Shown in pieces: positions 1 through 52,563 of a stretch of DNA of 52,563 nt. Under the pieces are notes generated by a model that was not told the origin of the DNA, searched no databases, and worked only from the letters and a program-made list of their open reading frames with translations. The position numbers were made by a program, and so were the translations under genes. Source of the DNA: Gammaproteobacteria bacterium (GTDB lineage: Bacteria; Pseudomonadota; Gammaproteobacteria; Xanthomonadales; Rhodanobacteraceae); contig JAJPHQ010000080.1 in the NCBI GenBank assembly GCA_021325195.1, positions 1-52,563 on the forward strand, in the 5' to 3' direction. Each line of letters begins with the position of its first letter. The first letter of the stretch is position 1.

Positions 1-574
1 CACCGAGATAGGTACGCGCGAGGTAGCGGCGCGGATCGCCGAGCTTGTCGTAGGGCAAGAGAGACGGGGGATCGATCCGCATGACCGGACGGCTCGGGTT
101 GTGCGTGCCCGCGCCGGCGGCTTTCCATGAAAGCCCGGCGATCTGCGCCAGCGCCGGTTCCACATCCCCGCACAGCGCTGTGACCAGCGCGGACAGGGTT
201 TGCTCGCCCTGCCCCCGGATCACGTAATCGACATAGGGCGCAGACAGCGCCGTGTCCGGATACAGCGTCGGAAAGTAACCGCCCCACACGATCGGCATCG
301 CGGGAAAGTTTTTGCGGATGGCCCGTGACACCGCGATCGCGGGCGCGAGCTGCGGGCCGCCCATCACGCTGACGCCCACGGCGTCGAAGCCGCCGCTTTC
401 CAGGGCGCGCAGGGTTTCGGCGACGAAATCGCGATCGACGTTGCCGTCGATGATCCGGCTGTCACCGTGCCTGTCCAGCGCCGCCGCCAGATTCAGCAGC
501 GACAGCGGAAACCGCGCACTGGAACGCGACGTGATGGTCGGATTGATCAGCAGAGTATTGGGCGAGCGGGTCAT
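1..574 (-). CDS. B12-binding (radical SAM type) protein, N-terminal part, cut by window edge
   Basis: The first 191 codons read on the minus strand from the ATG at 574 and run off the window. The N-terminus opens with TLLINPT followed by an alternating strand/helix pattern. It contains GVSVMGG and VWGGYFPTLYPD, and this layout is typical of the cobalamin-binding Rossmann domain that precedes a radical SAM core in B12-dependent enzymes. The CxxxCxxC cluster motif would lie beyond the edge and is not visible, so the catalytic class is inferred from the family. It starts 19 bp after the upstream methyltransferase stop and is the last visible gene of a tightly packed minus-strand operon. Substrate unknown; such proteins often methylate or rearrange unactivated carbons. 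Confidence 0.75.
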   Translation of the reverse strand, partial: MTRSPNTLLINPTITSRSSARFPLSLLNLAAALDRHGDSRIIDGNVDRDFVAETLRALESGGFDAVGVSVMGGPQLAPAIAVSRAIRKNFPAMPIVWGGYFPTLYPDTALSAPYVDYVIRGQGEQTLSALVTALCGDVEPALAQIAGLSWKAAGAGTHNPSRPVMRIDPPSLLPYDKLGDPRRYLARTYLG

Positions 575-593
575 GGGCGGGGAGAAGTCGGGA

Positions 594-1292
594 TCAGCAC
601 GGACGCCGCAACTGCAACACCAGCGCAACCGGGACCTCGAGCGCCAGCCGGTCGAAGTGCGCGCCGTCGGGGATGTCCACGGGATTGAGCATGGGTTCCA
701 TCACCCACACGATTTCCAGCCGCAACGCCGCGCAGATCGCGTGCCAGTGGCTGTACAGGTGCGGCGTATGCCGCACGGCATAGCGCCGGCCGCCGGCCTT
801 GAAATCGCGTTGCCAGCCCAGGGCGTGCCCGATCGGATGCACGTCGCTGCACAACAACGTGCCGCCCGGCCGCGTCACCCGCCGCAGTTCCGCAAGCGCC
901 CGCTGCAAGCGGTCCAGATGGCCGAGCGCCAGACCACAGATCGTCAGATCCGCCCACGCATTCGGCACCGGCAGCATGGCCACGCTGCCCTGCACCAGCT
1001 CGATCTCGGCGCCGCGCCGGAACGCACCGAGCTCGCTGCCGGCGCGTTCCAGCATGTCGAACGAGAGGTCCACGCCCGTCACGCGCGCGGCGCCGCGGCG
1101 CAAGGCATGCAGCATGTAGCGGCCGCTGCCGCAGCCGACGTCGAGCACGGATTGTGCACGCAGGTCGGTCGGCATCAGTGCGAGCATCGCGCGTTCCTCG
1201 GCCTGCATCACCGGGTTGTGCGCATGCGGCGGGTAATCGGGCGCCCACAAAGCGTACGCTTCGACGGGTTCAAGAATCTGGGGGCGCGACAT
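594..1292 (-). CDS. Class I SAM-dependent methyltransferase
   Basis: A protein of 232 residues. The glycine-rich SAM-binding motif I is VLDVGCGSGRY at about residues 49-59, and acidic GVDLS follows at the end of strand beta2. The later GLALGHLDRL and RPGGTLLCSD segments match motifs post-I and III of the Methyltransf_11/25 type. I chose the ATG at 1292 because it overlaps the stop of the upstream amidohydrolase as TGATG, which suggests translational coupling; an in-frame GTG at 1301 is an alternative. The substrate cannot be told from sequence. The context (amidohydrolase, another methyltransferase, B12 radical protein) suggests tailoring of a small molecule or sugar. Confidence 0.85.
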   Translation of the reverse strand: MSRPQILEPVEAYALWAPDYPPHAHNPVMQAEERAMLALMPTDLRAQSVLDVGCGSGRYMLHALRRGAARVTGVDLSFDMLERAGSELGAFRRGAEIELVQGSVAMLPVPNAWADLTICGLALGHLDRLQRALAELRRVTRPGGTLLCSDVHPIGHALGWQRDFKAGGRRYAVRHTPHLYSHWHAICAALRLEIVWVMEPMLNPVDIPDGAHFDRLALEVPVALVLQLRRPC

Positions 1293-2524
1293 CAGCAGCA
1301 CTCCCCGCGCAGCGCGACTTCATGCGCCGGTTTCGTGCTGCCTTCGGCGCGCTCGAGGCCGGGTTCGAGCGCGATCGCGGCCGGATCGGCGAGCGCCTTG
1401 TCCAGCAGCTTCGGCCTGCCGTCCAGCAGCACGGGCACGGCCTCCACGCCAGCGAGTTCGAACCATTCCGCGAAATCGGGATCGGCGATCCGGGGCATGC
1501 CGTCGCGCACCACCGCACGGATCCGGCTGCGGTCGATACCCACCAGACTGCGCGCCTCATCGCCGCCCCTGTCCTCGACGATCACGAGATCCGCACGGGC
1601 GCCCGGCGCGAGACGGCCACGCGACGGCAGACGCAGGATCCGTGCCGCAGCGGTCGTGACCAGTCCGAGCAATTGCCGCGGATCGAGCGGATGACGATCG
1701 ACCACGCCGCGCAACTCATCGAGCAGGTCGCGCGCACCGCTAAGCCTCGAATCGGTGCCCAGCGCGAGCCGGCCCGCGGCATGCAGGCGACGGGGATCGA
1801 GCGTTCGCCCCAGCAGCGTGAGGTTGCTGCGCGGGCACCACACCACCGCGGCGCCCACGGCGATCACGCGCCCGACGTCCGCTTCGCGCATACCCACGCC
1901 GTGGATCAGGACGCTGTTCGGCTGCAGGCAACCGAGCCGGTCCAGTTGCGCCAGTTCCGCCTGCGCCGCTTCGTCGGTCCCTTCGGCAAGGTGGATCAGC
2001 CACGGCCGGTCCGGCGGTGTCGCAGCGAAACTCTCGCGCACCGGCGGCCCGTATTGGGGCCAGCCGAGCGCGTAGCTCCAGCCGAAATCGCGCAGCAGCG
2101 CAACCGGAAAATCCGCGTCGTCGAGTGCGGGATGCCACGGGTCGTGATGCGCCACGCAGGTCGCGCCCGCAAGCAGATTCTTGAGTCCGCCATGACGGAG
2201 CCGCGTCGCCTTGGGAACGCGCAGCGCGGCGGCGACCTCGGGCCGTTCGAAATGCGCCTGGAAGGCTTCGATCCAGGCGTAGCTGTCGGGAAACGGTGCG
2301 CCGGCACGCAACGGCGGCACGGCGTTGAGGTGCAGATGATCGTGCGCGTTGATCAGGCCGGGGAAAACCAGATGGTCGCGCAGCTCGAACCGGCGGGCGC
2401 GCGCGGCGGGCGCATCGCCGATCCGTGCTGCCCGGACCGGCAGCGGCGCGCGCGAAACGCCCGTCGCGGTGATCGCGGCGGCACCGTGCAATTCGACATC
2501 CGTCGTGACCTGCGAGCGATGCAT
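1292..2524 (-). CDS. Amidohydrolase family protein (TRZ/ATZ, cytosine-deaminase-like)
   Basis: A cytoplasmic metal-dependent hydrolase of 410 residues. The first metal-binding motif is INAHDHLHLN at about residues 59-68. Further likely ligands are the His in LIHLAEG, the His in LIHGVG and the Asp in GTDSRLSG, in the correct order for an amidohydrolase TIM barrel. The N-terminal strands (about 1-50) and the C-terminal LAPGARADLVIVED segment form the small beta-sandwich usual for deaminase/chlorohydrolase members. It sits 4 bp after the upstream methyltransferase stop and overlaps the next gene by one base. Family is confident; the substrate (N-heterocycle, imide or other) is unknown. Confidence 0.85.
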   Translation of the reverse strand: MHRSQVTTDVELHGAAAITATGVSRAPLPVRAARIGDAPAARARRFELRDHLVFPGLINAHDHLHLNAVPPLRAGAPFPDSYAWIEAFQAHFERPEVAAALRVPKATRLRHGGLKNLLAGATCVAHHDPWHPALDDADFPVALLRDFGWSYALGWPQYGPPVRESFAATPPDRPWLIHLAEGTDEAAQAELAQLDRLGCLQPNSVLIHGVGMREADVGRVIAVGAAVVWCPRSNLTLLGRTLDPRRLHAAGRLALGTDSRLSGARDLLDELRGVVDRHPLDPRQLLGLVTTAAARILRLPSRGRLAPGARADLVIVEDRGGDEARSLVGIDRSRIRAVVRDGMPRIADPDFAEWFELAGVEAVPVLLDGRPKLLDKALADPAAIALEPGLERAEGSTKPAHEVALRGECC

Positions 2525-2528
2525 GGAT

Positions 2529-3431
2529 TCAGCGCCGCTGCATCACGATCAGGAAGTGGTCGCCCATGTTGCGCAGCAGCGGCAATGCGCCCAACCGGTC
2601 CTCCAGCCGTCCCAGCCACTCGCAGGCATTGCGGTGGCGGCGATAGAAATCCACCAGATAAGGCGGCGGCACGAACAGGCCGAGCGCGCGACAGTGCTGC
2701 AGCCGGAAGCCGGCGGCAAAGGCGCGGTGGAACTCGCGCGGCAGGTAGTAACGGGTCCAGATGGTGTGGCGATTCATCCCCACCGCCGTCGGACCCCGTG
2801 AGGCGCGCACGCAAGCGCGACCGATGCGTCCCCGCAATGTGTAATGCACGATCTCCCACGGACAGATTCGTCCGATCACGGAAAAAACCAGCTTGCCGCC
2901 GGGGCGGACCAGGCGCGCGCATTCCGACGCGACCTGCTTCAGGTCGGGCGCGCAATTCAGCGGACCGAAATTCGAGTACGCAGCGTCGAACCGGCCGACG
3001 GATCCGGCCTCCAGGCCGTCGAGTTGATGGACGCCGACATGCAGGGTCTCCACGCTGCCGAGCAGGCCGCCTGCGGCAACACGCGCCCGCGTGCGCTCCA
3101 CCATCGCCGCTGACCAGTCGGTCGCGACGACGCGGTGGCCATGCCGCGCGAATTCGAGCGCATCGATGCCGGTGCCGCAGCCGAGGTCCAGCAGCCGCGA
3201 GCCGGCCGGAAATTCGCGCAGCGCCGTCTCCCACACCGTGCGCCGCATGCGCTGGATCAGGTCGTTGTTGCCGCGCGGCCCGTCGTAGTCGGCGGCCACG
3301 CTGTCGAAGGCGCAGCGGGTGTCGAGCAACTGCGCTTCGACCGAAGGCGCCGTGCACGCGCGCAGGGAGGCGCGCACGGACCGTTCGGGCGGGAGCTCCC
3401 TCGCGGACACGGGTTGTTCGCTCGATTTCAT
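2529..3431 (-). CDS. Class I SAM-dependent methyltransferase
   Basis: A protein of 300 residues with a SAM-binding core. LLDLGCGTGID at about residues 80-90 is motif I, VVATDWS gives the acidic residue after beta2, and RPGGKLVFSV is motif III. The approach segment CAFDSVAADYDG at about 40-51 is typical of Methyltransf_11/UbiE-like enzymes. The C-terminal 90 residues are rich in aromatics and Arg and probably form the acceptor cap. It is the first gene of the four-gene set that follows the polysaccharide genes, 102 bp downstream of the wzz stop, so it may have its own promoter or be co-transcribed. Acceptor unknown. Confidence 0.82.
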   Translation of the reverse strand: MKSSEQPVSARELPPERSVRASLRACTAPSVEAQLLDTRCAFDSVAADYDGPRGNNDLIQRMRRTVWETALREFPAGSRLLDLGCGTGIDALEFARHGHRVVATDWSAAMVERTRARVAAGGLLGSVETLHVGVHQLDGLEAGSVGRFDAAYSNFGPLNCAPDLKQVASECARLVRPGGKLVFSVIGRICPWEIVHYTLRGRIGRACVRASRGPTAVGMNRHTIWTRYYLPREFHRAFAAGFRLQHCRALGLFVPPPYLVDFYRRHRNACEWLGRLEDRLGALPLLRNMGDHFLIVMQRR

Positions 3432-3533
3432 TCAGCCCGGCGCCTGTTTCGGTCCGATATGCGCTGCGCAAGCCGCCGCGTGGAGGTGAGTGTCGGTGCG
3501 GACCGCATTGGTTGAACGTCCGGCCGAGTCCGG

Positions 3534-4403
3534 TTACGCAGCGGACGCCATCGACGGAGACGGTTGCGCGAATGCGGCCGCGCGTCGCCGCGAAGCGTTG
3601 CGGGCGATGGCCGCGAACGCGCCCAGGCACATGCCCGCCAGGATTCCGAGCAGCCACGCCAGCATCGGATTGGGAAAGACCGGGTCGCGGGGCACATAGA
3701 CGGGCCATATCAGCGAGGTTTCGTACGTGTAAACGGGGCTGAGGCGGGCGAGCAGATCGTTTCGTTGCTGTTGCAAGCCATGCAGTTCGCGGTCTTCCTC
3801 GGACAGCGCCACGCTTGCAAGCAGGGCGGCGGACGTGTCGTCGCCCTTCCGGTTCGCCGAGGTGATGGCCTGGACCAGGCGGTCACGTTCGGCGACGGTT
3901 TCCTTCAGCTGGCTTTCGACCTCGTCGAGGTTGGCGCGAGCCTGCGCCAGCGGCAATGCACCGAGCTGCCGCTCGACGGCCTGCAGGTACGCGACCGTGG
4001 CTTCGGCGAGGCGGCGGGCCGCCTGCGGCGAATCCGCGCGCAGCGTCAGCTTGATCAGCGGGCCCGCATACGGCATGGGCTCGAGCTTCAGACTCTTGCG
4101 ATACAGCCTCGCGGCGGGCGCGTCCTTCGAAATGCCCACGCTCGCCAGCACCCCGTTCTGGAACGGCACGAGCCCCAGGCGTTCCAGCACGCGGGGCAGC
4201 GGCTCGACCTGCGGAAACTGTCCGGCCGGCACCATTCCGACCTGCCCGATCCGGAACCAGGCACTCGCTTCCCACTGGCGCCTCGCGAAGTGGGTGAACG
4301 CGAAGGCACACAGCAGGGCCAGGATCAGCATGGCCGCGAACCATTTCCACTCGTGCAGGAAAATGCGCCAGATGTCGATCAGATAGATTTCGTCTCGTTG
4401 CAT
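3534..4403 (-). CDS. Wzz/PCP-type polysaccharide chain-length regulator
   Basis: A protein of 289 residues with the two-transmembrane architecture of polysaccharide co-polymerases. The N-terminus reads EIYLIDIWRIFLHEW followed by a membrane helix at about residues 17-36. A long periplasmic part carries the helical coiled region (about 120-220), and a second helix (LAWLLGILAGMCLGAFAA) near the C-terminus is preceded by Pro-rich PVYVPRDPVFPNP. No Walker motifs follow, so there is no fused tyrosine kinase. The ATG at 4403 is 5 bp after the stop of the Wzy-like polymerase, and the long upstream in-frame extension has no domain character. It should set the modal length of the polymer made by the Wzx/Wzy genes upstream. 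Confidence 0.85.
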   Translation of the reverse strand: MQRDEIYLIDIWRIFLHEWKWFAAMLILALLCAFAFTHFARRQWEASAWFRIGQVGMVPAGQFPQVEPLPRVLERLGLVPFQNGVLASVGISKDAPAARLYRKSLKLEPMPYAGPLIKLTLRADSPQAARRLAEATVAYLQAVERQLGALPLAQARANLDEVESQLKETVAERDRLVQAITSANRKGDDTSAALLASVALSEEDRELHGLQQQRNDLLARLSPVYTYETSLIWPVYVPRDPVFPNPMLAWLLGILAGMCLGAFAAIARNASRRRAAAFAQPSPSMASAA

Positions 4404-4408
4404 GGTGA

Positions 4409-5584
4409 TCAGACCTGTGATCGGGGTTGAACGGAGGACTGCTGCCCGGACGGCCCGAACATCCGCGCCGGGATCGTTCGATCCGGCAGCCACGCCGCCA
4501 GCAGTTGCAGCGCCAGACAGGCGCCGATGAAGCCGAAGTTCGTCCAGGTGAACGCCTGTGGCGCGAACGGCGACATCACGCAGACGTACGCGATGCGCAG
4601 GAAGATCAGCAGGGAGAACAGCGAAACCCCCGCGCGCAGACGCCGCACGCTCCACGACGCCATCGCGTAGAGCGCGATCATCGCCAGTACCGCACCGACG
4701 GGACCCAGCGCCAGCAGGAAGGGCAGGAATTCCGTGCCCACGTTGATCGTCGGAAAATCCAGCGGAAGGCCCGTCCCCGCCGTCGCGATGGAGCTGCCTT
4801 GGGGAATCAGTTGTTGGAGAAGGATGCCGGCATCATGGTAGTGCCTGGCCAGCATGGCGCCGAAGTTGTACGGGCCGGCCGCCGCATAGAGCAGCAGCCA
4901 CTTGATCCCCACCGGCGAAGCGCGATACACGGCACTGAACGGCAGCGTGATCCCTTCGAGCAGACCCGAGCGGAAAATACCCAACGCCGAGAAAACGCCG
5001 CAGCCCGTCAGCGCCAGCACGAGCATGGTTTTCCACGGCACCGGTTGCTCCGGGTCCCTCCGCAGCGCGATGACCAGCGCGACGGCAAACAGCGAGGCGA
5101 ACAGCCGGTTGCGGTCGATCACCAGCACCGGAAACAGCAGACCGATTGCCACGAGTGCGGCGCACAGCCACTTCCTGCGGGTGCACAGCATGCCGATCGG
5201 CGGAAGCACCCAGCACATGTCGGAAATGTGCCGGACGTGTTCGCGTCCGCCGGTCATGACGGCGTAGGCGGTCGGCTTGTCGAACAGCGGAACGGGAAAC
5301 AGGGTCAGGTCGAGCAGGCAGAAAAGGACGACCAGCGCGGCGAGCGCCAGCGCGACGAAGGCTTCGCGGGTACCGGCGTAATCCCGCTCCCTGAACCGCG
5401 CCGCTTCCGACAGGCGCTGCCCCGAAAGCGCGTCGAACAGCAGGATCGCCAGCGCCGCCACCACCAGCAGAAAGACCCCGTCCAGGTAACCTGACGGCAG
5501 GTCGAAGGTCAGCAGCGTGATCCCGGAGGCGAGCAGCGTCGGCAGCACGAACCACAGCGAGGTAAGGCGCAGCAGCCGGCTCAT
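4409..5584 (-). CDS. Wzy-like oligosaccharide repeat-unit polymerase
   Basis: A protein of 391 residues consisting almost entirely of hydrophobic segments, with about ten predicted membrane helices and one larger periplasmic loop (about 245-300) containing AAGPYNFGAMLARHYHD. This shape, without a recognisable soluble domain, is characteristic of O-antigen/EPS polymerases. Those are poorly conserved in sequence, so the call rests mostly on topology and on position between the glycosyltransferase/flippase and wzz. The ATG at 5584 overlaps the glycosyltransferase stop as ATGA. Expected to join lipid-linked repeat units on the periplasmic face of the inner membrane. Confidence 0.75.
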   Translation of the reverse strand: MSRLLRLTSLWFVLPTLLASGITLLTFDLPSGYLDGVFLLVVAALAILLFDALSGQRLSEAARFRERDYAGTREAFVALALAALVVLFCLLDLTLFPVPLFDKPTAYAVMTGGREHVRHISDMCWVLPPIGMLCTRRKWLCAALVAIGLLFPVLVIDRNRLFASLFAVALVIALRRDPEQPVPWKTMLVLALTGCGVFSALGIFRSGLLEGITLPFSAVYRASPVGIKWLLLYAAAGPYNFGAMLARHYHDAGILLQQLIPQGSSIATAGTGLPLDFPTINVGTEFLPFLLALGPVGAVLAMIALYAMASWSVRRLRAGVSLFSLLIFLRIAYVCVMSPFAPQAFTWTNFGFIGACLALQLLAAWLPDRTIPARMFGPSGQQSSVQPRSQV

Positions 5585-6525
5585 GTGCGCACCATCCTGT
5601 CGGCGACAAGGCGCCTGGCTTTCGAAGCCAGCTGCAGCAGCAGGTAAGTCGCCATGTGCAGCGCGAGGCTGCCCGCCTTCTTTTGCAGGAAGGCGATCTT
5701 GGCGTCGATGTAATGCGCCTGCGCGACCAGCAACGTCCGGTAGGCGCCGTCGAACAGCTCGGCCCGCCGCAACGCGACATTGCGGGATTCGCGGAGATGC
5801 CAGACGCGCTTCGTCACGTCGCGCGTCTGGCTGACGTTGGCGCCGTGCAGGCGGTACGCGCACACCTTCATGTCCACGAAGCCGATCGCGTCGTGCGCGG
5901 CGAGGCGCAGGAAGAAATCCCAATCGTCGATGCACAGGGCCTCGTTCCAGCCCGCAACCGTCTCGAGCGACCTTTTTCGCACCATCGCGACCGGGCCGCC
6001 CACGGCCCACTGGCTGATCACCGCGCGGCGGATGCCGTCGTCGGAGCGGTAGAGACGCTTGTCGGCGCCGTGCAGATCGCGCATGCCGCTGTCGTGCAGC
6101 TTCCGGCCGTGCCTGTCCACGACCACCGAATCGCCGATCACCGTCCACTTCTTCGGATGCGTCAGCAGGTAACGGACCTGCACGTCCAGTCCGCCCGGCA
6201 ACAGGTAATCATCGCTGGCGCCCAGCTTCAGGAACTCGCCATGGGCACGCGCGGCCAGTTCGTTCAGGGTCGCGGCGATGCCCCGGTTGTTGCGGCGCAC
6301 GTACTCGATGGGAATTTCGCTGCCGTGTTGCTCCGCCCATTCGGCGATCCTGTCCCAGGTCCGGTCGCTGGAACCGTCGTCGATGATGACGATTTCCTTG
6401 GCGGGATAAGGATCCTCGAGCACGCTGTCGAGGCAGCGCTGCACGAAGCGTTCGTGGTTGAACGCGGGAACCAGCACGGAGACCAGGGGCATCGCCGCCG
6501 GGTTTGCCGATGTTTCGCCGGACAT
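5581..6525 (-). CDS. Family 2 glycosyltransferase
   Basis: A GT-A type transferase of 314 residues. It begins with PLVSVLVPAFNHERFV, then VIIDDGSSDRTWD at about 47-58 (nucleotide-binding Asp pair) and LGASDDYLLPGG at about 101-112, where ASDD is the DxD-like metal site. WNEALCIDDWDFFLRL (about 195-210) is the acceptor/catalytic-base region common to GT2 enzymes. The start at 6525 lies 2 bp after the flippase stop, and the gene overlaps the polymerase by 4 bp. It should add one sugar to the undecaprenyl-linked repeat unit in the cytoplasm; donor and acceptor are unknown. It is the only glycosyltransferase visible, so others must lie elsewhere. Confidence 0.88.
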   Translation of the reverse strand: MSGETSANPAAMPLVSVLVPAFNHERFVQRCLDSVLEDPYPAKEIVIIDDGSSDRTWDRIAEWAEQHGSEIPIEYVRRNNRGIAATLNELAARAHGEFLKLGASDDYLLPGGLDVQVRYLLTHPKKWTVIGDSVVVDRHGRKLHDSGMRDLHGADKRLYRSDDGIRRAVISQWAVGGPVAMVRKRSLETVAGWNEALCIDDWDFFLRLAAHDAIGFVDMKVCAYRLHGANVSQTRDVTKRVWHLRESRNVALRRAELFDGAYRTLLVAQAHYIDAKIAFLQKKAGSLALHMATYLLLQLASKARRLVADRMVRT

Positions 6526-6527
6526 GA

Positions 6528-7778
6528 TCACCGTTCCGCCAGATAACGCCGCGCGACCAGCACGTTGAACGCGAGGTAGAGGATGTAGTTCAGGACGAAC
6601 GCGTACATCGCGCCGATCAGGCCGAACTGCGCGGTGAACACGAAGACCAGCGCGAGGTAGCTGGCCGCGAACACGAACTCGGAAACGACGAACAGGCGCG
6701 TCATGGCCTTGGCCAGCATCAGATACGCGAGCAGAAACGAGGCGATCTTCACCACGTCGCCCAGCAACTGCGGGCCGTACAGGGCAGCGGCGGAGGTGAA
6801 GTCCGCGCTGAACAGCAGCTGCGTGACCCAGCCACGCAGCAGGTAGATCATGCCGGCCGCCGCGATCGCCACGGGCATGAGATGCCGGTAGGCCTTGCGG
6901 AGCTCGTTGACCAGTTCGCCGCGTTCGTGGATCGAGGCGAGCTTCGGCAGGTAGTAGATATTGATGGCGGTGGTGAGGAACAGCAGATAGGCGTCCGACA
7001 CCTTGCTCACCGCCTGCCAGTTGCCGGCCTGCTCCCAGCCGAACCGCAACGCGAGGTGGTCGCGCACAGCGATGTTGACCAGCGGCCCCAGCAGGGCCGA
7101 GGTGAGCGTCATCGTCGAGAACATCGCCAGACGCAGCGTCATCTCGCGGTCGAAGCGGACCCTGAACATGCCGCGCCGGAAATAGGGACTTCGCCGCAAC
7201 GCCGGCAACCCGACGGCGAGCCACAGCAACTGGCCCGTGACGAGCGCGAGCAGCGCGCCGAACAGGTGCAGCCACCGCGACAGCGCCACCACCAGCGCCA
7301 TGCACAGCACCGAACCGAGCACCTGGATCACGGCGAGCCGGCGGACATCCATGAAGCCGTTGATCACGGCGAGGATGTAGTTGACCAACGCGATCCCGAT
7401 CTGCGCGACCGCGAGCAGGCGGATCAGGCTTTCGTAGCGGATGTCGCCCAGCAGCCAGACGGAGAGCTGCCGGCTGAAGATCAGCACCACGCATCCCGTC
7501 ACGACCGACGCGCACAGGGCATAGAACAGCGCCGCCGACAGCAGGCGCGGCAGGCGCAGCGGATCGTTGCGATATTCGGCGACGTACTTGACGATGCCGG
7601 CGCTGATGCCGCCGCCCGCCAGCACCGCCAGCAGCGACATCAGGCTCAGGAACTGCCCCAGCCTGGTCACGCCGGCCGGCCCGGCAAGCCACGCGACCAG
7701 TTTCAGCACCACGAGGCCCGCGACCAGCCGCGCGGCGGTGCCGATCGCGCTGCAGAAACCGGCGCTGGCGAAGTTCAT
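6528..7778 (-). CDS. Wzx/RfbX-type lipid-linked oligosaccharide flippase
   Basis: A protein of 416 residues with about 12 hydrophobic helices in the MATE/MOP pattern, the same length as E. coli WzxE. The N-terminal stretch ([20 protein letters not shown], then [17 protein letters not shown]) and central features such as [17 protein letters not shown] match the enterobacterial-common-antigen/O-antigen translocase family. The ATG at 7778 overlaps the aminotransferase stop as ATGA, and the gene ends 2 bp before the glycosyltransferase start. Next to an amino-deoxyhexose aminotransferase, this pairing resembles the wzxE-wecE arrangement. It should flip the undecaprenyl-PP-linked repeat unit to the periplasmic face. 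Confidence 0.85.
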
Positions 7779-8887
7779 GCGGAACACTCGAATGTCGCGC
7801 ACGCGCGGATCACGCGCTCGACGGCATCGTCCGCCAGCGTCGGGGCGATCGGCAGGCTCAGCACTTCCTCGTGCAGGCGCTCCGTCAACGGCAGGCGCAG
7901 ATTGCGCAACTCGGGATACGCGGGCTGCCGGTGCGGCGGAACGGGATAGTGGACGGCGCCGTGTATCCCCTGCAGCGCGAGGTGCCGCCGCAACGCGTCG
8001 CGACGAGGGCAGCGGATCGTGAAGATGTGCCAGACATGGCTTTCTTCCGCGCGCACCTGCGGCAGTCGGATCAGCGGATGGGTGATGCCATCGCGGTAGC
8101 GGCGCGCCACGCCGCGACGCAGCGCATTGTCCGCATCGAGGCGCCCGAGCTTGACGCGCAATATCGCGGCCTGGATCTCGTCCAGCCGTGAATTCACGCC
8201 TTGATGAAGATGATGGTATTTGACCTGGGAACCGTAGTTGCGCAGCGCCAGCACCGTGTCGGCCAGACGCGAATCGCCGGTGACCACCGCCCCGCCGTCG
8301 CCCAGCGCGCCGAGATTCTTGGTCGGATAAAAACTGAAACCCGCCGCATCGCCGAACGCGCCGGCCCTGCGCCCGTCGAGCATCGCTCCGTGCGCCTGCG
8401 CCGCGTCTTCGATCAGCAGCAAACCATGCCGTTTCGCCAGTTCGGACAACGCGTGCATGTCCGCCAGCTGGCCGTACAGATGCACGGCCATGATCGCGCG
8501 CGTGCGCGGGCCGACGGCCGCTTCCGCGCACGCCGGATCGATATTGAAAGTGAGCGGGTCCGGTTCCACCGGCACCGGAACCAGCCGGTTCGCCGAGATG
8601 GCCAGCAGGCTCGCGATGTAGGTATTGCCGGCCACGATGACTTCGTCACCCTCCGCCAGAACGCCCAGTTCCCGGTAAGCGCGAAAGATCAGCGTGAGTG
8701 CATCCAGGCCATTGCCCACGCCGAGCGCGTGGCGCGCGCCGCAATAGGCTGCAAATTCCCGTTCGAACGCCGCCAGTTCCTCGCCGAGCACGTACCATCC
8801 GGAGTCGATGACCCGCGCCGTCGCGGCCTTCAGCGCATCGGCGTAGCGGGCGTTGATCGCCCCCACATCGAGGAACGGCACGTCCAT
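7775..8887 (-). CDS. fdtB: DegT/DnrJ/EryC1/StrS aminotransferase, probable dTDP-3-amino-3,6-dideoxyhexose transaminase (FdtB/QdtB type)
   Basis: A PLP-dependent sugar aminotransferase of 370 residues. It opens with [17 protein letters not shown] and contains [17 protein letters not shown] and DAAQAHGA (161-168), whose Asp contacts the pyridine nitrogen. [13 protein letters not shown] carries the PLP lysine at about K190. These features and the partnership with the adjacent cupin oxoisomerase point to amination of a dTDP-3-keto-6-deoxyhexose. Galacto (Fuc3N, FdtB) versus gluco (Qui3N, QdtB) cannot be decided from sequence. The ATG at 8887 overlaps the stop of a small upstream ORF as TGATG. dTDP-glucose synthesis genes (rmlA/rmlB) are not in the window. 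Confidence 0.85.
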
Positions 8888-9141
8888 CACGGCAGCCACG
8901 GATGCATGTCGTGTACGCCGGCGCGCGCAGCGAGGCGTTCCTTCGATCCGGTCAAGCCATGGCCGGAGATCGCAGCCTCGCTTTCGGCCGGAATGGCTGA
9001 GCCGGAAGGAAAGTGCTTGTCCGGGCGGTCGAGCCGGCTGGCCGGGATCGCGGCAAAAACATCCGCTGCCGACGGCGACCGATGCGCGTCCGGATCGTCG
9101 TGCCCCGGCACGGGGCGGCCAGCCAGCCCGGTCTTCTTCAT
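8887..9141 (-). CDS. Hypothetical 84-aa protein between fdtA and fdtB
   Basis: Not recognised. The ORF starts with ATG at 9141, overlapping the stop of the 38-residue ORF as ATGA, and ends in a TGA that overlaps the fdtB start as TGATG. The predicted peptide is rich in Ala, Pro, Ser, Asp and Arg, with no clear domain, signal peptide or hexapeptide-repeat acyltransferase motif. In Fuc3NAc clusters an acetyltransferase gene (fdtC) may lie between fdtA and fdtB. This could therefore be a degenerate remnant or a small coupling ORF. Support is the double coupling only, and antisense/other-frame alternatives exist. Confidence 0.3.
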
Positions 9142-9254
9142 GAATCGCGTTCCACCCGGAACGCGAGGGTTTCGCGGTCGCCGCCGTGCCCGAAGTGTTC
9201 ACGGGCAGTCCGCGCGAATTCGCCCGCTTCGACGAGGTCTAGCGCCCCGGACAT
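9138..9254 (-). CDS. Hypothetical 38-aa ORF overlapping the end of fdtA
   Basis: Not recognised. The small ORF begins inside the last codons of fdtA (ATG at 9254, 16-bp overlap) and ends at 9138 in an ATGA overlap with the 84-residue ORF. The peptide has a plausible protein-like start ([17 protein letters not shown]) and ends [10 protein letters not shown], which could be the first helix and strand of a truncated transferase. It may be the surviving N-terminus of a broken gene whose frame was lost near 9138. Reported because the region would otherwise be an unexplained 350-bp gap. Confidence 0.25.
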
Positions 9255-9676
9255 GCCGCCATGCCCTCCACGCGCAAGCCGCCGTCGATCTCGCGCAGGA
9301 ATTCGTCGTAATCGGTGATGTAGTCGGCCGGGTCGTAAAGGTGATCGGCGAGCACCATCAGCACGCAGTCCTCGCTGAAGTCGTACATCTCGTGCCACAC
9401 CATCCGTTGCAGCAGCAGACCCTGCGCGGGATCGTCGAGCACGACATGCACCGGTCCGCTGCCGTCGTCCAGCAGGAAGGTGACGGAGCCGCGCAAGGTC
9501 ACCGCAAGCTGACTGAGATGGCGATGCGCGTGCTGGCCCCGGTGCACGCCACCCTTCGTTCCGAACAGGTAGTAGACACGCCTGATCTTGAAAGGCACGT
9601 TGCGTTCCTGCTCCAGCGCGATGAGTGCGCCGCGGCTGTCGCCGTGCATCTGAAACTGGATTCGCTCGATCTGCAT
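9239..9676 (-). CDS. fdtA: Cupin dTDP-6-deoxyhexose 3,4-oxoisomerase (FdtA/QdtA/WxcM family)
   Basis: A single-domain cupin of 145 residues. The strand motif GGVHRGQHAHRHLSQLAVTL places His at positions 49 and 51, the spacing of the catalytic pair in characterised FdtA enzymes. The N-terminal RRVYYLF and the middle GSVTFLLDDG, MVWHEMYDFSED and DHLYDPADYITDYDEFL segments are all characteristic of the family. It would isomerise dTDP-4-keto-6-deoxyglucose to the 3-keto sugar that FdtB aminates. It is the first gene of the minus-strand polysaccharide operon. The ATG at 9676 has no strong Shine-Dalgarno; a CAAACG/CGTTTG inverted repeat lies 26-44 bp upstream. Confidence 0.88.
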   Translation of the reverse strand: MQIERIQFQMHGDSRGALIALEQERNVPFKIRRVYYLFGTKGGVHRGQHAHRHLSQLAVTLRGSVTFLLDDGSGPVHVVLDDPAQGLLLQRMVWHEMYDFSEDCVLMVLADHLYDPADYITDYDEFLREIDGGLRVEGMAACPGR

Positions 9677-9956
9677 GCTTTCGGGCGACGCTTGGCACCC
9701 CCAAACGGACCATGCGTTTGAGTGCCGGCCGGCGGACGGAAGGTTGTCCTGACGGCGGTCACACGACCTCCACGCAATGCGAAGCCAGCGCCTCCGGTCG
9801 TCTGATGGGTGTGCGGGGATCGCGCGGCGGTCCGTCGAGAATCAGCGCGACGTGACGGTGTTCCGCGATCACCTGCAAGCCGCCGCCATCGGGGTTGCCA
9901 GCCGTGACTGAATCGCATCGACTGCGCCGCTGCCGTTCGACTGGACGGGCAGCACC
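9677..9956. other. 280-bp divergent intergenic region between fdtA and the porin gene
   Basis: This gap should hold the promoter(s) of the minus-strand polysaccharide operon and possibly of the plus-strand porin/sigma-factor cluster. I see an inverted repeat, CAAACG (9702-9707) and CGTTTG (9715-9720), but no convincing sigma-70 hexamer pair. A minus-strand frame ending at a TGA at 9761-9759 has protein-like composition for about 45 codons (NPDGGGLQVIAEHRHVALIL) and could be a remnant of an older gene. It is not supported well enough to call as a gene. Confidence 0.4.
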
Positions 9957-10748
9957 ATGAGGCGTTCCGGCACACCAGGTGCTCCGCGGCGGAGCGGATG
10001 CCGACGTTGCGAGCACCGCGATCGCCGGGCGCTGTCCGTCCGGGGACGCTTCGCCCCCGCCGCGGCAACGTTTTTCGCCCTGCTCACTTCCCCGAACCAC
10101 GCCCGCCCGGCCGACTTGGGCGGGCAGCTCGCGCTGAGTTCCCAATTGGTGGAACGCGGCATCGCCATCACGCCGCCCAAGCCGGCCGTGCAGGGGGCCC
10201 TGTCCTTGACCTTGCCGTCGGGCTGGTCCTTCGGGTTGTCCGCAGCCGCGGAGGTGCGTTCGCCCGGGCACGTTTCGGAGGCCGTCGCCCGCTTGTCGCA
10301 TTCCGGGATGTTGTCCGGCGACTGGCAGATGCAGACGAACCTGCTTTATTACCACTACTCGGGCATCACCCGCCTCAACGCCGTCGAGGCGGGCGTGGGT
10401 TGGGTGTACCGGGACATCCTGTCCGTCGGCCTGTCCGGCATCTATGCCCTCGGCACCGACGAACGCCGGTTGCGTCCCGCCCTGGACACCGGTTTCCGCT
10501 GGCCGTTGACGCACGGCCTTTCCTTTTCCGCCGGAGCGGGCTTCACCCGCTACGTGATCTCCCGCTACCGGGAACCCGGCGATGCCTATCACTCGGCTTT
10601 CTACCTCTACGGCAACGCGGGGCTGCAGTGGAGCCGGGGGCCCTGGCAGGCGGGGCTCAGCCGCATGTTCATCAGCCCGGGCGCCCGCCGGCAACTGGAC
10701 TATCTGGCCGCGTCGCCCTGGCTCGCGACCCTTTCACGCGCTTTCTGA
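9957..10748 (+). CDS. Putative outer-membrane porin (TorF/TIGR02001-like)
   Basis: A protein of 263 residues from the ATG at 9957. The first 30 residues are Arg-rich, and a hydrophobic signal-like segment (FAPAAATFFALLTSPNHARPA) follows, so the true start may be later but no better start codon is visible. After cleavage the sequence is a run of amphipathic beta-strands: LALSSQLVERGIAI, then PAVQGALSLTLPSGWSFGLS, typical of the small TIGR02001/TorF porins (the SxxxxRGI motif followed by PxxQGGL). The C-terminal strands alternate aromatic and small residues, ending in LATLSRAF with the terminal Phe usual for outer-membrane barrels. It precedes the ECF sigma gene by 55 bp. Confidence 0.55.
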   Translation: MRRSGTPGAPRRSGCRRCEHRDRRALSVRGRFAPAAATFFALLTSPNHARPADLGGQLALSSQLVERGIAITPPKPAVQGALSLTLPSGWSFGLSAAAEVRSPGHVSEAVARLSHSGMLSGDWQMQTNLLYYHYSGITRLNAVEAGVGWVYRDILSVGLSGIYALGTDERRLRPALDTGFRWPLTHGLSFSAGAGFTRYVISRYREPGDAYHSAFYLYGNAGLQWSRGPWQAGLSRMFISPGARRQLDYLAASPWLATLSRAF

Positions 10749-10753
10749 CCCTG

Positions 10754-10784
10754 GGCAACCTTTCGGTCCCGGCCCGGTACCTAC
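10754..10784 (+). promoter_or_regulatory. Candidate ECF-type promoter before the sigma-factor gene
   Basis: Within the 55-bp gap between the porin stop and the sigma start, GGCAACCTTT at 10754-10763 resembles an ECF -35 element (GGAAC-like core). About 17 bp after the core hexamer comes GGTACCTAC at 10776-10784, a possible -10 region. ECF sigma genes are often autoregulated from such sites. Recognition is by eye only and no second copy was found to support a motif. Confidence 0.25.
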
Positions 10785-10803
10785 CTTTGGAGTGGCTGCC
10801 TTC

Positions 10804-11406
10804 ATGAACGAAGCCGAGCTCGACACCGATATCTCCGATCGCATGCTGCTCCAGCGCATGGCGGAGGGAGACCGTGCGGCACTGACGGTGCTGTACCGCA
10901 ACTACCACGCGAACCTGTGCCGCTTTCTGACCAGGTTGACGCGGCGTGCCGACATCATCGAGGAAATCATCAACGACTGCTTCTGGATCGCCTGGCAGAA
11001 AGCGGACAACTTCCACGGCGATTCGCGCGTGTCCACCTGGATCATGGGCATCGCCTATCGCTGCGGGCTCAAGGCGCTGAGGCAGCGCGGCAACGCGCTG
11101 GTGTACGACCATGAGCTGCTGGAGGAACGCACCCCCGCCGACGATCCGGACGAGGATCGCGAGCTGCGTGACTGGCTGGCGAGGGGACTCGATCACCTGT
11201 CCGCCGATCATCGGCTGGTGATCGAACTGGTTTACGGATTGGGCCACAGCCTGGACGAGGTCGCCGCGATCATGCAGAGCCCGGTCGGTACCGTGAAGGC
11301 GCGCCTGTTCCATGCACGGATCAAGCTGCGCAACGTGCTGCCCGGACTTGCCGACCGGACAAGCCGGCGAAACGAGGCATCCCTGCAGAAGGAGACCGTG
11401 CCATGA
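10804..11406 (+). CDS. ECF-family RNA polymerase sigma factor
   Basis: A protein of 200 residues with the two-domain ECF layout. Region 2 (about residues 22-85) contains LYRNYHANLCRFLTRL, then DIIEEIINDCFWIAWQKA and the -10-recognition/melting segment STWIMGIAYR. Region 4 (about 125-180) contains LSADHRLVIELVYGLGHSL, then DEVAAIMQSPVGTVKARLF, the -35-binding helix-turn-helix. The ATG at 10804 was chosen over longer in-frame extensions that read back into the porin gene. Its last codons overlap the anti-sigma start (ATGA), the classic arrangement for a sigma/anti-sigma pair. It should direct RNA polymerase to a small regulon, perhaps including this locus. Confidence 0.92.
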   Translation: MNEAELDTDISDRMLLQRMAEGDRAALTVLYRNYHANLCRFLTRLTRRADIIEEIINDCFWIAWQKADNFHGDSRVSTWIMGIAYRCGLKALRQRGNALVYDHELLEERTPADDPDEDRELRDWLARGLDHLSADHRLVIELVYGLGHSLDEVAAIMQSPVGTVKARLFHARIKLRNVLPGLADRTSRRNEASLQKETVP

Positions 11407-12035
11407 CGTTCCCGACGGATGCCGGCAGCGAATGCGCCCGCGCCTGGGAAGCGATGCCCTGGGTGCTGCAGACCGGCAGTTCGCACGAGCAGGGCGAATG
11501 GCTGATGAACCATCTTGCCCGCTGCGCGGCGTGCAGCGCGGAATTCGCGCAGCAGAGCCGCCTGCGGGATGCGCTGTCGTTGCCGCCGGATGTCGCGATC
11601 GACCCGGAAGCCGGATTGAAGCGCCTGCTGGCCCGTGTGGATGCGGCGGATTCGGCCGCCAGTCCCGTTCGTCGGCGCACCCGCAACTGGTTGCCGGCGG
11701 CCATGGCGGCGATGCTGCTGCTGCAGATGCTCGGCATGGGCGTGCTCGGCGCCAGGCTGTGGACGGACGGAACCGCGCCGTACCGGACCCTCAGCCAGGC
11801 AGCGCCGCCCGCGGTTCCCGGCGCGATCCGCGTGGTGCCCGACGCCGGCATGAAGCTGGCCGACTGGGACCGCCTGCTGCACACCCTCGGCCTGCGGGTG
11901 ATCGACGGTCCCAACGATCTGGGCGCCTACACGGTCGTGCCCGTCGGCCCCGCTTCCTCCCCCCCGGAGACGCTGCGGCGGCTCCGCGCCAATCACGCCA
12001 TCCGCTTGGCAGAGCCCATCGACAACCCGCGATGA
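11403..12035 (+). CDS. Membrane anti-sigma factor with zinc-finger (ZAS) domain and propeptide-like C-terminal domain
   Basis: A protein of 210 residues in three parts. The cytoplasmic part carries NHLARCAACSAEF, giving His37-x3-Cys41-x2-Cys44, the zinc-binding anti-sigma signature. A single membrane helix spans about residues 96-118 (LPAAMAAMLLLQMLGMGVLG). The remaining 90 residues would be periplasmic and end in LRRLRANHAIRLAEPI (191-206). That tail resembles the propeptide of the protease encoded immediately downstream (LLAALARDGRVRLAEPL). The gene overlaps the sigma gene by 4 bp (ATGA) and the protease gene by 4 bp (ATGA). It is expected to hold the sigma factor at the membrane until an envelope signal releases it. 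Confidence 0.88.
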   Translation: MTFPTDAGSECARAWEAMPWVLQTGSSHEQGEWLMNHLARCAACSAEFAQQSRLRDALSLPPDVAIDPEAGLKRLLARVDAADSAASPVRRRTRNWLPAAMAAMLLLQMLGMGVLGARLWTDGTAPYRTLSQAAPPAVPGAIRVVPDAGMKLADWDRLLHTLGLRVIDGPNDLGAYTVVPVGPASSPPETLRRLRANHAIRLAEPIDNPR

Positions 12036-13345
12036 AATTCGGCGCCGTTCTCCTTGCCGCTGCAGCCATGTCGTGGAGCGCGTGCGCGCTTGCGCGGTCC
12101 CCGGCGTCCGGGCCCGCGCACGTCGATCATGCGCAAGCCGGCAATCCCGTCACCTCGATGGACAGCCGGCGTGACATCGTGCTGGCCGTCGCCAATCCGC
12201 TCGATCCGCCCGTGATGCACGCCGGTTCGAGCCTGCTCGGTTACACCCCTTCCGGCATTTACGGCGCCGGCCAGCGCGCCGCATCCACCCTGGCCGCGTT
12301 GCAGCGGAACTACCGCTGGCGGCAAGTCACCGGCTGGCCCATCAAGAGCCTGGACCTGTACTGCATCGTGCTCGAACCGCCCGCGGGCATGAGCAGGGAA
12401 GCGCTGCTGGCGGCGCTGGCCAGGGACGGCCGCGTGCGGCTCGCCGAACCGCTGCAGGATTTTTCCGTCTATTCGGAGCAGCCGGGGCACACACACGCGG
12501 CACGCCGGTACAACGACCCCTATGCCGATCTGCAACTCGGTTTCGTCGAAACCGACGCCGCCCGCGCGCAGGCATTCACCCAGGGCGCGGGCGTGGACAT
12601 CGCGGTCGTGGATACCGGTGCGGACGTGGAGCATCCCGATCTACGCGGCCAGATCCACGACGTGCACAACCTGGTCGATGACTCGGCGTCGGCGTTCGAT
12701 CGCGATCAGCACGGCACGGAAGTCGCGGGCATCATCGCCGCGATCGCCGACAACCACCGCGGCATCGTGGGCATCGCGCCCAGGGCCACGCTCAGCATCT
12801 TCAAGGCGTGCTGGTATCCGCCGGATTCCGAGGGCGGTGCGCGCTGCAACTCCTTCACCCTCGCCAAGGCGCTGGCGGCGGTCATGGATACCAACGCCCG
12901 CATCGTCAATCTGAGCCTGGGCGGTCCGCCGGACCCGCTGCTGTCCGGACTGCTGCGCCGCCTGCTGGACCAGAATCGCATCGTGATCGCCGCGATGCCC
13001 GACGACGGCAACCTCGGTGGGTTCCCCGACGACGTGCCGGGCGTCATCGTGGTGCGCTCCGGCCGTGATTCGGTGGACCCGCCGGGCGTGTTGAGCGCCC
13101 CGGGCCGGGACATCCTGACCACGCAACCCGATGGCGGCTACGACTTCACTTCGGGATCGTCCATGGCCGCCGCGCATGTCAGCGGCATCGCCGCGCTGCT
13201 GGTGTCGATGTCGCCGCGTCTGGACGCGCGCGCGATCCACGACCTGCTGATGCGCAGCAGCAAGGTCGTAGACGGAACGCTCGAGGTCAACGCCGCGGCG
13301 GCGGTCTCCGCGCTGCGCGGTTCGCAGCGATCGCGTCATGAATGA
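12032..13345 (+). CDS. Secreted S8 (subtilisin-like) serine protease
   Basis: A protein of 437 residues. The N-terminus is a signal peptide (about 1-22, ending CALA). A propeptide-like region (about 85-146) follows, including LLAALARDGRVRLAEPL. The peptidase domain carries a complete Asp-His-Ser triad: Asp194 in IAVVDTGADVEHPD, His227 in QHGTEVAGIIA and Ser377 in SGSSMAAAHVSG. The oxyanion-hole Asn is less clear; VNLSLGG at about residue 290 aligns with the usual strand. The ATG at 12032 overlaps the anti-sigma stop (ATGA). Subtilases of this kind mature by cutting off their own propeptide. Location after the sigma/anti-sigma pair suggests a role in, or control by, that signalling unit. Confidence 0.9.
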   Translation: MKFGAVLLAAAAMSWSACALARSPASGPAHVDHAQAGNPVTSMDSRRDIVLAVANPLDPPVMHAGSSLLGYTPSGIYGAGQRAASTLAALQRNYRWRQVTGWPIKSLDLYCIVLEPPAGMSREALLAALARDGRVRLAEPLQDFSVYSEQPGHTHAARRYNDPYADLQLGFVETDAARAQAFTQGAGVDIAVVDTGADVEHPDLRGQIHDVHNLVDDSASAFDRDQHGTEVAGIIAAIADNHRGIVGIAPRATLSIFKACWYPPDSEGGARCNSFTLAKALAAVMDTNARIVNLSLGGPPDPLLSGLLRRLLDQNRIVIAAMPDDGNLGGFPDDVPGVIVVRSGRDSVDPPGVLSAPGRDILTTQPDGGYDFTSGSSMAAAHVSGIAALLVSMSPRLDARAIHDLLMRSSKVVDGTLEVNAAAAVSALRGSQRSRHE

Positions 13346-13466
13346 CGCCGGCCCGGAGCACCCGCATGCCGCAGACCGGCCTCGTCCACCTTCCGCGAAG
13401 TGATACGCTGCCGGCCGTCGTGGGACCGAACCGGCCTGGTCATGCCCAGTGAGGGGCCGTCCGGAC

Positions 13467-14678
13467 ATGCGCGTCGTCCACTTGCCGTTCGCAGCCGCAC
13501 TGCTCGTTCTGTCCGCGCTGACGGGAGCATTCGTGGTCGTGCAGCGCGCCGGCGCGCAGGTTGCCCATCCCACCGCTTCATCGGGCACGCTGACCGAACA
13601 GGATTTCCACCGCATCCTGCCGACCGGCGCTGCGCAGGCCGCGACGGGCACCGGTCCGCACGCCGGGGCGATGCCCGCGAGCGCGCTGACCACCGAAGAT
13701 TTCAGGCGGATGCTGCCGCGCACCGACATGCGCACGGATACCGACGCGACCGGCCACGCGCCTGTGCACGCCTTCCTTGCGAACGGACCGGCCACGCCGT
13801 TCGACTCGGCACCGATCGCGAAGAATCCGCTAGCGCCCGACGCGGTCGCGGTCGGCGCGAAGACCTGCATCGCCTGCCATGCGCTGGAAAACGTGCACGC
13901 CTCGCATTCGCTGCACCTCGCGGCGTTCCGCGCCGGCGCCGCCGGAACGGGTCCCGATGCCGCCTGCGAAACCTGCCACGGCCGCGGTTCCGCGCACGCG
14001 AAGGACCCGACCGGGCCGGGCCTGATCATCGCCTTCACCCGCGACGCGAAAACGCCCATCGAGACACAGACCGGCGTGTGCCTGTCGTGCCACAAGGGCG
14101 GCGCACGCCAGGACTGGATCGGTTCGGTGCACCAGGAACGCGGACTGGCGTGCACCGACTGCCACAATCCGATGGCGCGGCTCTCGGCCGAGGGCGTGCT
14201 GGCGAACAACTCCATCAATCAGGTGTGCTCGACCTGCCATCAAGACATCCGCGACAAGTTCAACCGCCGCTCGCACATGCCGCTGCCGGAAGGCCAGATC
14301 TCCTGCGCGGATTGCCACAACCCGCACGGCACGCTGACCGCCGACCTGATCAAGACCGACACCGTCAACGAGACCTGCTACACCTGCCACGCCGAGAAAC
14401 GCGGGCCGTTCCTGTTCGAACACGCGCCGGTGCGCGAAAACTGCCTGACCTGTCACGATCCGCACGGCTCCAACCAGCAGGCGCTGCTGGTGCTGCCCGT
14501 GCCGATGCTGTGCCAGCAATGCCACACCATGACGCTGCACCCGAACGACCTGCAGACGATCGCGGGGCTGGCAACCGGACAGGCGCCGGACGAGCGCCTG
14601 ATCGGACGCGCCTGCCTGAGTTGCCACACCAACATTCACGGTTCCAACAATCCGTCGGGCTCGAGGTTCCACAAGTAG
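13467..14678 (+). CDS. Periplasmic decaheme c-type cytochrome (MtrA/PioA/DmsE family)
   Basis: A protein of 403 residues with an N-terminal signal/anchor helix (about 4-25) and exactly ten CxxCH haem-binding motifs: CIACH (134-138), CETCH, CLSCH, CTDCH, CSTCH, CADCH, CYTCH, CLTCH, CQQCH and CLSCH. Ten haems with this spacing is the MtrA/DmsE pattern. A roughly 100-residue extension separates the signal from the first haem and holds two copies of a short motif, LTEQDFHRILP (42-52) and LTTEDFRRMLP (74-84). The ATG at 13467 follows an AGGGG; an upstream in-frame GTG at 13449 is possible. The MtrB/PioB barrel follows 31 bp later. Predicted to sit inside that barrel and carry electrons across the outer membrane. 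Confidence 0.92.
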   Translation: MRVVHLPFAAALLVLSALTGAFVVVQRAGAQVAHPTASSGTLTEQDFHRILPTGAAQAATGTGPHAGAMPASALTTEDFRRMLPRTDMRTDTDATGHAPVHAFLANGPATPFDSAPIAKNPLAPDAVAVGAKTCIACHALENVHASHSLHLAAFRAGAAGTGPDAACETCHGRGSAHAKDPTGPGLIIAFTRDAKTPIETQTGVCLSCHKGGARQDWIGSVHQERGLACTDCHNPMARLSAEGVLANNSINQVCSTCHQDIRDKFNRRSHMPLPEGQISCADCHNPHGTLTADLIKTDTVNETCYTCHAEKRGPFLFEHAPVRENCLTCHDPHGSNQQALLVLPVPMLCQQCHTMTLHPNDLQTIAGLATGQAPDERLIGRACLSCHTNIHGSNNPSGSRFHK

Positions 14679-14709
14679 CGGAAGTCCCGTGACGGAACGG
14701 GAGGGGTTC

Positions 14710-17292
14710 ATGTGCAAGGCGCTGATCGCACCACTGGCAGTTGCCATCGCCGCCTGTCTGGCGAGCGCAGCGGCGCTGGCCGATTCCAGCGACAGCGCGC
14801 GCGTGGGCGACATCCAGTACGGCAACGCCCTCGACCCCACCGGCTGGGCGCCTTTGCTGTGGCCGGATCCGCGCGGGTTCTCCTGGCTGCACGCGGGCAT
14901 GATGCGCACGCCCAGCGGCGTGCTCTACCCCTATCCGCCGCAACGCGACGACCAAGGCTCGCCGCTGTACAAGGACAGCGACTGGGTCTATGGGGGTTTC
15001 CTGCAAGCGGGTTGGCTGCACCTGAGTGGCGACACCAGGGCCGAATTCTTCCGCCAGTACGCAGGCTGGAAAAGCGGCATCGCGCTCGGTCTGCTCGCGC
15101 TGTATGCGGACAATCCGAAGACGGGGCAGTACGTCGAGTTCCGCGGCAGCCGGTTGAGCGGCGACGATCAATACTACCGCCTGCGCGCGGGGCAGTACGG
15201 CAACTACAAGATCGAGGCGTTCTGGCGTGTCATCCCCCACGACGTCACCACCGACGCCTATCCGCTCTGGAACGGCGTCGGCAGCACCAACCTGACGCTG
15301 CCGGCGCCGCTGGTCCCGGGCGGCAGCACGCCCGCCCAGGTGGCCGCCGTCGAAAAGACGCGCCCGCGCCAGACGATCGGCCTGACGCGCAGGCGCGCAG
15401 GGCTCAGCTTCGAGGACAAGTTGTGGGGCAACTGGATCGGTTACGTCTCGGTGGTCAACGAGAAGCGCACCGGCACCCGGTTGTGGGGCGGCTCGATGTT
15501 CTTCAACTACGTGCTCCCCGACAACGGCGGGATCCTGGAAACGGTGCGCCCGATCGACTTCAGCACCACCGACATCGGGATGGGACTGCGCAATGTCGGC
15601 AACGTCTGGCAGTTCCAGTTGACCTACACGGGTTCGTTCTTCCGCAACCACAAGGACCGGCTGGATTTCCAGAGCCCGTTCCAGCTGAGCAACGTGGCGG
15701 GCGTGCCGCAGGTCGCGAATATCTATCAGGGCCAGTTCTCGCTGGAACCCGACAACGACTACCACAACCTGCGCCTGGAGCTTTCGCGCGACCTGAAATG
15801 GAACGGCCACCTGTCGGTCGCGGCAGCGTGGGGCACGATGCGCCAGAACGACGCGCTGCTGCCGCCGGTCACCTGCACCGGCACCGGCGGCGTGTTCATC
15901 TCGCCGTCGGCCAATTACACGTTCGACTGCGCGGACTGGAACACCACCGCCGCGCTGTCGCAGAAGACCGCCGACGCGCGCATCGACACCGGCCTCTTCG
16001 ACGTGAAAGCCGTCTTCCATCCGACCCCCAAATTCGGCTGGCACGCCGGAATCCGCTGGTACCGCGAGGACAACAAGACCAACTATCTCGCCTTCAATCC
16101 CCTGACCGGGCAGTACGGCTACATTTCCGAAAACGGATCGCAGGGCAGCGTGGTGCCCGGCGAGGTCGGCATTTTCGATCCGCGCAATCCGCTGTACTGG
16201 TCGTACGTGACCCAGGTGCGGGCGATTCCGTTCGGCTACACCGACAGCATCCTCGACACCGGCATCGACTGGCGCGTCAGCGAAGCCGATACCCTGAACC
16301 TGAGCTGGAGCTTCGACCGCAACCAGCCCAAATACCGCGAGCGCAAGCTGGTGAACGAACAGCGCATCAAGCTGGCGTGGGTGGATCGCGCGCTGGGCAA
16401 GGGCACGCTGCGCTTCAGCTATGAATTCGCCCATCGCGACGGCGGCCCCTACAACTACGACCCCTACCAACCGTTCTACTCCACCGCCCTGCCGGGCTTC
16501 GTGACGCCGCCGCTGGGCAACGCCGCCTTCACCACCGACGCGATGCGCAAGTACGACCTGAGCAACCGCATCGAGCACAAGCTGCGCGCGATCGTGATCT
16601 ATCCGATCGGCGACACCGCCACGATCTCGGGCGTCGTGTACGCGACGCGCGACAATTACGGCGCCGCGCTCGGCCGCCAGGCCACGCGCAACCGCGGCGT
16701 CAGTCTGGCCTGGGACTGGCAGCCTTCGCCCGCGACCAGCATGAGCGCCAATCTGGGCCGCGACGATTCCCGCCTGCAATTCTCCAACGTCAACGACTTC
16801 GAGAACCTGCTGGGGCAGGCCGGCCGCGACAATCCCGCCTTCGGCGGACCGCTGTATCCATTCGCCAACCAGTGGGCCGACGACGACCGTGAACGCGACT
16901 ACAACGCCGGCCTCACCCTGCGCCACGACTTCGGCCGCGTGCGCGCCGACCTCGGCTACACCTATACCTATGCGCTGGGGAAACTGGGCTACGTGTTCGC
17001 GTCACCGGGCGCGCTCTCGACCACCCAGCAGCCGTTCGTCGCCACGGTCGGCAACGGCTTCCCCGACAACCACTATCACATCAACACGCTGCAACTCGGT
17101 TTCGACCTCGCCTTTACCCGCACGCTCGGGATGCGGGTGTTCGACATCTTCGAGACCGGCAACTTCGCCGACTGGCACTACCTCGGGCTCCAGAACAGCC
17201 TGGTGATCGACCACAAGGTGTACACCGATCTCGGTCCGCACCCGCACTACCGCGCCAACCTGCTGGGCATGATGCTCAACCTGAAACTGTGA
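14710..17292 (+). CDS. MtrB/PioB-family decaheme-associated outer-membrane beta-barrel
   Basis: A protein of 860 residues. A signal peptide (about 1-24, ending AALA) is followed by a long series of alternating strands rich in Tyr, Trp, Asn, Arg and Asp, as in a large 20+ strand porin. Recurrent pieces such as YYRLRAGQYGNYKIEAFW and FRNHKDRLDFQSPF, and a C-terminus ending in MMLNLKL, match the MtrB/PioB family that sheathes a decaheme cytochrome. The ATG at 14710 has a good Shine-Dalgarno (GGGAGGGG). The family's CxxC near the N-terminus seen in some Shewanella proteins is not present. With the preceding decaheme gene it should form an outer-membrane electron conduit. Confidence 0.88.
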   Translation: MCKALIAPLAVAIAACLASAAALADSSDSARVGDIQYGNALDPTGWAPLLWPDPRGFSWLHAGMMRTPSGVLYPYPPQRDDQGSPLYKDSDWVYGGFLQAGWLHLSGDTRAEFFRQYAGWKSGIALGLLALYADNPKTGQYVEFRGSRLSGDDQYYRLRAGQYGNYKIEAFWRVIPHDVTTDAYPLWNGVGSTNLTLPAPLVPGGSTPAQVAAVEKTRPRQTIGLTRRRAGLSFEDKLWGNWIGYVSVVNEKRTGTRLWGGSMFFNYVLPDNGGILETVRPIDFSTTDIGMGLRNVGNVWQFQLTYTGSFFRNHKDRLDFQSPFQLSNVAGVPQVANIYQGQFSLEPDNDYHNLRLELSRDLKWNGHLSVAAAWGTMRQNDALLPPVTCTGTGGVFISPSANYTFDCADWNTTAALSQKTADARIDTGLFDVKAVFHPTPKFGWHAGIRWYREDNKTNYLAFNPLTGQYGYISENGSQGSVVPGEVGIFDPRNPLYWSYVTQVRAIPFGYTDSILDTGIDWRVSEADTLNLSWSFDRNQPKYRERKLVNEQRIKLAWVDRALGKGTLRFSYEFAHRDGGPYNYDPYQPFYSTALPGFVTPPLGNAAFTTDAMRKYDLSNRIEHKLRAIVIYPIGDTATISGVVYATRDNYGAALGRQATRNRGVSLAWDWQPSPATSMSANLGRDDSRLQFSNVNDFENLLGQAGRDNPAFGGPLYPFANQWADDDRERDYNAGLTLRHDFGRVRADLGYTYTYALGKLGYVFASPGALSTTQQPFVATVGNGFPDNHYHINTLQLGFDLAFTRTLGMRVFDIFETGNFADWHYLGLQNSLVIDHKVYTDLGPHPHYRANLLGMMLNLKL

Positions 17293-17302
17293 GGAGGGCA
17301 CC

Positions 17303-18004
17303 GTGATCTTCGCATCCCGCCGCTCCGGTGCACTGGCCGTTCCCCCGCTTGCATGCGCGGTGCTGGCGACCGGCATGGCGCTGGCGGCGAGCGCGCCGTT
17401 CGACGATCTGCGCAGGCAACCGCCGGTGCATGGCGACGCTGCCGCTGGTGCAGCCAAGGCCGTGGTGTGCGCGGCCTGTCACGGCAGCCGCGGCACCGCG
17501 GTTGCGCCCACCTTCCCCAACCTGGCCGGGCAGTCGGAAACCTATCTGTACGTGCAACTGCGCGCGTTCCAGGACGGCGCGCGCGACAACGCGGTGATGA
17601 AACCGCTGGCCGCGAACCTGACGGACCGCGACATGCACGATCTGGCCGCCCACTTCGCATCGCTGCCGCCGGGGGCCGCACGGCCCGTGGCGCAAAAGTC
17701 CCCGCGCGGCGACACGCTTTTCCACGACGGCGATCCCGCCGCGGGCGTACCGCCCTGCCAGGGCTGTCATGGTCCGGATGGCCGGGGCCCGCGGCCCGAT
17801 CTCGCCAGCACCGCGCCGCAACCGGCTTGGTCGACCTTCCCCGCGCTGGCGGGCCAGAACGCCCCGTACGTGCTGGAACAGCTGAAGGCCTATCACGACG
17901 GCACCCGTGTCGGCACCAGCAACGACAGGGTCATGCAAGGCGTCGCGCACAATCTCAGCGAGGCGGACATGGCCGCGCTCGCCGGTTACGTGTCGTCGTT
18001 GTGA
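17303..18004 (+). CDS. Diheme cytochrome c4-like periplasmic protein
   Basis: A protein of 233 residues starting at GTG 17303, preceded by GAGGAGGG. Signal peptide about 1-29. Two class I cytochrome c domains follow: CAACH with a likely Met ligand in NAVMKPLA, and CQGCH with a likely Met in DRVMQGVA. The domain pair with FPNLAGQSETYLYVQLRAF and FPALAGQNAPYVLEQLKAY is the cytochrome c4 signature. It lies 10 bp after the MtrB-like gene and is surely co-transcribed. It probably shuttles electrons in the periplasm between the decaheme conduit and inner-membrane acceptors or donors; direction of flow is not shown by sequence. Confidence 0.9.
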   Translation: MIFASRRSGALAVPPLACAVLATGMALAASAPFDDLRRQPPVHGDAAAGAAKAVVCAACHGSRGTAVAPTFPNLAGQSETYLYVQLRAFQDGARDNAVMKPLAANLTDRDMHDLAAHFASLPPGAARPVAQKSPRGDTLFHDGDPAAGVPPCQGCHGPDGRGPRPDLASTAPQPAWSTFPALAGQNAPYVLEQLKAYHDGTRVGTSNDRVMQGVAHNLSEADMAALAGYVSSL

Positions 18005-18062
18005 CGCGTCGGGGTCCGGCGGAGACGATCGAAACCGCAGAACGGAACCTGCGCCGACCGTT

Positions 18063-18149
18063 TGGTGCCGGGGGCGGGGATCGAACCCGCATGGCCTTGC
18101 GGCCGAGGGATTTTAAGTCCCTTGCGTCTGCCAGTTCCGCCACCCCGGC
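18063..18149 (-). tRNA. tRNA-Leu (UAA)
   Basis: 87 nt on the minus strand with encoded 3' CCA. The 7-bp acceptor stem pairs GCCGGGG with CCCCGGC. The anticodon loop is CTTAAAA in a stem of AGGGA/TCCCT, giving anticodon UAA. A long variable arm (class II tRNA) and the T-loop GGTTCGATCCC are clear. It is third in a Gly-Cys-Leu series that matches the glyW-cysT-leuZ order after uvrC-pgsA in E. coli. Confidence 0.97.
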
Positions 18150-18207
18150 GCGCCCTCAGGCAGCGGCAAGCGCCTTCGAGCATGCGCGACAAGGTGACGG
18201 GAATGCA

Positions 18208-18281
18208 TGGAGGCCAGGGTCGGAATCGAACCGGCGTACGCGGATTTGCAGTCCGCTGCATGACCACTCTGCCACCTGGCC
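18208..18281 (-). tRNA. tRNA-Cys (GCA)
   Basis: 74 nt including encoded CCA. The acceptor stem is GGCCAGG with CCTGGCC, the anticodon loop CTGCAAA gives GCA, and the T-loop is GGTTCGATTCC. It lies 58 bp upstream (in transcription order) of tRNA-Leu, so the two may share a transcript. An intrinsic terminator separates it from tRNA-Gly. Confidence 0.97.
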
Positions 18282-18334
18282 GTGCACACCATCCATTGTC
18301 GCGGCGAGTCGAGCTTAACGCGCCGGCATCGGAT

Positions 18335-18359
18335 AAACAAAACCCCGGCAACGCCGAGG
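18335..18359 (-). terminator. Intrinsic terminator after tRNA-Gly
   Basis: On the minus strand CCTCGGC (18359-18353), a 3-nt loop and GCCGGGG (18349-18343) form a 7-bp stem with one G-U pair, followed by TTTTGTTT (18342-18335). This is a textbook Rho-independent terminator. It should end the tRNA-Gly transcript about 130 bp after the gene and uncouple it from tRNA-Cys/tRNA-Leu. Confidence 0.8.
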
Positions 18360-18490
18360 TTCATGAGGCGAAAGTCCGGGATCGACACAGCCGGTCTTTC
18401 GCATTTCGTGAAAGGCGCGGCCGGGAAATCCCTAGCCACGGATGGCTCCGGCCGCTTCGTGGTACGCGCTCGACGACGAGCGCAGGAATA

Positions 18491-18566
<76 letters not shown>

Positions 18567-18577
18567 ACGGCTTGCCA

Positions 18578-18606
18578 ATGATACGGGCGGCATCCGGGCA
18601 GTTCAA
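18578..18606 (-). promoter_or_regulatory. Candidate sigma-70 promoter for tRNA-Gly
   Basis: On the minus strand TTGAAC (18606-18601) is followed after exactly 17 bp by TATCAT (18583-18578), 11 bp before the tRNA 5' end. The -35 box overlaps the pgsA stop codon. The hexamers match 4/6 and 5/6 of consensus, good for a stable-RNA promoter in such GC-rich DNA. Confidence 0.6.
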
Positions 18607-19250
18607 GCGGAGCGCGAGGCATCGTCGCGCGGCGCCCGGTCGCCGCGCAGCACCGGCCACGCGGCACGGAGGTATGCCAGTCCCGACCAGATCGTCAGGA
18701 TCGCGGCGATCACCAGCAATGTCTCGCCGGCGAACCACAGGCGCAGGAACGTGGCGTCCTTGTCGCGTTCCAGCAGCAGCACCAGGATCGCGACGATCTG
18801 GATCACCGTCTTGAACTTGCCGATCCACTGCACCTTGACCAGCGCGCGTTCGCCCACCGACGCCATCCATTCGCGCAGCGCCGACACCGCGATTTCGCGA
18901 CCCACGATCACCGCGCTGGTCACGGCCAGCAGCGCGGTCGGGTGGCTCTGCACCAGCACGAACAGCGTGACGCCCATCATCAGCTTGTCGGCGACCGGGT
19001 CGAGGAACGCGCCGAACGCCGATTCCATGTGCCAGCGCCGCGCGATCCAGCCGTCCAGCCAGTCGGTCACCGATGCCAGCGCGAACACCACGGCCGCCGC
19101 CATGTTGGCGGCGCGCAGCGGGATCGCCGGTATCGCGGCGTGCGAATAGAACACCACCACCATCACCGGCAGCAGCATGATCCGGAACAAGGTCAGCGCG
19201 GTGGGGAGATTGATGCGCAAGCCACGATTCTCAGGAAGGATCCATGTCAT
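18603..19250 (-). CDS. pgsA: CDP-diacylglycerol--glycerol-3-phosphate 3-phosphatidyltransferase
   Basis: An inner-membrane CDP-alcohol phosphotransferase of 215 residues that makes phosphatidylglycerol-phosphate. It contains the family motif DGx2ARx8Gx3Dx3D: DWLDGWIARRWHMESAFGAF then LDPVADK, at about residues 68-92. NLPTALTLFRIMLLPVMVVV is the usual first helix. The ATG at 19250 gives an 11-residue leader before this conserved start; a TTG at the LRINLPT position would match E. coli length more closely. It follows uvrC by 47 bp, the order seen in many gammaproteobacteria. Confidence 0.93.
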   Translation of the reverse strand: MTWILPENRGLRINLPTALTLFRIMLLPVMVVVFYSHAAIPAIPLRAANMAAAVVFALASVTDWLDGWIARRWHMESAFGAFLDPVADKLMMGVTLFVLVQSHPTALLAVTSAVIVGREIAVSALREWMASVGERALVKVQWIGKFKTVIQIVAILVLLLERDKDATFLRLWFAGETLLVIAAILTIWSGLAYLRAAWPVLRGDRAPRDDASRSA

Positions 19251-19297
19251 CAGGAAGGCGGCAACCGTGGCAGTTTCGCACGGTGCCGGCGTTTGCG

Positions 19298-21118
19298 TCA
19301 GCCATGCAGGAAGGCGTGGATGCGTTCGGCAAGTTCGCGGTTGATTCCGCGCACCCGGCAAAGTTCCTCCACGCCGGCCGCGACGATGCCCGCATGGCCA
19401 CCGAACGCCTTCAGCAGCGCCGCCCGGCGGTGCGCGCCGATGCCGGGGACGTCCTCCAGCACGCCGTGCTCGCGGGCCTTTTCGCGGCGGCGGCGATGTC
19501 CGGTGATCGCGAAGCGGTGCGCCTCGTCGCGGATCGCGTCGATCAGGTGCAGCGCCGGCGAATCCGGACCCGGATTGATCGGCGGTCCGCCGCCGCCCGG
19601 CACCAGGGTTTCCTCGCCTTCCCTGCGTGAAGGTCCCTTGGCGACACCCACCACCTCGATTCCGTCTAGCCCGAGTTCGCGGAGCACTTCCAGTGCCTGC
19701 GCGACCTGACCCTTGCCGCCGTCGATCAGCAGCAGGTCGGGCGCCTCGCCCTCGCCGCGCGTCAGCGGTTTCAGGCGGCGTTCCAGTGCCTGCCGCATCG
19801 CCGCGTAATCGTCGCCCGGCGTGACGTCGCGGATGTTGAAGCGCCGGTAGTTCTGTTGCTGCGGACCTTCGGGGCCGAACACCACGCACGAGGCCACGGT
19901 TTCCTCGCCCAGCGTGTGGCTGATGTCGAAGCATTCGATGCGCCCGGGCACTTCGTCCTGTTGCAGCAATTCGCGCAACGCCTCGAAACGCGCCTGCAGG
20001 GTCTGCCTGCCGGAAAGTCTTGCGGTGAGCGCCGCTTCCGCGTTGCGCGCGGCCAGCTCCACGAAACGCGCGCGCTCGCCGCGCACCCGCCACTTCAGCG
20101 CGACCGCATGACCGCCGTGCGCGCCCAGCATTTCTTCCAGCGCCACGGCGTCGGCGGGTTCACGCTCGACCACGATCTCGGCCGGCACGGGTTGTTCCAG
20201 GTAATACTGCGCGAGGAACTGTCCCAGCACCTGTCCGGGTTCCGCGTCCAGCGCCAGCTTCGGAAAGAAATCGCGCGAACCCAGGCTGATGCCGTTGCGG
20301 AAGAACAGCACCGACACGCACGCGATCCCGGCTTCGATCCGGCAGGCGAACACGTCCATGTCCGCGCTGGCGCCGCGCACGTAATGACGCGCCTGCAGGC
20401 CGCGCAAGGTCGCGACCTGGTCGCGCAGGCGCGCGGCGCGCTCGTAATCCTGGCGCGCGCTGGCCGCTTCCATCGCGGCGGCCAGTTCGCCCAACACCGC
20501 GTCGCTGCGGCCTTCCAGGAACATCGCGGCGTGACGGACGTCCTCGCCATACTCCGCGGCGTCGATGAAGCCCACGCACGGCGCGGTGCAGCGTCCGATC
20601 TGGTATTGCAGGCACGGGCGCGAACGGTTGCGGAAATAGCTGTTCTCGCACTGCCGCACCTTGAACAGCTTCTGCATCAGCGCCAGGCTCTCGCGCACCG
20701 CGTGCGCGCTGGGATACGGGCCGAAGTAGCGGCCCTTCTCGCGCTTGGCGCCGCGGTGGAACACGATGCGCGGGAATTCGTCGGCCGACAGGAAGATGTA
20801 CGGATAGCTCTTGTCGTCGCGCAACATGATGTTGTAGCGCGGCTTCAGCGACTTGATCAGTTGCGCTTCCAGCAGCAGCGCCTCGCCCTCGGTGCGGGTC
20901 AGCGTCACCTCGATCCGCGTGATCTGCGCCAGCATCGAGGCAATCCGCGGGTCGAGCCGCGGTTTCAGGAAATAACTGCCGACCCGCTTCCTGAGATTCG
21001 CCGCCTTGCCAACGTACAGCAATGCATCACCCTCGCCGAACATGCGATAGACACCGGGCGAGGTGGTGAGGGTGCGGACGAAGGCCTTGCCGTCGAAGGC
21101 CGGTGCAGCGGATGGCAT
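19298..21118 (-). CDS. uvrC: Excinuclease ABC subunit C
   Basis: A protein of 606 residues, close to E. coli UvrC (610). The N-terminal GIY-YIG nuclease (GVYRMFGEGDALLYVGKA) makes the 3' incision. The four-Cys region (CENSYFRNRSRPCLQYQIGR then CTAPC) and the UVR motif (QDYERAARLRDQ, about 205-216) follow. The C-terminal RNase H-like nuclease has FDISHTLGEETVASCVVF and LLIDGGKGQ, and tandem helix-hairpin-helix motifs (VPGIGAHRRAALLKAFGG) end the protein. It acts in nucleotide excision repair with UvrAB. The ATG at 21118 was chosen because upstream in-frame sequence lacks homology. Confidence 0.97.
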   Translation of the reverse strand: MPSAAPAFDGKAFVRTLTTSPGVYRMFGEGDALLYVGKAANLRKRVGSYFLKPRLDPRIASMLAQITRIEVTLTRTEGEALLLEAQLIKSLKPRYNIMLRDDKSYPYIFLSADEFPRIVFHRGAKREKGRYFGPYPSAHAVRESLALMQKLFKVRQCENSYFRNRSRPCLQYQIGRCTAPCVGFIDAAEYGEDVRHAAMFLEGRSDAVLGELAAAMEAASARQDYERAARLRDQVATLRGLQARHYVRGASADMDVFACRIEAGIACVSVLFFRNGISLGSRDFFPKLALDAEPGQVLGQFLAQYYLEQPVPAEIVVEREPADAVALEEMLGAHGGHAVALKWRVRGERARFVELAARNAEAALTARLSGRQTLQARFEALRELLQQDEVPGRIECFDISHTLGEETVASCVVFGPEGPQQQNYRRFNIRDVTPGDDYAAMRQALERRLKPLTRGEGEAPDLLLIDGGKGQVAQALEVLRELGLDGIEVVGVAKGPSRREGEETLVPGGGGPPINPGPDSPALHLIDAIRDEAHRFAITGHRRRREKAREHGVLEDVPGIGAHRRAALLKAFGGHAGIVAAGVEELCRVRGINRELAERIHAFLHG

Positions 21119-21191
21119 CCCGTCATTGTACCCGCGTGCCGGTCCGGCCTGCGGTGGCGCGCGATGCGCGTGGCAGGCTGCGGGGTGACGC

Positions 21192-22652
21192 CTACTCGTC
21201 CACCGGCACGCGCAGCGCGCGCCACGTTGCCGGATCCACCCGCAGGATCGCGTGATCGTCGCGGTCGGCGATCCACAGCATGCCTGCCGCGAACGAAAGG
21301 CCCTGCGGCGCATGCAGTTCGCGGTCGATGGTGAGCGTGCCGGTTTCACCGCTGAACGGATTGAGCGTGCGCAGCCGGTGATTGAGCGTATCGGCGACAT
21401 AGATCTGCGTTTCGCCGGCCGCCAGTCCCGAGGGACAGGCGAAACGCGCGTTCATCCCCTGCCCGTCGCGGTCGCCGAATTCCCATGGCGATCCGCCGGC
21501 CAGCGTGGTCAAGGCCAGATCGGAGAGGCGCAGGCGCCGGATCGCGTTGCCGCCCGCGTCGGCGATCAGCAGTTGTCCCGGCAGCAGCGCCAGCGCCGAC
21601 GGTTGCGCCAGGCGCGATTGGCCGCCGATGCCGTCGCGCACGCCGCTGCGTCCGCTGCCGGCGACCACCGCGACTTCGTGCCGGCCGAGGTCCGCACGCA
21701 GGATCTGGTGCTGCCCCGTCGCGGCCACGTACAGGGCCTCGCCGTCCACCGCGATCGCGCGCGGCGAGTCGATCGCGAAGCGCGTACCGGCAACGCCCGC
21801 TTCCGGATCGTGACGGCCGCGCCGTCCGGTGCCCAGCACCGTATCGACGTCGCCGCTGTCCAGCCGGATGCGGCGCACGCAATGGTTGCCGGTGTCGGCC
21901 ACGTACAGCAGGTCGCCGCTCAGCGCCAACCCATGCGGGGTGTTCAAGCCGCTGCCGGCCAGCTGTCCGTCCCAGTTGCCGGCGGTGCCCGAACCGAACT
22001 GGCGCAGCACGCGCCCGTCGTGCGTGCATTCGAGCACGCGATGATGCCCGCTGTCGCTGACGTACAGCCGCGACGCGGTGGCCAGTGCGTGCGCGGGAAA
22101 CGCCAGCGGCGTGCGCGGCTCGGGGCGCAGCTCGCGCAACGGCCGGGGCTCGACCGCGCTCTCGGCCGCTGCCGGTTCCTCGCGCAGCAACGCGATCGCC
22201 TCGTCCAGTTCCGCGCTCCTGCCCGCGCCGACCAGCCGCGCCGCGAGCCGCCCGGCCGCGTCGATCAGCAGCGTGCTGGGCCACGCGGTGATACCGAACT
22301 GCCGCCACGCCAGCCAGTGCGCGTCGTTGGCGACCGGCACGCGCAGCCGATGGCGGTGCGCGGCCTTCAGCACCGCCTCGTCGGACTGCTGCGAGGGATA
22401 ACGGGGCGTATGCACGCCCAGCAGCGCCAACACGCCGGGATGCCGTCTTTCCAGCTGCCGCAATTCCGCCAGCAGATTGGCGCAGTCGATGCACTCGCCG
22501 TTCCAGAAGAACAGCAGCGTCACGCGGCCGCGCAGGTCGGCCAGGCGCGCCGGCGCCCGGACGTTGACCCAGTGCAGCGATGCGGGGAGTTCCGGCACGT
22601 CGGGCCGGGTGCCCGACCCGACCCTGTCCAGCGGCCGGTCACCGTCGATCAT
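21192..22652 (-). CDS. Thioredoxin-like domain/NHL-repeat protein
   Basis: A two-domain protein of 486 residues. The N-terminal TlpA/thioredoxin-like fold has FFWNGECIDCANLLAEL with CxxC at Cys54/Cys57 and the cis-Pro region ITAWPSTLLID. The C-terminal half is an NHL-type beta-propeller with repeats such as LYVSDSGHHRVLECTHDG, LYVADTGNHCVRRIRL and IYVADTLNHRLRTLNP. The layout resembles NHLRC2. No signal peptide is seen, so it is probably cytoplasmic. It overlaps the phosphatase gene by 4 bp (ATGA) and is the last gene of a DUF1272-kdsB-phosphatase operon. Function unknown, possibly redox sensing or scaffolding. Confidence 0.82.
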   Translation of the reverse strand: MIDGDRPLDRVGSGTRPDVPELPASLHWVNVRAPARLADLRGRVTLLFFWNGECIDCANLLAELRQLERRHPGVLALLGVHTPRYPSQQSDEAVLKAAHRHRLRVPVANDAHWLAWRQFGITAWPSTLLIDAAGRLAARLVGAGRSAELDEAIALLREEPAAAESAVEPRPLRELRPEPRTPLAFPAHALATASRLYVSDSGHHRVLECTHDGRVLRQFGSGTAGNWDGQLAGSGLNTPHGLALSGDLLYVADTGNHCVRRIRLDSGDVDTVLGTGRRGRHDPEAGVAGTRFAIDSPRAIAVDGEALYVAATGQHQILRADLGRHEVAVVAGSGRSGVRDGIGGQSRLAQPSALALLPGQLLIADAGGNAIRRLRLSDLALTTLAGGSPWEFGDRDGQGMNARFACPSGLAAGETQIYVADTLNHRLRTLNPFSGETGTLTIDRELHAPQGLSFAAGMLWIADRDDHAILRVDPATWRALRVPVDE

Positions 22653-23167
22653 GGCGCCCCGCCCCGGACCGCCGGGTTTTCCGCCGCGGCCAGCAGGTTG
22701 CGGCCCAGGCCCGCGACACCCCGCCGGATCAGGTCCAGCACCGCGCGGAAATCATCCAGGCTGCCGATGTACGGATCGGGCACGTCGCCCGCCGCGCGCG
22801 CGCCGGGCTTGGCGAGTCCGGCCGCGACCAGGAAGCGTTCGATCGGGGGCGCCCCGTCCGGCGCACGCGCCGTCAGCGCTTCCAGGGTCTCGCGATCGAC
22901 CGCGAGAATCTTCGAGTAACGGAAGAAATCGGCGTCGTGGAACTGGCGCGCCCGGTGCGGCGAGAGATCGTAGCCCGCCTCGCGCGCGACCTGCACCGCG
23001 CGGGGATCGGCGCCCTCGCCCACGTGCCAGCTTCCCAGCCCGCACGATGCCACCGGAGTCTGCAGCCCCAGCTTCTCGAACTCGGCGCGCGCCACGTATT
23101 CGGCGGTGGGTGAGCGGCAGATGTTGCCGAGACACACGAACAGGATGCCGCGCCGTTCGATGCTCAC
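22649..23167 (-). CDS. Low-molecular-weight protein-tyrosine phosphatase
   Basis: A protein of 172 residues. The P-loop is [13 protein letters not shown] with nucleophile Cys12 and Arg18 (CxGNxCRS), and the general-acid loop is VPDPYIG at about 130-135. Both are diagnostic of the LMW-PTP family. The length is slightly longer than usual because of a C-terminal Ala/Arg tail. It overlaps kdsB by 4 bp and the thioredoxin-NHL gene by 4 bp. LMW-PTPs near envelope sugar genes often act on tyrosine kinases of polysaccharide export, but here the Wzz-like protein lacks a kinase domain, so the target is unknown. Confidence 0.92.
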
Positions 23168-23946
23168 GCGCGCGGCTCCGCATCCTGCAACTGCCGCTCC
23201 GCGCGCGCCAGGTCTTCCACGGTATCGACGCCGGGCGGGAACGGTTCCGGCGTGATCCGCACCGCGATCGCGTGGCCATGCTCCAGCGCGCGCAATTGTT
23301 CCAGCGCTTCGGCGCGTTCCAGCGGCGTGGGCGGCAGCGCCGCGAAGGCCTTGAGGAATCCGGCGCGATAGGCGTAGATGCCGATGTGGCGGAGGAACGG
23401 CGTGTCGTCCGGCAATGCGTCGCGGTCGCGCGCGAATGCGTCACGCGGCCACGGCAGCGGCGCCCGCGAGAAATACAGCGCGCGTCCGCGCGCATCGCAC
23501 ACCACTTTCACGCAGTTCGGATCGAACAGTTGCGGCGCGGACTGGATCGGCGCGGCCAGCGTCGCCATCGGTGCGTCGTGTTCCGCAAGCGCCTGCGCCA
23601 CCGCGCGGATGCCGGCCGGCGGCGCGAACGGTTCGTCGCCCTGCAGATTCACCACCACCGCATCGTCCGGCCAGTGCAGTCTCTCCGCGCATTCAGCAAG
23701 GCGATCGCTGCCCGAGACGTGGTCGGCGCGGGTCAGGCACGCCTCGACGCCGCTGCCGCGCAAGGCCTCGACCACGCGCATGTCATCGGTCGCCACCACC
23801 GTCCGCGCGGCGCCGGCATCCAGCGCGTGCTGCGCCACGTGCGCGATCAGGGGCCTGCCGCCCAGCAGCCGCAACGGCTTGCCGGGCAGGCGCGTGGAAC
23901 CGTAGCGAGCGGGAATCGCGACGATGAAACGCGGCGTATCGCTCAC
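23164..23946 (-). CDS. kdsB: 3-deoxy-manno-octulosonate cytidylyltransferase
   Basis: A protein of 260 residues that makes CMP-Kdo for the LPS inner core. The N-terminus [19 protein letters not shown] is the family signature, and [11 protein letters not shown] (metal/substrate loop) and [12 protein letters not shown] are both conserved. The start is GTG at 23946, chosen because family homology begins at once and because it overlaps the DUF1272 stop (GTGA). The gene overlaps the phosphatase gene by 4 bp downstream. Length is normal for KdsB (about 250). Confidence 0.95.
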
Positions 23947-24134
23947 GATGCGTCTGGCTTGCACGCCGGACGCGGCCGGCGCACCAGCTCGCCGCCGCAG
24001 TTCGGGCAGATGTGGTCCATCCCGTCCGCGCAGTCCGCGCAGAAGGTGCACTCGTAGATGCAGATGTACGCCTCGCCGTCCTTCGCGAGAGGGGCGTGGC
24101 AGCGTTCGCATTCGGTACGCATTTCGAGTGTCAT
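23943..24134 (-). CDS. DUF1272 small zinc-ribbon protein
   Basis: A protein of 63 residues with four Cys pairs or triplets: [21 protein letters not shown] and ICPNCGGEL, as in the DUF1272 family of probable zinc-binding proteins. The ATG at 24134 is preceded by AAGGAG at good distance; a longer in-frame extension to 24188 lacks homology. It overlaps the kdsB GTG start (GTGA), so it heads the operon. Molecular function is unknown in the family. Confidence 0.85.
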
Positions 24135-24230
24135 CGGCGATCTCCTTCCGATCCCGTGCATGCACCGTTTACTTCTTCGCCACGGCATCCTCGCTGCCGC
24201 CCACGCAGCCCCGCACGATGCGCAAGGCTT

Positions 24231-25961
24231 TCATTCGGTGGTTCCCGCGAAGGTATCCGGCAGCAGTTCGGCGCCGTCCACGACGACGTCGCCGTCGCGC
24301 ACCGTGCCGGTGGTCAGGATGACCTTGAAGTACGAGGCGCTGGCCTGCGCCGCTTCCAGCAGGTTGCAGCGGGTCACGTCCGGCCGCGAGCTCCAGTCCG
24401 CGGGGTCGGCGGGCAGCGCCACCTCGATGCCCGCGGTCCGGCGGTCGAACAGGTGCGGCACCAGCAGCGAGAACAGCCTGTCACCGGCCTCGTCGCGACG
24501 TTCCTCCAGTTCCACCGCCCGCTGCGGCGCCAGCGGTTCGCCTTCGCCGCTGACCGCCCGCAGGCCGGCCGCGCGCGCGCGTCGCGACAGCAGTTCCACG
24601 CCGGCAAAGACATGGTCGCCGTCCCGGCGCAGCCAGCGGATCAGCCCGACCATCCACTCGCGGTCCTCGTCCTCCTCCGCGGCGGGCGCGAGACCGATCA
24701 CCTCGCCGACCCGGATGCGCGGACCGTCGGCCGCGTGCAGGCGCAGACGGTAGCCGCCCGCGCTCTGGTCCAGCACCTCGGCCGCGAACGTCTGTGCCTG
24801 TCCCGCGTCGGCACCGGCGATCCAGGACGGCGCGTGCTCGCGCGAACTCAGCATGATCGCGTTGCCGTGGATTGCGCTCATGAACGCGGCGAAATCGGTG
24901 TTGCCGGCCAGCACGTAATGCAGGGCGTGCATGCCGATCGCCGCATCCAGCGCGTGCCCTGCATCGAGGCGTCGATGGCCGCGCTCGGAAGATGCCTTCC
25001 AGCCCGCGCGCAGACGTTCGACGAAGGCAGCGCTGGATTCAACCGGCGGGGCGTTGCGCCGGCGGAAGCTGACGTGCTCGATGCCCGGCGGACGCATGGC
25101 GGCGTGCTCGTCCAGGAACCGCTCCAGCGGCGCGAGATCGAGGCACAGCACGCCCGCGCCCGGATCACGGCGGTCGTCCCCGAGGCTGCCGGGTCCGCCG
25201 TCGCTGTCGGTGTCCACGCCGATGCCGCCGGAACCCGCGCGCACCAGCACGCAGTGCGTGCCGAAGCAGCGCGTCAGTTGCCGCGCCTCGCGCAGTTCCC
25301 GCATCGAAAAGCGGTAGGGATTGGACAGCGCGAGCAGCAGGATGTGCGCATAGGCGGCGCGCGCATCGAGAGGAACGCCGTCGGGCAACGGGTCATCCAC
25401 CTCGGTATCCGCCACGCCGGAGTTCACCGCAAAGGCATGCAGCGCGTGCACCAGACGCCAGGCGCCTTGCGGCGGTGACTGGTACTGGCGGTAGGCCCAC
25501 AGCAGCACGTGATCGAGGTGCACCAGCGCGTGCACCGTTGCGGTGGCGGCCAGCCTCGACTTGAAGCGGGGAATCCTGCCGTCGGGCGCGCACAGTTCGT
25601 GCAGGGCCAGCGCATGGGCGCGCGCGAGTTTCCAGTGGAGTCCCTGCGCGGCCATCACGCCCTGCAGCTTGGCAGGCGGCAGCGGGTGCGATTCAGCGGC
25701 GATCTGGCGCTCGATGCCGTCGCACCAGCCCGCGACCGGGGTGCGCAGCAGCCCCAGCGCGACGATGCGCTCCGCACCCGGCCATGCCGTCGCCAGCATG
25801 CCGTCCAGGATCCGCTCCAGCCCCTGCGCCGCCTGCGCGGGATTGGCCAGCGGCAGCGCCTCGACCGCCGCGCGCACGCCGCGCGCGTCGGCCCTGCGCT
25901 CGCGGCCGGGCGGAAACCGCGGCGGCAGGTTTTCGACCAGACGTGCGTAGCTGTCGTCCAT
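24231..25961 (-). CDS. Large protein with C-terminal PilZ-like domain
   Basis: A protein of 576 residues. The first 400 or so are mostly helical and lack a domain I can name. The C-terminal part contains AAEVLDQSAGGYRLRL, which fits the PilZ DxSxxG motif, and WMVGLIRWLRRDGDHVFAGV, which fits later PilZ strands. The upstream RxxxR motif that binds cyclic-di-GMP is not visible, so binding may be lost or different. The ATG at 25961 was chosen over an in-frame Met at 26018 for a shorter, cleaner start. It stands alone, 96 bp upstream of DUF1272 in transcription order. Family is moderately sure, function unknown. Confidence 0.6.
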   Translation of the reverse strand: MDDSYARLVENLPPRFPPGRERRADARGVRAAVEALPLANPAQAAQGLERILDGMLATAWPGAERIVALGLLRTPVAGWCDGIERQIAAESHPLPPAKLQGVMAAQGLHWKLARAHALALHELCAPDGRIPRFKSRLAATATVHALVHLDHVLLWAYRQYQSPPQGAWRLVHALHAFAVNSGVADTEVDDPLPDGVPLDARAAYAHILLLALSNPYRFSMRELREARQLTRCFGTHCVLVRAGSGGIGVDTDSDGGPGSLGDDRRDPGAGVLCLDLAPLERFLDEHAAMRPPGIEHVSFRRRNAPPVESSAAFVERLRAGWKASSERGHRRLDAGHALDAAIGMHALHYVLAGNTDFAAFMSAIHGNAIMLSSREHAPSWIAGADAGQAQTFAAEVLDQSAGGYRLRLHAADGPRIRVGEVIGLAPAAEEDEDREWMVGLIRWLRRDGDHVFAGVELLSRRARAAGLRAVSGEGEPLAPQRAVELEERRDEAGDRLFSLLVPHLFDRRTAGIEVALPADPADWSSRPDVTRCNLLEAAQASASYFKVILTTGTVRDGDVVVDGAELLPDTFAGTTE

Positions 25962-26106
25962 CGCGCGACGGAAACCCTTTCGAATGACGGGCACTTGCCC
26001 GTCGCATCGGAGCCGCATTCTAGCTTGAACCCCGGCCACGCGACGCCGAAACTGTCACAACACCGGCAAAGTGTCGGGAAACATCCCTGCTTGCCCAGGA
26101 GCGATG

Positions 26107-27591
26107 ATGCCATTGACCGACCGGCAGCACGTGCAGGACTTCCGCTCGATCGCCGAACAGGCCCTGTCGCGCGCGGCCGGGGCACCGCTGTCGCTGGGCA
26201 ACCGGGTCGATCTGCTGATCGATGCGCCCGCCAACTTCGCGGCCTGGCTCGAAGCGATCGCAGGTGCGCAACGCAGCATCCTGTTCGGCAACTACATTTT
26301 CCGCGACGACGACACCGGCCGCGAGTTCGTGTCGGCGCTGGCGGAACGCGCGCGTGCAGGCGTGGCGGTGCACGTGCTGCACGACTGGCTGGGTTGCCTG
26401 GGCCAGTCGCGGTCGCACTTCTGGCAGCCGCTGCGCGAGGCCGGGGGCGAGGTGCGCACCTACAACCCGTTCGATCCGCTCAGCCCGTTCGGCTGGATCA
26501 ACCGCGATCACCGGAAACTGCTGAGCGTGGACGGCCGCATCGGTTTCGTGTCCGGCGTGTGCGTGAGCAGCGCATGGCTGGGCGATCCGGCGCGCGGCCG
26601 CGCGCCATGGCGCGACACCGGCGTCGCGTTGCGCGGGCCTGCCGTCGCCGACATCGAGCGTGCCTTCGCCGACACCTGGGCCATGCTGGGCGAACCGCTG
26701 CCGGAATCCCTGCTTGCCGATCCCGATTCGATTGCACCGGCAGGCGAGGTGGCGTTGCGCGTGATCGCCACGCAGCCGTCCAGCGCCGGCACCTACCGCC
26801 TCGACCAGTTGATCGCGACGCTGGCGCGCAAGCGCCTGTGGCTGACCGATGCGTATTTCATCGGTGTCGCACCGTACCTGAGCGCGCTCATCAACGCCGT
26901 GCACGATGGCGTGGACGTGCGCCTGCTGGTGCCGGGCGCATCGGACGTGCCGGCGGTGGCCGCGATCTCGCGCACCGGCTACCGCGCACTGCTGGACGAG
27001 GGCATCCGGATCTTCGAATGGAACGGTCCGATGCTGCACGCCAAGACCGCGGTCGCCGACGACCGCTGGGCGCGGGTCGGTTCCACCAATCTCAATATCG
27101 CGAGCTGGATCGGCAATTGCGAGATCGACGTGGCGATCGAGGACCAGGCCTTCGCGCAGCGGATGGCCGAGCAATACGAGCGCGACCTTAAGAACGCGAC
27201 CGAGATCGTGCTGTCGCACCACCGGGTGCGCGCGCTGGGCCAGGCTCCGCGTCGGCCGCGGCGCGGCCGCGGCAGCGCCGGGCGCAGCGCGGTGGGGGCG
27301 ATGCGGCTGGCGACCACGGTCGGCGCCGCACTGGGCAACCGGCGGGTGCTGAGCGACACCGAATCGCGTCCGCTGCTGGCGAGCGCCCTGCTGCTGCTCG
27401 TTCTCGCGGCGATCGCCGCGCTGTGGCCGCGCGTGCTGGCGTGGCCGCTGGGCGCGCTGGCCCTGTGGATCGCGGTCAGCCTGCTGGTGCGCTGGTTGCG
27501 TTTGCGTCGCCCACGGACGGCGCGTGCCGCGGCGTGCGACACTCGCGTCTCCCGCGAACCGTCGCAGCAGCCCTCCGACGATGGTCATTGA
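26107..27591 (+). CDS. Phospholipase D-type cardiolipin synthase-like protein
   Basis: A protein of 494 residues with two HKD motifs: [19 protein letters not shown] (His135, Lys137, Asp142) and [20 protein letters not shown] (His311, Lys313, Asp318). These are the catalytic pairs of bacterial cardiolipin synthases and phosphatidyltransferases. Unlike ClsA, the membrane segment is at the C-terminus (about 415-455, [19 protein letters not shown]), followed by an Arg-rich tail. Two adjacent ATGs exist (26104, 26107); the second has better spacing from AGGAG. The end overlaps xseA by 11 bp. Expected to act on phosphatidylglycerol at the inner membrane. Confidence 0.85.
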
Positions 27592-28942
27592 AAGCACCCC
27601 GGCGGAAAACCGCCGGATCCTGACACCCTCGGCGCTGAACCGGCTGGTGCGCGAGCTGATCGAGGGCGCGCTGCCGATGGTGTGGATCCAGGGCGAACTT
27701 TCCAACGTCGCGCGGCCCGCGTCGGGGCACCTGTATTTTTCCCTGAAGGATGCGGCGGCGCAGGTGCGCTGCGCGATGTTCAGGCCGCGCAGCACCTGGC
27801 TGAAGTTCCGGGCCGCCGACGGCATGCACGTGCTGGCACGCGCGCGGGTGAGCCTTTACGAGGCGCGCGGCGAGTTCCAGTTGATCGTCGAGCACCTCGA
27901 GGAAGCCGGCGAAGGTGCGCTGCGCCGCGCGTTCGAGATCCTCAAGGCCAAGCTGCAGGCGGAAGGCCTGTTCGACGCTGCCCGCAAGCGTGCGCTGCCG
28001 CGTTTCCCGCGCCGGATCGGCGTGATCACCTCGCCCACGGGCGCCGCGATCCGCGACGTCCTGACGGTGGCGGCGCGGCGTTTCCCGCTGGCCGGGATCG
28101 AGGTGCTGCCGGTGCAGGTGCAGGGCGCGGAAGCCCCCGCCCAGATCGTCGCGATGCTGGAAGCGGCGGCGCGCGCGCACCGTCACGACGTGCTGCTGCT
28201 CACCCGCGGCGGCGGTTCGCTGGAAGACCTCGCGGCCTTCAACGACGAAGCCGTGGCGCGCGCGATCGCGGCCAGTCCGATCCCGGTGGTATCGGCGGTC
28301 GGCCACGAGATCGATTTCTCGCTCTGCGATTTCGTGGCGGACCTGCGCGCACCCACGCCTTCGGCCGCCGCGGAACTGATCCTGCCCGACGGCGCGGCCC
28401 TGGCACGCACGCTCTCGCAGTCGATGGCTCGCCTGCAGCATGCGTGGCGGCGGCGTTCGCAGGGCGCGATGCAGCGGCTGGATCACCTCTCGACCCGCCT
28501 GCAGGCGCAGCGGCCCCAGCAACGGCTCGCCGCGGGCCGCGAACGGATGCAGGCGTTGCGCGACCGCCTGCTGCGCGCGCAATCGTTGACGGGCGAGCGC
28601 GCCGCCGTCCGTCTCGCCCACGCGCGCACGCGCCTGCTGGCACAACATCCGCGCGAACGACTGATACCGTTGCGGCAGCACGCCGCCGACCTGCGCCAGC
28701 GCCTGACGCTGGCGTGGTCGCGCCACGCGGAGCGCCAGGCCCGGCGTCTGAAGGAACTGGCGCGCGCGTTGCACGCGGTCAGCCCGCTGGAAGTGCTGCA
28801 ACGCGGTTACGCGATCCTGTTCGACCACGACGGCAAGGTGCTGCGTTCCGTGCGGGGCGTGCGGCCGGGCGATCCGCTGCGTGCAAGGCTGGCCGACGGC
28901 GAATTGCCGCTGCACGTGGACGATCCGAACACGCACGCTTGA
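27581..28942 (+). CDS. xseA: Exodeoxyribonuclease VII large subunit
   Basis: A protein of 453 residues (E. coli 456). An N-terminal OB fold ([16 protein letters not shown] then [20 protein letters not shown]) is followed by the catalytic region [16 protein letters not shown] and [18 protein letters not shown], then [20 protein letters not shown] long helical coiled region (about 290-400) and the C-terminal LQRGYAIL motif complete the family pattern. With XseB it degrades single-stranded DNA; xseB is not in the window. It starts inside the last codons of the phospholipase gene. Confidence 0.97.
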
Positions 28943-28994
28943 CATCGCGCGTTCTATGCTGGCGTTTTCCTCTTCCCGCCCGCAGGCAATCGCC

Positions 28995-30443
28995 ATGCCG
29001 AACGCACCGAAACTGGAATCCCGCTACCCGTACTACCTCGCCGGCAAGCCGGTGCAGGCCAACGCCGACCTGCCGGTGCTGGACAAGTATTCGGGCAGGG
29101 TCGCGACACGCGTGGCGCTGGCCGACCGCAAGACCATCGACGAGGCGATCGCCGCGGCCGTGAAGGCCACCGCGCCGATGGCCGCGCTGAAGCCATACCA
29201 GCGCCGCGCGGTGCTGGAGCATTGCGTCGCCCGGATGCGCGCGCGCAGGGACGAACTCGCCTATGCGCTGTGCGTGGAAGCCGGCAAGCCGATCCGGGAC
29301 TCACAGGGCGAGGCCGAGCGCCTGATCGACACCTTCCGGATCGCCGCCGACGAATCGACCCGGATCGACGGCGAGATCGTGAACCTGGAAATTTCGGAAC
29401 GCACCAGTGGCTACCGCGGCTTCGTCAAGCGCGTGCCGCTGGGGCCGTGTTCGTTCATCACGCCGTTCAATTTTCCCCTCAATCTGGTGGCACACAAAGT
29501 CGCACCGGCGATCGCGGCGGGCTGTCCGTTCGTGCTGAAGCCTTCCGAACGCACGCCGGTCGGCGCGTTGATCATCGGCGAGGTACTGGCCGAGACGGAC
29601 CTGCCGGAAGGCGCGTTCTCGATCCTGCCCTGCCGGATCGAGGACGCCGATCCGTTCGTGGAAGACGAGCGCCTGAAACTGCTGTCGTTCACCGGCGGCC
29701 AGATCGGCTGGGATCTCAAGAAACGCGCGGGCAAAAAGAAGGTGGTGCTGGAACTGGGCGGCAATGCGGCCTGCATCATCGATACCGACCAGAAGACGCG
29801 GCTGGATTTCGTGATCGCGCGCCTGATTTCCGGCAGTTTCTACCAGTCGGGGCAAAGCTGCATCGGCGTGCAGCGGATTCTCGTCCATGCCTCGCTGTAC
29901 GAGGAGGTGAAAAAACGCTTCGTCGCGGCGACGAGGAAACTGAAGGCCGGCGATCCCAAGGATCCCGAAACGTTTCTGGGTCCGATGATCGACGAAGCCG
30001 CGGCGAAACGTCTGGAAGGCTGGATAGCCGAAGCGAAAAAGGCCGGCGCGAAAATCCTGTGCGGCGGCAGGCGCAAGGGCAGCATGCTGGACGCGACCGT
30101 GCTGGAGAACGTGCCGCACAGCGCGAAGGTGAGTTGCATGGAGGCCTTCGGTCCGGTCACGCTGCTGGAGCCGTTCGAGGATTTCGAGGACGCATTGAAG
30201 ACGGTCAACGAATCCGGTTACGGCCTGCAGGCCGGTGTGTTCACCGGCGAGCTCGCGCACGCATTGCGCGCGTGGGACGTGCTGGAGGAAGGCGGCGTGA
30301 TCGTGGGCGACATCCCAAGCTTCAGGGTGGACAACATGCCCTACGGCGGCGTGAAGCTGTCCGGCTTCGGCCGCGAAGGCATCCGCTACGCGATCGAGGA
30401 CATGACCGAGCGGCGCCTGCTGGTGATCCGCGATTCGGGTTGA
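28995..30443 (+). CDS. NAD(P)-dependent aldehyde dehydrogenase
   Basis: A protein of 482 residues with the complete ALDH signature. The catalytic Glu253 lies in VVLELGGNAA, the nucleophile Cys289 in YQSGQSCIGVQR and the cofactor loop in SFTGGQIGWDLKKRAG. The C-terminus MPYGGVKLSGFGREGIRYAI is typical of the lactaldehyde/glyceraldehyde-type subgroup. No signal peptide, so it is cytoplasmic. It starts 52 bp after xseA and runs 9 bp into the next gene, so co-transcription is likely. Substrate cannot be told from the sequence alone. Confidence 0.92.
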   Translation: MPNAPKLESRYPYYLAGKPVQANADLPVLDKYSGRVATRVALADRKTIDEAIAAAVKATAPMAALKPYQRRAVLEHCVARMRARRDELAYALCVEAGKPIRDSQGEAERLIDTFRIAADESTRIDGEIVNLEISERTSGYRGFVKRVPLGPCSFITPFNFPLNLVAHKVAPAIAAGCPFVLKPSERTPVGALIIGEVLAETDLPEGAFSILPCRIEDADPFVEDERLKLLSFTGGQIGWDLKKRAGKKKVVLELGGNAACIIDTDQKTRLDFVIARLISGSFYQSGQSCIGVQRILVHASLYEEVKKRFVAATRKLKAGDPKDPETFLGPMIDEAAAKRLEGWIAEAKKAGAKILCGGRRKGSMLDATVLENVPHSAKVSCMEAFGPVTLLEPFEDFEDALKTVNESGYGLQAGVFTGELAHALRAWDVLEEGGVIVGDIPSFRVDNMPYGGVKLSGFGREGIRYAIEDMTERRLLVIRDSG

Positions 30444-30452
30444 CCGCACCGC

Positions 30453-30926
30453 ATGCGCCTGTGGAGCCTGCACCCGCGCTATCTCGACGCCAGGGGTCTG
30501 GTCGCGTTGTGGCGCGAGGCGTTGCTGGCGCGCGCCGTGCTGCGCGGCGAAACGCACGGCTACCGCAGTCATCCGCAACTGCAGCGCTTCCGTGAGCACG
30601 CCGCGCCGCGCCGTGCCATCGACGCCTATCTCGCCTCGGTGCACGCCGAAGCCCTTGCACGCGGTTACCGCTTCGACGCGGGCAAGTTTTCACGCACGCG
30701 GGACGTCGCGCCGATCAGGGTGACGCGCGGACAACTGGTCCATGAGCTGCGTCATCTGCGCGCGAAATTGCGCAGGCGGGATCCGGCCGGCCTGAGGCGG
30801 CTGCCGAAGGCCGGCGACCGGATCGATCCGCATCCGCTGTTCCGGACCAGCGCGGGTCCGGTCGCCGCATGGGAACGGAGGGATCCGCGGGCACGGCGCA
30901 GGCCACCGCGGTCCCGCGCCCGTTGA
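30453..30926 (+). CDS. Pyrimidine dimer DNA glycosylase/endonuclease V family protein
   Basis: A protein of 157 residues starting MRLWSLHPRYLDARGLVALW, then REALLARAVLRGETHGYRSH and PQLQRF. This opening is typical of the Pyr_excise family (related to T4 endonuclease V) in proteobacteria. The C-terminal 45 residues are Arg/Pro-rich and probably flexible. It follows the aldehyde dehydrogenase by 9 bp. Whether it really excises dimers is unproven for this subgroup. Confidence 0.75.
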   Translation: MRLWSLHPRYLDARGLVALWREALLARAVLRGETHGYRSHPQLQRFREHAAPRRAIDAYLASVHAEALARGYRFDAGKFSRTRDVAPIRVTRGQLVHELRHLRAKLRRRDPAGLRRLPKAGDRIDPHPLFRTSAGPVAAWERRDPRARRRPPRSRAR

Positions 30927-31016
30927 TCGCGCCGTGCAACGCGGTCTGCACACGCCGGGCACGATCACGCGGACGCAACCCGGGGCGCCCGCCCCGGGGC
31001 CGATCCCGTTTCCCCG

Positions 31017-31046
31017 AAAAGCCCCGCGGCTCGCCGTGCGGCGAGC
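31017..31046 (-). terminator. Intrinsic terminator of the cold-shock gene
   Basis: On the minus strand GCTCGCC (31046-31040), a 4-nt loop and GGCGAGC (31035-31029) form a perfect 7-bp stem. GC-rich sequence and TTTT (31020-31017) follow. It lies about 10 bp after the cold-shock stop. The T-run is short, so strength is uncertain. Confidence 0.5.
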
Positions 31047-31055
31047 GGGCGGCCG

Positions 31056-31280
31056 TCAAGCTGCCGGCGCGGCAGGCGCCAGGGCCTCGACATCCGCCGC
31101 CTGCATGCCCTTGGGCCCCTGCACGATCTGGAAACTGACCTTCTGCCCCTGCTGCAGGCTGCGAAAGCCCTGCGCATGGATCGCCGAGTAATGCACGAAC
31201 ACATCCGCCCCGCCGTCCTCGGGCGTGATGAAACCGAACCCCTTGGCATCGTTGAACCACTTGACCGTACCGACAGGCAT
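31056..31280 (-). CDS. Cold-shock (CspA-family) RNA/DNA-binding protein
   Basis: A protein of 74 residues. [20 protein letters not shown] carries RNP1 (KGFGFI) and VFVHYSAI carries RNP2, the nucleic-acid-binding faces of the cold-shock domain. The last ten residues are Ala/Pro-rich. Two in-frame ATGs follow GGGAGGAA; the second (31280) is better spaced than the first (31286). An untranslated leader of up to about 120 nt separates it from the upstream gene. It is likely an RNA chaperone. Confidence 0.96.
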
Positions 31281-31347
31281 TGCCATTTCCTCCCGCGAAT
31301 TGACGTCGTAGCACACGGCCCCTGTCGAGACCCCACCGTGCGGACCG

Positions 31348-31377
31348 AGTATCCGGCGCGGCGCGTGCAGGATGCAA
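31348..31377 (-). promoter_or_regulatory. Candidate promoter of the cold-shock gene
   Basis: On the minus strand TTGCAT (31377-31372), an 18-bp spacer and GATACT (31353-31348) resemble a weak sigma-70 promoter, about 70 bp upstream of the start codon. This would give a leader of about 60 nt. Match quality is modest and rests on inspection only. Confidence 0.3.
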
Positions 31378-31414
31378 GGGGAAGCGCTTCGATACGTGCG
31401 CCAGTCCACGGCGG

Positions 31415-32176
31415 TCATGCCGCCAGCAGGGCGCGCACGATCGCCGGCACCTGTTCCGTTGCGGCGGCCAGATGCGCGTGGATCTCCTCCAGGCTGATCG
31501 GCGCCTCCGGTTGCGGGCCGCAGCCGGCCGCCCAGTTGGCGATCACCGCGATGCAGGCGTATTCGATATCCAGCTCGCGTGCCAGCGCGGCTTCCGGCAT
31601 CCCGGTCATGCCGACCATGTCGCAACCGTCGCGGCGCATCCGCGCGATCTCGGCGCGGGTTTCCAGGCGCGGGCCCTGGGTCGCGCCGTAGCAGCCGCCG
31701 TCGATCACCGCCACGCCGGCGCGCTTCGCGGCGGCGAGCAGGGCGCGCCGCAGCGAGGCGCTGTACGGGTCGCCGAACTCCACGTGCAGCACCGGCTCGC
31801 CCTCGGCATCGCAAAAGCTGGACGCGCGTCCGCAGGTGTAGTCGATCAACTGGTCGGGAACCGCCAGCGCGCGCGGCGCCATGTCGCCACGGATGCCGCC
31901 GACCGCGTTGATGCCCAGCACGCGCCGCGCACCCAGTTCGTGCAGCGCCGCGAGGTTGGCGCGATAGTTGATCCGGTGCGGCGCGATGGTGTGGTGCTCG
32001 CCGTGACGCGCCAGGAACGCGACACGCTTTCCGGCCACCATGCCGGTGGCGACCGGCGAGGAAGGCGTACCCCATCGGGTGGCGAGTTCACGGCGTTCGA
32101 TGCCTTCCAGCCCCGGAAACGCATACACGCCGGTGCCGCCGATCAGGGCGAGGTCGAGGGGGGTGTGGTCGATCAT
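31415..32176 (-). CDS. mtnP: S-methyl-5'-thioinosine phosphorylase (MTAP/PNP family)
   Basis: A protein of 253 residues in the trimeric MTAP/PNP family. It contains the phosphate-binding start [30 protein letters not shown], then [16 protein letters not shown] and [19 protein letters not shown]. In the nagZ-hpt-phosphorylase order found in Pseudomonas, this gene encodes methylthioinosine phosphorylase, releasing hypoxanthine that the adjacent Hpt salvages. A methylthioadenosine specificity cannot be excluded from the sequence. The ATG at 32176 is 94 bp after hpt. Confidence 0.88.
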
Positions 32177-32270
32177 GGCGCGCGTTCGTCGGATGGGATT
32201 GGGGAGACGGGCACATCGATGGCGCATTCGGCGGGATTCGGGTTCGCGGGCGCTGCCACGGTGAGCCCCG

Positions 32271-32840
32271 CTAGCCGTCGCCGCTCCCCGCCTCGTTCAG
32301 TGCGTAGATCCCCGGCAGGTTGCGGCCCTGGCCGTGATAGTCCATGCCGTAGCCGAACACGTAGCGGTCGGGCACTTCCACGCCCGCGAAATCCGCCGCA
32401 AGTCCCGGCACCCGGCGGTCGTGGCGTTTCTCGCACAGCACCGCAATCAGCACCCGGCGCGCGCCCCCGGCCCTGCAGTGGTCGCGCAGCGCGGCCAGTG
32501 TGCGGCCCTCGTCGAGGATGTCGTCCACCAGGATCACGCTGCGGCCGCGCATTTCCGTGCGCGGACGCCGCAGCCATTTCAGTTCCGAACCACGGGTGGT
32601 GTCGTGGTAGCGGGTCGCGTGCACGTAGTCGAATTGCAGGTCGCAACCGATCGAGAGCGCCAGCGGTCCCGCGAACATCAGGCCGCCGTGCAGCACGGTC
32701 AGGAACAGCGCGCGCTCGCCCTCCAGCGTGCGCGTGATCTGCGTGCCCATCCGCGCGATCGCGGCTTCGAGCACGGTGCGGTCGTGGATCAGTTCCGCGC
32801 GCTCCAGCGCCTCGGCAAGCGGATGCGACGGATCGTTCAT
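32271..32840 (-). CDS. hpt: Hypoxanthine(-guanine) phosphoribosyltransferase
   Basis: A protein of 189 residues. The PRPP-binding motif VILVDDILDEGRTLAAL is diagnostic of type I phosphoribosyltransferases. LFLTVLHGGLMFAGPLAL and the C-terminal VPDRYVFGYGMDYHGQGRN match the HGPRT subfamily. The ATG at 32840 overlaps the nagZ stop (ATGA). It converts hypoxanthine/guanine and PRPP to IMP/GMP in the cytoplasm. Confidence 0.93.
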   Translation of the reverse strand: MNDPSHPLAEALERAELIHDRTVLEAAIARMGTQITRTLEGERALFLTVLHGGLMFAGPLALSIGCDLQFDYVHATRYHDTTRGSELKWLRRPRTEMRGRSVILVDDILDEGRTLAALRDHCRAGGARRVLIAVLCEKRHDRRVPGLAADFAGVEVPDRYVFGYGMDYHGQGRNLPGIYALNEAGSGDG

Positions 32841-33856
32841 GCGGCCGCTCCCGCTTCGGGCACGTCCAGTTCCGTCAGCTCGGCAACGAAGCGCGCATGT
32901 TGCGGATTGTCCTGCAGGTCGCCCCAGCTGGCCGCCGCCGCACCGCACAGCGTTGCGACCATGTCGGGATCACACGGCGGACGTCCGCGCACCGCGGCGA
33001 TCGCGTCATCCACCATCGACGGCGCGCACACCAGTACCAGGTCGCAGCCGGCATCGAGGTGCGCGGTGACGCGGGCGCCGATCCCGCCCGCCGATTCCGC
33101 GGCAGCCATGCCCACGTCGTCGCTGAACACCACGCCGCCGAAACCGAATTCGCCGCGCAGCATGTCGATCCACGCCTTCGAGTAACCCGCAGCCAGCGGA
33201 TCGACCGCGGGGTAGGTCACGTGCGCCATCATCACCGCTTCCGCGCCGGTCGCGATGCCCTCGGCGAACGGAACCAGGTCGGCCTCCAGGATCGCTTCGA
33301 GGGGACGTGCGTCGATGGCCTTCTCCACGTGCGTGTCCTCGGGAATCGAACCGTGCCCGGGGAAATGCTTGAGCGTCGCCACCATCCCGGCCAGGTGCAT
33401 GCCGCGCACATAGGCCGCGCCCAGCTCCGCGACGGCCGCGGGGTCGGCGTCGAACGCCCGCTCGCCGATCACCCGGTTGCCGCGTGCGAGATCCACCACC
33501 GGCGCGAAGGAAAGGTCGATGTCGCAGGCGCGCAGCTCGCTGGCCATCACCCAGGCGTGGGTCTCGGCCATCCGTACCGCTTCCCCGGGATCGCGGCGGT
33601 ACAGCGCGCCTAGCCTCGCCAGCGCCGGCAGGCGCGTGAACCCCGGGCGGAAGCGCTGCACCGGGCCGCCCTCGTGATCCACGCCCAGCAGAAAACCCTC
33701 GCCGCGCAATTCGCGGATCGAGGCGACCAGCGCGGCCAGCTGTTCCCGGCTCCGGTAGTTGCGCGTGAACAGGATCGCGCCGCTGACTTCCGGCGCGCGC
33801 AGGCGGTCGCGCTCGTGCGCGGCAAGCTCGGTGCCCTCGATCCCCACGATCAGCAT
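32837..33856 (-). CDS. nagZ: Beta-N-acetylhexosaminidase
   Basis: A glycoside hydrolase family 3 enzyme of 339 residues. LLGVDHEGGPVQRFRPGFTR, VATLKHFPGHGSIPEDTHVE (the KH(F/S)PGHG signature) and the nucleophile Asp in VVFSDDVGMAA are all present. No signal peptide, consistent with the cytoplasmic NagZ that removes GlcNAc from 1,6-anhydro-muropeptides in peptidoglycan recycling. The ATG at 33856 gives the usual length; longer extensions lack homology. Confidence 0.95.
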   Translation of the reverse strand: MLIVGIEGTELAAHERDRLRAPEVSGAILFTRNYRSREQLAALVASIRELRGEGFLLGVDHEGGPVQRFRPGFTRLPALARLGALYRRDPGEAVRMAETHAWVMASELRACDIDLSFAPVVDLARGNRVIGERAFDADPAAVAELGAAYVRGMHLAGMVATLKHFPGHGSIPEDTHVEKAIDARPLEAILEADLVPFAEGIATGAEAVMMAHVTYPAVDPLAAGYSKAWIDMLRGEFGFGGVVFSDDVGMAAAESAGGIGARVTAHLDAGCDLVLVCAPSMVDDAIAAVRGRPPCDPDMVATLCGAAAASWGDLQDNPQHARFVAELTELDVPEAGAAA

Positions 33857-33916
33857 GCAGGAATGGCCTGTTGACGGAGCGGTCGGGCGATCATAAAGCA
33901 ACGGCGCGTCGCGGCG

Positions 33917-35218
33917 TCATCTCTCGAACAGGGCGATCGACTCGACGTGCGCGGTATGCGGAAACATGTCCATCACGCCGGCGGCCTGCAGCCGGAAGCC
34001 GTGCGCGCGCACCAGCGTGCCGGCATCGCGCGCCAGCGAACCGGGATGGCAGGACACGTACACCACGCGCCGCACGGATCTGCCGGGCAATTGCTTCAAC
34101 AACTCGCCGGCGCCGCTGCGCGGGGGATCCAGCAGCAAAAGGTCCCAGTCCGCGCGCGCCCACGCACTGCCGCGCACGTCGCCGGCCAGGTCGCCCAGGT
34201 GGAATTCCGCGTTGCCGATGCCGTTGGCATCCGCGTTGGCACGTGCGCGCTCCACCAGTCCCGTCGCGCCTTCCACGCCGCACACCCACGCCGCGTGCCG
34301 CGCCAGCGGCAGGCTGAAATTGCCCAGCCCGCAGAACAGGTCCAGCACGCGGTCGGCCGGTTCCGGCGCCAGCAGACGCACCGCATGATCGATCATCTTC
34401 CCGTTGATGCGGGCGTTGACCTGCACGAAATCGAGCGGACCGAAGGCCAGCTTCAGGCCGTATCCGGGCAATGCATAGTCCAGCGTGACGCTTTCCGGCC
34501 ACAACGGATGCACGCTTTCGTGGCCGCCCGGCTGCAGCAGGATCGCGAAACCGTGTTCGCGTCCGAACCTGACCAGTTTTTCGCGGTCGCCGTCAGGGAG
34601 CGGCGCCAGATGCCGGAACACCAGTACACGGCTTGCATCGCCTGCCGAGAACTCGATCTGCGGAATCGATGCCGCGCCCTCCATTGAATTCAGCAGGACA
34701 CCCAGCAGGTCGAGTTTTTCGCCCAGCGCGGGATCGAGCACGTCGCAATGCGCAAGATCCGCGACGAAGCGCGGATCGCGTTCGCGGAACCCGACCAGCG
34801 TCCTGCCCTTTTTCGCCACATGCCTGACCGACAGGCGCGCGCGGCGGCGGTAGCCCCACGGCTCTGCGGTCAGCGGCGGCAACCAGCGCGCGGGTTCCAC
34901 GTGCCCGATCCGCGCGAAGTTTTCCGCCACCACCTTCTGTTTGGCGGCGATCTGCGCCGCCGGATCGAGGTGCTGCAGCGCGCAACCACCGCACACGCCG
35001 AAATGCGGGCAGCGCGGTACCACACGATCCGGCGACGCGCGCAGAATCTCCCCGGCGCGCGCCTCGTCGAAATGCCTGTGCCGGCGCGTCAACCGCGCGC
35101 GCACCCGTTCGCCCGGCAACGCATCGGCCACGAACACCGTCTTGCCCGCGACATGCGCGACGCCACGGCCGTCGTGGGCAAGATCGTTGATGGTGGTTTC
35201 GAACGGTTGATCGTGCAT
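33917..35218 (-). CDS. rlmD: 23S rRNA (uracil(1939)-C(5))-methyltransferase
   Basis: A protein of 433 residues. It has an N-terminal TRAM domain (about 1-55, TINDLAHDGRGVAHVAGKT) and iron-sulfur Cys residues in CPHFGVCGGCALQH plus the later Cys in LAHCDVLDP. The SAM core has LDLFCGLGNFSLPLAR, and LLLDPPRSGAGE leads to the catalytic Cys in VYVSCHPGSLARD. This is the full RumA/RlmD layout. The ATG at 35218 places the TRAM domain right at the start. It follows a repeat-filled 245-bp gap. Confidence 0.95.
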   Translation of the reverse strand: MHDQPFETTINDLAHDGRGVAHVAGKTVFVADALPGERVRARLTRRHRHFDEARAGEILRASPDRVVPRCPHFGVCGGCALQHLDPAAQIAAKQKVVAENFARIGHVEPARWLPPLTAEPWGYRRRARLSVRHVAKKGRTLVGFRERDPRFVADLAHCDVLDPALGEKLDLLGVLLNSMEGAASIPQIEFSAGDASRVLVFRHLAPLPDGDREKLVRFGREHGFAILLQPGGHESVHPLWPESVTLDYALPGYGLKLAFGPLDFVQVNARINGKMIDHAVRLLAPEPADRVLDLFCGLGNFSLPLARHAAWVCGVEGATGLVERARANADANGIGNAEFHLGDLAGDVRGSAWARADWDLLLLDPPRSGAGELLKQLPGRSVRRVVYVSCHPGSLARDAGTLVRAHGFRLQAAGVMDMFPHTAHVESIALFER

Positions 35219-35285
35219 GGCGGAAAAGCAACGCCCAGATTTGAGGTCCGGGCGCATGCATCAGCGATATTTCACACAACTGGAT

Positions 35286-35313
35286 ACGATATTCTGACCG
35301 GATCCGGTGTCAA
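35286..35313 (-). promoter_or_regulatory. Candidate sigma-70 promoter for rlmD
   Basis: On the minus strand TTGACA (35313-35308) matches the -35 consensus perfectly. After 16 bp comes TATCGT (35291-35286), a 4/6 match to -10. The start codon is about 70 bp downstream. The -35 lies inside the first unit of the tandem palindromic repeat. Confidence 0.4.
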
Positions 35314-35465
35314 CGCACGTCCGCGTGCTGCACGGGATGATGAGATCCTGATTCGATCCCGTGTCATCGGCCATCCATGGCCTGCAGGGGGTGCAGTGCA
35401 TCTTTCTCTTGACCCCGTGTCAACGCACGTCCGTGTGCTGCACGGGGTGAGTGCATCCTGCACTC
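35301..35465. repeat. Three imperfect tandem units, each with an internal hairpin
   Basis: Units begin at about 35301, 35355 and 35411 with GATCC/GACCC and share the frame (c)CGTGTCA...CACGGG(G). Units 1 and 3 are near-identical over about 35 bp (GTGTCAACGCACGTCC then GTGCTGCACGGG). The inner stem is GCACG/CGTGC (35315-35328) in unit 1 and GCACG/TGTGC (35425-35438) in unit 3. In unit 2 the stem is the unrelated GGCCAT/ATGGCC (35369-35382). A last hairpin, GAGTGCA/TGCACTC at 35449-35465, covers the ydbL stop codon. They fill the gap between ydbL and rlmD. Confidence 0.75.
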
Positions 35466-36093
35466 ATTTTCTCTCCCAGTTGCCCGACGCGTCCTGGTAG
35501 TACCAGCCCGGATGCGCCATGTTGATCCACTGCCGGGCGAATGCCTCGCGCATCCGGCCGGCCCATTCGGGATGGCCGTTGGCATCGGCGATCTGCTGGT
35601 ACAACTGCGCACGGTCGCTGTTCTCCGCGGCCACGGTCTGGTTGACCTGTGCGCGTTCCGACAGCGGCACCCCGGCGGGATCGCGCACCGCCACGTCGCC
35701 GTTGTGGGTGAAGCCGACCACGCCGGAATCCAGCAGCGCCTTCAGCGACGCGTGGAAGCGCGCGCGCATCCGCGCCTGGATCGCGTCGATCGCCGGCGTG
35801 CGGATGGTGAGGTTGGGTTCCGTCTCCGCGGCACTGGCCGCCGGGATCATCGCATCGAGCACGCGCGATGCCAGCGGCGCGTTGCGGCCGCCCGAGGAAC
35901 TGCCGCTGGAAGGCGGGGGCTGCGCGCCGGACGAAGGCGGCGGCGTGCGGCCGGAGGCATCCGGCCCCATCACGTTGCCGATGACCTGCTCGGCGGCCTT
36001 TTGTGCTGCGGCGGCCGGAAAATATACGTTGATGGTGACGCAACCGGCCAGCAACGCGAAAACGGCGGCAAGGACGAAGGCGGATTTGCGCAT
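35464..36093 (-). CDS. YdbL-like (DUF1318) lipoprotein
   Basis: A protein of 209 residues. A lipoprotein signal (VLAAVFALLAGC, lipobox Cys18) is followed directly by VTINVYFPAAAAQKAAEQV. A Pro/Ser/Gly-rich linker spans about 45-75. The DUF1318 domain covers about 105-209 (VAAENSDRAQLYQQIADANG then WYYQDASGNWERK). E. coli YdbL is a soluble periplasmic partner of the YdbH-YnbE bridge; here the YdbL-like protein is itself lipid-anchored. The ATG at 36093 is 110 bp after ydbH. No separate ynbE gene is visible. Confidence 0.8.
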   Translation of the reverse strand: MRKSAFVLAAVFALLAGCVTINVYFPAAAAQKAAEQVIGNVMGPDASGRTPPPSSGAQPPPSSGSSSGGRNAPLASRVLDAMIPAASAAETEPNLTIRTPAIDAIQARMRARFHASLKALLDSGVVGFTHNGDVAVRDPAGVPLSERAQVNQTVAAENSDRAQLYQQIADANGHPEWAGRMREAFARQWINMAHPGWYYQDASGNWERK

Positions 36094-36203
36094 GGGGGTG
36101 GCTCCTGTCGTGCGACGCGATGATTGTGCGCGAAAACGCGACGCGGCGCGAACCGTCCGTTGCACCCGCGCTTCGTCCGCGCCCGATTTCGTCCGGAGCT
36201 TCC

Positions 36204-38252
36204 CTACCGGATCACCGGCCCGTTGCCCTCGGTCGCCGCCTTCAGGCGGTCCACCAGCGTGACCCAGTCCACCGCACGCTGGTGACCGATCACGGTGATG
36301 TGCGGCAGACCGCTGCCCTCGACGATGGTGTAGCCATTGTCGTCGTTGTCGCTGCCGGCGATGCCGCCCATGCTGCACACGCCGTTCGCCAGCGTGCAGG
36401 ACAGGCCGATCCGCGAATAGCCGAAAGTCTTGAACACGCGCAGCGCCATGCCCTGCAGACCGCCGGCGATACCGCCGCCGCCCACTTCGGTCAGGCTTTT
36501 CAGCGCACGCTGGCTGATCTTGCCGCCGCCGTCGGCGTGCAGCGCCGCCGTGAATGCCACCGGCTTCCAGCCGGCCAGCCGCAGGCCGTGGATGCTGCCG
36601 TCCATGCGTCCGGTGATCTGGCCGAAGTCGAACACGCCGGTGAGCTGCGCCAGGTCGAGCTGGTGGAGGTCGATGTCGGCGGCCAGCATGGGCGACGCGC
36701 CGAACGGATGCTGCATGCTCAGGTTGGTGACCGACACGAAACCGCCGAATACCTGCAGCGACAGGCCGCCATCGAACACCAGGTCGTCGCCCTGGTAGCG
36801 CAGGCCGGGCACCGCGCCGCCCAGCTTGCCGTTGAAGGCGGGCCATCCGAACGCCTTGCACACGTCACCGAGATCGACATCGGTCACGGCGAACGCCGCG
36901 GACAGCCGTTGCGGCTTGTTCGCGGCGGGCCGCCACGCGAAACGCTGCAGCAGCAGGTCGCCGCCGAACAGGCCCACTTGCACCGGCGCGCGCAGCATCA
37001 GCGCGCCGGCCTTGTCCTCCAGCCCCAGTTTCGCGGGGCCGAACGCGAGGCGGTACATCGACAGCGAACGCCAGCCCAGCGTGGTCGGAGGCCGGGACGC
37101 GCGCGCATCCCAGTCGAGCCTGCCGTCGAGATCGTCGACCGCGAGGCTGCCATCGGCGCTGGCGAGCGAGAGATGGGCGGCGGTGAGGTCGAACGCCTGC
37201 GGCCCCTTCCTGCCCAGCGCCATCGAGCCCACCACGCTGCCCGAAACAGTGAGCTGCTTCAGGCCGAACAGGCTGGCCATCAGGGTGGTGCCGTAGCGGG
37301 TGTAGGCGGCGGGCAGCGCCGCGGCGAAACGGTCGAGATCGAGTCGGTCCAGGTTGCCGGCCGCATCGAACCCCAGGCTGCCGCCGACGCGCAGCGCGTC
37401 GTGATCGTCGTAGTCCAGCGTGCCGATGTCGATGCCGCGGCGCGAGAGACCGGCCGAGACGTGCAGATACGCCTTGTGCGCGGGCAGTTGCGCGAACAGC
37501 GGGCCCAGCAGCATCTGGCCGCCCTGCAGCGCGCCGTCGAACATCAGTTGCGCGCCGGCGGCACCGGTGGTGTCGAGATGGAAGGTACCGTCCACCCCCA
37601 GCTTCTGCGCGGCGATGCTGCCCGACCTGGAATCCAGGCCGCCGCCGGCGATGCCCACGCGACCCGAAATGCGCGCGCCCCGCTCCGCGAGATCCAGCGC
37701 CAGTTCGCCGTCCAGCGTGCCGGCGGTGACGCGCCCGGCCGGCCACGCCGAAGCCAGCACGCCGCGCAGCCATTCCAGCGGCAGCGCCTGCACCTTCATC
37801 TGCACGTGGCTGGGCTGGTCCAGCGGCAGCATCGCCTGCAGCGTGCTCTTGCCCTGATCGACATCCACTTCCATGGTGCCGGCATCGGGGTCGTACAGCA
37901 CCGTCAGCACGGCGGCGGACAACGCACCGCCCGGCGCACGCTGGGTGGCGACGTGGCCGTCGAATCGCCAGGCGTTCGCGCCTGTCCGCACGGCTTGCCC
38001 CTGCAGCGTCACATCCACGTCGCGCCAGCCCAGCGCCGGAATCGAGGTGCGCGCGGCCCGCAATTGCAGTTGCGGACGGCCGTCCGCGTCGGCGGCCACG
38101 TCGATCGCGACATCGGACATCGTGATGCCGGGCAACGCCAGCGACGCGGCCTGCAGCCTGATGGCCGCCTGCGCGGCGCCGCAGCACAGCAGCAGGCAGG
38201 CAGCCAGAAAAAAGTTGCGCCAGCTTGTCACGGGCCGCCTTTTGGGTGACAT
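36204..38252 (-). CDS. ydbH: YdbH-like AsmA-superfamily envelope protein
   Basis: A protein of 682 residues with an N-terminal signal-anchor (NFFLAACLLLCCGAAQAA, about 13-30), then repetitive beta-strand segments. Examples are LDGELALDLAERGARISGRV and GSLAVDDLDGRLDWDARASR, as in bridge-like lipid-transfer proteins. The C-terminal ITGRMDGSIHGLRLAGWKP and ALKSLTEVGGGGIAGGLQG match the YdbH (DUF/dicarboxylate transport) family. In E. coli YdbH works with YnbE and YdbL in phospholipid traffic to the outer membrane. The ATG at 38252 is divergent from the receiver-Hpt gene, sharing a 53-bp gap. Confidence 0.85.
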   Translation of the reverse strand: MSPKRRPVTSWRNFFLAACLLLCCGAAQAAIRLQAASLALPGITMSDVAIDVAADADGRPQLQLRAARTSIPALGWRDVDVTLQGQAVRTGANAWRFDGHVATQRAPGGALSAAVLTVLYDPDAGTMEVDVDQGKSTLQAMLPLDQPSHVQMKVQALPLEWLRGVLASAWPAGRVTAGTLDGELALDLAERGARISGRVGIAGGGLDSRSGSIAAQKLGVDGTFHLDTTGAAGAQLMFDGALQGGQMLLGPLFAQLPAHKAYLHVSAGLSRRGIDIGTLDYDDHDALRVGGSLGFDAAGNLDRLDLDRFAAALPAAYTRYGTTLMASLFGLKQLTVSGSVVGSMALGRKGPQAFDLTAAHLSLASADGSLAVDDLDGRLDWDARASRPPTTLGWRSLSMYRLAFGPAKLGLEDKAGALMLRAPVQVGLFGGDLLLQRFAWRPAANKPQRLSAAFAVTDVDLGDVCKAFGWPAFNGKLGGAVPGLRYQGDDLVFDGGLSLQVFGGFVSVTNLSMQHPFGASPMLAADIDLHQLDLAQLTGVFDFGQITGRMDGSIHGLRLAGWKPVAFTAALHADGGGKISQRALKSLTEVGGGGIAGGLQGMALRVFKTFGYSRIGLSCTLANGVCSMGGIAGSDNDDNGYTIVEGSGLPHITVIGHQRAVDWVTLVDRLKAATEGNGPVIR

Positions 38253-38305
38253 TGGGCCCGATTGTGCCAGCCTCCGCCCCAACGGGAGGCAACCCGGGAG
38301 GATCC

Positions 38306-39046
38306 ATGGACAAGGAAGCCGAAGCCTTTCGTATCCTGCTGGCCGAGGACGATCCGGTCAGCCGCAGTTTTCTGTCCGAAGTTGCCCGCGCCTGCGGCGC
38401 CGAGGTGACGGCCGTCGCCGACGGCACCGCGGCGCTGGCCGAGGCACGCCGCCGGCATTTCGACCTGCTGATCCTGGATCACCACCTGCCCGGCCTGCAC
38501 GGTGACCGGATCTTGCGCGCGCTGCGCGCCGATCCCGCGGCGCCCTCGCGCGCGGCGCCGGCGCTCGCCACCAGCGCCGCCGGCGATCCGTCCGTAGCCG
38601 CCCGACTGCACGCAGCGGGATTCGCCGAGGTGCTGCCGAAGCCGATGGCATTCGACACCCTGCGCAATGCGCTGCGCCGGTTCGGCTGCGGACCTTCCTC
38701 GGCACTCGACGACGAGGCCGCGCTGCGTGCCTGCGGATCCGCGCAGGCGATGACGTCGCTGCGCGCGCTGTTCGCGCAGGAGCTGGCCGCGCTGGAGCGT
38801 GAACTCGAAACCCTGCGGAACGACGCGACCGCGCTGGACGAACGGTTGCACCGTCTGGGTGCGTCCTGCGGTTTCTGCGGTGCCATCGCGCTGGCGAAGG
38901 CGTGCGCGCGATTGCGCGATGCGCAGGCGAAGCGCGACGCTTTCGACGCGGCCCTTGCGGCGTTTCGCGACACGCTTGCCGACACGCGTGCGGCGCTGGC
39001 AGGCAATCAAGGGGCCCTTGAACAAATCCATCCGGGATTTGCCTGA
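38306..39046 (+). CDS. Response-regulator receiver protein with C-terminal Hpt domain
   Basis: A protein of 246 residues. The receiver domain (about 8-120) has the acidic pair LLAEDDPVS, phosphoacceptor Asp in LLILDHHLPGLHGD, conserved Ser in LATSAAGD and Lys in VLPKPM. After a linker, the segment LHRLGASCGFCGAIALAKAC (about 190-210) fits a histidine phosphotransfer (Hpt) domain, with His in the usual place. No DNA-binding or output enzyme domain exists, so it likely relays phosphate. The ATG at 38306 follows CGGGAGGA. No cognate kinase gene is in the window. Confidence 0.85.
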   Translation: MDKEAEAFRILLAEDDPVSRSFLSEVARACGAEVTAVADGTAALAEARRRHFDLLILDHHLPGLHGDRILRALRADPAAPSRAAPALATSAAGDPSVAARLHAAGFAEVLPKPMAFDTLRNALRRFGCGPSSALDDEAALRACGSAQAMTSLRALFAQELAALERELETLRNDATALDERLHRLGASCGFCGAIALAKACARLRDAQAKRDAFDAALAAFRDTLADTRAALAGNQGALEQIHPGFA

Positions 39047-39109
39047 GCACGCCTGTTCCGGGCGAGCCGATGGGCCCTGCACGAACGGAACCGTCGCCAC
39101 GGCGGGGGC

Positions 39110-39832
39110 TTAATCCGGGATCCTCTGGCGCAGCGGTTCCGCCAGCACCCGCCACGCCTGCAATCCACGCTCGCCCGCGTGCGCGCCGATTTCCGCGCGC
39201 ATCAACCGCCGCAGCGCGGCCATGTCCTCGGCACCCGGCATGGTGTCGGCGTGCAGCGCCAGCAATGCCGCGCCGCGCACGCGCACGCCGTCGCTGCGCA
39301 CGCCTGCGGGCAATGCGCCCTGCTCGGGCAGCCAGTCGTAGTCGCGTGTTGCCTCGATCGGTACGCCGCTGCCGGCCTCGGCGTCCAGTTGCAATGCATA
39401 ACCCAACACCGCCAGCAGGTCGCGCTCGAACCGGCGCAAGGTCCACGCCAGCTGCACGGAGCCCGGCAATTCTTCCAGCAGCGCGGCGTAGCGCGCAAAC
39501 AGTTCCGGATGCGGGTCGCTGCGCGCGGTCAGCCGCACCAGCAGCTCGTTGACGTACATCGCCGACAGCAGCGCGTCGCCCTTGAACGACCGTGGCGGAG
39601 CGTCCGCTTCCGCTGCCGACAGCACCGGCAGTTCACCCCGCCCGCTCCAGTCCATCCGCAGCGGCTGCAAGGGTTCCAGCAGCGAACGCGCAATGCGCGC
39701 ACGCGCGCCGCGGACGCCGCGCGCGAGCAGTCCCACCCGGCCGAAATCGCGGCTGAAGACCTCCAGCAGCAGGCTGGTTTCGCGCCATGCGCGGGCGTGC
39801 AGCACGTAGGCGGGTTGCTGGGTGACGCGCAT
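39110..39832 (-). CDS. recO: DNA repair protein RecO
   Basis: A protein of 240 residues. The N-terminal OB fold (AYVLHARAWRETSLLLEVFS then GRVGLLARGVRGAR) and the helical part with LLSAMYVNELLVRLTAR and LRRFERDLLAVLGYALQL are typical of gammaproteobacterial RecO. It loads RecA with RecR in the RecF pathway. It is the last gene of the lepA-lepB-rnc-era-recO series; a 154-bp repeat-containing gap separates it from era. Confidence 0.95.
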   Translation of the reverse strand: MRVTQQPAYVLHARAWRETSLLLEVFSRDFGRVGLLARGVRGARARIARSLLEPLQPLRMDWSGRGELPVLSAAEADAPPRSFKGDALLSAMYVNELLVRLTARSDPHPELFARYAALLEELPGSVQLAWTLRRFERDLLAVLGYALQLDAEAGSGVPIEATRDYDWLPEQGALPAGVRSDGVRVRGAALLALHADTMPGAEDMAALRRLMRAEIGAHAGERGLQAWRVLAEPLRQRIPD

Positions 39833-39841
39833 TTACTTCTG

Positions 39842-39982
39842 GAGCCGGGACTCGGGGCTCGGGACTGGATGTCCGAAATTCGCGAAGTTTTCTTTTACTT
39901 CCGATCCGACACAACACGGGCCCGCAGCGATACCGCCGAGTCTTCGCTCTTCCGAGTCCCGAGTCCCGGGTCCCGAGTCCCG
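39842..39982. repeat. Inverted arms of GAGTCCC-type tandem repeats between era and recO
   Basis: The right arm (39952-39982) is four tandem copies of a (C)GAGTCCC/GGGTCCC 7-8-mer. The left arm (39846-39866) is its inverse, CGGGACTCGGGGCTCGGGAC. About 85 bp of lower-GC sequence lies between. Similar shorter pieces occur near 43038 and in the mutY 3' end. This looks like a dispersed extragenic repeat family rather than a gene. Confidence 0.7.
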
Positions 39983-39986
39983 TTTC

Positions 39987-40880
39987 TCACTCATACCCAA
40001 ACTGCCTGAGCGCCGCCTCGTCGTCCGACCAGTCCTTGCGCACCTTGACCCAAAGTTTCAGGAACACGCGCCTTCCCAGCAGGCGTTCGATGCCGAGCCG
40101 GGCCGCGCTGCCGATGGCCTTGGCGCGCTCGCCGCCCGCGCCGATCACGATCGCCTTCTGGCCTTCGCGTTCCACCCACACCGTGGCGGCAATCTCGGTG
40201 ACGCCGTCCCGGCGGTCCTTGAACGATTCGATCTCGACCGCGGTGGCGTACGGCAATTCCTCGCCCAACCGGCGCATCAGCTGCTCGCGCACCAGTTCGG
40301 CGGCGAGGAAGCGTTCGCTGCGGTCGGTGAAGGTGTCGGCGTCGTAGCGCGCCTCGCCCACCGGCAGCCGCGCCAGGATGCCGCGTTCGAGTTCGGCCAG
40401 CCCTTCGCGCCTGTGGGCGCTGAGCATGAACACCTCGTCCCACTGCCTTTCGGCGGTGAGCGTCTCGACGAACGGCAGCAGACGCGGCTTGGCGCGCACG
40501 CGATCGACCTTGTTGACCGCCAGCAGGCGCGGGATCGCGCGTTCCGCCAGCGCCGCGTACACCGCGGCGTCCTCATCGTCCCAGAGCTCCGCCGCGACCA
40601 CCTGCACGGCCAGATCCGCGTCCGCGATCGCCGCGTGCACGGCGCGGTTCAGGCTGCGGTTGATCGCACGTCTGGCCTGACGGTGCAGGCCCGGCGTGTC
40701 GAGATAAAGGATCTGGCCGCCATCCGGATTGGCGATGCCCAGGATGCGCTGGCGCGTGGTGTGCGGACGCGGCGTCACGATCGAGACGTGCGCATCCACC
40801 AGCGCATTCAGCAGCGTCGACTTGCCCGTGTTGGGACGGCCCACGATGGCCACGCTGCCGCAACGGAATGGCGTGCTCAT
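39987..40880 (-). CDS. era: GTPase Era
   Basis: A protein of 297 residues. G1 is [10 protein letters not shown] (13-22), the effector loop is [10 protein letters not shown]3 is YLDTPGLH and G4 is VNKVDR. A C-terminal KH domain ([20 protein letters not shown]) binds the 3' end of 16S rRNA. The ATG at 40880 overlaps the rnc stop (ATGA), the conserved rnc-era coupling. It acts in 30S ribosome maturation. Confidence 0.97.
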
Positions 40881-41533
40881 GGCTCGTCCGGATCGACCAG
40901 GCTGGCCAGCGCCGCTTCCGCAGCCGCCTGTTCCGCCGCGCGCCGGCTGCCGCCCGCGCCTTCGAAGCGCAATGCTTGCGGCTGCTCCAGCACGCAGGCC
41001 ACCTCGAAGCGGCGCGCGTGGTCCTCGCCGCGTTCGGCCAGCAGTTCGTAATGCGGCAGCGGCAGCCCGCGCGCCTGCAGCCATTCCTGCAGGCGGGTCT
41101 TGGGATCCTTGCGCGGTGCGCCGACTTCCGCGACGGGCGATGCGAACACGCCGCGCACCCAGCCGCGGCACGCCTCGAAACCGCCGTCGAGGTAGATCGC
41201 CGCCACCAGCGCCTCGAAACCGTCGGCGAGGATGGAGTCGCGGCGGAAACCGCCGCTTTTCAGTTCGCCGGGGCCCAGCCTGAGCTCGTCGCCCAGGCCG
41301 AGTTCGCGCGCACGCTCGGCCAGCGAGGGCTCGCTGACCAGTTGCGCGCGCAGGCGCGAGAGTTCGCCCTCGTCGGCGCGCGGGCGCTGCTCGAACAGCA
41401 TCTCGGCCACGATCAGGTTGACCAGCGCGTCGCCCAGGAATTCCAGCCGCTCGTTGTTGGGGCGCCCGGCACTGCGGTGTGTCAGGGCGAGTCGCAGCAG
41501 CGTCTCGTCGGCAAAGACATAACCCAGCTTCAC
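40877..41533 (-). CDS. rnc: Ribonuclease III
   Basis: A protein of 218 residues. The nuclease signature [20 protein letters not shown] and the second acidic site [16 protein letters not shown] are intact. The C-terminal double-stranded-RNA-binding domain ([20 protein letters not shown], then [16 protein letters not shown]) is complete. The gene starts 1 bp after the DUF4845 stop and overlaps era by 4 bp. It processes rRNA and other structured RNAs. Confidence 0.97.
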
Positions 41534-41534
41534 G

Positions 41535-41918
41535 TCATTCCTGCGCCACCTGGGTCTTCAGCGGCACCGATTTCTCGAAATGCAGCAGGAAGTCGATGTT
41601 GTAGAAGAACGGGATGTCCTTGTCGTACTTCACCTGCAGCACCGACCCCTCCGGTCCGGACTTGATCAGCACGTTGTTGGCGCCCAGCGTGGAATCGTTG
41701 ACGTACTGGAAGCTGCCCTTGAAGGAAAGGTCCTGGCGGATTTCCTCCGGCGTCTTGTTGGCCAAGGTGGATTCGGAAGCCACCTGGTTCATGGCCTTGA
41801 CCACGCCGAGATACTCGACGTAGGCCGGCACCAGTTTCATCGCCGCGTAGGCGAAGATGCCGAAGATGATCAGGATGAAGATGAACCCGATCAGTGTGAG
41901 ACCCGCTTGCCGCTTCAT
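41535..41918 (-). CDS. DUF4845 membrane protein
   Basis: A protein of 127 residues. The N-terminus [20 protein letters not shown] is a single membrane helix that resembles a type IV pilin start. The rest ([18 protein letters not shown] and later strands) is the DUF4845 domain, commonly found between lepB and rnc in gamma- and betaproteobacteria. The ATG at 41918 was chosen because upstream in-frame sequence lacks homology. Function unknown. Confidence 0.88.
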
Positions 41919-42056
41919 GTGACTTCCCCCGACGACCCGCCGACGGCGCGAGTCTAGCAGCTTGCCGGCTGGAACGAAGGCGCCGCGGCGGCATGGCGGC
42001 GGCAATGCCGCGCAAGCTGTGCGGCGGGTCACAGGATCGCGCCGGCGCGCGACGGC

Positions 42057-42917
42057 TCAATGCAGGACGGTGCCGATCCGGTGCCAGTCGGCGAGGCTGA
42101 ACCAGATGACGAACGCCTTGCCGCGCAGGTTCTTTTCCGGCACGCAGCCCCAGAAACGGCTGTCGGCGCTGTCGTCGCGGTTGTCGCCCATCGCGAAATA
42201 GCAGTCCTTGGGCACGGTCCAGGTGCCGTCGGTGCGCGGGTCGCGCTCGTAGGGCGGAAATTCGAGGATCTGGTGCTTCACGCCGGCGAGATCCTCGACG
42301 TACTCCATCGCACCCGCCTGCGCCATCTTCAGGCTGGTCTGATCGGGCGCGCTGTACGGGCCGATCAGCTTCTGCGGCACCGGCTTGCCGTTCACGTACA
42401 ACTGTTCATTGTGCACGCTGATGGTGTCGCCCGGCAGGCCCACGATGCGCTTGATGTAATCCTCTTTCGGGTTCAGCGGATACTTGAACACCGCGATGTC
42501 GCCGCGTTTGGGTTCGCCCACGTTGAGGATCTTGGTGTCGCTCACCGGCAGGCGCAGGCCGTAGGCAAACTTGTTGACCAGCACGAGATCGCCGACCAGC
42601 AGGGTCGGCATCATCGAACCGGAAGGAATCCGGAACGGTTCGATCAGGAAGGTGCGGAACAGCAGCACCGCCAGGATCACCGGAAAGAACGAGCGCGCGT
42701 AGTCCACCAGCATCGGCTCGTGCGGCTTTTTGCCCTCGGCCGCGGCGCGTTCCCGGCGGCGGTGTTCGAACAGCAGCCGGTCCAGTGCCCAGATCACGCC
42801 GAAGGAACCGGTGATCAGCACCAGCGCCAGCGCGAAATCCGAGGTGACGTACCAGAAGTACAGGCAGACCGCGACGATCGCCACCAGCAGGATCATGCCC
42901 CAGGAATCTTTGTTCAT
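42057..42917 (-). CDS. lepB: Signal peptidase I
   Basis: A protein of 286 residues. Two N-terminal membrane helices come before the catalytic site FRIPSGSMMPTL (Ser101) and YIKRIVGLPGD (Lys156). GDNRDDSADSRFWG is the conserved box E region. It removes signal peptides at the periplasmic face of the inner membrane. It follows lepA by 135 bp, a gap filled with palindromic repeats, and precedes DUF4845. Confidence 0.97.
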   Translation of the reverse strand: MNKDSWGMILLVAIVAVCLYFWYVTSDFALALVLITGSFGVIWALDRLLFEHRRRERAAAEGKKPHEPMLVDYARSFFPVILAVLLFRTFLIEPFRIPSGSMMPTLLVGDLVLVNKFAYGLRLPVSDTKILNVGEPKRGDIAVFKYPLNPKEDYIKRIVGLPGDTISVHNEQLYVNGKPVPQKLIGPYSAPDQTSLKMAQAGAMEYVEDLAGVKHQILEFPPYERDPRTDGTWTVPKDCYFAMGDNRDDSADSRFWGCVPEKNLRGKAFVIWFSLADWHRIGTVLH

Positions 42918-42937
42918 TCTTGTTCCTTGCCTTCGTC

Positions 42938-43020
42938 ATTCTCGCGAAAACGAGAATCCAGCGATTTCGACTTTCCTCGTCATGCCGGGTTCTGCGCTTC
43001 GCGCAGCCCCGCAATGACGA
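42938..43020. repeat. Two palindromic extragenic elements between lepA and lepB
   Basis: Element A pairs ATTCTCG (42938-42944) with CGAGAAT (42951-42957), a variant of the widespread CGTCATTCCCGCGAAAGCGGGAATCC repeat. Element B pairs TCGTCAT (42977-42983) with ATGACGA (43014-43020), and inside it CTGCGC (42992-42997) with GCGCAG (43001-43006). They could act as mRNA hairpins between the two genes. Confidence 0.75.
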
Positions 43021-43052
43021 CAAGGGCCGTCATGCCCTCCCGAGTCCCAGTT

Positions 43053-44843
43053 TCATTTGTCGGTGCGCAGCACCGCCAGAAACGCTTCCTGCGGAATCTC
43101 GACGCGGCCGACCTGCTTCATCCGTTTCTTGCCTTCCTTCTGCTTCTCCAGCAGCTTGCGCTTGCGGGTCACGTCGCCGCCGTAGCACTTGGCCAGCACG
43201 TTCTTGCGCAGCGCCTTCACCGTCGAACGCGCGATCACCTGCCCGCCGATCGCGGCCTGGATTGCCACGTCGAACATCTGCCGCGGGATCAGCTCGCGCA
43301 TCCGCTCGACCAGTTCGCGGCCGCGGCGGTCGGCCTGCGCACGATGCACGATCAGGGAAAGCGCGTCCACCCGCTCGCCGTTGATCAGCACGTCCAGACG
43401 CGCGAACGGACCGGCCTCGAAGCGCGCGAAGTGATAGTCCATCGAGGCGTAACCGCGGCTGACCGATTTCAGCTTGTCGAAGAAATCCAGCACCACTTCG
43501 GCCAGCGGCAGTTCGTAGCTGATCCGCACCTGGCTCGCGAGGTACTGGATCGAGCGTTGCACACCGCGCTTCTCCTCGCACAGCGTGATGATGTTGCCGA
43601 CATAATCCGGCGGCGTCAGGATGTCGGCGACGATGATCGGCTCGCGGATTTCCTCGATCTGCGTGACCGGCGGCAGCCGGGCGGGATTGTCGAGGTCGAG
43701 CACGCTGCCGTCGGACTTCAATACCTGATAGACCACGGTCGGCGCGGTGGTGACCAGATCGAGGTCGTACTCGCGCTCCAGCCGTTCCTGCACGATCTCC
43801 ATGTGCAGCATGCCGAGGAAGCCGCAGCGGAAACCGAAGCCCATCGCTTCGGAGGATTCCGGCTCGAAGAACAGCGCGGCGTCGTTCAGGCGCAGCTTGT
43901 CCAGCGCCTCGCGCAGCGCCGGAAAATCATCCGCGTTGACCGGAAACAGGCCGGCGAACACGCGCGGCTGCATCTGCTGGAAGCCCGGCAGCGGTTTCGG
44001 TGCGGGATCATTCGCCAGCGTGATGGTGTCGCCCACCGGCGCGCCATGGACGTCCTTGATCGACGCACACACGAAGCCGACCTCGCCCGCGCCCAGCTTC
44101 CCGGTCTGCTTGCGCTTGGGCGTGAACACGCCGACCTGCTCGACCTCGTGCGCGCGGCCGGTGGACATCACCAGCAGCTTGTCGCGTGGCCTGATCTCGC
44201 CCTGCATCACCCGCACCAGCGAGACCACGCCCAGGTAATTGTCGAACCATGAATCGATGATCAGCGCCTGCAGCTTGTCGGTGTCGCGCGGCTTGGGCGG
44301 CGGGATGCGCGCGACGATCGCCTCCAGCACCTCCACCACGTTCTCGCCGGTCTTGGCGCTGATCGCGACCGCGTCGTCGGCGTGGATGCCGATCACCGCC
44401 TCGATTTCCTCCTTCACCTTCGGGATGTCGGCGGTGGGCAGGTCGATCTTGTTGAGCACCGGCACCACTTCCAGGCCCATCTCGACCGCGGTGTAGCAGT
44501 TGGCGACAGACTGCGCCTCCACGCCCTGCGCGGCATCGACCACCAGCAGCGCGCCCTCGCAGGCCGCCAGCGAGCGCGATACCTCGTAGCTGAAATCGAC
44601 GTGGCCCGGCGTGTCGATGAAATTCAGTTCATAGACCTTGCCGTCGCGCGCCCTGTAGGGCAGCGACACCGAACGCGCCTTGATGGTGATGCCGCGCTCG
44701 CGCTCGATCGGGTTGTCGTCGAGCACCTGGTCTTCCATCTCGCGCTCGGTGAGTCCGCCGCAGATCTGGATGATGCGGTCGGCCAGCGTGGACTTGCCGT
44801 GATCGACATGGGCGATGATGGAAAAATTGCGGATCTGCTGCAT
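43053..44843 (-). CDS. lepA: Elongation factor 4 (LepA)
   Basis: A translational GTPase of 596 residues (E. coli 599). G1 is [11 protein letters not shown]3 is DTPGHVDF and G4 is [26 protein letters not shown] is the LepA-specific domain III pattern, and the C-terminal [20 protein letters not shown] tail is diagnostic of EF4. It remodels stalled ribosomes. The ATG at 44843 starts directly at [16 protein letters not shown]. It heads the lepA-lepB-rnc-era-recO series. Confidence 0.98.
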
Positions 44844-44937
44844 GGCGCGCTGCGTCGGCGCCGGATGGCGCAAAACCGCGATTATCGCATGGCGGTCGAC
44901 CCAATCGCGCCGCCGAGGGAAAGTGCGCGTCTTGAGC

Positions 44938-44984
44938 CCCCTTGAGTCAAGGGGCGGTCAACCGGCGCTTTGTGCCGGTTGACC
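44938..44984. repeat. Two adjacent hairpins upstream of lepA
   Basis: CCCCTTGA (44938-44945) and TCAAGGGG (44947-44954) form one palindrome. Eleven-bp perfect arms GGTCAACCGGC (44956-44966) and GCCGGTTGACC (44974-44984) around a 7-nt loop form the next. Neither has a T-run in the lepA direction. The 205-bp gap 44844-45048 holds no gene that I can support. Confidence 0.75.
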
Positions 44985-45048
44985 GGAGGTTGTGGGGGCG
45001 TGACCGTGCAGTTGCGAAGCCAACTTCCCCCAAGCTCAACAGCGGACC

Positions 45049-45537
45049 TTACATCTGCGCAAATTTGAAGGTCGCCCCGCTCGGCGCCACCGCTGCCTGC
45101 ACCGCCGCCTCGTCGGCCTTGTCGCCGATGAACAGCACCACCACGCCCTTGAAGGAACCCGGTTGCGCATTCTTGAACGCGGTCTCCAGCACCTGCGCGG
45201 TCTTGGACGAGTCGGGGCCGCCCGCGGCCACCATGTTGCCGGGCAGCACCGTGGTCGCCACCACGCTGTTCACCTCGTCCTGCACGCGCCCGCGCGCGGC
45301 CTGGTCATCGGGCGAATCGCCGGCCGGCACGAAATACAGGTACGGCGGATTGGTGATGTTGCCCAGGTTGTCCTGCACGATCTGGCCCAGATAGGCCTGC
45401 CAGCCCTTCATGTCGGTGGGGCTGGTCGGTTTGACGGCCCGTGCCGCCTGGGCGACCGGCTGTTCCGATTTCTGGCAGGCGGCCAGACCGAACGTGCCGA
45501 GCAACGCGATGGTTGCGATGATGAGGAACTTGCGCAT
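45049..45537 (-). CDS. Predicted lipoprotein of unknown function
   Basis: A protein of 162 residues with a clear lipoprotein signal (IALLGTFGLAAC, Cys21). The mature part is a single small domain with WQAYLGQIVQDNLGNI, PYLYFVPAGDS and GVVVLFIGDKADEAAV, suggesting an alpha/beta fold. I do not recognise the family. It starts 5 bp after coaD, so it is probably co-transcribed with it. Confidence 0.75.
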   Translation of the reverse strand: MRKFLIIATIALLGTFGLAACQKSEQPVAQAARAVKPTSPTDMKGWQAYLGQIVQDNLGNITNPPYLYFVPAGDSPDDQAARGRVQDEVNSVVATTVLPGNMVAAGGPDSSKTAQVLETAFKNAQPGSFKGVVVLFIGDKADEAAVQAAVAPSGATFKFAQM

Positions 45538-45542
45538 GACGA

Positions 45543-46746
<1,204 letters not shown>

Positions 46747-46844
46747 CGCGGACGGTCTCCGCGGCGATACGGCGGGCGTTGCACGACGGGTGATAGCATC
46801 TCCATTCCCCCATTCTCCTACCAGCGCCTCGCTACCGGCGTTTC

Positions 46845-47987
46845 ATGCAGAAATTCTGGAAAAAACTCACCGGCCGTGGCGAAGCAGCGGTGCCGTCCGG
46901 ACACGAACCGCTTCCGCCGGGCGCCTCGCCCGCGCCGCTGCGGTCGAAACCGGTGGATGCCGCCCTGCCCGCGATCGATCCGCCGCTCCCTGACGCCCCG
47001 GCCGAAACCGTTCCGTCCCGCCACGCGCCACTGCCCAACATGGCCATGAGCATGGACGACCTCGCCGCGCCCGCCCCCGCCCGGCGCGGCTGGCGCGAGC
47101 GACTGGCCGACAGCGGCTTCGCGCGCAGCCTCACCTCGCTGTTCGCCCGCAACCCGGTGCTGTCCGACGAACTGCTCGACGAACTGGAAGTCGCGCTGCT
47201 GACCGCCGATGTCGGCGTCGAGGCCACCCGCGAACTGATCGACGGGCTGCGCCGGCGGATGCAGCGGCGCGAATTCGCGGACGCCGCGGCGCTGAGAGGC
47301 GCCCTGCGCGACGCGCTGATCGCGGTCCTGGAACCGGTGTCGCAGCCGCTCGAGATTGCCGGCCACCACCCCTTCGTGGTGCTGGTGGTGGGCGTCAACG
47401 GCGTCGGCAAGACCACCACCATCGGCAAGCTGGGCCGGCGCTTCCGCGAGCAGCGCCGCAGCGTGATGCTGGCCGCCGGTGACACCTTCCGCGCCGCGGC
47501 CGTCGCGCAGTTGCAGGAATGGGGCGAACGCATCGGCGTGCCGGTGATCGCGCAGGGCCAGGGCGCGGATTCCGCCAGCGTGGTGTTCGACGCGCTGCAG
47601 ACCGCCACCGCGCGCGGCACCGACGTGCTGATCGCGGACACCGCGGGACGCCTGCACACGCAGTCAGGCCTGATGAACGAACTCGCCAAGATCAGGCGCG
47701 TGCTGGGCAAGCTCGACGCCAGCGCGCCGCATGAGGTGCTGATGGTGATCGACGGCACCACCGGCCAGAACGCGATCAACCAGGTGCGGCAGTTCGCCGG
47801 GGCGGTGGGCGTGACCGGATTGGCGGTCACCAAGCTGGACGGCACCGCCAAGGGCGGTGTGCTGTTCGCGCTGGCGCGCGAGTTCGCGCTGCCGATCCGT
47901 TACGTCGGACTGGGCGAGCGCGCCGACGACCTGCGCGTGTTCGACGCGCGCGCGTTCGTCGATGGCCTGCTGCCGCAGGGCGGCTGA
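46845..47987 (+). CDS. ftsY: Signal recognition particle receptor FtsY
   Basis: A protein of 380 residues. A Pro-rich, less acidic N-terminal A region (about 1-85) is followed by the four-helix N domain and the G domain. G1 is VGVNGVGKTTTIGKL, then AGDTFRAAAVAQL, G3 is IADTAGRLHT and G4 is TKLDGTAKGG. It docks ribosome-SRP complexes to the inner membrane. Usually ftsE/ftsX follow; here an AsmA-like gene and mutY follow instead. Confidence 0.97.
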   Translation: MQKFWKKLTGRGEAAVPSGHEPLPPGASPAPLRSKPVDAALPAIDPPLPDAPAETVPSRHAPLPNMAMSMDDLAAPAPARRGWRERLADSGFARSLTSLFARNPVLSDELLDELEVALLTADVGVEATRELIDGLRRRMQRREFADAAALRGALRDALIAVLEPVSQPLEIAGHHPFVVLVVGVNGVGKTTTIGKLGRRFREQRRSVMLAAGDTFRAAAVAQLQEWGERIGVPVIAQGQGADSASVVFDALQTATARGTDVLIADTAGRLHTQSGLMNELAKIRRVLGKLDASAPHEVLMVIDGTTGQNAINQVRQFAGAVGVTGLAVTKLDGTAKGGVLFALAREFALPIRYVGLGERADDLRVFDARAFVDGLLPQGG

Positions 47988-47996
47988 GCAGCCGGC

Positions 47997-49181
47997 GTGG
48001 CCGCGTCGTTTCGCCAACACCCCGTGCGCTGGATCCTGGTCGCGCTGGCGCTGCCGGTGCTGGGCCTGATCATCGCTGCCGGCATCATCGTGCACGCGCT
48101 GCTGCAGCCGGAACGTTTCACCGCGCTGCTCAAGGACAACCTCGCGAACGCGGGACTCGCGCTGACGCTGTCCGCGCCCGCGGAACCGACACTGTTTCCG
48201 CACCCGGCGGTGCGGCTGGAAGGTTTCCAGCTCTCGAACGCGGGTTCCGGCACGCCGCTGCTGCAGGCGCGCGATGCGCGCATCGTGGTGCCGTGGCGAG
48301 CGCTGCTGCATGGCGAGGCCGCGATCGAGCGCGTCGAGGTGTCCGCGCCGCACATCGATCTCGGTGAACTGCAGATGCTGTTCGCGCGCCTGCCGCACAC
48401 CCGCGGCGCACCGCAACTGCCCCGGATCGAGGCCGGGATGCGGATGACCGACGGCACCATCATGCGCGGCGGTTCGCCGCTGCTGTTCGATTTCGACCTC
48501 GACACCGGTCCGCTCGCGCCCGGCAGGCAGTTCGGCCTGGACGCCTCGGCGCGCACCGGCGCGGGCAAGCGGATCACGCTGGCGCTGAGCACGGTGCCCG
48601 CTTCCGGGCGCGATGGCGCGCTGGTCTTCGACAAGATCGCGCTGATGCTGGGCCAGCAGGGCGGCGCGAGGCTGCGGCTGGACGGACAGGCCACCTGGCA
48701 CGGCGGCGCCGACTTCGCCGCGCAGTTGCGGGGCACCCTCACGCACCCGATGCTCGCGCCGGCGTCCACGGCGACGTCCTTGCCGCCGCGCTCTTCCGGA
48801 CCCCCCGCGCCGGCGTCCGCCGCGTCGGCGCCGGAATCGTCAGCGCCGGCGATCAGCGTCACCGACGCGGTGGTCATGGACATCCTTCCTGCGCAGTCCG
48901 GCACGCCCATGACGGTCGCGCTGAAGCTGGACGGTGCGGATGCGCACGTCGATGCGCGCGTGCAGCCCGGCGCCTTCGCGGACTGGTGGAAACGCATCAT
49001 CGGCCCCGCGCCGGGCAGCACTGCGCCGCTGCCGTTCACGGGCAGCGCCAGCGTGCAGGCGCTGGACCTGGGCTGGCTGCAGGCGAAGGGCCTGCACATC
49101 GAGGCCGGCCCCGACCTCGCGCCCGCGGCCACCACCGCGCCGCCCCCTTCGCCTTCCGCGAAAGCCGCCGGCGGGCATTGA
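47997..49181 (+). CDS. AsmA-like inner-membrane-anchored protein
   Basis: A protein of 394 residues from GTG at 47997, 9 bp after ftsY. A single N-terminal membrane helix (about 11-32) is followed by strands typical of AsmA N-termini: [40 protein letters not shown] and [20 protein letters not shown]. An Ala/Pro/Ser-rich linker sits at about 255-285. Shorter than classic AsmA (about 600). It ends one base before the mutY GTG. Probably periplasmic and envelope-related. Confidence 0.7.
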
Positions 49182-50315
49182 GTGGACGACTTCGCGCGCA
49201 AGCTGTTGCGCTGGTTCGACCGCCACGGCCGCCACGACCTGCCCTGGCAACATCCGCGCACGCCGTATCGCGTATGGATTTCCGAAGTGATGCTGCAGCA
49301 GACGCAGGTCGCGACGGTGATTCCCTATTTCAAACGCTTCACCGCCGCCCTGCCCGACCTCCCAGCGCTCGCCGCCGCCAGCGAAGACCGCGTGCTGGCG
49401 TTGTGGTCGGGGCTGGGTTACTACCGGCGCGCGCGGCATCTGCACGCCGCCGCGCGCCTGTGCGTCGAACGGCACGGCGGCGAACTGCCGCGCGATTTCG
49501 ACGCGCTGGCCGCGCTGCCGGGCATCGGCCGCTCCACCGCAGGCGCGATCCTGGCGCTGGCGCATGGCGAACGCCGTGCCATCCTGGACGGCAACGTCAG
49601 GCGCGTGCTGGCGCGGTTCCACGGCATCCGCGGCTGGCCGGGCGAACGCGCCGTCGAAAACAGGCTTTGGAAGCTGGCGGAACGGCACACGCCGGCCGCG
49701 CGCGTGGCCGATTACACGCAGGCGATCATGGATCTGGGTGCAACGACGTGCACGCGCAGCCGGCCGCGCTGCGAACACTGCCCGCAGGCACGCGAATGCG
49801 TGGCGCACGCGCAATCGCTGACCGCCGAAATTCCCCAACGCCGACCGGCGCGGATGCTGCCGGAGAAACACGTGGTGTGGCTGGTGCTGGGCGACGCGCA
49901 CGGACGGGTTCTGCTGACGCGGCGCGGTTCGCAGGGCGTGTGGCCCGGGCTGTGGAGCCTGCCCGAAGCGCCGGATCGCGCCTCGGCCATCCGCACCGCC
50001 GCACGGCTCGCCGGACTCGGGCGCGTGCGGCCAAGCGCGCTGCCGATGGTCCGGCACGGCTTCACGCATTTCCGGCTGCACGCGCTGCCGCTGCACTGGT
50101 GCGCCGCGCGCGGGGGGCATGCGATCGCCGATGCACCGGACCTGCGTTGGTGCACACCCGAAGATCTCGGCGCGCTGGGCATTCCCGCACCCGTGCGAGA
50201 ATTGCTGTCCACGTTGAACCGGGACTTGCCGGCTCCCGGACCCTCGTCCCGACCTTCTGCCGAGGGAACAGCGAGAACCGGCGTGCGGCGGCACCGCACG
50301 GCGAGCACAGCATGA
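49182..50315 (+). CDS. mutY: A/G-specific adenine glycosylase
   Basis: A protein of 377 residues from GTG at 49182, directly after the AsmA-like stop. [20 protein letters not shown] holds catalytic Glu35, the helix-hairpin-helix is [12 protein letters not shown] and the catalytic Asp136 is in AILDGNV. The 4Fe-4S ligands are Cys190, Cys197, Cys200 and Cys206 (C-x6-C-x2-C-x5-C). A C-terminal NUDIX-like domain reads 8-oxoG. The last 30 or so residues (Pro/Arg/Ser-rich) look like read-through of repeat DNA. It removes A opposite 8-oxoG. Confidence 0.96.
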
Positions 50316-50584
50316 CCCGCATGGTTTTCTGCCAGAAACTGCAGCGCGAAGCCGAGGGGCTGGACCGTGCGCCGTGGCCCGGCGAGCTGGGCCGGCGCAT
50401 CTACGAGCACATCAGCCGCGAGGCGTGGCAGCAGTGGCTTCGCTTCCAGACCATGCTGATCAACGAGAACCGGCTGTCGCCGCTGGATCCCGCCGCGCGC
50501 AGCTTCCTCGCCGAACAGATGGAACGCTTCCTGTTCGGCGAGGGCGCCGAACGGCCGCCGGGTTATTCGCCGCCCGAGGATTGA
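50312..50584 (+). CDS. yggX: Fe(2+)-trafficking/oxidative damage protection protein YggX
   Basis: A protein of 90 residues: [18 protein letters not shown] opens with the family's conserved Cys, and [20 protein letters not shown] is diagnostic. It protects iron-sulfur clusters from oxidants. The ATG at 50312 overlaps the mutY stop (ATGA), the mutY-yggX coupling seen in E. coli. Its 3' end overlaps the convergent DUF6491 gene by 22 bp. Confidence 0.96.
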
Positions 50585-51018
50585 GGCGGCGCGCCCGACG
50601 GGGCGGCCCTGGCCTTGGCTTCGTCCTGTTTCATCTTCAGCTCGTTCACCGGCGTGATCTTGAGAACCCGGCAGCGCTGGTGATCGAAGGTGACGAAATC
50701 GAAATTGCGGTACAGGATCTGGTTGCGCGCGGTCAGGCCGATCGCCTTGGCGAAGCCCAGGTTCGTGCACGGCGTCTGCAACGTCAGCAGGTACAGCTTG
50801 TTCACGCCGAACCAGATCGCCACCGTATCGGGCGCCAGGTACTGGAAGCCCTGGATCTGGAAGTACTTCACGTGATCGACCGGCGCCTCGGCATAACGCT
50901 GGTAACGCGACAGATCGGCGGCCTCGCTCTTGGTCTGGAACTGGGCCAGGGCCGGCGCGCCCGTCAGGCACGCCGCGGCAACCGACCACGCCGCCATCCA
51001 CTTTCCGGAACCTTTCAT
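50563..51018 (-). CDS. DUF6491-like periplasmic protein
   Basis: A protein of 151 residues with a signal peptide (about 1-26, ending APALA). The mature part contains [40 protein letters not shown] and a second Cys in [14 protein letters not shown]; the two Cys may pair. This pattern matches a small xanthomonad family annotated DUF6491. The Shine-Dalgarno is GGAGG. The C-terminal 20 residues overlap yggX on the opposite strand. Function unknown. Confidence 0.7.
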
Positions 51019-51055
51019 GTCACCCTCCTGCCATCCGCTCGTCGAGCATTGTGAC

Positions 51056-51061
51056 TATACT
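51056..51061 (+). promoter_or_regulatory. Candidate -10 element upstream of the hydroxylase gene
   Basis: TATACT at 51056-51061 is a 5/6 match to the sigma-70 -10 box in an otherwise GC-rich gap, 75 bp before the start codon. No good -35 hexamer is visible at 16-18 bp upstream. Inferred only. Confidence 0.3.
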
Positions 51062-51136
51062 GCCGGCACGGCCGGCCGCGCTGCGCGGCACCGGCTGCGA
51101 GCCGTGTTCGAACACGGGCAGAAACCGGACCGCACC

Positions 51137-51793
51137 ATGTCAAACCAACCCGCTCGTCCGGCCGCCGCGGCGGCCGCCGCAACGACCACGCGCACGGAAA
51201 CGGCTTCCGGCGGCTGGCTGGCTAGGCTGGCCGCACCCCTGGCGCGGCTGTCCACCAGCCGCTTCAACCTGCGCGCGGGGCTGGTGTCCGACGCCTCGAT
51301 CAGCATCGTGCTGCTCGCCGGCGGTTTCATGCTGCACGGGCCGCTGACGCACGCGCTGGCAATCGTGGGCTGCGGTCTGTTCGCCTTCAGCCTGGTCGAA
51401 TACGCCGTGCACCGCTGGCTGTTCCACGGCAACACCGGACCGTTCGAAGCCGGACACCGCCGCCATCATGAACAACCGCAGGGCTACGATGCGCTGCCCT
51501 TCTTCCTCCCGCCGACGGCGATGGCCGCGCTGGCCGGCGTGCTCTCGCTGGTGATGCCGGCCTACGCCGCGCTGCTGCTGGCCGGATCGGTCGCCGCCGG
51601 TTATGCCGCCTACGGTTGGAGCCACGTCGCGATCCACGTGTTCCGCTTCCGCAACCCCTTGCTGCGGCGCTGGGCGGCAGCGCACCACATCCATCACTAC
51701 CATCCCGAACATAACTTCGGCGTCACCTCGCCGTTGTGGGACGTGCTTTTGCGGACGCGCCACGCCTCCGCCGCAAGGCGGATCGCCCGTTGA
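51137..51793 (+). CDS. Fatty acid hydroxylase/sterol desaturase-family membrane protein
   Basis: A protein of 218 residues with a low-complexity Ala/Thr start, then about four membrane helices. The eight-or-more His diiron signature is present: VEYAVHRWLFHGNT, EAGHRRHHEQPQG, SHVAIHVF and AAHHIHHYHPEHNFG. These match the FA_hydroxylase family. The substrate could be a fatty acid, sterol or carotenoid. The ATG at 51137 has no strong ribosome-binding site. It stands alone, divergent from DUF6491. Confidence 0.85.
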   Translation: MSNQPARPAAAAAAATTTRTETASGGWLARLAAPLARLSTSRFNLRAGLVSDASISIVLLAGGFMLHGPLTHALAIVGCGLFAFSLVEYAVHRWLFHGNTGPFEAGHRRHHEQPQGYDALPFFLPPTAMAALAGVLSLVMPAYAALLLAGSVAAGYAAYGWSHVAIHVFRFRNPLLRRWAAAHHIHHYHPEHNFGVTSPLWDVLLRTRHASAARRIAR

Positions 51794-51827
51794 AGCGTTT
51801 CCGCGGGGCCCATCCGCCGGTCCGGCT

Positions 51828-52241
51828 TCAGATCGCGCCGAGCTGCCAGCACATCGTGCGCGGAATGTGCGAACCGGTGATCGGGCCCCACGCGCATTTC
51901 ACCATCCCGGCGCGTCCGCGGGTCAGGATCCGGTCGGCCGTTTCCTGCGCGTTGAACAGGCGCACCCGGTCGGCACCACTCATGGTCTCGATGCTGCCGT
52001 AGCGTTTCAGCAGGTTGTCCATCCGGTCGATCTGCTCCTCGACCGCCGCACGTTCCTGCGCAGCGAGAAACGAATAGGTCCCGCCGGGCTGCAGGCCCGC
52101 GCGCACCGCCGCGGCCTGTTGCTGGAAGCTTTCCGGCGTGCTGATGTCGAACGGCGCATTCGTCTCTTCCGCGGCCGGCACCGCCCCGGCCGCGAACAGG
52201 CATGCACCGGCTAGCATCCACGCGAAGATTCTCAAAATCAT
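51828..52241 (-). CDS. Small secreted protein of unknown function
   Basis: A protein of 137 residues with a signal peptide (about 1-24, ending VPAAE). The helical middle is QERAAVEEQIDRMDNLLKRY. The C-terminus has CAWGPITGSHIPRTMCWQL with two Cys that may pair. The ending (tGSxIPRxxC) recurs in small xanthomonad periplasmic proteins, but I cannot name a function. The ATG at 52241 follows GGAGG by 8 bp. Confidence 0.75.
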   Translation of the reverse strand: MILRIFAWMLAGACLFAAGAVPAAEETNAPFDISTPESFQQQAAAVRAGLQPGGTYSFLAAQERAAVEEQIDRMDNLLKRYGSIETMSGADRVRLFNAQETADRILTRGRAGMVKCAWGPITGSHIPRTMCWQLGAI

Positions 52242-52394
52242 GGCCACGCCCTCCGTACACGGAAGCCGATCACTCCACGAAACAGGAGTCTGCTCTCGGG
52301 GCCGTAAAGAACCCGTGACACCGAAATGCGGCACCGTGTGAAAACTGCGGACAACCGTTGCGGAAATCAGGGATGGATGGCCGCTGAGCAGCAC

Positions 52395-52563
52395 TTACCC
52401 GGAACGCGCGCGAACGGCGAAGCCGGCCCGCAGGGCCTGCCCCGGACTCGATCCGGGGGCGAGCGCCACGGAGGGCGCGAGTCATCGAACCGCAACGGTT
52501 CGATTCCCGCCGGAGACGCCGCAATGCGGAAGCGGCGATTCGCAAGACGAAAGGGATGGTGGC
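52395..52563. other. Gene-free end of window
   Basis: 169 bp without a supported gene. It contains two palindromes: CCCCGGA/TCCGGGG around 52440-52460 and TCGAACCG/CGGTTCGA around 52485-52504. The second, followed by TTCCCGCC, looks like a tRNA T-arm, but no acceptor stem or anticodon arm can be built around it. Confidence 0.5.

Follow-up and report, generated by a model that had tools for sequence, protein, structure and literature searches.

The segment between positions 13467 and 18004 of the 52,563-nucleotide window (the whole stretch of DNA analysed here) encodes a decahaem cytochrome, a 26-strand outer-membrane barrel and a dihaem cytochrome c4 of the MtrAB/PioAB kind. It is led, on the same strand, by genes for an ECF sigma factor, an anti-sigma factor and a subtilase (10804-13345), and in relatives the same regulator-linked slot, as judged from protein matches, holds either an MtrAB-type conduit or an unrelated, putative Cyc2-like one of the iron-oxidase type. 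On balance, the locus probably specifies an inward-directed conduit of MtrAB/PioAB type with its own c4, controlled by the sigma factor together with a polysaccharide operon and triggered by the subtilase. A literature search, mostly of papers outside subscription, found no conduit of such make-up described in Rhodanobacteraceae, no sigma control of such a conduit and no prodomain-bearing anti-sigma factor; the placing of an MtrAB/PioAB-kind conduit in a modular and regulatory setting is thus not found in that literature. The features of the locus are collected in Table 1.

Table 1. Features of the conduit locus and its surroundings (window coordinates).
Feature	Positions	Strand	Remarks
DegT/DnrJ/EryC1 sugar aminotransferase, FdtA run	7775..9202	-	PF01041 E 1.6e-107
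FdtA/WxcM-like sugar isomerase, first of surface-polysaccharide gene run	9239..9676	-	PF05523 E 8.7e-46
Second predicted ECF promoter, before FdtA sugar operon	9722..9746	-	exact pattern match, weight-matrix 16.5
Gcw_chp-like protein	9957..10748	+	PF09694 E 6.2e-5, 23.5 bits, just below cut-off 24
Predicted ECF promoter of sigma/anti-sigma/S8/conduit run	10756..10780	+	CAACCTTTCGGTCCCGGCCCGGTAC
ECF sigma factor	10804..11406	+	Sigma70_r2 and r4_2; start ATG 10804
Anti-sigma factor	11403..12035	+	zinc finger of HxxxCxxC type; a single transmembrane-like helix at aa 97-115
Exported S8 subtilase	12032..13345	+	PF00082 E 5.6e-31; signal-like N-terminus
Decahaem c-type cytochrome, MtrA/DmsE/PioA kind	13467..14678	+	403 aa, ten CxxCH
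MtrB/PioB-type outer-membrane barrel	14689..17292	+	PF11854 MtrB_PioB E 5.9e-83, over cut-off
Periplasmic dihaem cytochrome c4	17303..18004	+	233 aa, two CxxCH

In a profile search the decahaem protein reaches 258.2 bits with the DmsE-family model TIGR03508 (cut-off 192.2), which we take to cover MtrA as well. Its residues 129-400 resemble PDB 6r2q_A (E 1.1e-62), and the first haem is situated at residue 134, separated from the signal peptide by ~100 residues. The barrel comprises 867 residues if GTG 14689 is the start and 861 if ATG 14707, the likely start, is used. It matches TIGR03509 with E 4.2e-62, yet its 210.6 bits lie below the curated cut-off of 240.05. The single-chain AlphaFold2 model of the barrel (mean pLDDT 81.5, pTM 0.79) contains 26 strands of at least 10 residues, and its top Foldseek match is 6r2q_B, with E 4.1e-45 and a TM-score of 0.88 on the target. 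For the dihaem protein, the best solved relatives in phmmer are cytochromes c4 (6q2u_A, E 8.9e-41), which align with residues 44-232; 1h1o_A, deposited as cytochrome c-552 and presumably the c4 of Acidithiobacillus ferrooxidans, follows with E 2.9e-22. With the PdsA model NF049874 the protein scores 55.6 bits against a cut-off of 330 and is not a PdsA by that measure, and a search against PHROGs gave no useful outcome. Family models, barrel fold and gene order thus agree with the sequence-only reading, which had proposed that a Rhodanobacteraceae-type genome encodes a porin-cytochrome conduit made of three plus-strand genes for a ten-CxxCH cytochrome, an MtrB/PioB-like barrel and a dihaem c4-like protein. 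A plasmid origin was considered and rejected, with 0 matches among 72,556 plasmid records.

Comparison with PioABC of Rhodopseudomonas palustris TIE-1 (PMC6831781) reveals that both systems combine a decahaem cytochrome and a porin without an outer-surface cytochrome, and that both decahaem proteins carry an extension ahead of the haems, ~200 residues long in PioA and about half that here. In PioABC the long N-terminal extension is removed by proteolysis; that the subtilase of the window merely trims the corresponding extension is regarded as a side possibility. PioABC contains a HiPIP in place of the c4, although some relatives of the window locus have a HiPIP beside the pair, and it differs from the window in the ECF sigma module that precedes the conduit here. 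MtoAB/MtoD/ImoA of Sideroxydans lithotrophicus ES-1 likewise joins an MtrAB-type pair to a small periplasmic cytochrome, MtoD, which is proposed to feed a terminal oxidase (PMC13390432); MtoD is monohaem in contrast to the dihaem c4, and the window's own genome contains no NapC/CymA-type match over the cut-off. A dihaem c-type shuttle, PdsA, accompanies MtrCAB (PMC8805035), and the earlier view of a c4-type partner as peculiar to this set is not supported. This is in contrast to the own genome in that MtrC and CymA are absent from it and that the c4 falls far below the PdsA cut-off.

The barrel is found in 80 of 233 Rhodanobacteraceae genomes, and its nearest named relatives are metagenome-assembled genomes of Rhodanobacteraceae/Lysobacterales. 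The scan of named loci used peptide patterns of the barrel's own subfamily and is therefore biased toward that subfamily. Decahaem, barrel and c4 occur together in 71 of the 74 named loci, and the triplet is consequently more than a chance association; in the other three (L064, L091, L105) the fetched DNA stops inside the conduit set. A HiPIP gene is present in 12/74 loci in addition to c4, which contradicts the earlier view of c4 as a plain replacement of HiPIP, and a cupredoxin gene in 13/74. Because 26/74 loci have a divergent LysR gene instead of the ECF module, the conduit is not bound to the sigma circuit. At least seven changes are required on the MtrB tree to explain the ECF linkage (73 of 75 rows included; L064 and L091, which run off their contigs, omitted), and the linkage is therefore recurrent. 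Within the window's own genus, a close anti-sigma protein is found in 7 of 8 genomes with the conduit and in none of 8 without it.

The conduit had been taken as an isolated set, a description that does not hold given the three genes in front of it on the same strand. The anti-sigma stop and the subtilase start share the tetranucleotide ATGA. The zinc finger of the anti-sigma factor (PF13490, zf-HC2) is recognised in 24 of 25 members, and residues D194, H227 and S377 of the subtilase, which we take to be the catalytic triad assigned by motifs, are invariant in all 21 aligned sequences. Like RsiW-type anti-sigma factors (PDB 5wuq, E 0.0026), the window protein has a zinc finger, one transmembrane-like helix and a reading frame overlapping that of its sigma factor; it differs in a periplasmic domain at residues ~142-205 that resembles a subtilase prodomain, and in the subtilase being the third gene. 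The domain aligns with the S8 propeptide region in hhalign (E 1e-5, probability 82, score 35.3), compared with a best score of 20.9 in 60 column shuffles; of four clade splits, one stayed inside the shuffle range (18.7, E 0.018). A β-α-β-β-α-β fold is predicted for it (model pTM 0.37). The top Foldseek match is 2yy3_A (E 4.5e-3), the translation factor EF-1 beta, which shares the general fold, and several subtilase prodomains are among the top matches, none of them reaching E 0.001. The Fervidolysin prodomain model matches 8/25 anti-sigma members (best E 0.013). From profile and model comparison, then, the periplasmic domain appears to resemble the prodomain of the neighbouring subtilase. We suggest that the anti-sigma factor displays this domain to the subtilase, which would likely bind and cut it and thereby release the sigma factor; such a mechanism, if true, would be a new trigger for an ECF sigma factor. 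We also note that FolE2 adjoins the S8 subtilase in several relatives.

The exchange of conduits was assessed around anti-sigma matches of at least 48% identity, which, minus one short fragment, number 95 in 94 genomes; 18 weaker matches were tabulated separately. Cyc2-like matches were counted at ≥57% with weaker ones omitted, and the three weakest MtrB matches (G168:C78, G184, G185) were likewise left aside. On this basis a Cyc2-like gene takes the slot in 61 of the 95 loci and an MtrB-type barrel in 19, both are never present together, and neither is found in 15; none of the 61 close Cyc2-like genes is more than 15 kb away from the anti-sigma gene. PMC8406198 describes Cyc2 proteins as fused cytochrome-porins, an architecture unrelated to MtrAB in which one haem is joined to a small barrel, and defines them by AXPXFAR[Q/K][T/Y] before a single CxxCH, PXL after it and a length of at least 365 residues. 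With Y permitted for F, and with looser spacings than published, the motif is present in 17/17 rows (16 distinct) drawn from the 61 genes, F itself occurring in one row, L211; these proteins have one haem and 411-423 residues counted from the motif. Four of them were compared with Pfam and NCBIfam, and no model matched. The exchange lends genomic support to equivalent jobs for MtrAB/PioAB and Cyc2, and the Rhodanobacteraceae offer cultivable strains in which this equivalence can be tested. Rhodanobacter panaciterrae (L132) and Dyella halodurans (L068) are examples of cultivable relatives that carry the conduit linked to sigma. Tentatively, the ECF locus could be a dedicated electron-uptake slot, in which a Cyc2-like protein with a monohaem cytochrome alternates with MtrAB and c4 behind the same promoters, under a subtilase switch acting on the prodomain-mimicking anti-sigma factor; we regard this fuller scheme as possible and give it less than even weight.

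Searches of the own genome bear on the direction of electron flow. The decahaem protein alone responds to the CymA/NapC model PF03264 (16.4 bits, cut-off 24.1) and to the MtrC model TIGR03507 (21.1 bits, cut-off 209.3), which extends to the genome the earlier observation that an MtrC-type cytochrome is missing beside the conduit. Since MtrC and CymA/NapC are both absent, the likeness to PioAB/MtoAB, already preferred by the sequence-only reading, is a better description than a metal-reducing MtrCAB system, which is rejected. Fe(II)-driven Calvin-cycle autotrophy is likewise out because the genome contains no RuBisCO. An aa3-type oxidase is indicated by TIGR02891 at 637.7 bits, just below the cut-off of 670.75. 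No HiPIP-like ORF was found in a partial scan of the window ORFs between 17303 and 26039. The exchange with Cyc2-like genes, together with HiPIP and cupredoxin genes in relatives, points to high-potential, inward chemistry, and an inward flow resembling Fe(II) oxidation is favoured. In such a conduit the decahaem would plug the 26-strand barrel and carry electrons across the outer membrane, the c4 would ferry them through the periplasm, and the net flow would most likely start at Fe(II) or at some other reduced solid or surface and end at an acceptor of high potential, for instance the aa3-type oxidase, with nitrite as a possible second sink, providing an auxiliary electron supply to an organism without RuBisCO. 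The genera Rhodanobacter, Dyella, Luteibacter, Tahibacter and Dokdonella, all common in soil and water, are regarded as heterotrophs. Should one in three genomes of the family possess an uptake conduit, and many of the remaining ones a Cyc2-like conduit in the same regulated slot, oxidation of Fe(II) or minerals by such 'heterotrophs' may be widespread.

Among the alternatives, the most serious holds that the conduit, in whichever direction it works, is a tool against stress and not a route to energy: the sigma factor would sense envelope, metal or oxidative trouble and turn on surface polysaccharide together with the conduit, by which Fe(II) is oxidised outside the cell or surplus electrons are dumped. 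A run headed by a sigma factor, an anti-sigma factor and a protease fits this proposal, as do the same motif ahead of the sugar operon that FdtA heads, the neighbourhood of FolE2 and the lack of RuBisCO. The LysR-associated loci argue against it, and we consider it somewhat unlikely. Less likely again is the same conduit running outward, from a bc1 or other quinol oxidase through c4 and decahaem to an extracellular acceptor (metal oxide, humics or another cell). MtrAB cores work in both directions, and elsewhere among bacteria the dihaem PdsA sits alongside MtrCAB and either CymA or NetBCD (PMC8805035); the absence of RuBisCO weakens a lithotrophic reading. Against these stand the missing CymA/NapC quinol dehydrogenase and MtrC, the exchange with Cyc2-like proteins, and the HiPIP and cupredoxin added in relatives.

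In the preferred inward reading, the conduit forms the distal part of the sigma-headed run, probably read as a single transcript, and the sigma factor would turn it on jointly with the surface-polysaccharide operon through the two predicted promoters. In 23/25 loci the sequence upstream of sigma contains, with at most one mismatch, the 25-nt motif CAACCTT-N13-GGYAC, and the copy before FdtA recurs in Rhodanobacter- and Dyella-type loci. A weight matrix trained solely on sigma promoters, with a background of ~0.004 per region at scores of 13 or more, was applied upstream of mtrA. Where sigma lies downstream, the motif is present in 9 of 10 scored loci (scores 17-29), the tenth, L130, scoring 6.4 with a 26-nt form; the single divergent sigma locus scores 11.0. 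Where sigma lies upstream, as in the window, the motif is found in 0/13 loci with all scores below 0, and LysR-type loci give 0/26 (scores ≤10.3). These 11 downstream and divergent loci differ from the 26 LysR loci with P 1.5e-6 (Mann-Whitney). Upstream sequence was too short for scoring in L087 (ECF) and in L064, L101 and L103 (no regulator seen), and L105 had no MtrA match.

Five testable genomes beyond the training set (L222, the record behind L121, and L219, which ends before the mtrA start, being excluded) gave a mixed picture: the mtrA-side motif is strong in G050 (21.5, before a HiPIP-mtrA pair), weak in G048 (13.0) and G054 (13.6), and absent in G043 and G089. Genome-wide, the exact motif has 14 matches in 13 congeners versus 17 for a reversed control, and 44 versus 24 in 14 other genomes of the family, 33 of the 44 lying within 15 kb of an anti-sigma gene; it is unspecific by whole-genome count and stands out by position. 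FolE2 at G000:C62 was rejected as a regulon member in the own genome: the motif lies 477 nt before the FolE2 match in a stretch reading as another gene, and the reversed control also has 2 matches in the genome. The two genomes lacking the motif, the want of enrichment in the genus and the sigma modules without a nearby conduit (15/95) would suit a hitch-hiking origin of the linkage, with a hot spot beside the polysaccharide operon and the conduit outside sigma control. This we hold to be quite improbable, as mtrA has a motif of its own when sigma is downstream and none when sigma is upstream on the same strand, and as the linkage is repeated on the MtrB tree.

A pair of DmsEF type serving an extracellular molybdoenzyme, e.g., DMSO or iodate reductase, is highly improbable: the decahaem passes the DmsE-family model, but no DmsAB-like gene, named earlier as the refuting neighbour, occurs among the scanned ORFs of the window's first 26 kb or among the family-checked recurring neighbours in relatives. 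We also note that the Gcw_chp-like gene adjoins sigma in related loci.

The conduit is a machine of the MtrAB/PioAB type, encoded by three consecutive genes exactly where the sequence-only reading had placed them. The first product indeed carries ten CxxCH motifs and scores 258.2 bits with the DmsE/MtrA-family model, over the cut-off of 192.2; among solved structures, the one nearest to it in sequence is 6r2q_A, from the Mtr complex. The proposed MtrB/PioB identity of the barrel stands with Pfam MtrB_PioB, which is passed, whereas TIGR03509 returns 210.6, below its curated cut-off of 240.05. The predicted barrel structure contains 26 strands of at least 10 residues (mean pLDDT 81.5), and its top structural match is 6r2q_B (E 4.1e-45, target TM 0.88), the other 49 listed matches reaching a TM of at most 0.48. 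Two cysteines of the aligned barrels likely form a disulphide. The third product, read earlier as diheme c4-like, is a cytochrome c4. The features of MtrCAB are not found in the conduit, and it differs from PioABC in that PioC does not lie beside it in the window. We also note that the pre-haem tail of the decahaem cytochrome (window 13467-13850) contains an LT-x-x-D-x-x-R-x-LP-like motif, perhaps a docking or processing site, twice in three rows of the genus (the window and the relatives' loci L033 and L034), the remaining aligned rows having one copy or none.

Coordinates and strands of features in the window and in one further contig of its genome
Feature	Position	Strand	Remark
Surface-polysaccharide genes FdtA, DegT aminotransferase, Polysacc_synt, glycosyltransferase, Wzz, then methyltransferases	594-9676	minus	FdtA end with predicted ECF promoter
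Second motif copy, before the FdtA-led sugar gene run	9722-9746	minus	predicted ECF promoter
ECF sigma factor	10804-11406	+	sigma-module gene 1
Anti-sigma	11403-12035	+	sigma-module gene 2
Subtilase	12032-13345	+	sigma-module gene 3
Barrel cysteines, residues 396 and 414 from GTG 14689 (C390 and C408 from ATG 14707)	15874-15930		invariant, 47/47 aligned barrels
Three tRNA genes	18066-18566	minus	immediately 3' of c4
Copper nitrite reductase-like + cytochrome c fusion	L187 (own-genome contig C48) 2869-4884	minus	199 bits, below curated cut-off 296

The start and stop codons of the sigma, anti-sigma and subtilase genes overlap, and the conduit begins 121 nt 3' of this module on the common strand. 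Among 75 conduit loci (the window and 74 from relatives), many of them closely related and not to be counted as separate events, the module lies near the conduit in 25 (upstream 13, downstream 11, divergent 1), a strong LysR match stands divergently 5' of the conduit in 26, and neither is found in 24, some of which are short contigs; none of the 75 has both adjoining the conduit. The ECF label needs eight changes on the MtrB tree, with at least seven changes required by well supported branches, which points to repeated gain or loss of the association. A FolE2-type GTP cyclohydrolase gene occurs between subtilase and conduit, or past the subtilase, in loci L032, L034, L035, L060 and others, but does not occur at this site in the window.

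A 25-nt motif, CAACCTT-N13-GGYAC, precedes the sigma gene as a predicted ECF promoter, its core having at most one mismatch in 23 of 25 loci; two of the 25 have a 26-nt form. A weight matrix built from these sigma-side sites alone was applied to mtrA upstream regions (background about 0.004 per region at a score of at least 13). Where sigma lies downstream, nine of ten scored loci reach at least 17 and the tenth, with the 26-nt form, 6.4; the single divergent locus gives 11.0. With sigma upstream, the arrangement of the window, none of 13 loci scores above 0, in keeping with read-through from the sigma module. The maximum in the 26 LysR loci is 10.3. The 20 scored loci that show neither regulator include two strong sites (L091, 24.7; L111, 26.4) besides L093 (13.1) and L108 (11.2), and in five further genomes the motif is strong in one, weak in two and absent in two. 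Counted over whole genomes, it is not commoner in 13 congeners than its reversed control (14 vs 17); 14 other family genomes hold 44 matches vs 24, and for 33 of the 44 an anti-sigma gene is no more than 15 kb away. The motif is informative by position, not by abundance. The lack of excess in congeners adds a little to the likelihood that sigma hitch-hikes, adjoining the conduit without controlling it, and takes a little from that of the best explanation and of the subtilase-switched slot discussed below. Hitch-hiking is nevertheless judged improbable, and an inward MtrAB/PioAB-type electron conduit under sigma control, triggered by the subtilase, is favoured with moderate confidence.

The copy before FdtA recurs in loci L068, L085, L086, L088-L090, L121 and L132. 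Further minus-strand copies precede a second cupredoxin-like gene in the Tahibacter-type loci L107, L113, L124 and L129 (~3220-3350) and, in L066 (at 2054) and L128 (at 6721), a methyltransferase-like gene resembling the one at window 2529-3431. In L216 and L217 (genomes G048 and G050), a HiPIP gene immediately 5' of mtrA is preceded by the variant AAACCAAT-N12-GGCAC.

The anti-sigma possesses a zf-HC2 zinc finger in 24 of 25 members and a single transmembrane-like helix; for its periplasmic domain, the predicted order is beta-alpha-beta-beta-alpha-beta (mean pLDDT 74.5 and pTM 0.37 for the model). Profile comparison matches this domain to the propeptide region of the adjacent subtilase at E 1e-5 (probability 82, score 35.3), compared with 20.9 for the top of 60 column shuffles and 11.1 for the reversed control; splitting by clade gives 33.7, 29.0 and 25.2 and, in the fourth case, 18.7, a value inside the shuffle range. 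Eight of the 25 members touch the Pfam fervidolysin prodomain, with 0.013 as the lowest E. Foldseek ranks EF-1 beta first and gives no match at E 0.001; prodomains of subtilisin, furin and PC1/3 stand among its top hits, and separate prodomain chains reach a target TM of 0.63-0.69. The presumed catalytic triad of the subtilase is invariant in 21/21. In the simplest mechanism, the exported subtilase would bind the prodomain-like domain and cut the anti-sigma. Searches of open-licence papers yielded no description of a prodomain-like anti-sigma, nor of an MtrAB or Cyc2 locus controlled by an ECF sigma factor.

The same address can hold another protein. Eight family genomes were chosen in which the conduit lies elsewhere or is missing, and the region from the FdtA promoter to sigma was inspected. 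In six (L195-L199, L201), the slot is filled by a ~450-residue protein that has a single haem motif and ends in phenylalanine; L200 and L202 have no such gene there. Neighbours of this Cyc2-like gene include a cytochrome b561 gene on its 5' side (L195, L197) and a monohaem cytochrome c gene on its 3' side (L196, L197, L199). All 17 rows of the protein match the published Cyc2 rule (PMC8406198) under a pattern that allows looser spacings and tyrosine for phenylalanine, the latter as in 16 of the 17; Cyc2 homologues in Rhodanobacteraceae have been noted (PMC10654088). Within 15 kb of 95 anti-sigma loci (94 of 233 genomes), a Cyc2-like gene is found at 61, MtrB at 19, both at none and neither at 15, some of which may be broken contigs. 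All 61 close-group Cyc2-like genes lie within that distance of an anti-sigma gene, ten genomes combine a Cyc2-like gene in the slot with MtrB elsewhere, and remoter relatives (~30-40% identity) occupy other sites in many genomes. The locus counts show that mutually unrelated outer-membrane electron proteins, Cyc2-like and MtrB-type, exchange at one regulated address. That the sigma locus is a dedicated slot for interchangeable electron-uptake modules, switched by the subtilase acting on a prodomain-mimicking anti-sigma, is offered tentatively.

The genome itself, 99.85% complete by the tool's estimate, encodes a single MtrB, several additional c-type cytochromes and an aa3-type oxidase. The earlier remark that no MtrC-type cytochrome is adjacent extends to the whole genome, in which we also found no NapC/CymA-type dehydrogenase over the cut-off, no RuBisCO and no match to the Cyc2-like query. 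The nitrite reductase-like cytochrome fusion is a possible second electron sink. In relatives, HiPIP (12/74) or cupredoxin (13/74) shares the locus with c4. Together, these partners fit an electron-uptake chain whose soluble carriers work at high potential, and electrons would run inward. In Sideroxydans, the high-potential MtoD has been proposed to feed a terminal oxidase (PMC13390432).

Searching 233 Rhodanobacteraceae genomes for the barrel gave matches in 80, which belong to 15 of 26 genera; among the 80, genomes G184 and G185 have only weak matches (28-30%). The named scan, with patterns drawn from the window's own barrel subfamily, yielded the 74 loci in Rhodanobacter, Dyella, Frateuria, Luteibacter, Fulvimonas, Dokdonella, Rudaea and Tahibacter, as well as Lysobacter, Luteimonas, Stenotrophomonas, Pseudoxanthomonas and some MAGs with broader or other labels. 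Across the class, 19 of 369 sampled genomes match at E 1e-10 and three strongly (>700 bits), namely the own genome, one of the same family and one of another; the ~860-residue barrel therefore seems mainly a Lysobacterales protein. The sequence-only reading knew of no described conduit of such make-up in Rhodanobacteraceae, and none was found in a search of open-licence papers. Decahaem cytochrome, barrel and c4 occur together in 71 of the 74 named loci, the fetched DNA of the other three stopping inside the set, and the set is duplicated in tandem in L051, L057, L099 and L102.
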